Origin: Chrysophaeum taylorii | Taxonomy: Eukaryota; Sar; Pelagophyceae; Pelagomonadales; Pelagomonadaceae | DNA: 40,258 bases | Direction: 5' to 3' | NCBI GenBank assembly: GCA_029834535.1 | Contig: JAQMWT010000611.1 | Location: 1 to 40,258, forward strand | In this document: positions 1 through 40,258 of the stretch, piece by piece | How positions within the stretch are numbered: the stretch's first letter is position 1 | Layout of the letters: every line of letters starts with the position of its first letter | Notes under the pieces: generated by a model | Database searches by the model: none | What the model saw: the letters and a program-made list of their open reading frames with translations, nothing else | Told to the model about the DNA's origin: nothing | Position numbers and translations under genes: made by a program

Positions 1-113
1 TGAAGCGAGTATGTATCTAAGAAACCTCTCTTCGGTCGTTCGTGCGGGGCTCAAGAAAAGAAATAAAACCTGAATCAAGAAGCACGGGATGTGGTGGTAA
101 TAATAATAATAGA
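1..113. other. Flank left of the first Helitron; no gene seen
   Basis: No coding potential or known element was recognised. A short (TAA)n run at about 98-111 abuts the Helitron-like repeat that begins at 114. Confidence 0.5.
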
Positions 114-125
114 CAAGTGCAGGCC

Positions 126-385
126 AGTAAGTTCACCTAGTCCCAATCTCTAACCCCAGTAAGTTCACCTGGTCCCAGTAAGTTTCATATAAGTTCACCT
201 GGTCAGTAAGTTCACCTAGCTCACACCAACTCCTTTGAGCTCGTCGCTCTCGCCTCCGCCAATCTAGCTGCTTTGATCCGCACGCGCCGCCAACGAGTTT
301 ACTCTAAACCGCTCTAAAGACCCAGTGGTTACCTGGTCCAGTTTCACCTGGTCACTCAGTTCACAGTCCCAATCTAAACTTCAGC
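126..385. repeat. Interspersed short repeat, AGTAAGTTCACCTGGTCC unit
   Basis: Several imperfect copies of an 18-19 bp unit (AGTAAGTTCACCTRGTCC) alternate with unique spacer. The same architecture recurs at 16526-16860 and, inverted, at 18240-18585. In each copy it lies between the helicase C-terminus and the proposed Helitron 3' end, so it is the 3' subterminal region of this family. Confidence 0.75.
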
Positions 386-409
386 CAAGGTGCCAGTTAG
401 TGAGGACAT

Positions 410-1000
410 AAGTGCGCGTGTAGACGCCGGGAGGGGCATATCGGTATTGCGCAGCACGTGTGGGGTAGGGTGGAGTCGTCGACCAAGAAGAGGATATCCT
501 CGGGGATGCTGATCGACAGAGAGCCACGTAGAGCTGGACGTGGTAGAAGACGGGCTTCGGGCAAGAGGACGCCGACCTCGCGGGGCGTCTGGCCCTGGCT
601 CTTGTTGATCGTTTGGCGTCAGCGGGCCTTAAGGGATACAGGTTGGAGGAGCCTCGGTGACACGACACGATCGATCATGTATCTGGTACCGTTGCAGTGG
701 CCGTGCGACGGGTCGAGGTTGCGAAGACTTTAAGCTCGCGATCAAAGTCAGCATGCCGTTGGTTGTCAGGGAGTTGAAAACTCTACTGTAAAGAGCGAGG
801 CGTCGTCTTCCGACCCAGCCTAGTCAGCCGAAAAGAACTCCGACGCCTCGTCTCCGGGAAAAAAGGCCGCGGTCATGCGCGCGTTGTCAGCATCGACAAC
901 ATCGTTTCGACGGGGCGTGAGAATGGCGCGCTGAAAGAGCCGCCGCGGGTCGTGGAAATAGTCTGCGAGGTCGCCGTAGACGGCTTCGAGGATCAATGCC
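410..1000 (-). pseudogene. Helitron Pif1-like helicase, C-terminal fragment
   Basis: The reverse strand encodes the end of a Helitron-type helicase in two or more frames. Visible are the NLDPSHGHCNGTR block (about 683-727), the motif TINKSQGQTPREVGVLL (about 560-620) and the motif QLYVALCR just downstream, the usual order at the C-terminus of Helitron helicases. The Rep (rolling-circle nuclease) domain and helicase motifs I-III are missing. Frameshifts separate the blocks, so no functional protein is expected. The same fragment occurs at 16855-17470 (minus) and 17640-18215 (plus), showing that it multiplied as part of a non-autonomous element. Confidence 0.85.
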
Positions 1001-1155
1001 TGCCTCGCGGGCCTACATGATCCTTACTCTCGCCTACATGATCCTTACCCTAAATCGAGGGACAAACCCACAAACCCACCCACATCCTTCATGCTCCCAC
1101 ACACCCCCTTAGCAGTCGACATTTAAAGACAAACAAACAGACAAACAAACAGACA
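1001..1155. repeat. Helitron 5' region with 23-bp tandem repeat and simple repeats
   Basis: Two copies of a unit close to ctacatgatccttactctcg lie near 1013-1050, followed by ccctaaatcgaggg and then (GACAAACA)n-type simple sequence at 1127-1154. The same units recur inverted at 17565-17625, and the simple-sequence tract recurs at 18598-18635. The single ccctaa words are part of this repeat and are not a telomere. Confidence 0.6.
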
Positions 1156-1874
1156 TGTAGGAAGCTATGACATGCCCTTACAAATACCATTACGGTGCTC
1201 ATCCCATTTCAGTTCTCCACATGTTCGCATTTGACTACGTGCATCGTGCTTCAAGCGGCTTTGACTTTGTCTAACGTTTCGTACCGATGGATGATGGCTC
1301 TACCCTGAGGTTCAACAACGATGGATGTGGTTCTCCCTTGAGTAGTTTCACAACAATGGAACAGATGGCATGACAACACAACCGCCGCGCTATCCGCCGC
1401 GTCGTCAACCACGACCAGAACTCTTCCAACTGCCCTACCTAGACGCACGCCTTTCTGGCTCTGCTCGATTCCGACGCACGCCGATGTCCTTTGGCGGCTG
1501 GGATCTTAGGGGGACTGCCGCAAGTTTCAAAGTTCTCGCGGCACGACAACGCCGCTACCCACCATCGCCGTTCTTCTCAACAGCGCAACACTTTGACAAT
1601 TACAACAACGCAACAACACAACAACTTGACAACACAACACCAACCCACAAAACCACCAGTAACACTACCTTTCTGCTCCTATGCGCTACTCCAACCTGGA
1701 CTGATTCTAGTTCCACTCCGCCGCTTTTCTTAATACCACCACACACATCTTTGCACCTTTCTGCCAATCAAGATAATTTCCAAGTCAGCGTTGTACCGCC
1801 GAATGTCTGATGCAAGCACATCAACAACCCCATCCCACGGAAGCCCCTCGTTTTTTTAGCTCCCATTGCACAGG

Positions 1875-2075
1875 CGCCTCGTTCTGTATTTTCCGCTATT
1901 CGTTGCTCAGCCCTCGTTCTGTATTTTCCCTCGTCGTTGCTCCTCTCCTCGTTCTGTCTTTTCACCTCGTCGTTGCTCCCCTCCTCGTTCTGTATTTCGC
2001 CTATTCGTTGCTCCACTCCCCGTTGTGCATTTTCAGCTATTCGTTGATCCACTCCTCGTTGTGCTTGTCGGTTTT
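1875..2075. repeat. Minisatellite, about 36-bp unit, roughly five copies
   Basis: Successive imperfect units begin with cctcgttctgtatttt or a close variant and contain ttcgttgctc or tcgtcgttgctc. The period is about 35-36 bp. Confidence 0.75.
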
Positions 2076-3284
2076 GGTAAAACCAGTGAATCACGTTCCA
2101 TCGCACATTTCACCTGCCACAACTAAGCTGTGCCTCTCAATTTTTCGCGTGCGCAGTTTTCGTGCTTCCTATGTGGTTGGATCGCTCATCTTCGGGATCC
2201 TGGACAGACGCTTCTTTGCTGTGTGATTTGTGGTTCTCCTTCACGCACTATCGCTTTTTCGCCGCTTTTCTGACCTTTAAAATTCGGTTTTGCTATCGAC
2301 GTGAATTCCGTGTTCAGCACCCGCGACGCTATCTGCAAGCTATCTGCAACGTTCTTACGTGCCACAACTGTTTTGCCACTGTCTCCAACTTCTACCGCAG
2401 CCTATTCGAGTATGACAAGCGAAGCTCGCCGCTTGCTCCTCCAACGTTGGCCCATATGGCAATTTCGTTCTTGCGACTGCGAAAACGGGCCACTTTCTTA
2501 TCTGTCACAGCAGGCTGGCATACAGCAGCCTGGTCTACCTGTGTTCGTTCCTTACACCGCTGGCGCGTCCGAAGTCTTCCATCTTCGCTTACAGGACGCG
2601 GTCGTGCCCATGGCAACTTGCTCGCACCACAACAACCAAACACCCACGTTCGTATCAAACCTGCTTACGCCTGTTTTTGCTTCTGTCGACTCCAACCATC
2701 GTCATAACCTGGTCACCGTGCACCATGCAGCCTATCTGCCCAAAGGCAACGTTCTCATCAGACGTCTGGTACACCGCCATCATATGTACCAGCGTTTCCG
2801 CTATCTTTGCCCCGCTGCAACAATCGTCTAACGCACGTCATCCCAGGCACTTTTGTCGCTATCGTTCTTCAGACCTCGATTTTGTTGACAGTTTCACTTA
2901 CCCGATTTCCTGCAATGTCAACCACCGAAGGAACTTCAACGTTGTTCTGACTTTCTCGAATCACGCTTCCAAGCTCTCGTCTACTGTTGCCCCATTGTCA
3001 CCTGTTCTTCCGCTGTTGCCCCCTTGTTCGCTGTTGCCCCCTTGCCCCTTGTTTGATGAGAATGCGCCGGTTTCACTGGGACTGATCACCCCATCACGTG
3101 AACCGACCATTCTACGAGCTCGAGAGAAAACAACTGAAAGTGCAAAAGAGAGAAAACAACAGAAAGTGCAAAACAAAGTCGTGCCAAACGGGGCCGACCG
3201 CGCAAAGTCGACCAACGCGCGTTGCAACAACCAACAAACTTTTTTTTTTACGGGCCATTCTGTTTCATCCTGTCACAATGTTGA

Positions 3285-3375
3285 TACGGGCCATTCCAAT
3301 GTTGATACGGGCCATTCTGATGTTGATACGGGCCATTCTGATGTCGATACGGGCCATTCTGTTTCCTCCTGTCAC
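3285..3375. repeat. Minisatellite, 21-bp unit, about four copies
   Basis: Four near-perfect tandem copies of a 21-bp unit based on gatgttgatacgggccattc. The unit length is a multiple of three and keeps the plus-strand frame open, giving a repeated DVDTGHS peptide. Confidence 0.85.
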
Positions 3376-3483
3376 GATGTTGATTCTGTTTCCTCTGTCG
3401 CTTCTGTTTCCCCCTGTAACTCTTTGTATGTCTCTTCTGTTAGCTTTCGTTTGTTAGTTCATTAGGTCTTCCTTCCCCTTTGT

Positions 3484-4135
3484 TTAGCTAACACCCTTGT
3501 TGATCCTCATGCACACGTTTATTACTCTGCTTCCGAAGAACTGTCGCAATATTCCGACCTTGACGGATACACTATCACTTCCACCCATCTACGTGAAGCT
3601 TTAGCTCCGACCAATCCTGAGCGTCCTGGCTGGTTGCAAGCCATCGCTAAAGAATACAGCTCTCTTGGTCAGCTTGGTTGCTGGGATGTTATGCGCCTTC
3701 CTTCGACGTTTTCTGGCAACATTTGTACCCTCAAGTGGATCCTCCGCAAGAAGTATGACTCTGGCCGCTTCAAATCGTACAAGGCTCGCCTCGTTGTCCG
3801 CGGTTACACGCAGGTTCACGGCATTGATTATCATGACACCTACTCACCGGTTGCCACCATCGTCACCGGTTGCCAACATCGTCACGATCCGTTTCTTTCT
3901 AACCTTTGTCGCTGTTCATGACTGGGATTTGCACAAGTTGGATGTCAGCTCCGCCTTTATTCAAGCTCCCACAACCCACCGATGGTTCCAAAATCGTTTA
4001 CAAGCTCCGTCGCTCTTGGTATGGTTGCAAACAAGCTTGTCGTAATTAGTGGCTTTATTTGGAACGCTTCCTTCTCAATGATTGTGGCTTCGTCCGCGGA
4101 TCTGGTGACACTTGCCATTACAAGCTCGTACTCAC
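3484..4135 (+). pseudogene. Ty1/copia reverse transcriptase, N-terminal fragment
   Basis: Read across three frames, the plus strand shows the start of a copia RT: a W-x-x-A-x-x-x-E block (about 3633-3660), a LKWILRKKYDSGRFKSYKAR segment (about 3730-3790), then VVRGYTQVHGIDYHDTYSPV (about 3790-3850), LHKLDVSSAFIQAP (about 3930-3975), and a decayed counterpart of LYGLKQA near 4015-4035. A short local duplication of caccatcgtcaccggttgcca-type sequence around 3855-3880 shifts the frame. The catalytic VDD box and RNase H are absent. Clearly a dead fragment. Confidence 0.85.
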
Positions 4136-4370
4136 TTACCCCTTTTTCCTTTTCTTTCTTTTCCAGCACCTGTGTGAGGAAGCTATGACGCTTACCCCTG
4201 CACCACGTCCCCATTACAGTTCTCTCATCCCCATTTCAGTTCTCACAAGACTGACAGACAGACAAACATCTGTCGATTAGTAGTTAAGAAGAAAACCCCC
4301 GCCGCAAGAAATTGTAATAATAAACCCGTAAATGGGTGGGTGGTGGTGGTTTTTTTCTGATGTCTTGTCG

Positions 4371-5915
4371 TTAAAGAAGGGGAACAGGGACGTTTGGTCT
4401 GTTGCCGAGGGGGCCAAGCATCGCGAAGCGGCCCGAGGGCAGGCGTTGTTCGCCGGCGACCGCCTTGTAGTCGCGCGGCGTTCCCCCCGGCGCGGGTTCG
4501 AGGGAATAGGTATTGTTGTCGTCCTTCTCAAAGGCAAAGCCCGAGACGCGGATGGGGCGGCGCGAGAAACGGGACTCGATGCGCTGGCCCCGGTCGACGT
4601 AGCCGCAGAAGGCGACCGTGCCCCCGTTGGTGCGGCCGAGGTCGACCTCGAACTCGCAGGTGTCGAGGTGCGCGGGGCCAGGACGCACGGTCCATCGCGG
4701 GCCGCGCGACTGCTGTTGTTGCTGCTGGAAGTTTTTGACCTTGAGAAGGGGGTTGCTGTTGTCCCCCACCCCCACCTCTCCGTCGGGCAAGAAGGTGACG
4801 TCGATGACCTCGTCGGCGTCCAGGTCGAGGTCGGCCGCGACGATCGGCTGGGCGGGCGCGTCGTACACGAAGACGACTTTCCACTTGCCGACGAAGTCGC
4901 GCGGCTGGAGAGCGACCTCGGCGTTGTCGCGGCGCACGGCGAGATCCCTGCGCAGCCGCATCTCCCATTCGATAAAATTAAATCCGAGGGGATTGTTCCC
5001 GCCGCTGAACAGGGACCGCGTTACGGTTCTCCTCTCTTGCGTCGTCTTCTCGGCGGGTCGCGGCCTCGCGGCCGCGACGCCCGCGATGGCGCCGCGGCGC
5101 GTGAGCTCGCCCAAAACGCGTTGGAGGGCGACCGTGTAGGCGTCCCCGAGGCGCTCCGCGAGGGGCGTCTCGTCTCGTTCCTCCAGGAAAAAGGTCGAAA
5201 GGGCCGCGTCGACGACGGCCGCGCGCTCGGCGCTCCCCGCCTCCGGCGTCGCGAGCGACGTGAGGGCCTCGACGTAGGCGCTCGACTCCTCCGCGAGGGG
5301 TCCGTTGATCGCGTTGAGTTGGGCGCGCACCATCTCGACGTCCCGCGCGTCGCCGTACGACGCCGCGCGGAGCAGCTGATTCGAGAGATCATTCAGCGTT
5401 CGAGTCACGGATTCTCGAGAGTCCAACACTCGGTCCGCAAGCGACAGGCAAAAGTCCACGTCCCCGCGACTCGCCTCCACCTCGGCGGCGAGCCGCGACA
5501 GAGCGGATGCGTACGGCGAGCTCGCTTGTCCGAAATACCGATGCCGAGCCCCCGCCGCGTCCCCCGTCTCGGCCGCCGCTTCGAGAGCCTCGACGTACGT
5601 CAAGGCCGCGCCCTCCACGACCTCCCGGAGAGGCGCGAGCTCCACGCTGTCCCCGAGGACGATCGCCCGCAGCACGCTCCCCGTCGCACGCTCCAACGCC
5701 GCGTCGGCCGCGACGCCCTTGAGGAACTTAGCCCGCCGACTGTCCACTTCTCGCGTCGACAACGCCCGAAGCCGCAGCGCGGCGAACCGCGACGGCTCGG
5801 CCACCACCGCCGCCACCTCGGACGACCACAAAACCACACCGCGCCGGCACGGCGCCGAACACTGCAGCGCCACGCACACCCCGACCATCCATACTCCAAT
5901 CCGCCACCTCATCAT
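4371..5915 (-). CDS. Conserved-looking secreted or organelle-targeted protein, function unknown
   Basis: A single open frame of about 515 codons with very high GC at third positions, quite unlike the flanking transposons, so it looks like a resident nuclear gene without introns. The first ATGs are at 5915 and 5912. The N-terminus (MMRWRIGVWMVGVCVALQCS) is a hydrophobic signal-peptide-like segment. Residues about 35-260 are Ala/Leu/Glu-rich and predicted helical. A second part (about 330-500) is beta-like, with FVGKWKVVFVYDAP and an FCGYVDRG block, plus a short poly-Gln run. It might be a lipocalin- or plastid-associated-type fold, but I do not recognise a family. The left LTR of the gypsy element begins only 33 bp upstream of the ATG, so the native promoter is displaced or replaced. 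Confidence 0.7.
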   Translation of the reverse strand: MMRWRIGVWMVGVCVALQCSAPCRRGVVLWSSEVAAVVAEPSRFAALRLRALSTREVDSRRAKFLKGVAADAALERATGSVLRAIVLGDSVELAPLREVVEGAALTYVEALEAAAETGDAAGARHRYFGQASSPYASALSRLAAEVEASRGDVDFCLSLADRVLDSRESVTRTLNDLSNQLLRAASYGDARDVEMVRAQLNAINGPLAEESSAYVEALTSLATPEAGSAERAAVVDAALSTFFLEERDETPLAERLGDAYTVALQRVLGELTRRGAIAGVAAARPRPAEKTTQERRTVTRSLFSGGNNPLGFNFIEWEMRLRRDLAVRRDNAEVALQPRDFVGKWKVVFVYDAPAQPIVAADLDLDADEVIDVTFLPDGEVGVGDNSNPLLKVKNFQQQQQQSRGPRWTVRPGPAHLDTCEFEVDLGRTNGGTVAFCGYVDRGQRIESRFSRRPIRVSGFAFEKDDNNTYSLEPAPGGTPRDYKAVAGEQRLPSGRFAMLGPLGNRPNVPVPLL

Positions 5916-5947
5916 CCCAACCAACGGAACCAGACGAGGAGTGGAAC

Positions 5948-6204
5948 TGCAACTCCTGCTGTTACCCTAAGTTTTTCCTGTTTTGTTGCACGCGGGTCGA
6001 CAGCCATTTTTTTTCCACACGACGTCAGCACCCTCCTGAATGTTTGTCAGCAGCTCATGCCTTGAGATGGCTGATCTGTTGGCGACTTCTGCGAGGCGAA
6101 AAGAGAAAGGAGCCGATCTCTGTCCGGTATCCCCGTGCTCTAGGAGGATCTCGGCCGAGTCAGGGGAATAAGCGGACGCCCCCTATTTCTTTCCTGCTGT
6201 CGCA
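5948..6204 (+). repeat. Left LTR of the gypsy-type element
   Basis: It starts TGCAACTCC and ends CTGTCGCA. From about 6060 to the end it matches 16225-16366 closely (cgacttctgcgaggcg, gaggatctcggccgagtcag, taagcggacgcccc). It is shorter than the right LTR, so it has internal deletions. It is followed by GGTGGTGGAGGACACG, the place for a primer binding site; the tRNA was not identified. Confidence 0.75.
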
Positions 6205-6266
6205 GGTGGTGGAGGACACGAAATCCCGTCTAATACCTGGCGAGGAGGAACTCGACCCGCATCGCC

Positions 6267-8105
6267 GTGCGGAAGAACAACAGGAATTGCGAAGCGCCGC
6301 GGGTTTTGCGGCCTGATCATCACCCGCAACAGCGTGTCAAGCCGGAGAAGAAGCAGCACCCGCGTTTCGGAGAAGACGCGACGCCAGCCGCGAGCCAGCC
6401 ACTTCGCGGTCAGCTGACGAGTTGTCCACGACATCGCCGCCAAGAGCAGCGACCTCAAGAGCATCAATCAGCTCACCCTCCTCACCGGCATCCAGCCGAA
6501 GTAGAGCGAGACCCGAAAAATCTCGTTTCGCCGAAGACCGCGAACGAGACCAGCAGAGGCGAGACGCCGGCCAAGACCACGCAGCGACGTGTTAGCGAGC
6601 GCATGACTCGACACAAGAGACAAGAGCGAAGAAGCGACCCGACGCCACCAGCGAGACCCGCGAGCGAGCATCAGCCCCCATTTACAAGAGCTACGCGAAC
6701 ACGCGTAGACCACCGCCTCGTCCGAACCGACATGAACAGCAACGAACAACCGGCGCCGACCATCCACCGAAGCGTTCGAGGAGAAGACCGAGCGCAAGCC
6801 GAGCCGCTGATTTGCCCGAGGAAAGCCGAACCTCGCGGCGCGCAACCACCCCGTCACGCTCTGACGACGAGCGCAAGCGGGAGATCTTCGCGAAAATATT
6901 TTCGCGCGATAAAAGAAGAACTACCATGTCAACGAGATCGACGCGCTCAAGCTAAGATTGACCAGCTCCTGGACGAGCGCGACCGGCTCGCGGAGCGAGA
7001 GATAGAACGCGACGAGTCGGAGCGACGAGCCGCCGAAGAGCACCGACGACGCCGCGAGCACGACGAGCAGCTACGCCGCGAGAGAGAAGAGGAGTACCAC
7101 GAGAATACCTCTCGGCACTACGCCGAACAAGAGCAGCGCCGTGCCGTGAAGAAGCGCGGCGACGCAGCAGCAGCGCGCGTGCCGACTCCCCCCGAACCGC
7201 GCGTGCATCACCGGCTAGGGGCGCATTCGAGGAGCGAGCAGAAGAGTTGAACCACAGCCTTTCGATGATGAGTACGCTGATGGGGATGGCCATCGCCCAG
7301 GCCTCCAAGGAGCACGCGCCCTGCTCGAGCCACAGCGGCGGCGCCTTCAAGCTCAAGGCCATCTAGTTACGCGTCGACAAATGAGACCAAGAAGACGAGT
7401 TCGAAACCGACGCGCCCACGGTGCTGAGCGAGCTTAGCCACTACCACGACTCGCCAGACACCTTCCAGATGATGCTGCATGCAACCGCCCGCGACCGCAT
7501 CCTTCCTGCGTTTCGCCAACACATAACAGAGCGAGCTGCTTTCTTCGAGGGCTTACCTCTCGATGAGAGGGTTTCTATGTCGAAAAAGTGCTGGCGATCC
7601 GACGTACAGGCGACGTCGTCCGACGGTATCGCGCGTTCAACCTCCGCACCGTCAAGAACACGCTGGAGACCCTGCGGTTGTCGTGCCAACCCCCCAAGAC
7701 CGTCGGCCACCTCTGACCGGAGCTGCGCGACGTCAAGCAGACCAAGGCCCCGACAAAGATGGGCAAACAGCTCCTTTTGACGTACCTCAACGAAGTCTAA
7801 CGTGTCGCTACCCGCGACTGCACAGACACGAAACGCTCTCTCGACGAAGCCGACATCTTGGTGATGTTCACTGAGGGCTGTCATGCCCCTGGCCTCCAGA
7901 AGGAGCTCCGGCGAGCCCTCCTTACCCAACCCACCACTTACAACTCCGTCGCGGCGGTCAAGTCGTTGGCACTGAGCTGCGAACGCCGACCACCGACGAA
8001 CCAACACGCGCAACACGGACAGTGACAAGGACAAGCCGCCGCGGCCGCCGCGAGGAAACCTCCAACTCACTAACGGGCAGGAGCGGCCCGGGAAGGAACG
8101 AAAAC
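6267..8105 (+). pseudogene. Gag-like region of the gypsy-type element
   Basis: A 327-codon open frame (6267-7250) is rich in Arg, Pro and Gln and ends in a strongly charged Glu/Arg coiled coil (about 6945-7190, with the pattern RDRLAEREIERDESERRAAEE). The coding signal then jumps frame and continues through 7421-7560 (SHYHDSPDTFQMMLHATARD, then RAAFFEGLPLDERVS) and 7580-7800, where helical Gag-capsid-like sequence occurs in other frames with stops. This fits a decayed Gag with an N-terminal coiled coil. Assignment rests on position and composition. Confidence 0.55.
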
Positions 8106-8113
8106 ATTTCAAT

Positions 8114-9298
8114 ATGCTGAACGACCCATTTGGTTTGGCCAGAAACACGTGCGGAGGCTGCGGCAACCCGTTGCACACTCACACCAAGAACGCCGACGGG
8201 ACGCTCACTTGTACGCGGCCGCCGGACACTTACCGCACCGGCCAGAAGCGCGACATCAACTACGCGGCCGCTACCATCGACACCCCGCCAACCGAAGACG
8301 AGTCAGCAGCTTTCGACGAGATCTTTGCGAGGATACGGCCCGCGTGCCATAGCGCCGCGAGAACTGCATCCACCCGGAGCCGCCGACAACATCGAGACCG
8401 CGACCCCGACCGAAATCTAGATCCCGACCGCGACGCGCCGCCGGTCGACTACGCGGGCACTTTCTTCGACGGCCTCGACGACGACCGCGGCAGCAACCGC
8501 GGCAGTGCGGGCTGTACCTTCTCAGCCAGCAAAACCGAAGCCTTCACCCACGGCACTTTCCATGACTGGGCGCAGGCCACCCACGCTGGCCACGCCGAGT
8601 CGCATCAGACGAACTCGTATCCGCACCGCCGCGTTCCCACGGCCGGCGCTTTCCACGTCATCGACGAGACCCACGCCGAAGAACTCGAGGATGCTCTCGC
8701 TGCCGCTGCCGAAGAACTACGCCTATCGGAGGGACGCTACCTCCAGGGATATTCGGACGATGACCGCTCCGAGATCCATGTTCCCGGCACGCCGCCCGAC
8801 ACCCGAGACGACGACGACACCCTTCGTCTCGTTTACGATTCTGACGACGACGTGCCTAGCCTCGTGGACGATTCGGACGACACTTCCACCCAGTCGGCTG
8901 CCGAAGCCGGCCCTCAGACAGCGCGCTCAGCCCACTTCGACAGCGACGACGATGAAATGCCAGAATTATTTGACGACTCGGACAGCGACATCTCAGACAA
9001 CGAGGCGCAAACCTCCGTCATCAACCACCCACACACGTCCGGCGCTGAGTGCGCCCGGTCCGCAGTCGAGGATGACGAAATCCCCGACCTCGGCGACGAC
9101 TCGGACAGCGACATCTCGGGAGAGAACGCGCCTGCCTCCGACAACGAACACCCGTACGCGCCCCCCATCGGACCCGAGATCGTCCATTTTTTTGCGTCTC
9201 CCGACGACACCCTCTACCCAACCGACGCGCCGGGACGGCGCAACCTTTGCCTGAGAGCCACCCGAAAACGACGAAACCGACGACGATACCGAGCCTGA
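8114..9298 (+). CDS. Acidic ORF with Cys/His cluster and DDSDSDIS repeats (gypsy-type element)
   Basis: The longest intact frame of the 5' half, 394 codons from an ATG at 8114. Residues about 14-35 contain a Cys/His cluster (CGGCGNPLHTH...TLTC) that may be a diverged Gag zinc finger. From about residue 215 the protein is dominated by acidic repeats: EMPELFDDSDSDIS (8956-8997) and EIPDLGDDSDSDIS (9077-9118) are near copies about 40 residues apart, with related DDDVPSLVDDSDD before them. It could be the C-terminal part of Gag or an accessory chromatin-targeting protein. I do not recognise a homologue. It is the best preserved frame in an otherwise broken element. Confidence 0.55.
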   Translation: MLNDPFGLARNTCGGCGNPLHTHTKNADGTLTCTRPPDTYRTGQKRDINYAAATIDTPPTEDESAAFDEIFARIRPACHSAARTASTRSRRQHRDRDPDRNLDPDRDAPPVDYAGTFFDGLDDDRGSNRGSAGCTFSASKTEAFTHGTFHDWAQATHAGHAESHQTNSYPHRRVPTAGAFHVIDETHAEELEDALAAAAEELRLSEGRYLQGYSDDDRSEIHVPGTPPDTRDDDDTLRLVYDSDDDVPSLVDDSDDTSTQSAAEAGPQTARSAHFDSDDDEMPELFDDSDSDISDNEAQTSVINHPHTSGAECARSAVEDDEIPDLGDDSDSDISGENAPASDNEHPYAPPIGPEIVHFFASPDDTLYPTDAPGRRNLCLRATRKRRNRRRYRA

Positions 9299-10299
9299 AG
9301 CTGAAGCTGACCTCGCCACGCTGAGCGGCGAAGACGCTGCGCCAGACGAGGTCGAAGCCTTGACAACAACCGGCGAACCGATGGGGCACTCGAGGGCACT
9401 TGGCGACGTTCCACCGCTGCCACCCGCTACCGGCAGCTGTCGTGATGATGGCTGAGCCGACACGCGACTCAGTCTCGCAGGTTTTTCGGGCGATATAGCG
9501 CAGAACGCGACGCTGGTTGGCTACTCGACGACGAGCGACCCGACGTCACCGAAGAACCCGCCCCCTCGGTCCAGATATGCACAGATGGGACCTCGCAGGG
9601 ACAGGTGCACGTGCAGGTACAGACCCAGGTACAAGTACAAACGCCGAAGCCGCCGCTTTTAGCCTGGAAGAGAAGATTCTTGAGAAAGACCACAACAGGG
9701 ACGACGCGGAGCCGTCGCCGAGGAAGAAACGACCGATGCTGCCGAATGCTGAAAGCATGCTAGGGAGGAATACGAACGTTTGCCAAGGCCGTGTGGCCCC
9801 GCATACCACCGGACCGAGGGTGCCTTGCCAGAGCACCGGCAAAGCCGGCAGAGAAGTGCAACGAGCAGCCCATCAAGACGCCGGACTCATTGAAGTCACG
9901 GCCGTGTGACGATCACGCGCCGAACAGCAAGACGGGCGCCTCAAAGGCCATGTGGTCCTATGACCGACCCCACCCCGACCTCCTGGAGAGACTTGTATAG
10001 TTGCCGACACGACCCTCTGGCAGAAGACGATGCAAGTCAGCGTTAGCCACGCACAGGCCACGATGCCTCTCACCGGAGACACTCTGCGGGAGCCGTCGTG
10101 CTTCCACACCATGAACTCGCCCGACGACGAAGAGCGCATCGACAAAGGGCTCAAGACCGTATGCTGCTTGGACCCGGACGGCTGACCTTCATGCCAGCTC
10201 AGGTTTTCTCCCCGATCAGTGGACAGTCATTCTGCACAGCGGTAGGCATGGACGGCATGGAGGACGTGACCTACATCTGCCGGGACCTGGTAGCCAACT

Positions 10300-10680
10300 T
10301 CGAGAAAGAAGAGATGATCATCGAGGCGAGGTAGAGTGGCGTGGAGCCGGTGTGAGGCATGATTTCCTCTGCCTCGGACAAGATCTGTCCGAATTCGCGG
10401 GTTTTGGCAACGGCGCGGGGGGGTGGGGATTGGTGGAGCGTCTCGGCAAAAATGTCGGCTCCCTTCAAAATCAAGAAAAGCAGTTGACGTCGTCGTAAAG
10501 GGAGGCGATTTGAAGCGGGGTGAAGCCATCGTCGCTCGTGGGCTCGTCGAGGTCGGCACCCGTGTCGATTAAGAGCAGGACGGACTCGACTGTGCCGTTG
10601 AGCGAGGCCAGGTGGAGGGGTGTCCAGCCGTCGGGTCGCGCCGAGCCGACCTCAATGGGCGCCCTTGTCGTTCAGTCGCA
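10300..10680 (-). pseudogene. Ankyrin-repeat fragment, antisense inside the gypsy-type element
   Basis: The minus strand encodes two consecutive ankyrin repeats: DGWTPLHLASLNGTVESVLL then LIDTGADLDEPTSDDG followed by FTPLQIASLY (about 10490-10640). After a frame change come LILKGADIFAET (about 10440-10475) and HTGSTPLYLASM (about 10330-10365). The T-P-L-x-x-A and G-A-D spacing is typical. No start, promoter or flanking exons were seen. Its orientation opposite to the retroelement suggests a captured host gene fragment. Confidence 0.75.
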
Positions 10681-10739
10681 CACTATACGACTCCAGAAAG
10701 ACCCAAACTCGCTTCTGCGAATGAGTCGTCATACGGCTC

Positions 10740-10870
10740 ACCATCACTGACGAGACGACGGTGCCCAACGTCGGCATCGTTGCGGACACCAACAAGCTTT
10801 TCCTCTTTGGGTGTCGCGACATCGAAGCCCTGGGGTCAGTCGTGGACTTCCCTAGGAGCCGAGCCGCATC
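10740..10870 (+). pseudogene. Possible aspartic protease remnant of the gypsy-type element
   Basis: The plus strand reads LTITDETTVPNVGIVADTNK then LFLFGCRDIEALGSVVDFP. The second part resembles the conserved ILG-R-D-L block near the end of retropepsins. The catalytic D-S/T-G was not found upstream, where the ankyrin fragment lies. The position, before the methyltransferase and RT, is right for a protease, but the call is tentative. Confidence 0.3.
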
Positions 10871-11724
10871 TTGTTGCACCGCTCGCAGACAGTGTACAAG
10901 CGGAGAACGATGACTTACGCGGACGAAGAGTTTCGGCCCCCAAGATGACCCGCCGCGCGCTTTACGAGGATGAGCCCATCATCGCGCCGATCTACACCCG
11001 ACAGCAAACCGCGATCGCCGAAGCAGAGCGCAACCGCGGCAAATGAATTTTACAGCCGGAATGGACTATCCAAGATCTGTGCCGGCCACCCCCCATTCGA
11101 TCCCTCGCAAGCGTGACGATCGGCGAAGCGCCCGATCTCCCAGACAACATGACGCACGTGTCGACGCAACCCTTGTGCACCTTCGCCAAGCGAACAGTGC
11201 TGGTGCAGTCCGGCCGCACTTCCAATGTACCCGTGACGCTTTCGCACTCGACGAAACCAGGACTCGCGTTTGTGACGACCCCGTTCGTGCACTGAGAACG
11301 TCGGCGTCGTAGCGGGAACTTGCTCGACTCACGACCCATCCGACCCACAGTCTGCCATCGTGGCCCTGTCGTCCACCGACGGCACTCCGACGACCCTCGT
11401 ACACGGCCATCGCATCGCGCAGGGCGATATCGTCCGCCGCGCCAAAAAACACCAGCGATCGACGACGACCCTGCAGGCGACTCGACCGAGGCCACAAGCG
11501 CCGCCGCGTTCTCAGTGTCAATCGCAAGCAACGAAGCGCGAGCCGGTAGCGAGCGACCACTGCTGCTCAAAAAGACCTCGGCCGTCGGCGACTCCGACGA
11601 GAAGACCTCCGACGGAGATGAGTCCACAGTCGCCGACGACGGATCAACGATCGTCCGTCGCCCTTCCCGAGAGGAAACCCGAGAGGACTTCCCGCAGCGC
11701 CATAGCCGGCTCGAGTGCGACCCT

Positions 11725-12700
11725 TTCACCCACACCTACGTGGTGGTGTGCTTCGCCGGCGTAGGCGGAGAAACCCTCGGAATGCAATGATGCAACGAGC
11801 GCCACGGGACTTACTTCCGCATTGTTCTGGCGATTGACTCTTCGACAACCGTGATCAAGGTCCATCAAGCTAACTTCCCTGACGTGCCGATCGTCCAGCA
11901 CACGCTCTGCGGATAGTACGAGACCACGCTCATCCTAATCGCGAGCTATCTGCCACCGGACAAAAGGGCAGACGCCTTCTTCTTCGTGGGCATGCCGCCA
12001 TGCGTGCACTCTTCCCGCACGAGCCTGATCCGACGCGATGTTGTTAAAGGTGTCACGGCGCAGGCTCGTCGAACAAGAACCCTCGCTCCTACCGGAAGTC
12101 GTTCGCCTGTACCCGCACATATACGTTACCGACTTCTTCGCGATCATGCCCGGGTTAATGAGCACGCGCAAGCGAATGTTGATATCGAGCCACCCACTCG
12201 CCTTTCCAGAAGTCGAGAAAACCTGCCCAAATCTGCAGAAAGCCTTCGGCGCTCAACTCGGCTACCCGAGCGAACAAGAGCTCCTCCAGATCAGCCACTT
12301 CGGGATTTGCCATTTCGCCACAGAACCGGCGTGCACGCAAACCCGACGGCCGTTACGAGTCGGTCCGCACCGCTACGCCAAACCGCTGACTGTGGAGATG
12401 ACCGCAAACCTCCTGACAATGCCAGCCGACTTCAATTGGCTGGATACTACAATCACGGATCGCTTCAAGCACCTCTCGTCCGTGATACCGCCCGACACGC
12501 TCGCCGCACTCGCGTTCCAGTTCCACAACCACGTGCCGCCATCTTGTCGGAACACCGGCCCTGTCCGCGACGACGCCTTTTGCCTCGTCAACGACCCGAG
12601 CGAGATAGTCCTCGCGTTTCCATCGGACACCACGGACCCGGACCAACCCGCTCTCAACGTCGTCGAGACCAACGTTCATTTCGAAACGAGAAATATATGA
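11725..12700 (+). pseudogene. Cytosine-5 DNA methyltransferase domain in the gypsy-type element
   Basis: C5 methyltransferases move a methyl group from S-adenosylmethionine to cytosine. Motif I is VVVCFAGVGGETLGM (11740-11784); the acidic SAM-binding strand is VLAIDSS (about 11824-11844), followed by HQANFPDVP; motif IV is FFFVGMPPCVHSS with the catalytic Cys codon at 12001-12003. A frame change near 12035 leads to TRKRMLISSHPL (motif VIII, about 12155-12195), then KPLTVEMTANLLTMPADF (motif IX, about 12379-12432) and LSSVIPPDTLAALA (motif X, about 12476-12517). In-frame stops occur at 11788-11790 and 11914-11916. No clear ENV motif (VI) was seen and the distance from PPC to motif VIII is short, suggesting a deletion. 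It lies between the protease position and RT in the same orientation, so it is part of the retroelement polyprotein. Not functional in this copy. Confidence 0.85.
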
Positions 12701-13039
12701 CCCGGTCACGTGGAAGATGCCTGAACCTCGCGTTCCGCAGGACAAGACGCGCCGGAAACGTGGCATTCTTATCCAGCGAGGGACCCACCCGACGCCGATT
12801 CGTTCATCATAGCATTCCAACACGCACGACAAACGGAGCAGAGAAACAAAAGTAGGCCCTGAGTTCGCTTCAAATACGAGGAAAAGCTCGATGGATGCGC
12901 CGCGCGACGAAGATGGAGCGCGGCTGCCGCAACCCCCCGAGCACCTGAAGGAGGACAACGAAGCTATGAAGGTCAAGATCCCGACCAAAGAAGAGGTAGA
13001 GAAAGCCGGCGGGAAACTAGGAATCCGAACCATCCGCAC

Positions 13040-14480
13040 TTGGACGAAGATGCGAAGCTGATGCCGACACACTGTGTCCGGTACGCCTGGGCGTTCTTCG
13101 GTCTCATTAAGATGCCCGTCGATTCATCTCCGGTGTCGTTGCGGTTCAAAGATCAAAACTCAAAGTCGATCAAGATGACGCCCTATCGATTGACGCCCTC
13201 CAAACTCGAGTGCTTGCGCAAGCAGATCGAAGAGCGGTGCCGAGATGGAGTGGTTCGCTCGGCTAACTCGCCGTGGGGATTTCCTGTCCCCGTGCTGCCG
13301 AAGAGAGGAGCGGAGATCGGAACCTCCAGCGCCTTTCGTGCCCCCCTCGACCTCCGGCAACTCAACGATCAGCTAGCCGATGACAGCTGGCCCAACGTGC
13401 GTCAAGGCGACGCACTAGCCTACCTCGCCAGCCGAAGATGGTGCACTTCGCTCGATATTAGACGGGGCTATCACAACCTCCGGTTGGACCCCGACGCTCA
13501 AGATGCCGTCACCATGGTTATTAGCCCTCTTGGCGCGCACAGCTTTTTGCGACTACCACTCAGAGTGAAGACCGCCGGAGCCCTGTTCTGCGAGCAAATG
13601 ACTAGCGACCTGTCGAAGTGGATGTGTAGTGATTTGATCGCACTCATTGACAATATCATGATGGGCACAGGCGACATTCACAGCCACGTCCAGTGCTTCA
13701 TCGATGTCACCTCGCACGGAAAGGCTACAGTGGTCGCACCTCCAAGTTCCACCTCCTCCAAGACGAAATCGAATTTCTCGGACGCATATCGACCCCGAAG
13801 CTTTGAAGCCGAACCCCAAGACGCTGAACGCTTTGCGGAAGATGCTCATTTCAGGCACTCTCTCTGGGACTTCGATCCGGTCCTTCAAAGGCATGTCCAA
13901 CTACTACCAACGGTATGTCAAGGACTACTCGAAGATCGCGGAACCGCTGCGCCAATTCTATCTCGATGACATTCACTTCAATTGGACGCCCGAGTGCCAG
14001 AAGGCCTGGGACACGATTATCGAAGCATTGGTCGAGTCACGCAGAGTGTGCCATCCTAACTTCGACTTGCCGTTTCAGATCAGATCCGACGCCTCAAAGG
14101 ATGGGCTTGGCGCCTACCTTTTCCAGGTCGCGTCCAAGTCGAAGACGATAGCCGAGCCAAAACGCGGGAAGAACACCTCATCGAATACTGGAGTCGGGCC
14201 GTTAAAAAGGAGATGCGCCAACACGCCGCCTCGAACTTTTTGCCGGCATCTTGTCTCTTGTCTCTGGAGCACTTCCGACCGTACATCGAAGGACACCTCA
14301 CTATTCTGGAGACGGACCACCGCAACCTGACCTTCCTGCGCAACACGACGCTAAAGTCTAGACAGCTCGCCCGCTGGGCGATGTGCCTCGCCAACTTCGA
14401 CCCGGAGCTTGGCTACAAGCCGGGCAAGTCCCCTGGCATGAACATCCCTGATTGCCTGTCGCGCAGCCGAATCGACCATA
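13040..14480 (+). pseudogene. Ty3/gypsy reverse transcriptase and RNase H
   Basis: Frame 13040-13969 holds RT: PYRLTPSKLECLRKQIEE (about 13180-13235), DGVVRSANSPWGFPVPVLPK, DLRQLNDQ, SLDIRRGYHNLRLD (about 13449-13490), and the catalytic box as LIDNIMM (13643-13663). The usual Y-x-D-D has become I-D-N, losing the second metal-binding Asp. A shift leads into 13704-14330 with FKGMSNYYQRYVKDYSKIAE and FQIRSDASKDGLGAYLFQ (RNase H start), then a further shift to EHFRPYIEG...ILETDHRNL and NIPDCLSRS (14213-14475), the usual end of a gypsy RNase H. RT/RNase H upstream of integrase defines the gypsy order. Inactive by frameshift and active-site loss. Confidence 0.9.
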
Positions 14481-14762
14481 TGATCGAGACCGATGAGTTT
14501 GGAGAGCCTCTCAACCACCCGTATTTGGTCGTGCAAGAACTGCCCAAGACCAACGACGACGACGACGGCAAGCCGATCCCTGGCCGTCACGTGACTTTGT
14601 CCTTTATCACCACGGACATCCCCGAAGAAGAGGAGGATCCCCGAGACGATCCTTGTACCTTATGCGTCGCAAGCGCTACGCGACAACGCTAGAAAGCTCG
14701 GATACATATCCAACAGCATCCTCTTCACGACGCCGCCATCGGCGTAGGCTCACCCAGCCGTC

Positions 14763-15720
14763 GTGCAAGCCTACGTCGACGGTATCCCTCAGAACTTTAA
14801 CCCGAGCGAGATCGCCGAAGCACAGAAGACCGACGACACCTGTGGGTTGATCCGCGACCAGATGGCCAATGGTCACTCTTTTCGTAAGTACGGGCACTGT
14901 CGCTTCGAGATCATCAGCGGCGTGCTGTACCGGATCGCCGCCGACCTGCGCCCGATGATAGTAGCTCCCGCAACGTCGCGCCAGAAGATCATTCGACTCC
15001 ATCACGACAGCCCCGTCAACCATATGGGTCGTGAGAGCACCTACCGCACCAACTCGGAAAGTTTTTTGGTGGCCGCACGTGTCGAACGACGTCGGGAACT
15101 TTACACACCGATGCCTCGTCTGCCAGAAAGCGACCAATGACTCGTACGGACGCTCTGACAGACACCAAGAACGCTCTTCGTTTCTACACCCAAGTGGTCG
15201 CCGAAGCTCATCAGAAGGCCAAGCAAACGCAGAAGCTGCTCTACGACGCTGACCACGTCGACGTCGCGTACGCCGAAGTATCGCGCGTTCTCCTGTACAT
15301 CCCCAAACCTCAAAACAAGCAGCGCCCCGAGTGGCGTGGACCCTTCCTTATCACCAAGCAGATCTCGCCAGTCACGTAAAAGATCAAGTCCCTCGATGAC
15401 CGTGCCGAAGAACGCGTCGTTCACGTCCAACAGACCACTCCCGCCTCGGTACCGCCGATCGTCGACACCGCCGCTCCTCAACCGCCCCATGTCCCACGTC
15501 ACGACTACCAGCGCGGCCGTCTCATCGTCCTCCGGATTCCCGACTTCAAGGATCGCAACTGGCGTTCCAAACTCCACGTCGCTGAGATTTACGAGTCCGA
15601 CGAGTCCTACGACTGGGAGATCGACCGTCTCGCTCTCCGCACGTTGATCTCGGCAAAGATGAGAACATCCGGAATTATAAGCCGGCGTCGCACCTTCTCG
15701 ACCGACAGCTCAAGCCTGAA
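14763..15720 (+). pseudogene. Integrase remnant: zinc finger and C-terminus, catalytic core missing
   Basis: The frame from 14763 reads KIIRLHHDSPVNHMGRESTY (about 14985-15045), the HHCC finger start; the continuation FFWWPHVSNDVGNFTHRCLVCQ-type sequence with the C-x-x-C is in the next frame (about 15060-15125). The following frame (15137-15379) starts at once with post-core sequence (ALRFYTQVVAEAHQKAKQT) and the GPY/F-type block EWRGPFLITKQISPVT (about 15330-15375). The roughly 150-residue DDE core that should lie between them is absent, so there is a deletion near 15135-15145. Downstream frames to 15720 are basic and Ser-rich and not assigned. Confidence 0.8.
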
Positions 15721-15988
15721 TTAAAAACGGTCGAAGGTCGCAGAGTCAATCTCAAGAAAAACATTACTACCAACTGTGCCCCTTGTGTCAAAGATTTCGC
15801 AACCCGCGAGACCGATGTCCTTATTCACGGGTTCACCCTTTACAGTGGCAAAGTACCCGAAAAGATCGCCGCTCGCGTCTACGATCTCCTCTCTTATCGA
15901 GAGAAACTTCGATGCAAGTCTCTCCGCAAATCCTCCAAGAAAAACCGTTGAGGCCTGCGCGCTGAAACAAACCCTGGGAGGGGAGGCC

Positions 15989-16366
15989 TGCAACGGCAAT
16001 TCTTGCTTTTAGCCTTACTCTAAATATTTTGCCGTTAGCTTTACCCTAAATTTCACTCCTTGCCCTGCTTGCACACCTTATCATAGCCTTTTCCACCCCA
16101 CGCCCCTAGTAATTGTCAGAGAAACCTACATTTGTTTCATCCATCCTCGGACCCTACGTCAGCATCCCTCCTTGAGGGTAATTTAGCCCTAATTTTCACC
16201 ATAAATTATTTGTCGTCTCGTGCGTTGAGATGGCGGTCTGTTGTTGACTTCTGCGAGGCGGAAAGAGAAAGAAGCCGATCCCTGTTCGGAATCACCGTGC
16301 TCTACGAGGATCTCGGCCGAGTCAGGGCCATAAGCGGACGCCCCCCATTTCTTTCCTGCCGTCGCA
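15989..16366 (+). repeat. Right LTR of the gypsy-type element
   Basis: It begins TGCAACGGCAATTC directly after a purine tract (gggaggggagg, 15976-15986), the expected polypurine primer, and ends CTGCCGTCGCA. It is longer than the left LTR (about 378 versus 257 bp) and similar to it mainly in its last 150 bp. Confidence 0.75.
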
Positions 16367-16525
16367 ATGAGACGATATATCTAGACCGCGGATTTCTCAA
16401 GAACTCACGACGAATGGAGAGAAATCTGCTGCCTCTTACCCTTATCCGTCCGTTGAGAACGTGACCTCTTCCTTACCCTTCTTCTTCCTTTCTACACAGT
16501 CAATTAGTACTCTGACATGTGCAGG

Positions 16526-16860
16526 CCAGTAAGTTCACCTAGTCCGAATCTCTAACCCCAGTAAGTTCACCTGGTCCCAGTAAGTTCACCTGGTCAGTAA
16601 GTTTACCTAGTCCAAATCTCTAACCCCAGTAAGTTCGGCGTAAACCAACTCGTGCTCACACCCACTCCTTTGAGCTCGTCGCTCTCACCCCCGCCAGTCC
16701 AAGCTGCTTTGATCCGCACGCGCCGCCAATCCTTGAGTTTACTCTAAAAAACCCAGTAAGCTCACCTGGTCTCAGTAAGCTCACCTGGTCACTGTATTCA
16801 CATAGTCCCAATCTCTAACCCCAGTAAGTTCATCTTGTCCCAGTAAGTTCACCTACAGTG
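16526..16860. repeat. 3' subterminal short-repeat array of Helitron copy 2
   Basis: At least eight imperfect copies of the AGTAAGTTCACCTGGTCC unit, with the spacer atctctaacccc repeated several times and a single non-repeat block (about 16640-16745) shared with copies 1 and 3. Confidence 0.75.
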
Positions 16861-17470
16861 CGCGTGTAGACGCCGGGAGGGGGCTTGTCGGTATTGCGCA
16901 GCACGTGTGGGGTAGGGTGGAGTCGTCGACTCAGAAGAGCATATTCTCGGGGCTGCCGATCGACAGAGAGCCACGTAGCGCTGGACGTGACAGAAGACGG
17001 GCTTGGGCAAGAGGACGCCGACCTCGCGGGGCGTCTGGCCCTGGCTCTTGTTGATCGTTTGGCGTAGGCGGGCCTTAAGGGATACAGGTTGGAGGAGCCT
17101 CGGTGATAACGACACGATCGATCATGTATCTGGTACCGTTACAGTGGCCGTGGGACGGGTCGAGGTTGCGAAGACCTTAAGCTCGCGCTCAAAGTCAGCA
17201 TGCCGTTGGTTGTCAGGGAGTTGAAAACTCGACTGTAAAGAGCGAGGCGTCGTCTTCCGACCCAACCTAGTCTCCCGAAAAAGAACTCCGACGCCTCATC
17301 TCCGGGGAAAAAAGGCCGCGGTCATGCGCGCGTTGTCAGCATCGACAACATCGTTTCGACGGGGCGTGAGAATGGCGCGCTGAAAGAGCCGCCGCGGGTC
17401 GTGGAAATAGTCTGCGAGGTCGCCGTAGACGGCTTGGAGGATCAATGGCTGACTCGCGGGCCTATCTGAT
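16855..17470 (-). pseudogene. Helitron helicase C-terminal fragment (copy 2)
   Basis: On the minus strand, 16849-17115 reads LKARLRQTINKSQGQTPREV then GVLLPKPVFCHVQRYVALCR, the last conserved blocks of a Helitron/Pif1 helicase. NLDPSHGHCNGTR lies in the next frame near 17125-17170. Upstream of this, AILTPRRNDVVDADNA (about 17325-17375) is the conserved A-I-L-x-P-x-N-x-x-V block. The three frames show decay. No Rep domain. Confidence 0.85.
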
Positions 17471-17639
17471 CCTTACCCTAACCCGATTGACAAACACACA
17501 CACCCCCCTCTTAACAATCCTAACTACTAATCGACAGATGTTTGTCTGTTTGTCTGTTTGTCTGTCCCTCGATTTAGGGTAAGGATCAGATAGGCGCGAG
17601 AGTAAGGATCAGGTAGGCGCGAGAGCCAGACAGTGATCC

Positions 17640-18215
17640 TCCAAGCCGTCTACGGCGACCTCGCAGACTATTTCCACGACCCGCGGCGGCTCTTTCAGCG
17701 CGCCATTCTCACGCCCCGTCGAAACGATGTTGTCGATGCTGACAACGCGCGCATGACCGCGGCCTTTTTTTCCCGGAGACGAGGCGTCGGAGTTCTTTTC
17801 GGCTGACTAGGCTGGGTCGGAAGACGACGCCTCGCTCTCAAGAGTCGAGTTTTGAACTCCCCAACAACCAACGGCATGCTGACTTTGATCGCGAGCTTAA
17901 AGTCTTCGCAACCTCGACCCGTCGCACGGCCACTGCAACGGTACCAGATACATGATGCAACGGTACCAGATACATGATCGATCGTGTCGTTGTCACCGAG
18001 GCTCCTCCAACCTGTATCCCGTAAGGCCCGCCGACGCCAAACGATCACCAAGAGCCAGGGCCAGACGCCCCGCGAGGTCGGCGTCCTCTTGGCGAAGCCC
18101 GTCTTCTGCCACGTCCAGCTCTACGTGGCTCTCTGTCGATCGGCAACCCCGAGGATATCCTCTTCTGAGTCGACGACTCCACCCTACCCCACACGTGCTG
18201 CGCAATACCGATAAG
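17640..18215 (+). pseudogene. Helitron helicase C-terminal fragment (copy 3)
   Basis: Plus strand: LADYFHDPRRLFQRAILTPR (about 17660-17718), LRNLDPSHGHCNGTR (about 17904-17950), QTITKSQGQTPREVGV (about 18035-18083) and VFCHVQLYVALCR (about 18101-18140). A local tandem duplication of about 24 bp (gcaacggtaccagatacatgat, 17936-17978) disturbs the block after CNGTR and is absent from copies 1 and 2. Confidence 0.85.
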
Positions 18216-18239
18216 CCCCCTCCCGGCGTCTACACGCGC

Positions 18240-18585
18240 ACTGTAGGTGAACTTACTGGGACCAGGTGAACTTACTGGTTTTTGAGATTGGGACTAGGTG
18301 AACTTAGTGACCAGGTGAACTTACTGGGATCAAGTGAACTTACTGGGGTTTTTAGAGTGAACGCAACGGCTAGCGGCGTGTACGGATCAAAGCAGCTTAG
18401 ATTGGCGGAGGTGAGAGCGACGAGCTCGAAGGAGAGTGGGGTGAGTAGATGTGAGCACGAGTGGGCTTACGCCGAACTTACTGGGGTTAGAGATTGGGAC
18501 TAGGTGAACTTACTGGGACCAGGTGAACTTACTGGGGTTAGAGATTGGGACCAGGTGAACTTACTGGCGAACTTACTGGCCTGCA
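18240..18585. repeat. 3' subterminal short-repeat array of Helitron copy 3
   Basis: About nine copies of GGTGAACTTACTGGGACC or close variants, in inverted orientation relative to the arrays at 126-385 and 16526-16860, with the same unique block (gctagcggcgtgtacggatc and onward) in the middle. Confidence 0.75.
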
Positions 18586-18783
18586 CTTGTCGACATTTAA
18601 AGACAAACAAACAAACAGACAGACAGACAAACGTCTGTCGATTAGTAGTAAGGATTTGTGCTCAAGCTCATCTTCATGGTCTAGCGCGCCCCGAGGTATG
18701 TAGCACTATACACTTAACCTTTCTCGTGTAGTTCTAGATGCCGCCTGTCGTGTTCTGAGGATATACGGAACATACCTTTCATT

Positions 18784-21677
18784 CAGCGTTGGGAATTCAC
18801 TGGGCTCACTTCACTAGGTTCACTGAATTTGGTTCACTTCACTTCACTTCACCGAGAATTTTCGTCCGAAGTCCAATGTTCACTTCACGTTCATTCACTT
18901 CGGCTGACGGCCTGACCCTGACCCCGTCTGATGAGCGAAGTCGAGCCGCGCTACCTGGAGGTGGTGGATAATGTTGATGATGAGGAGGAATACGCGGAAC
19001 AGAAGGAGGAGCACAAGAACGAACCGATTGCGACGTCGATGTTGTGACGTGGAACACACCCGGCAAAAGTGGACGATCAACCAGGTTTTTCCAAGGTGCG
19101 GGGCTGCGTGCGTCGACCGAAGGAAAATCATCCTGACCGCGTTGACCAGTGGGAAGGCGACGACGCGCATGTGTGTATCCGGTGCTGGGAGCGCCAGAAG
19201 GTGACGAGAGACTTCAAGAAAGGCACATGGCAGACGACCAAGCCTCTTGCCCAATTCAAGCATGCGCATCCGGAGGACGAGCTGGGACGTCGACAGCTCA
19301 CCAAGAAACAGAAGACAGACCAAGAAAAGGAGGGCGTTATGACGGCCGTCGGCGTTGTGGTAGCCTCGACGGGTAAATCGGATATTACGAGTTACTTCAT
19401 GGCCATGCCCAGCCAGGCAAAGCACTCTTCCCTGATGGCGTTCTCGGCTCGGCACTGCGTGTACACGTCGCAGCGGATTTCCAAGCGCACCTTTGACGAC
19501 GAAGATCATCGCAGCCAAATTGAGGCGTATTACCGCGGCGGTGGCGGGAAAGGCAAGTGCCCGTTCATGACTCGAAAGGCGCTGTTTGAATGGGTGGACG
19601 CTGAATATCGTTGCTTTGTTCGAATCTTGAAGCACGTCGTTGCGGAGTGTTATGAAGCAGTTTTCGGCAATCCATTCGCCCAGGTGCTGCATGACGGCGG
19701 GAAACTCAAGGATAAGTTCAAGCGACACGCCATTGGCCTATCCTTCATCTGGCCCGATTGGAGTGGCGTTGAGACGGTGTGCGTGGGCCTCGTTCCAGCT
19801 GACGACGGAACCGATTCCGGCACGGCTTTTCTGCTCCGTTCTGATGTCGCGGAGCGTGCGGGAATCGATATCGATTTGGCGGCCGCAACCATTGTTCAAG
19901 AGACCGGGCTGCAATTGGCGTCGCCGAAGAATTTTTTGTTGAGGTCGAAGCGTGTGACATGCATGATATCTCAAAATCTCGGCAGCGGCATGTGGCGACT
20001 TGACACGATCCAGAGGCAAGCAGGTGATCAATCCATTCCCAGCTGGCCAGGAGCTGCTGAACATTGCCCACGATGGAGCCAAGTTCTTTTCTTTGCACAC
20101 GTTTGAAGGATCTGCATGCGCTTTTGCCATTACAGCCGGGGAAATCGCCCAAGCTCAAGCTCAAGCTCGACCTCAATAAGACGAGGTTCCGGGCGCAATA
20201 CCAACTTATTCGTTCCTTGCTGCGTATGCACCACGTGCTCAAACTGTACGCGGCTACCAACATTGGACTCCCCTGGACAATCAGTGATGAGCAATGGGTG
20301 GCGTTGGCTGAATTCGAGGCGATTTTTGCTATAACGGATGCGGCCGTTATTTTCGTGCAACATGAACACTTATACGTGGGGGCGTGCGCCGCATTGATCA
20401 AGCACAACATGGTCGAGTCTCTGCGAGCTGGGACGCTAGAAGTCATTGATCTCCCGAACATAACTGCGAAATCCATGCCACGTAAGACTGTCGATGTTGA
20501 CGACCTCAGCGAGACCGGCAAAATCTGTCTTGAGCGGGCTATTCTCGAATGTGAGCGTCGGTTTTGCGGGAATAATGAAAGCTACGTGCGTCACTTCGAC
20601 TACGAATTCAACGATCGCGAGCTGATTGCCTTCCTTCTTGACTTTCGGACTGTCAACTGCCGGCGCCTGTCGTCCAATCAGAGAGCTCAGGCCAGGAAGT
20701 TGCTCAAGGGAGAATATGTGATTTACGCACGGACGGCATTCCACCACGAAAAGGCAAAGACTTCCTCCGAGTCTGCGCCGCCTTCCGAGCCTGCGCCTGC
20801 CCGCAGTCTCTTGGCGGCACTCGACGCACCCGACGCTTGGGTCGACATTAGTGGCGACGTGCCTTCTTTTGCTATGTCTGAGAACCAGATGCCCGATTTC
20901 AATGTGGAGTTTGAACAGGTCTTCACTCAGAGGATCAGGCTCTCGAGGTCGCTCAACTGGAAAGAGCATTATCCTGAACTTGAGAAGAAGGATGAAGTCG
21001 GCTTCATAGACCTGGCTGTGCTCGACGTTGGGAAGCTGTATCGACCGCTCACCAAGGAGCAGTATAAGTTCCTTCCGGACATGGCGAGAGCCTCTAAGGG
21101 TTCAATTGGTACACATGGCGCGCAGATCTACTGTGAGCGCTGCCTGAGCATTGGAAATCTTGTCCTGACTGAAGGAAGCACGTTGCTCAGCGCGGACGAG
21201 ACGGACAAAGCTGCCCTACTGCGCATGAACAAGAATTTCATTGCGGCGGCCCGGATTAAGTGCAGGGACCTCGCCGAGACCGAGTTCAAAAACGCCGAGA
21301 GCACCATCCCCGAAGACTCTTCGGAGATTGAGGTTGATGAGGAAGAACCAGACGAAGATACCGAGGTAGTTCACATCGCCTAAAGTAAGAAACACTGAAC
21401 CCCATCCACGGTAACTCCTCCTTCGCCCCGAAACGCGAAAGAATCTAAGAGCACCAGACCTAGGCAATAGCGCGCGGAGGGCACGGAACTGACGGGGCGC
21501 GGCAGGGACCGGCGCTGGCGTTAAAAAAAAAAAAAAAAAAAAAAAAAAGTGGCGTTCACTTCACCAAGGTTCACGATGGCCACGCAGGGTGACGTGTTCA
21601 CTTCAAATCACTTCACCAATATTGCGTGGCTGGTGAAGTGGTTCGCGTTCACTTGCTGAAGTGAATTCCTAACGCTG
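18784..21677 (+). mobile_element. Full-length hAT DNA transposon
   Basis: 2894 bp, bounded by 17-bp terminal inverted repeats CAGCGTTGGGAATTCAC (18784-18800) and its complement GTGAATTCCTAACGCTG (21661-21677, one mismatch), with an 8-bp target duplication ctttcatt (18776-18783, 21678-21685). The empty site acctttcatt|ccccgaatt is present in the right LTR near 34047-34065. Subterminal regions are dense in GTTCACTTCAC words (18800-18905, 21550-21660), likely transposase binding sites. A 26-nt A run lies at 21523-21548. It encodes a transposase (18931-21383). Confidence 0.95.
18931..21383 (+). pseudogene. hAT transposase (BED finger, catalytic region, hATC dimerisation domain)
   Basis: The frame opens at ATG 18931 with an acidic N-terminus, meets one in-frame TGA at 19045-19047 and continues to about 19960. 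A BED-type zinc finger is visible as CIRCWERQKVTRDFKKGTWQ then TTKPLAQFKHAH (about 19177-19270). The downstream block CDMHDIS, in a different frame (about 19953-19975), fits the C-x-x-H motif, after which the frame from 20064 (to 21383) carries NKTRFRAQYQLIRSLLRMH and the hATC domain ending YCERCLSIGNLVLTEGSTLL...LLRMNKN (about 21130-21235), the dimerisation signature. The C-terminus is acidic. The stop and two frame changes (near 19950 and 20130) could be mutations or unspliced introns; intact termini show it moved recently enough to keep its empty site recognisable. Confidence 0.88.
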
Positions 21678-21771
21678 CTTTCATTCCCCGAATTAAAAAC
21701 TTCCAGGCGTTCATGATGAGACGGAATGGTTTCCCAGGTGACTTACCACTGCATATGCTAAATGCTCTGCA

Positions 21772-22295
21772 GGTTATGGGCCCAGGCGGGTCCCTGAGAA
21801 ACCATGTGTTAACGCGTGCAAGTAACCTATGGGTTTTGGACTGTTACCGCGCCAGTCCAGCCTCGCCACGCAAACACGCTTGTTTATATAACGCCACTAC
21901 CATTGGGCTGTATATAGCATATTTTGCATACGTGATCGAGCAACCTTGTGTGCGCCTGTTCATATTATCGTGTTGTCATGTTAATGTTGATGTGTGTGTA
22001 AGTTGGCTAACCTGTACTCTTGCACACATGTTATGGAATATTTTGGGTACGTCCACTCGTACATTCCATGGCAAGGCACTTACCAAGCTCCTTTAGAGAG
22101 CACCAAAATAACCAGCTGCCATGAGTGACTACGCTTAGCGGCACTACTCTGGACTCACAGCTTGCACAGTTGTCAAATAGACGTTTTTCCATCGATAACG
22201 CATGAGTGTACATAGACACCAATAGACAGACCCCCTTGGAATGTCTAGACAGTGTCAACTGCGTGACTGAACCTACAGGTTCCCCGTCAAGTGCT
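21772..22295 (+). other. Copia leader between LTR and Gag
   Basis: Contains the primer-binding-site position immediately after the LTR and then AT-richer sequence with no convincing coding signal up to the Gag ATG at 22296. Possible packaging region by position only. Confidence 0.45.
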
Positions 22296-24242
22296 ATGGC
22301 AGAACACGCAGCACGAGCCGCACCCAAGGCGATCACAGGTGCGGACATACTGAAGCTCGAAGCTCCTGTAGTTGAGTTTCTCAACGAAGGAAATCGATTT
22401 CAGCTTCAGACCCGCAAGGTATCCTTGCAAATTAAGCATATCCAACAATTATTACGGTCCAGTCATGCCAATGCCTTCCTCGAGTACGACTCGTACGAAG
22501 CATACACTCGGTCATGCAAGGACTACGAGATCCTCCGGAATCAAATTCTCGATCGCGTTTTCCTGGAATGGAAGACCGATAGGGCTGCTGATCTCCATTT
22601 AGCTGTTGATGAATTGCCCCCTGAGTATCAGGAATGGCACTTCACCAATGAAGCTTTCCCCAACTTACCTGACGCAGAAGTAGCTCAGCTAGCTACTGTC
22701 TGTTGCGACAATGAAGTCAAGGCATTGCGCCCTGAAATCAATCTCCGTTTCTTAGAAGAGGAACGAATCTTAAATAGCGCGCGCCCGAACGCATTAGCTT
22801 TTGACACCCGTGTTCGTGCCCCTGTTACCATGTTTTCGTTAACTGCTGCTGACTGGCACACTTATCAGAACACGTATGCTACATTCTTGCATACTCACTT
22901 CAATCTTGAAAGTGTTGAAAACCAAAAACCAGCACTTGCTGCCTGGCCCGCCATCAATGAGGTGTATAACAAAAGTTATTTACCCAACAAGGCTCGCGCC
23001 ATTATGCTCGTTGCCTTTAGTCACTACGAGTCTGTTACGGCTACTGATGTGTCCTACCTGAAACAGCAGTTTAACTCTGTTGTTTATAATCCTAACTGGT
23101 ATGTCCATATGTCTTTATTGAAGCTGTCCTAGCATTTAGGCAAATCTCTTACCAACTTAACCAGGAAGAGACTGACCTTCAATTCGACTTTGGTACTCTT
23201 TGTATAAAAATTTATGAAGAGATACATCGGCATTATGCCGATAATACCAGCAACAACCAATACGATCGTGGTTGGGTAGACTGGTGTTATATGTATGAAA
23301 CTCGATCTTCATCTCGGCCTGTTCCAGACGCTGAACGATTGTGTCACCCTACCAACCCTAGCTATATCTTAGAATACGCATTAGACTTATACAATGTAGT
23401 ATCAAATGGGTCGAACAAAGACGCTTAGAACGCCCTCATCAGCCAGTGTCAGCCTCATCAGCCATGCCGTGCTTTTCATCAAATGACGATAGCGAAGTAT
23501 GATCGGCATCCCTTTTGCTTTCGGCTTGTGGTGGTTGGTTGAAGGCAGATTGGACCTGTGAATATAGCGAGGACAGTAACGCTGGTGGTAAAGCCGAGAT
23601 GGCGGAAGCAGTAAAGAAGTTAGGCACAATATTGGAGGGATTACCCTGTGTGTTGGGGGGATTCTTCGTGTCTGTAGTAGGAGGCTGTCTCTTGGCAACC
23701 TTACGTCGAAGGATTAACACCACAACCAAAGCCGAAATTACTACTGACAAGCACGCTGGATCTATCAGACAAAAGTCTGACTCAAACTGCAAACGCACTT
23801 GCGTCCATTACTTCTTCTCAACCTGGAACATCCGCCACGTTTAACGCTAGACGCTTGCGTAACTCTAACGATGCACGCCAGCCTTTCTCTCGCAGCGACT
23901 TATCGTATTATCGTTCTGGTGATTCTTATGTCACCAAGAAAACTGCTGGACAGTCCCATGACCGTCCAATTTACCCTCGCACTTTCGACAGGTCCTCTCG
24001 ATCTAATATGAAGTTATTGGACCGAACGAAGCACACCATAAATACACTGCAAGAGCAGTGTAGTGAACTTACGAAGCATGTGACATATAATGATATCTCG
24101 GCTCAGCTACAACAGAACATCACCAAGTTATTTGAGACTCTGTTGAAATCCGCCGTTATTCTATCAACCACATCTGAGGACAATGGTGACTTACTTCGTC
24201 TAAACGAACAACTCATGTTCGCAGAAGACATCATTTTATGAT
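22296..24242 (+). pseudogene. Gag of the copia-type element (rearranged)
   Basis: The main frame runs from ATG 22296 to 23132 with a mostly helical, charged product (MAEHAARAAPKAITGAD...). After the stop the coding signal continues in the next frame (EAVLAFRQISYQLNQEETDL, about 23120-23180) to a stop near 23429. The stretch 23430-23700 is an inverted copy of 24330-24580 and interrupts the gene. Gag-like sequence resumes at about 23783 (basic, Ser/Arg-rich, nucleic-acid-binding in style) to 24241, with a helical tail LDRTKHTINTLQEQCSEL. No CCHC knuckle was found. A one-base shift at about 24235 joins it to the protease frame through the first TxxSLNY motif. Gag identity is by position and composition. 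Confidence 0.6.
23430..23700 (-). repeat. Inverted duplicate of the Gag/protease junction
   Basis: The minus strand here repeats, at about 90% amino-acid identity, the plus-strand sequence at 24330-24580: IVPNFFTASAISALPPALLS, QPPQAE and SSFDEKHGMADEAD occur in both. The copies are in opposite orientation about 0.65 kb apart and could form a hairpin. The inserted copy breaks Gag. Confidence 0.9.
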
Positions 24243-24260
24243 GTAGACGTTCATCTATCT

Positions 24261-24284
24261 TCGACCGAAAAGTCGTTAAACTAC
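24261..24284 (+). other. TxxSLNY motif 1 (Gag/PR border)
   Basis: Frame-consistent STEKSLNYVE. Codons ACC, TCG, TTA, AAC are the same as in the other copies. It lies between Gag and the protease. Confidence 0.7.
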
Positions 24285-24306
24285 GTGGAGCCACAACATC
24301 ATACTG

Positions 24307-25332
24307 TTGCTACTGCTCCCACCCCAAAGGCAACTTACTACAAATACCAAGAATGGCTCCAACACACAGGGTAATCCCTCTGATATTGTGCCTAACTTCT
24401 TTACTGCTTCCGCCATCTCGGCGTTACCACCAGCGTTACTGTCCTCGCTATCTTCACAGGTCCAATCAGCCATCAACCAACCACCACAAGCCGAAACCAC
24501 AAGGGATGTCGATAAGACCTCGCTATCATCATTTGATGAGAAGCACGGCATGGCTGATGAGGCTGACGAACCATCACCACCTGTTCAACCGATTATCATT
24601 CCAACTCACTTGTTATTTCTGGAGAACTTCTTCACTGCCAGCCTCTCCACTACTTGCCCGCATTCGGAAAATGCACTTCTAACGAAATATATGAAGGTAA
24701 ACAGCGTTCCCCAACATTGTTCCTTTTCATATTTTGACTCCTGTGCTACCATATCGTTAATGTCCACCTACGACTATGCGATTCCAAATCATATTATTCC
24801 ACTGGATCCCAAATACGCGCCGATTAATATACAAACTGCCACTGGACAACAACGTGCCTCGCATATGATGTTAACACGTAATATTGTTGTCCCACTACCA
24901 GATCATCCACAAATCGGTTACGTAAAGATTGACTTCGCTTCATGTCTTCAGCCAGTGCACAACCGACATCTCGCTATATTGAGCATGCTCGAGTGGAACC
25001 AGACAAACTTGACCACTGTGTTCAGTGATCGATCTGAGCCAAAGCTCAGCGCTGTCGCGAGCCGCATAGACAAAGATGTGCGTATTCCCATACATTACGT
25101 AGAAGCTAACTTGCCTGCTCTCCCTTGTCTCACCTACAACATCGCTCGCGACAAGCAACTCGAACTACGCTCCCTCGCATTTCCGCTCAAGCGATACCAC
25201 GAAAACAGGGATCTACTGGCATACTATAACTATCTCCTCAAGAGAGTTTTACCAGATCGCCCGTGGATTCGCCCTTTGGTTCTTAATCTTCGGAAACAGA
25301 ACAAATTCATTCAGCAAAACACTCCGCCATAA
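24307..25332 (+). pseudogene. Aspartic protease module of the copia-type element
   Basis: Open frame of 342 codons with no ATG near its start, consistent with being part of a polyprotein. The N-terminal third is Ser/Ala/Pro-rich linker (the segment duplicated at 23430-23700). The protease core begins with FSYFDSCATISLMSTYDYAI (about 24724-24783), which sits where copia retropepsins have D-S/T-G-A; here the Gly is Cys. A hydrophobic block IGYVKIDFASCL (about 24913-24950) and LAILSMLEWN (about 24971-25000) match the later strands of the fold. It would cut the polyprotein; the recurring TxxSLNY motifs are candidate substrates. The Gly-to-Cys change may inactivate it. Confidence 0.6.
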
Positions 25333-25338
25333 ACATGA

Positions 25339-27580
25339 ATGCTTTCTCGCCCTGTGTTTCTCTCACAAGAGCCCAATCTTCGCAAACCCTCTGTCATGTT
25401 ACTTTGTTCTGGTTTGTCAACCCCAGCGTTCCTGTCTCAAGCCACTAATGACCTAGGCTTAAATATCAATGTAAAAGTTGTTGTTGAGTCTGATGATACG
25501 CTTGTGCGCATGTTACGCCACCGTTTTCCTACAGTGTTATTATTTGAATCTTTACCCGCCTTTATTAAGCACCTTCACCAAATCTCACCAGAGGAAAGGC
25601 GCAAATTTTATTGCGATATTATTGAGATAACTCCTCCCCGCACTAACAGGAATCTACTAAAGCAGCTTAAGACTGAAGACTTACACAGCCTGCTCGACGA
25701 CTCTCTGTTCGACAGCATGCTGTCTGTCATCAAACTTCTCCAACCCTTGGTACTACTGGCTGAGATGACACCACCCCACAAGTATTGTCATCAAGACCAC
25801 ATAAATGTCGCCAATCTCATCCATGCCACACTCGATTACTGTGTCGATGTTGTTGACAGGTTCCCGACCTACCTATGTGGCGACTACCAATCTAGGGAAA
25901 GATGGATCTGCATCGCACGCAGGTATTCTACTGGACCAATCAACATACTTTCATGGCCTATCCACCACCCACGCCCCTTCCTTAAGATCTAACTAAACTA
26001 ACTTCAGACCTCTCCCGAGCATGGGAGCCAGGCCGGACCGACAGGTGCCAGTCCGGAATCACGGGCCTGTAGACGAGGAGCGCCGAAAGGTAGGTCGGCG
26101 GAGATTGACCATCAAGCTTGTCGCTATGCGACGAGGAGACCGCGATGTGACTGACAACCAACTCGTCGATAACCTTCCGTCTTCGCCCCCCGGCCATACC
26201 CCGTCCCACTGCGAACGTTCCGGCTGCCAACCGGCCCGCCCGGGAGGCGAATAGGTGCCAACCTACGCCGGGAGGGCGGATGCCCTCGCAAGGCTCAGGA
26301 TTCATGAGGATCGTGGATGACATACAAGCCATTCCTAAACGACTTTGGCTATCAAAAGATATCGCCAAAGACTGGATCCGGGTGTTCCCTGACCCCCCAG
26401 ATGCCCCCGTTCCTAAAACGTTTGCACCTTACTCTCGCACAGGTTCTGTTCAGCTTACTATGACTGACCTTGAAACACTCAATTTGTTATTTCTTCGCCT
26501 TCACTCACAACAGGCTCACGAGCAACGCACGCACTCTGTTCAATCCGAGTGTACTTATCATCAGCTGTGTTTCAAACGCTCCTCCATGGAACCACTGCCT
26601 CATGCAACTAATCCATTGCGTGTCAAGGCCTTTACCATCCTCTACAACGTGTTCGCCAGATTGCACACTAACTCACCCACTTCTGTGTCCTATTACATAA
26701 CCGTTTTCGAAACTGACCAACCATCACATAGGTTACTACTTACAACCTCATCAACATCACACAACACCTACTTCTTAACCGGTGGCCACCACACTGACGG
26801 CAACCTCACCATAGAAAACGCCGCCACCAAATATCATGCTTCCATTGACGCGTTTGGAAGCACGTATACGTTTACTGCCTCCAACGTCCCCCGCGACAGA
26901 GACAGATCTATATATTTGGAGCCGTTTATGGGTTACTTGTGGATAATCCAAGCCCTTCCTCAAGTTGGCTCCGCTGCCGCCTATGGCACCGCCATACAAA
27001 AGCTCTTGTCCAGATGCTCTCTTGTGATGCCTGGCTGCCTTACCTACAAGGCCACCGACAATTCTTTCGACTACAAGGATTCTCATTTTGCTCTGGAAGA
27101 TCACCACTTATCCCATAGTCGCTATATAGGGTATCTTCGTGGAAGTGACCGCAAACTCGGCTCTAAAATCCACTCCATGCTTGCTCCATTGCCCACCGTC
27201 CGAGGGTATGCAAACATTATCTTACTCGACCCTCGCAACGGGAAACTACGCTATCCTACTCGACCGGAGTTGATTCGTGCTAACAACCACACCAAACAAC
27301 AGGAGTCTTTCCTCTTGTCTCTTCGCCACGACCTTTGCTGCGACATGCTCAGCAATGCTCTGCCTGCCGGTACGTACAGCACACTGTACAAGCACCTCTC
27401 GCTCCTCGTTGCCGATATTAAATCCCTTATGTTGGACCCTACCTTCCAACATACTGCTGCCGTGATGAAGAAATCCTATGTATCCACCTTCATGACCTTT
27501 GATCTGGACTCCACCACGTGCAGCACAGATACCTTGTCTTTGGCACAAGCCTTCATGACTTCTATCTCCAGCAACTGCTT
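25339..27580 (+). pseudogene. Cytosine-5 DNA methyltransferase module of the copia-type element
   Basis: Two frames (25339-25992 and 26280-27818) split by a 0.29-kb repeat form one domain. Motif I: SVMLLCSGLSTPAFLSQ (about 25390-25440). SAM-binding acidic strand: VKVVVESDD (about 25472-25498). Motif IV position: CDIIEITPPRTN (about 25612-25650), where the catalytic Cys of P-C is Arg. Motif VI position: VLLAEMTPPHKY (about 25747-25785), keeping the Glu. Motif VIII: DYQSRERWICIARR (about 25879-25920). After the insertion, about 300 residues of target-recognition-like sequence lead to GKLRYPTRPELIRANN (motif IX, about 27241-27288) and MLSNALPAGTYSTLYKHL (motif X, about 27346-27400). All motifs are in order, so homology is convincing although catalysis is doubtful. 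It lies between protease and integrase, and ends at the second TxxSLNY motif. Confidence 0.75.
25993..26289. repeat. Structured dispersed repeat inserted in the copia methyltransferase
   Basis: It begins about CTAACTTCAGACCTCTCCCG, shared almost exactly with 39630 onward, and its 3' part (ttccggctgccaaccggccc, gggaggcga) resembles 39885-39915. Short palindromes (CTCCC-gagcat-GGGAG; CCGGAC...GTCCGG) suggest folded RNA. The middle differs between the copies. It may be a SINE-like or MITE-like element; class unknown. It separates motif VIII from the target-recognition part of the methyltransferase. Confidence 0.6.
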
Positions 27581-27602
27581 GACCGAAATGTCGTTAAAAT
27601 AT
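27579..27602 (+). other. TxxSLNY motif 2 (MTase/IN border), variant SLKY
   Basis: In-frame LTEMSLKYIS, after methyltransferase motif X and before an acidic linker (DDEDAPPSDPAAHQDDDAPP) that leads to integrase. Confidence 0.7.
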
Positions 27603-29755
27603 ATATCTTCGTCCTACGAAGATACTCTCGCTACTCGTGATGATGAGGATGCACCTCCAAGTGACCCTGCTGCGCACCAGGATGACGACGCACCGCCTCC
27701 TCCTGCCTTGGACACCGAACTCAAGTTCGATGTTCGGCGCAAACGTCATATCCCCGCTCATCCCATTCCTCGCGAATCCTTCGCACACGGATCTGCTGAA
27801 TACCTCAACGCCAAATAACGTGCCAATCGCTTCCACCGGGTGCACCACTGCCCCGACAACGTTGCAGCCAAGGCCCCCAACGTACTGGCTCGCCCTGGCT
27901 TCTCTGCCTCAGACCTACCGTATCGCGACTTATGCACCGACTGCATTGCGCACTACAAGCGCCACCCGCACAAGCACTTCAATCCGACCAAGCCCTCTTT
28001 TGAGCAAACTTACAAAGCCGGCGAAGTCTGGGCGTGCGACGGCGGCTATGTGACAATTCCATCAGAATGGGTTGGCTTCACACACATTACTGTGCTCAAG
28101 GAACTTATCTCGAAGTTTCTCTTGGTGTACTTTACACGCACCACCAACGCCACGGAGTTCACTCAAGCTCTGGACTTTGTGTATGACTTTTGTCGTACAC
28201 AACTCAACGTGCACATGCGCACCCTCTACTCTGATGCCTTCAAGCCCCACTTTAGCCAGCACATTACCTCCCCGTACCGCGTCACCGCGTCGATAAGGGC
28301 ATTCAGCTCATCGCTATCCCGCCGTACATGCACCACTTTAACTTTGAAGTCGAGTCAGCCATCGGCTTCATCGCCTCCGCCTCCTCGACTCGCCTTCGCT
28401 CTCTCCTTAATGCTCATTATCATGGCTCCAAAATCGTGGAACCAGCCATCATGTTTCCCTGGGCGGTGATACACACCATCCAAAGCTACAACCTTCTCCC
28501 GAACGCCACGCTCGAGCGCATTCACCATGCTATCCTGAGTCCGCAACAGCTACTCTACAATCAACTGAGCACTCCCCAGCATGACATGCTCAAGATCTTC
28601 GGCGCTGAATGCTACCTTCTATTGGAACCCCACGAGCACCACAAGTGGGGACCGTGCCGCCGCAAATACTTATATCTATGTTGTGCCAACGCGCAAAACA
28701 CGCTCGTCTCCCCACGTGTTGACCATATTGCCGACGTCGTCCTCAACCCTGAAAACGGACAAATCCGTGTTTCGTCCAAGCTGCAATTCCTCTGCATGCT
28801 CCAGCATCCTGCTCCTGATCCTGAACTTGCTCCTCCGCCTCACGCTCCTCCCGCGCCTTTCTCGCTCACACCCCACGCTGCTATCCAAGACCATTTCATT
28901 CAGAGGGGGACACGGACACCTCATCCTCAGAGGGGGCACTCTCCACCTCCCTCAGCTCCTTCTTCGTCCCCTGCTCCTGCTTCTCCTCCCCCTTCCGACG
29001 CTCCCGTCGACGATTCTGGCTCTATGCCACCGCCGCCCTTGCTTCCTTCTTACAAAGACCTTTTTGCACAAGATGACCTCATTCTTGTCCCAGGTTCCAA
29101 ACAACCTAACAACCGCAAGGCAACCTCCATGAAAAATATCCAAGCCCGGCTGCAAGCGTCTACTATTGGTGCTTACAAAGCCGCTGGTGGCAAACTCGCC
29201 GATTTCCGCTGGGATCTTCGCCACCACTTTCTTACGTTCAAGTCTCCCGCCCTCTCCGCCCTTCATATCAATGGTGGTATCCTCTGGTCTGCTATCTGCT
29301 CAGAGGGGGAACATGCGTTGTTAGCTCGTCTTCTTCTCCCGTTGCGCACTGACTTACTTGCCCGTTACCCTCACGTCGATGGTTACTTCGCCCACGCTAA
29401 GTGCGCATCCAGCATCCCAGCCGCAACCTTTCTAACTGCTGATGGTTCACCTACGCGCTCCATTCCTCAGCCTCTTTTAGCTGCGTTCACTGAGCACGCT
29501 GCTGCCTTTGGCATCTCTTCATTACAGTATGCACTTACGTATCTGGCGCCGACCAGCTTTATCGATCACAACTCCTCCGAGTTTGGCGCTAATTCTGCAT
29601 CTCTGTCTGACTTGGAGGAATACCTTCTGGTCTCTACAGAGTATATCACCCAGGTCTTACATGCCGACCCTACTATCCATATTCAACTGGAATCTGCCCC
29701 TACTACTCCTACTGACGCTGTTTCCGCTTATCCCGAAGTCGCGCACACTGCCTCG
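27600..29755 (+). pseudogene. Integrase of the copia-type element
   Basis: After the acidic linker, a stop at 27816-27818 interrupts the frame; the coding signal continues in the same frame from 27819. The zinc-binding part shows RFHRVHHC...LCTDCIAHYKR (about 27825-27965). The catalytic core shows EVWACDGGYV with the first Asp at about 28038-28040, LYSDAF with the second Asp at about 28232-28234 and, after a one-base frame change near 28285, YMHHFNFEVES with the catalytic Glu near 28345-28353. The remaining C-terminal region (to about 29750) includes a long Pro/Ser-rich stretch (about 28810-29040) and a helical domain. Integrase upstream of RT identifies the copia class. This copy is broken by the stop and the frameshift. 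Confidence 0.85.
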
Positions 29756-29776
29756 ACCGCAACGTCGTTAAACTAT
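29753..29776 (+). other. TxxSLNY motif 3 (IN/RT border)
   Basis: In-frame STATSLNYSS at the point where the integrase tail ends and RT leader sequence begins. Codons are ACC GCA ACG TCG TTA AAC TAT. Confidence 0.75.
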
Positions 29777-31645
29777 AGTTCACCAGCCACTGTTGGTCCT
29801 GACGAATATAAGGTCCAAGAAGCGGACGTTTCCATCGACGAATATAAACTCAAGTGCCTCCACGGTATGTCGCCTGAAGACAGGCACGCCTACCTCAAGG
29901 CCATCGCCAAGGAACTCCACGACATTATCCGCTTTGGCTGCTTCAAACTTTCATTACCCGACGGTGTCTCTCGTCCTATTGACAGCAGGATGGTGCTGAA
30001 GATTAAAACGGACTCTGCAGGCAAATACGTTAAGCACAAGGCTCGCCTCGTGCTACGTGGCTTCCTAGCCTCCCTTGGCGCCGATTTCTTTGGCACCTTC
30101 AGCCCAATGGCCACAATGACCGCAATCCGGGTACTACTGGCGATTGCAGCATACAAGCAATTGCCTGTCTACCACGCAGACGTCCCGAACGCCTTCGTTC
30201 AGTCTGACATTGATGCCAACGTCTATGTTCAGTTACCAGACGGCATCAAGCTTATCGACCCCGATGACGCTAAGTACAAGGGCCGACGCCTACCGAAACT
30301 GCTGAAGTCACTTTATGGACTTCGGCAATCGCCATCTCTTTGGAACAAAGAGATAGACGGCTTCTTCCGTAGCCTTGGCTACAAGCGCCTGCATTCGGAC
30401 TCTTGCCTATATGCTCGAGTATCCGCACATGCTAAGTTCGTCGTATGCAGTCTGTCTGTAGACGACATTGTTATTGTGTCCAATGATGACACTCTTCGTA
30501 CTGAGTTACAGGATGCCCTCCACAAACGGTATGCTGTAGAGCAGTTTGAACCTGTCCATACCCTCCTAGGCATGCGTGTGTGTCGCACATCTGATGGATC
30601 CATTTCTCTGGATGTGCAAGCCAAGCTTGATGAACTCTTCGCTGATCATCCTGTCTTGCAGCAACTTACTCCGCTTAAATATCCTATGTCCTCGTCCTTC
30701 AAGTATAAAGATGGCACTCCCAGCTCTGAAACAGAGTTGTACATCAATTCGCACTTTGCCACCCTCCTTGGCAAGCTGGTGTTCATGCAAGTGGCCTGCA
30801 GACCTGACTTCTCGCAAGCCTTGGGCAGATGTTCGCGTGGTATGCATGCACCCACGTACGTTCATGTCCAGATGCTAGAACACCTGCTCCGCTACCTGAG
30901 GAAGCCGGAAAACCGCTCACTTCGCCTCTGGTTCCATCCTAAAGGTAATGCTATTGAAGCTCACCTTCGCACTGTCTCCGCTAATCGAATTGATCTCTCC
31001 ACTGTGGTCGACTACCAACCGCAGGATGTATCCACTGGACAGTTTGATCCCTTAGTTGCCATGGTCGACGCTGACAATGCCCCTTCCTTAGCACAGGAAG
31101 ATAGGAAATCTACCACCGGGTTTGTCTTCTATCTTTTCAACTGCCTTATTGGTTGGAAAAGCAAGCTTCAACCGATTGTCTCCTGCTCAACTCACGAAGC
31201 TGAGTTGATTGCCCTCAGTATTTGTGCTGATGAAGCTGTTTGGCTACGCAAGCTGCTGTTGGAACTCTCCTTTGTCGTCAACCCCACCTTCTACGTCAAC
31301 AATGTTAATGGTGAGAACACCGCTGATCCTGTTGACTTCGATGACAATGACAACCCAATTGCTGAAGATATGCGCTTCATCAGAAGCCTCCCTCTCTTGT
31401 CTGACAATGCTGCTGCTGTTCACACCTCTAATAACCCAGATGGATCCTCTCGCTCCAAGGCACTGTCGACCAGATGGTTTAAGATCCGTGAGTACATCTC
31501 GCTACAGAAAATTCGAGTCCATCATGTTCCCGGCAAGCTAAACGTGGCTGATGGTTTTACAAAGCCACTTGCTGCTGAGTTCTCCACTTTTCGTTCTCTA
31601 CTCGGTATGCATCATGCCTCTGATGACAAGTCTCTACAGGATTGA
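29756..31645 (+). CDS. Ty1/copia reverse transcriptase and RNase H (open)
   Basis: The best preserved part of the element, within a continuous frame 28328-31645. RT: VLKIKTDSAGKYVKHKARLV (about 29993-30052), FGTFSPMATMTAIRVLLAIA, YHADVPNAFVQSDID (about 30171-30215), KLLKSLYGLRQSPSLWNKEI (about 30297-30355), and the active site CSLSVDDIVIVSND (about 30446-30487) with both catalytic Asp present. RNase H: DADNAPSLAQEDRKSTTGFV (about 31070-31128), IGWKSKLQP, STHEAELIALS (about 31188-31220), and VHHVPGKLNVADGFTKPL near the end (about 31518-31571), the usual copia terminus. The stop TGA at 31643-31645 is followed in frame by motif 4. It could still make active RT if expressed. Confidence 0.92.
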   Translation, partial: TATSLNYSSPATVGPDEYKVQEADVSIDEYKLKCLHGMSPEDRHAYLKAIAKELHDIIRFGCFKLSLPDGVSRPIDSRMVLKIKTDSAGKYVKHKARLVLRGFLASLGADFFGTFSPMATMTAIRVLLAIAAYKQLPVYHADVPNAFVQSDIDANVYVQLPDGIKLIDPDDAKYKGRRLPKLLKSLYGLRQSPSLWNKEIDGFFRSLGYKRLHSDSCLYARVSAHAKFVVCSLSVDDIVIVSNDDTLRTELQDALHKRYAVEQFEPVHTLLGMRVCRTSDGSISLDVQAKLDELFADHPVLQQLTPLKYPMSSSFKYKDGTPSSETELYINSHFATLLGKLVFMQVACRPDFSQALGRCSRGMHAPTYVHVQMLEHLLRYLRKPENRSLRLWFHPKGNAIEAHLRTVSANRIDLSTVVDYQPQDVSTGQFDPLVAMVDADNAPSLAQEDRKSTTGFVFYLFNCLIGWKSKLQPIVSCSTHEAELIALSICADEAVWLRKLLLELSFVVNPTFYVNNVNGENTADPVDFDDNDNPIAEDMRFIRSLPLLSDNAAAVHTSNNPDGSSRSKALSTRWFKIREYISLQKIRVHHVPGKLNVADGFTKPLAAEFSTFRSLLGMHHASDDKSLQD

Positions 31646-31660
31646 AGATGCCTAACCCTA

Positions 31661-31684
31661 GTGACCGCAACGTCGTTAAACTAG
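31661..31684 (+). other. TxxSLNY motif 4 (after RNase H), ends in stop
   Basis: In the RT frame, six codons past its TGA, the reading is VTATSLN followed by TAG where the other copies have TAT or TAC. Nucleotides match motif 3 almost fully. This suggests that the ancestral frame continued from RNase H into module X. Confidence 0.65.
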
Positions 31685-31738
31685 CCCTGGCCCTACCTTC
31701 TTTTGCCACATTTTTTTGTGCGCGTGTGAGTGTCGCCT

Positions 31739-32830
31739 ATGTCCTTTTCTTGGCACTCCCGTGGCCGCGGCTTCTCCCCAGTCGTTCGAAGGACAGTCCC
31801 ACGCTCGCTCTCCACGGCCGAACCTTCCCCCAGGTTGTCGCAAAAGCGACAAACCATGACTGCTGCTACTGCTACCACACAGGCTGCTGCGGTTGCACCG
31901 ACACCAGCCGAGCATATCTCACCTCAGTCACTGACGTTCCAGGACGGCCTCAGCATGGACTATGCTGTGTACGAGCGAGGAATCTCTCTCCTTGAGAACT
32001 TCCGTGTCCCTGTCACCCCATTTCTCTCTTCTTTTATGCGAGTGGAACTCATGACTGCCCTACATTCCGTTTATGAGTCTACTGACTCTTCGTTATTTGT
32101 GGAACTGGTCACATTCATATCCATGCGCTTACCCATTACTATCCCTTGGGAAGCTGCTCCTGCTATTGCTTCTATTGGCTGCTATAGAGGCCCCAAACGC
32201 GAACGTTTCATTTTGTCGTCCTTTTGTACGCAATGCCTCAATGATCTTGGACAACCGACTTTCCTCGACTCGACCACGTACAGTTCCAAGGCGCAAACGC
32301 CTCGTGAACTCCCTACCGAAGTGCTGAGTCACCTCAACACGGACGACCATAAGAAGAATGGTCACATCCCCATCTCGGCTATTACTATGGGTTTGTGCTT
32401 CGCGTGTCAAAATACTGATCAGGTGCCTACGCAACCTACCGTATGTGCTCGCAATGATACTTTTTTCCAATTCCCTTGTGATGCGCGCTCAGCTGGTCAT
32501 ATACGCGCTACCCTCATACGCATCTATCATTTGCCAAGGGAGTTATACACTCTTTTGACAAGTATGCTAGCTCAACACCCGTCACTTGTTAACTTGGTCT
32601 TATCCGTATCCGCTCCAGCCACAACAGATCCCACCACACAATTGCCATTCGCACTGGATCTTCGGCTTATAACACAGATGCACCTTGAGCATCTTAATTT
32701 CCTTGTGACTCTTGTTCGAACACAGAGTCCCAACATGTGGTTACTACTGTTGCTCAATCGTGGGTACAACATCTTGACGACTACGTATCATCTTCAGATG
32801 ATACAAAACCGCCGTCACTCCTGGATGTAA
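31739..32830 (+). CDS. Module X of the copia-type element, unknown function
   Basis: Open frame in register with RT, downstream of two stops. ATGs are at 31739 and 31856; the second has a strong context (aaaccATGact). The product is helical and not transmembrane in any obvious way, so it is unlike an Env. It contains paired cysteines (SFCTQC at about 32215-32235; CFACQ near 32396-32410). Near 32735 the coding signal appears to pass to the next frame (VAQSWVQHLDDYVSSSDDTK) and runs to motif 5 at 32917. I recognise no family. Its place after RNase H, and the motif at each end, suggest a mature polyprotein product. Confidence 0.5.
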   Translation: MSFSWHSRGRGFSPVVRRTVPRSLSTAEPSPRLSQKRQTMTAATATTQAAAVAPTPAEHISPQSLTFQDGLSMDYAVYERGISLLENFRVPVTPFLSSFMRVELMTALHSVYESTDSSLFVELVTFISMRLPITIPWEAAPAIASIGCYRGPKRERFILSSFCTQCLNDLGQPTFLDSTTYSSKAQTPRELPTEVLSHLNTDDHKKNGHIPISAITMGLCFACQNTDQVPTQPTVCARNDTFFQFPCDARSAGHIRATLIRIYHLPRELYTLLTSMLAQHPSLVNLVLSVSAPATTDPTTQLPFALDLRLITQMHLEHLNFLVTLVRTQSPNMWLLLLLNRGYNILTTTYHLQMIQNRRHSWM

Positions 32831-32916
32831 TGTTCGGCCCCACTTATACTCAGGCAGAACATCAAGACTTTCTGCGCTTTTTAAACGCGAAATACCCCCC
32901 ACTTACACAGCATGTG

Positions 32917-32940
32917 TTGACCGAAACGTCGTTAAACTAC
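32917..32940 (+). other. TxxSLNY motif 5 (X/Y border)
   Basis: In the frame 32737-33207 the reading is LTETSLNYSLS. It separates module X from the coiled-coil-containing module Y. Confidence 0.7.
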
Positions 32941-33683
32941 TCACTCTCCACATCAGACCCTACTCTGGAGATGTCTTCGCCATCGTCACATCCTGCGCCT
33001 TCTGCTTCGCCTGATGATTTCGATGCCTTGCGTCAACAAGTCGAACAACTCCAGGAAGCTCTTCGAATACACACATCCGCAAGGTCAACGTTCTCAGTGC
33101 TGAGAATCTATCTCCACGCACAGATCTACAGGCTGCTATTGCTTCCATCACCTCCCTGGAGAACCGCCTCTTTCCTCCTACAGCCAACCCACATGTGTTA
33201 CTTATAACACTGTACAAGATCACAGAGCTGCTGTCTCGCTTAACACTAACCGCCCTCGAACAACATGCCGTCAACCACTCTTCCCCGGACGATCACCTCC
33301 TTCATCTGCGTGACAAGTTACTCTCGTGTATTCAGAGCATTCCGCTCTCATGTGAATCGGAAGACTCTTCTATCTTCACGGATCCGTTCGCTGAGTCCAA
33401 CTTCTTGGAAAACCAACTGGACACCCTACAACTCGACTCGCTGGTGCCATCCATACTGAATGCTTTACTTGCACTCACATTCCGCATGGTACCACACCAT
33501 TCAGCTATTGGTGTTCACCACCTTACAGCAGAAGCTGACGACGACGATACCAACACTCTCGAACCAGTAACGATGTCCACCACCTCAGATAACCCTAACA
33601 CACTGTCGGTCGTACCTGTGTTTCGCAACGTTCTGGTCAAAAGCATCAAATATACCCTCAGCCCCACCAAGTCCAAGCCTTAA
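32941..33683 (+). pseudogene. Module Y of the copia-type element, unknown function
   Basis: It begins after motif 5 with a Ser/Pro-rich segment and a coiled-coil-like stretch (FDALRQQVEQLQEALRIHT, about 33020-33078), then passes by a one-base change near 33065 into the frame that ends at 33683 (VNVLSAENLSPRTDLQAAI, then KITELLSRLTLTALEQHAV). It ends basic (VKSIKYTLSPTKSKP). No recognisable domain; it could be a structural protein or chaperone of the particle. Confidence 0.45.
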
Positions 33684-33833
33684 GACACTCCTTCCATGCT
33701 CTTGATGCTTCGTATGTGACCTCTGCGACCATCAAGACTGTATTCTCCTTTCTTTTTCTTCATCATCATCTTTCTCAAGAGATGTTCTATAGTCGCACCT
33801 TGCGCTTAAGACATCTCGAGGGGTGCAGAAATC

Positions 33834-34140
33834 TGCTGCCTCTTACCCTTATCCGTCCGTTGAGAACGTGATCTCTTCCTTACCCTTCTTCTTCCTTTCT
33901 ACACATTCAATTAGTACTCTGATTTGTGCTCAAGCTCATCATCATGGTCTAGCGCGTCCCGAGGTATGTAGCACTATACACTTAACCTTTCTCGTGTAGT
34001 TCTAGATGCCGCCTGTCGTGTTCTTCTGAGGATATAGGGAACATACCTTTCATTCCCCGAATTAAAAACTTCCAGACGCTCATGATGAGACGGGATGGTT
34101 TCCCAGGTGACTTACCGCTTTGCATGCTAAATGCTCTGCA
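33834..34140 (+). repeat. Right LTR of the copia-type element (uninterrupted)
   Basis: It starts TGCTGCCTCTTACCC and ends AATGCTCTGCA. A purine-rich stretch just upstream (gaggggtgcagaaa, about 33818-33831) is the likely polypurine tract. It contains the intact sites at which the Helitron (33922|33923) and hAT (about 34048-34055) inserted in the left LTR. Confidence 0.92.
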
Positions 34141-36500
34141 AAGAAGAGACAAAGTCCCGTGATGGTGAACACAGCACGGCCCTCGAGTTAATAATGTCGA
34201 GAGAGCGTGGTGTCGTAGTAGTCGGTCGACACATCTTATTTTCTTTTTCAGTAACAGTCCCACCAGCCAGAGACTCCGTCGGCGCGCAGAAAAAAGTGAC
34301 AGGGATCCTAGGTTCTTATGATTCGAACGTCTCTTCTCCCGCTCCCATCAATCATTCACCTTGAGCATTGATTGCCGAGGTGCTATGTTCAAAAAAAAGT
34401 CTCTTGAATCTTGCGAGTGAACCGAGACAAGCAAACTTGCGCCAGGCACGTCGGCACTGATGCGCGAGCGAGCCGATCGAAAAAACGCGATGACTTATCG
34501 GAACAAACGCGCAAGAAGACCGAGAAACTTACATATCACGCGCGATGACTTGCTTGTACTGACGCACGAGCAGATGTCGGTGCTGTTACGCGAGCAGGCG
34601 AAAAAGTTCTCAAATCCGAGCATTCCGATTAAGTCAACTCAATCCGATCCGACATGGAACAGAAGATCCTCGATCTGCACAACCAGGCGGCATGTGATCG
34701 GTCCAATAAACTCGCTTCCGACCGCTCGTCTCCATGTGCTGTCGGCCAATTTTCGAACGCAAAAATATGAAAGTGGTGTCGCGGATCTCCGACTCACTTT
34801 TTCGTTACTTTAGAGTTCGACGCGAGAGGCAGCTATCGACTGCACGATTCGCGCACCTGCTGATTCAAAGTGCGTTCCATCGAAGACAGATGCCAGTGCG
34901 ACGAGTTCACTCGGCACCAGCGAGTTGACAACCGGAGGAGCGAGCCGGACCCTGTGACGGGACAACTCGAATCCCCATCCGGGATCGACGTCGGTGAAAA
35001 GCGGCAGCATGTTGATCTATATCGGAGAATCGAAGTGCATTTTGTTGATGGTCGCGAACGCGTGTGGGTTAAATGTGCAGAACGCCAAAGACATCATCAG
35101 ATTCGACCGTGAAAACACGTCGCGATCATCCTGAACGAGCGAAAGGCAAAAGAATGCGGAGTACGTCGAGACAACCGCAAATGTTCAATGCGATAAGGGA
35201 ACTTACATACACGAGGAAGAACATGGTCGCGAGAAGCGACTATGAATCGCCGAAGATGTTACGACAAATCGAGCCGCTGTGTTTACCCGAAGCAGTTGCC
35301 AATGTCAAACGGACAAGCATGGACCAAGCCTGGTCCCCGTCGCAAGTACTGCCTTTGCTTCCACCGACGCGCCCAACTCTACGCTCCTGAAAACGATCTT
35401 GTCATCGTCAAAGACATGCCCTGACGACCACGCTCGGCCCAAGACCACACCCACTGCCAATTGTATCAAACCGAGGCTCGTGGATTATGGAAAAAACAGA
35501 GTCGAGATCAACGTCTGTTCCGATGTGAGTTCCAAGCTAGCGAAAATCAGTGATGAGAGATAGAGATCGCCGAAGCTCGTCGTCAGGAACACAAAACTAT
35601 TTAATTGGTTGACACGTGAAACTATCCTCCTCGCGATAAACGCGCAGGATTACTCGATAGGGAAGCGCCACAAAGAAGATCCAGACGCGTCTCTGCGGCG
35701 ACGAAGCTGCGCACACAAAGCCACCCACGCGCAGAAGAAGCTCGTGCCACCACGACTCGACTTGCGGACAATCGTGCAACCAAACTACGAGCCCATGCTG
35801 GCAGAACGAACGCCGCCACCACATTTTCATGCATGCGATGACCCAGCACGTAATGAAACCCGTTGCTGCCCGGAGCGAGATCTTTCTTTCTCTTTCTATC
35901 TCTCTCTCAGGCACGTGTGTTTTGTTGGTGAATCTGAAGAAATATCACGAAAGGCTCTCTGGTTGTATCTATCGCTGGAGGGAGCGACACCCTTCTTCGT
36001 CTCATGCACCGCAGCCAGCTTGCGTCTAGCCGTGTATTCAAAGTTTTTTAAGAAGAAGGACGAAACGGACGATTACAACTGCAGACAACGCTCCCAGCTC
36101 GAAGAGTATGTATGTGGCCAAAGTCAGATCGCGGCGTTTCCTCACGTACCCGTGGGCATGTGCTACCAAGAAGAAGCTCCCGAAATGTAAAAGACGGCAG
36201 TAGGATCCCACGAAGAAGACGGGGACGACGAAGTAGAACCCGACTACGACGATGTGGAACGATCGACCAGCCGGCGGCTCGCGCTATCAGCCTCGGCCAC
36301 ACTGCGGCGCGACATCAGGTCGGCTAATTAAACCACGTTGCACAAAGCACCCAGTTGTTAAAAAAAACCCGACGAGATGCAAGCAACACTCTCACAGTAC
36401 GAGTTCGATTGACAAAACCACGGAGGTTAGTCGCGCAAAAAGTGCGACGGGCGGCCAAGAAGAACCCACAAATTTCCTCGTCGTCCATCCCTTGGGTGGA
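34141..36500 (+). other. Unassigned region with several coding-like frames
   Basis: Plus-strand frames at 34460-34813, 34870-35112, 35073-35390 and 35609-36190 have purine-rich, Arg/Lys-rich coding style, with candidate cysteine-rich stretches (RKYCLCFHRR, about 35338-35370) and an acidic segment near 36205-36260. They could be exons of a decayed or intron-containing gene, or pieces of another transposon. I could not connect them by GT-AG junctions with confidence and recognise no domain. Two copies of a (TTA)n/(TAA)n-like run end the region (about 36501-36512). Confidence 0.3.
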
Positions 36501-36524
36501 CTTATTATTATTATGGCGTCGTAG

Positions 36525-37799
36525 TTACGTCATCTCGACGGACCGGTGCTCGAGGTGGGGGTCTAGAAGCTCCCCCCCATGTGCTAGGGAGTATCGCTGG
36601 CGGTGCTTGCGGAGGTAGGCGTAGTAGGAGCTTGCCGCGAGGGCGAGGAGGGCGAAGGTGATGCTGACAATGATCCCGACGACGGCCCCGCGGCTCATCC
36701 TAGCCTCGTCGGCCTTCTTTTTCCTCGAGCCGACGAAAGCGACCGGCTTGAGGGTGGACTGCGCGGGCTGTAGGGTCGGGGCTGGGGCAGTGTTTCGACC
36801 ATAGACCACGTCGACGTTCTTGTGGACGTAGGTCGTATGGACGCCAGCGAAGGTTGCTAATCGTCCTTCGCGCCAGGCAGCCGTCCGGATCGCGTCGTCA
36901 AGTTGACTCGAGGTGATGTCAAGGATTCTCGTCGCGAGCCGCGACGCGCCATCGATGGATGTAGCGATCGCGTAATTCACCTCGAGGTCCTCCATAAAGA
37001 CGAGGAGGTGGCGGCGGCGTCCGCTCTGGGAGAGCGATATTGAGACCGTCGCGACGTCGACGGCGGCGACGCTCGCGACAGCTCTCTGGAACACGTGGGT
37101 GTTGGCCTCGGCGTCGCCGAGCGAGATGCCGGTCACCGCGAAGTATGACGTCGCTTCTATCTCCAAATTCTCGGACGGGGACGCCGTCGACCCGAGCATC
37201 GTCGTCGGGCGGTCGTCGGGGCGGCGGTCGGCGCGGCGGTCGTCGGGGCGGCGGTCGGCATTGGGGTCGTCGGTACGACGGTCGAGAAGTATGTCGGGGG
37301 CGGCGTGACGAGGTCCTCCTCGCTCGAGGCCTTGAAGAGTACGGTGCAGCGGACGTGGGAGACGGCCTCGTAGACGGATTTCGAGGCGACGAGCGAGAAG
37401 TACTGGCCTCGCGAGACGTCGTAGGCGGTGCCGTCGAAGGCGTCGGTCGCGTGTTGGCGCGTCTGCGCCCAGACCTCGTCGCCGAGCTCGACCCCGCACT
37501 CGCCGGCCACCCTGAGGGTCCCGGCGCGGAGCGCGACGAAGTCGATAGTCTGGTTCGTCCTCATGTGCGAGCTCGTGTCCTGCCAGAAGTCGTCGTCGTC
37601 GAACAAGGACGAGTGGATGGCGTAAAAGGCGTAGTCGACGACGACCGCGGTGTTGCCGCCGTCGGCGCAGACGCGACACGAGACCGACTGAGTCATGGGG
37701 TCGATGGTCGCAGAGACGGCCGCGTCGTCGCGGCCGTCGCACTTTTCCCGACACGCGCGGGGCCGCGAGGGAGTTCGACTCGTTGTAGGTGACGAATGA

Positions 37800-37831
<32 letters not shown>

Positions 37832-39547
37832 TCGAGGCGTGAAAGGTAAAGCGATCGAACGTGTGAGCCGGCGAAGCGTCGACGTCGGGACCCGCGCACT
37901 CGCCGGGATCGAGTGGCACGCCGCGTCTGGTCGCGCGGATACTTGACCCGAGGGACGACCTCGAACTCGAACTCGTACGAATACGAGTACGACCCTAGGT
38001 AGTCATCGTCGTCTGTGTCGTCCTCGCACACCGTTTCCCAGATGATTTTGGTCTCTTCGGGGGGACACGCGCCGCCGCAGCTCGTGTTGCGGACGTCGGT
38101 GCAATTGCGGCATCGATCGTAACACGCGAGATCGTACGAGTAGCTGTACGAGCTCAGATCCAAGTCGTAGAAGTAGGGCCAGCCCGGGCGGTGTTCGGGC
38201 GGCGCGCACGAGACACTAAAGGAAGGCCGCTCGAGACGTTGGTGGTCCGGAAGCGGGGTCCGGAGGAGGCGGTCGTTGGTCGCGCAGAGGCCGGGGGACT
38301 CGAAGAGGACGCCCGTCGTCGCCGAGTCGAGGAGCGCCGCGGTCGCGTTGACGACATCCCCGGTCAGCTCCGCGTAGAGCGCGAGGGTTCCGGCGACGGC
38401 GGGGGCCGAGAAGGACGTGCCGCTCGAGACGGCGACGGTCTTGGCGTCGTCGTCGATATAGTCCTGTTCGAAGTAGTATTCGCTCTTGACGAGGTTCGAG
38501 GTCTGCGGCAGCGCGACGTCGACGCCCGGGCCAACAATATCGACGCAACTTCCGTAATTGCTCCACCAGGCGACGACGTCGGTGTAGTCCGACGCACCAA
38601 CGGTGATCGCGTCGGCCGCGGCGGCGGGCGTGTAGAAGCAGGCGTCGTCGCCGTCGTTTCCAGCCGAGACGACGACGGCGACCCCGAGGTCCCGCAACGA
38701 GGCTATCGCTCTCGACTCTGGCGACTCGCGAGCACAGTACGAGGGATCCCCGTGCTCGCAGTATCCCCCGAGCGACACCGAGACGATCGTCGGGCCGGCC
38801 AAGCGCGGCGCCACCTCGGCGACCGCGTCGAACGCCGCGACGACTCCCTCCTCGCTCCCCCAGCCCCCGGTCGCTCAGGACTTTGATGTGGTAGAGGTTC
38901 GCTTCCGGCGCGACCCCCAGAGTTTCCCCCCCGACGTTCCCAGTGCAGTGGGTCCCGTGGCCGTACACATCGTTGTCTTTGAGGAGCGATTCGTCAGACG
39001 GCGCTTCGAGCCACCCCATCGCCGGCCAATACATGAACTCCTCGCCCTCGACGACGGACCCAACGTTCAGGACATCTCGCGTGCCACCAAACTCGGAATG
39101 CGTCGTGTCCAAGCCCGTGTCCAAAACGAACACGTTGACGCCTTTTCCCGTCCTCGACCGGTTCGCGTCCCCGTCCAGCGGCAGCCGCGCTTGATTGATA
39201 CGGTCGAGGTGCCACCACTTCCCGGCGGGAGCCACAAACTCCTCGAGGGATTCGTTTTGCACGGTCCAGAGGTGCGCGTGCCGCTCCCCGACCCGCGACA
39301 CGTCGCACACCCCCTCGGAACCCCGCAGCTCGGCGATAGCGCCTAACGACGCGTCCACGAACAACGCCGGCAGGGCGCCGAGGTGCCGAATGTGCCGCGC
39401 CTCGGACGACGACGACGACATGACCCGCCGCGCGACCACCTCGCGATGCCGCTCCTCGCACAAGCGGACCACGTATCTATCGTGCTTCGGCGGTCGCCGG
39501 GTAGTGCCGACGACAACGACCGTCGCGAACACGAAGGAGAATCGCAT
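36525..39547 (-). pseudogene. Membrane-anchored subtilisin-like serine protease (S8), frameshifted
   Basis: Reading from ATG 39547 (MRFSFVFATVVVVG, signal peptide), a propeptide-like part (about residues 20-110) precedes the peptidase S8 domain. Catalytic Asp is in FVLDTGLDTTHSEF (about 39100-39140), His in YGHGTHCTGN (about 38940-38970), oxyanion Asn in VVSAGNDGDD (about 38645-38675) and Ser in SSGTSFSAPAVAG (about 38390-38430). A Cys-rich segment (CYDRCRNC...CGGACPPEE) and poly-Gly follow, then a Thr/Pro linker, and finally a transmembrane helix (GAVVGIIVSITFALLALAAS) with a short basic tail. It should be a secreted or surface type I protease. The frame changes at about 38860, 37920, 37750 and 37200, all in GC-rich runs. 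Every piece keeps high third-position GC, so sequencing indels are as likely as a pseudogene. Confidence 0.82.
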
Positions 39548-39629
39548 GTTTTTTTCAGAGGGGGGGAAATAAAGGTCATCTTGACGTACGAGCTGAAGAT
39601 ACATTCGAAATACAACACTAACTAACTAA

Positions 39630-39960
39630 CTAACTTCAGACCTCTCCCGAGCATGGGAGCCAGGCCGGACCGGCAGGAGCCGGGACGGAATCACAGAGGA
39701 AAATTCACGCAGTTGGGGCAGGGCGACGGACGAGGACGGGCTTGTTGATGGTGGACCGCCACTGCGCGCGGTCTTGTGCGAGGTCGTGCAAAAGCGTCGC
39801 AGGCCGCGGACTTTTTGGTCCACAATCGACCTGTCCGTCGCGTTCTGCCCAACCGAGCGAACCCCATCCCAGCGCGGACTTTCCGGGTGCTAACCGGCCA
39901 GCCGGGAGGCGAGCAGGCACCGTCTCACTCCGGGACGGCCGGGGCCGCCGCAGGGAGCAA
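39630..39960. repeat. Second copy of the structured dispersed repeat
   Basis: The first 38 bp or so (TTCAGACCTCTCCCGAGCAT onward) match 26005 onward, and 39885-39925 resembles 26215-26255; the interior is unrelated or expanded. It sits about 80 bp upstream of the protease ATG, so it could affect that promoter or 5' UTR. Confidence 0.6.
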
Positions 39961-40258
39961 GCGTACAAGAGGAGGAATTCCGAACACGTCGCCGCCGCCG
40001 CCGCCAACATTGTAAGCCTCTGAGGTGTCCAAGCAGGAGGCAACTAGTATAGAGAGCGCCGCGAGCTGGCGACCAATTAGGCGATGCAGACTCGAGGAGG
40101 ATACTCGGAGTCTGGTCGCGACAGATTGCTGCGATCAAGAGTTGTTGTAAAGAAGATAATAGACTCTACGGGCGTGAGATTGTCGCAGCACGTCGAATCA
40201 CTATCGTGGGCGCGTGGCTGTTTTTTCCCGTGTGTCGCCTGTCAGCGAACGTCTCGAC
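39961..40258. other. Right edge; no feature recognised
   Basis: GC-rich sequence without a convincing frame. A CCG/CGG-rich stretch near 39985-40010 is low complexity. Confidence 0.4.

Follow-up and report, generated by a model that had tools for sequence, protein, structure and literature searches.

The window analysed here, the whole stretch of 40,258 nucleotides of contig JAQMWT010000611.1 from Chrysophaeum taylorii, holds two decayed LTR elements, one Ty3/gypsy and one Ty1/copia, each of which contains a cytosine-5 (C5) DNA methyltransferase (MTase) domain in pol. Both domains lie on the plus strand upstream of the reverse transcriptase (RT), in the orientation of the elements, as an earlier note on this DNA had claimed. 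The features are as follows.

6054..16366, plus strand: Ty3/gypsy element, an old decayed copy (terminal repeats by self-blastn; RT, RNase H and MTase matches)
11740..12505, plus strand: gypsy C5 MTase domain, motifs I to X in order (motif coordinates, translation, match to an open copy, relatives in the genome)
Gypsy MTase motifs, plus strand, re-derived: I 11740-11787, IV 11986-12015, VI 12065-12085, VIII 12155-12196, IX 12380-12424, X 12470-12505
12863..13966, plus strand: gypsy reverse transcriptase (RVT_1 E 0.0023, below the curated cut-off; E 2e-112 against the RT of an open gypsy copy)
13983..14398, plus strand: gypsy RNase H in two frames (RT_RNaseH_2 1.6e-12, RT_RNaseH 1.1e-12)
16420..34140, plus strand: Ty1/copia element, type 1 (repeat comparison, self-blastn)
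16514..18652, no strand: insertion of ~2.1 kb in the copia left LTR with inverted terminal arms of ~1 kb, ends approximate (inverted repeats)
22206..23425, plus strand: copia gag (matches a 401-aa ORF of the open copy L023, E 2e-177 and 2e-64; called gag by position, without a Pfam match)
24280..25329, plus strand: copia ORF with putative protease (L023 ORF match E 5e-168; by position and a D-S motif seen by eye, without a Pfam match)
25393..25989, plus strand: copia C5 MTase, motifs I to VIII (motif coordinates; open-copy match E 6e-133)
25990..26312, plus strand: insertion of ~320 nt splitting the copia MTase, in part repeated at 39628-39973 (repeat comparison)
26313..27374, plus strand: copia C5 MTase, long insert region and motifs IX and X (open-copy match E 4e-247)
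Copia MTase motifs, plus strand, re-derived: I 25393-25440, IV 25612-25653, VI 25747-25779, VIII 25882-25923 and, after the insertion, IX 27246-27290, X 27342-27374
27819..28466, plus strand: copia integrase, start (rve E 0.09, below the cut-off; L023 integrase stretch E 1e-94)
29954..30616, plus strand: copia reverse transcriptase (RVT_2 E 2e-42)

The gypsy terminal repeats of ~150 nt (6054-6204 and 16217-16366) are 88.7% alike by self-blastn. The copia left LTR is broken into three pieces (16420-16522, 18638-18784 and 21678-21771) with two insertions between them, and the right LTR covers at least 33827-34140. All the motifs listed in the earlier note (I, IV, VIII, IX and X in gypsy; I, IV, VI, VIII, IX and X in copia) were found again, and we added a motif VI-like LVEQE in gypsy and the replacement of PPC by PPR in copia. 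The motifs of the gypsy domain were matched by eye. In the window gypsy domain, a stop follows directly on motif I, and the reading frame changes between motifs IV and VI. The window copia domain is split by the ~320-nt insertion and has arginine at the catalytic cysteine of motif IV, where PPC is found in 8/8 of the other type 1 sequences in the comparison. Both window copies are decayed and probably inactive.

None of the 20 window ORFs scanned reached the Pfam methylase profile PF00145, owing to the breaks in both window copies and their divergence, and the case therefore rests on the relatives of these copies. Searching the host assembly of 70.8 Mb, we found the less damaged copies that the earlier note had suggested looking for, among them L031 (gypsy), L023 (copia type 1) and L015 (copia type 2). 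The window gypsy MTase pieces matched the corresponding domain in an open gypsy copy with E 2e-48 and 2e-7, and the two copia pieces matched their open counterpart as listed above.

The open gypsy copies have the order putative protease, MTase, RT, RNase H and integrase. In L031, the MTase lies in a 1294-aa ORF which overlaps a second ORF containing RT, RNase H and integrase in that order, with H2C2 and rve, as in Ty3/gypsy elements. Its MTase motifs read LFSGAGG, SPPC, IEQE, SCRVR and VVPPD. The usual motif VI of C5 MTases is ENV; the gypsy domain has IEQE there. The motif order I, IV (PPC), VI, VIII, IX and X was found in L031 and its relatives, and also in the window copy across the frame change. 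PF00145 matched L031 with E 1.7e-4 and 21.6 bits (curated cut-off 22), and L022, another gypsy copy, with 17.8 bits. When 5.8 billion protein sequences were searched with the gypsy domain, one Dcm-type protein matched.

The open copia copies have the order putative protease, MTase, integrase and RT. L023 contains the MTase region, rve (below the cut-off) and RVT_2 in a 1691-aa ORF, and L015 contains PF00145, rve (below the cut-off) and RVT_2 in a single 1952-aa ORF. The order protease, integrase and RT, with RVT_2 over the cut-off, rve upstream of it below the cut-off and the protease recognized by eye, is that of Ty1/copia. PF00145 was found over the curated cut-off in 5/5 of the type 2 ORFs given (32.1-34.2 bits, E 1.1e-7 to 2.4e-8) and matched neither L023, L024 nor the window ORFs of type 1. 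Thus, the Pfam search that the earlier note had proposed succeeded for copia type 2, fell just short for gypsy L031, and failed for copia type 1 and the window. A PDB profile search with the copia domain found no methyltransferase, and the search of 5.8 billion protein sequences, with candidates limited by length and number, gave no match.

Since copia type 1 has no Pfam match of its own, it is tied to the C5 MTases by its similarity to type 2. Single type 1 and type 2 MTase sequences scored 12-26 bits against each other, while the shuffle maxima were 5.5-9.8, and their motifs are collinear over ~550 aa at the same place in pol. The family HMM linked type 2 to one of the four type 1 sequences (17.5 bits versus a shuffle maximum of 7.4). 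The reverse HMM comparison showed no link between the two types (5.8 and 0.5 bits versus a shuffle maximum of 6.8), and a profile-profile comparison of them was not significant, in our reading because there was little diversity in the families. Through type 2, copia type 1 shares homology to a recognized C5 MTase, the catalytic PC and the motif order. Judged by sequence, the copia type 1 and gypsy domains are almost certainly C5 MTases, and the claim that two LTR superfamilies each carry one was borne out through the relatives in the same genome.

The families are large. Matches to gypsy numbered at least 150 (the best 150 of 717 candidates) and at least 138 (138 of 990 scored), and those to copia type 1 at least 150 (the best 150 of 940 candidates), each count including the query's own place. 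PF00145 had at least 57 matches in the genome (123 of 474 candidates scored). Twenty of these were retrieved, comprising 18 with a match to the copia type 2 MTase, a DNMT2-like one and a DNMT5-like one. The MTase thus sits in element coding regions in many intronless copies, as expected of retrotransposon-borne DNMTs.

We then compared the positions of RT and MTase matches, using all 138 and all 150 gypsy matches plus 34 picked from another list. Among the best-scoring matches listed, 61/150 copia and 102/150 gypsy RTs had an MTase match at the expected distance. Four of the remaining 137 RTs were fetched, and all four carry MTase sequence, whole or partial; the idea that the misses represent MTase-free subfamilies was rejected for these four. 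The earlier note had named related copies without the domain as evidence against its claim, and none was found among them. The one copy of copia type 3 examined (L048) has the ordinary form without MTase. By RT and integrase, types 1 and 2 are closer to each other than to type 3 (142 versus 84 bits and 71.6 versus 21.6 bits, respectively). The statement that the trait exists in both superfamilies therefore stands for gypsy and copia, with the correction that in copia it is common to two families and absent from the type 3 copy.

The median dN/dS of the MTase region alone was 0.17 for gypsy (27/28 pairs usable, range 0.05-0.42), 0.10 for copia type 1 (25/36 pairs usable, range 0.05-0.24) and 0.14 for copia type 2 (78/78 pairs usable, range 0.08-0.46), all from open frames only, which lowers the values. 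The catalytic cysteine was present in 9/9 gypsy alignment rows reaching that position, in 8/9 copia type 1 sequences (the exception being the window copy) and in 13/13 type 2 sequences, these being the 13 of 18 loci in which the domain was recognized by its motif pattern within a single frame. The low dN/dS medians indicate purifying selection on the MTase domains.

At first look, copia was CpG-poor relative to host genes and gypsy. The CpG observed/expected ratio over the length was 0.89-0.93 in type 1, 0.99-1.06 in type 2 and 1.10 in the single copy of MTase-less type 3, while at codon boundaries that type 3 copy was the lowest (0.85 versus 0.90 and 0.92 in types 1 and 2). No excess of CpG transitions was seen in the element copies (CG/CHH transition ratio 1.19-1.24, transversion ratio 1.13-1.43). 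Because of these two results, copia CpG depletion was dropped as support for self-methylation. The CpG data neither show nor exclude methylation, and with no clear link between CpG and the domain, the suggestion that the elements mark their own copies or counter silencing has so far found no support.

Cytosine methylation is usually a host weapon against transposons. As the probable explanation, we propose that a C5 MTase domain entered pol behind the putative protease both in the gypsy family and in a copia clade comprising two or more families. What the sequences themselves show is the identity of the domain, where it sits and in which orientation, that it occurs in many copies, and that its dN/dS is low. 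The copia capture would have preceded the divergence of type 1 from type 2. The domain would be translated within the pol polyprotein, stay associated with the particle or the preintegration complex, and methylate cytosines in element cDNA or newly integrated copies. Host DNMT5 could then maintain this methylation, and the new copy may be helped to persist or to pass as host-like chromatin. It is quite likely that the open copies encode an active methyltransferase; that own cDNA or copies are its main target is a tentative suggestion. A broader scheme, in which the host lost its own de novo MTases and keeps a maintenance-type DNMT5 and DNMT2 while de novo methylation is written by the enzymes of two unrelated retrotransposon lineages, seems improbable. 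If true, it would mean that mobile elements, not the host, place new cytosine methylation, which the host merely copies.

Alternatively, the domains might act on RNA (element RNA or the tRNA primer), for example by protecting or priming element RNA in the particle. RNA methylation was raised for SymbioLINE in passages of de Mendoza 2018 (PMC5890265), and the absence of a CpG mutation footprint would fit a non-DNA target. In the PDB searches, the only methyltransferase chains matched by the gypsy domain were DNMT2 tRNA enzymes; the similarity was weak and covered motif I, and the profile match had E 0.06 and ranked below a designed protein. However, the gypsy domain scored 24-28 bits with the Dcm-type protein and 5-7 bits with the host DNMT2-like gene, and we regard an RNA target as unlikely. 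Less likely again is that the methyltransferase fold is kept in pol without enzyme activity, as a structural spacer or nucleic-acid binder. The missing CpG footprint, the arginine in the window copia copy and the great divergence of the copia domains, type 1 being beyond the reach of Pfam, could be read in this way, but the catalytic cysteine in 8/8 other type 1 and 13/13 type 2 sequences and the median dN/dS of 0.10-0.17 argue for a working enzyme.

The proposed capture by each superfamily raises the choice between one event and two. In place of a tree, we used a shuffle-controlled score matrix which included three proteins from outside the elements, namely P0001 (with two domains) and the products of the DNMT2-like and DNMT5-like host genes. 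The DNMT5-like gene and the host HSP90 gene each lie in a single long frame. The HSP90 scored 1051 bits with chains named HSP 90-beta, more than with HSC82 (944) and HSP82 (938). The gypsy and copia MTases scored at most 8 bits with each other, about the shuffle maxima of 7.1-8.5. Since they are alike only at the level of noise and gypsy is nearer the Dcm-type enzyme, the two domains probably represent separate captures, as the earlier note had argued from their different appearance. A single capture, exchanged between gypsy and copia inside the host and then diverged beyond recognition, would explain why the domain follows the putative protease in both superfamilies of the same genome. Those 8 bits were reached by one copia sequence, L029, and barely equal or exceed the shuffle maxima; with the gypsy HMM, L029 scored 5.9 (shuffle 5.6). 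All the remaining gypsy-copia scores were ≤4 bits, and the spacing from motif I to X is ~260 aa in gypsy versus ~510-545 aa in copia, which together with the Dcm-type affinity makes a single capture rather improbable. That copia type 1 resembles a methyltransferase by chance is very hard to credit, since the missing Pfam and PDB matches and the mostly insignificant profile and HMM scores with type 2 are outweighed by the shuffle-controlled scores with Pfam-positive type 2, the collinear motifs at the same place in pol, and the type 1 median dN/dS of 0.10.

Should two LTR superfamilies of one genome indeed have acquired such enzymes independently, inserted them into pol at matching positions and retained them by selection while multiplying greatly, the MTase would offer retrotransposons a repeatable advantage. 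Copia types 1 and 2, which have the MTase, and type 3, which lacks it in the copy seen, offer a natural comparison for testing that advantage.

Apart from the C5 MTase that they carry in addition, behind the putative protease, the elements resemble ordinary Ty1/copia and Ty3/gypsy in domain order, RVT_2 or RVT_1, integrase and LTRs, and the type 3 copy L048 is ordinary throughout. Retroelement MTases are already known from Symbiodinium LINE and DIRS elements and Klebsormidium gypsy. In the passages cited from de Mendoza et al. 2018 (PMC5890265), KnitGypsy-Dnmt3 of Klebsormidium nitens is a Ty3/gypsy element whose Pol ORF includes a C5 MTase; its copies lack introns, and there is purifying selection. 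The Chrysophaeum gypsy family likewise has a C5 MTase in pol and low dN/dS. KnitGypsy-Dnmt3, however, is Dnmt3-related with a DIRS-like repeat structure, whereas the Chrysophaeum element has terminal repeats of ~150 nt and its domain scores best with the Dcm-type protein among the few enzymes compared. The same passages describe SymbioDIRS-Dnmt3 and SymbioLINE-Dnmt in Symbiodinium, where, as here, different classes of retroelement have captured DNMTs within the same genome, although the carriers there are DIRS and LINE and here LTR gypsy and copia. They give Symbiodinium copia without DNMT, report Dnmt5, Dnmt6 and Dnmt2 but not Dnmt1 or Dnmt3 among exon-rich genes, and describe a CpG depletion in SymbioLINE, in contrast to the lack of a clear one here. 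One sentence in MBE 2025 msaf176 (PMC12344493) places DNMT3 in "LTR Copia and DIRS" elements, citing the 2018 paper, whose text names gypsy, and the passages cited give no copia anatomy. Against this background, two points appear to be new, namely a C5 MTase carried by a copia lineage and the acquisition of such domains by two LTR superfamilies of a single genome.

The cytosine methyltransferase (MTase) motifs that the earlier note had reported upstream of RT in a gypsy and a copia element were re-derived and found where that note had placed them. The window is bases 1-40258 of contig 611, from a genome of 70.8 Mb in 697 contigs that we regard as eukaryotic given its LTR elements and its DNMT5-like and HSP90 genes. 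The copia element directly adjoins the gypsy element in the window:

6054-6204 and 16217-16366: terminal repeats of the gypsy element, short, 88.7% alike
~12.9-14.4 kb: gypsy RT and RNaseH
from 16420: left LTR of the copia element, broken up by two insertions
25990-26312: ~320-nt insertion in the copia MTase, 3' of motif VIII, partly repeated near the right end at 39628-39973
29954-30616: copia RT
33827-34140: right LTR of the copia element

The left LTR contains a ~2.1-kb insertion (16514-18652) with ~1-kb inverted arms in which a repeated AGTAAGTTCACCTGG motif is abundant, and a third copy of the arm lies at 112-1030, in direct orientation relative to the first. A target duplication may account for the overlap of 9 to 23 nt between the LTR pieces on either side. 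The copia protease-like region has a 232-nt inverted duplication (91%) at 23448-23679 and 24336-24567. An RT fragment at 3466-3918 belongs to another copia family (type 3) with at least 150 genome matches (best 150 of 1523 candidates).

Both element copies in the window are probably dead. In the gypsy MTase, motif I is immediately followed by a stop, and the reading frame shifts between motifs IV and VI. In the copia MTase, arginine occupies the catalytic cysteine position, at which all eight other sequences compared from the same copia family (type 1) have cysteine; the ~320-nt repeat that interrupts this domain is possibly a SINE- or MITE-like element. Other genome copies of both families are open across the part searched. 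The less damaged copies that the earlier note had proposed to look for do exist. In the gypsy MTase family (at least 150 genome matches; best 150 of 717 candidates), the open copy L031 has a complete 281-aa MTase domain running from motif I to motif X. The 1294-aa ORF that encodes it overlaps a second ORF, which carries RT, RNaseH, H2C2 and rve; the domain scores 21.6 bits against the Pfam C5 methylase family PF00145 (cut-off, 22). Type 1 also has at least 150 matches (best 150 of 940 candidates), and those listed are 74-98% identical to the window, the window's own place aside. Its open copy L023 has a gag-like ORF, a protease-like ORF and a 1691-aa open frame in which the MTase region is joined by RVT_2 and by an integrase match (rve) below cut-off.

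On the METHYLTRANSFERASE question, the window alone gave Pfam methylase matches in 0 of 20 ORFs, and the type 1 MTase domain has no Pfam match. In the genome, 123 of 474 candidates were scored with PF00145 and at least 57 matched, many of them within long open frames. Among the 20 of these 57 whose loci were analyzed, 18 match the MTase of another copia family (type 2), and the only host genes are one DNMT2-like and one DNMT5-like. The type 2 copy L015 has methylase, integrase (rve below cut-off) and RVT_2 in a single 1952-aa frame. The DNMT2-like gene (L001; 360 aa, assigned by eye) matches Pfam at 4e-19. The DNMT5-like gene (L002, 4467-9998), a single open frame of 2086 aa without introns there, combines methylase and SNF2 and scores 417 bits against 7r76, which we take to be Cryptococcus Dnmt5.

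The type 1 and type 2 MTases match each other as single sequences at 12-26 bits (shuffle maxima, 5.5-9.8), with 25 bits over one 170-residue stretch including motifs IX and X, and their motifs align collinearly. By contrast, of four type 1 sequences just one scored above shuffles with a family HMM, and none did in the reverse direction; the profile-profile comparison was not significant, which we attribute to the nearly identical rows (Neff about 1.3). Both copia MTases have a long region of unusual size between motifs VIII and IX (residues ~480-780 of the L015 ORF and ~200-530 of the L023 ORF), which the gypsy MTase lacks.

The earlier note had argued for separate captures by gypsy and copia. 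The gypsy and copia MTases score at most 8 bits against each other (one copia sequence; the remainder, 4 or less), about the shuffle maxima of 7.1-8.5, while the gypsy MTase scores 24-28 bits against P0001, a Dcm-type database protein. The distance from motif I to motif X is about 260 aa in gypsy and about 510-545 aa in copia. RT and integrase group types 1 and 2 together, against type 3, and the sole type 3 copy examined (L048), in which gag with a zinc knuckle, protease, integrase and RT were recognized by eye, had no MTase by HMM. From these comparisons, the simplest history would be one capture in gypsy and another before types 1 and 2 split. Separate captures are probable; a transfer in the deep past is possible.

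The domain appears to be kept. Median dN/dS was 0.17 for the gypsy MTase (8 sequences, 27 of 28 pairs), 0.10 for type 1 (9 sequences, 25 of 36 pairs) and 0.14 for type 2 (13 of 18 loci, all 78 pairs; the other five were excluded because a motif pattern failed to locate their domain within a single frame). Pairs with dS of 0.02 or less or saturated were excluded, and the values are biased low because only open frames were used, with no RT yardstick. Since dN/dS lies this far below 1 in three families, the values speak for selection on the MTase. An MTase was found at the expected distance from 61 of 150 copia RTs (best 150 of 1693 candidates) and 102 of 150 gypsy RTs (best 150 of 1028). The earlier note had also raised relatives without the domain as a refuting finding. 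All four of the RT copies checked among those scored as misses retain MTase sequence: one is whole across a frame change, one ends at the contig end and two lack the N-terminal part.

Because the domain follows the putative protease in both superfamilies, we infer that the MTase would be made together with pol and travel with the particle. Its possible substrates are cDNA and new insertions. With P0001 as query, 60 of 264 genome candidates were scored and at least 60 matches resulted. Those listed all lie on its motif I part, and among those compared many fall on gypsy MTase places. A passage of PMC10538959 describes DNMT5 as maintaining methylation in Cryptococcus, an organism without de novo activity. 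If the same holds in this host, the element enzymes may be the de novo writers. However, we found no CpG transition excess (CG/CHH transitions, 1.19-1.24; transversions, 1.13-1.43) and no clear domain-linked CpG depletion, both of which count against that role. The CpG level over length was 0.89-0.93 in type 1, 0.99-1.06 in type 2, 1.10 in type 3 (one copy) and 1.26-1.33 in gypsy; at codon boundaries it was 0.90, 0.92, 0.85 and 0.96-1.26, respectively. The missing footprint may reflect repaired deamination, a non-CG context or a target other than DNA.

Among known systems, De Mendoza et al. 2018 describe DNMT-bearing SymbioLINE, two SymbioDIRS architectures and KnitGypsy, with CG methylation by SymbioDIRS domains shown in yeast (PMC5890265). 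One sentence of a 2025 paper names copia as a DNMT carrier, citing that study (PMC12344493). Among the papers listed from mostly open-access literature, titles and abstract beginnings gave no other report of an MTase-bearing copia, nor did passages of PMC10538959, PMC3145265 and PMC9998398. According to De Mendoza et al. 2018, Symbiodinium copia is without DNMT (PMC5890265), whereas copia types 1 and 2 here carry an MTase.
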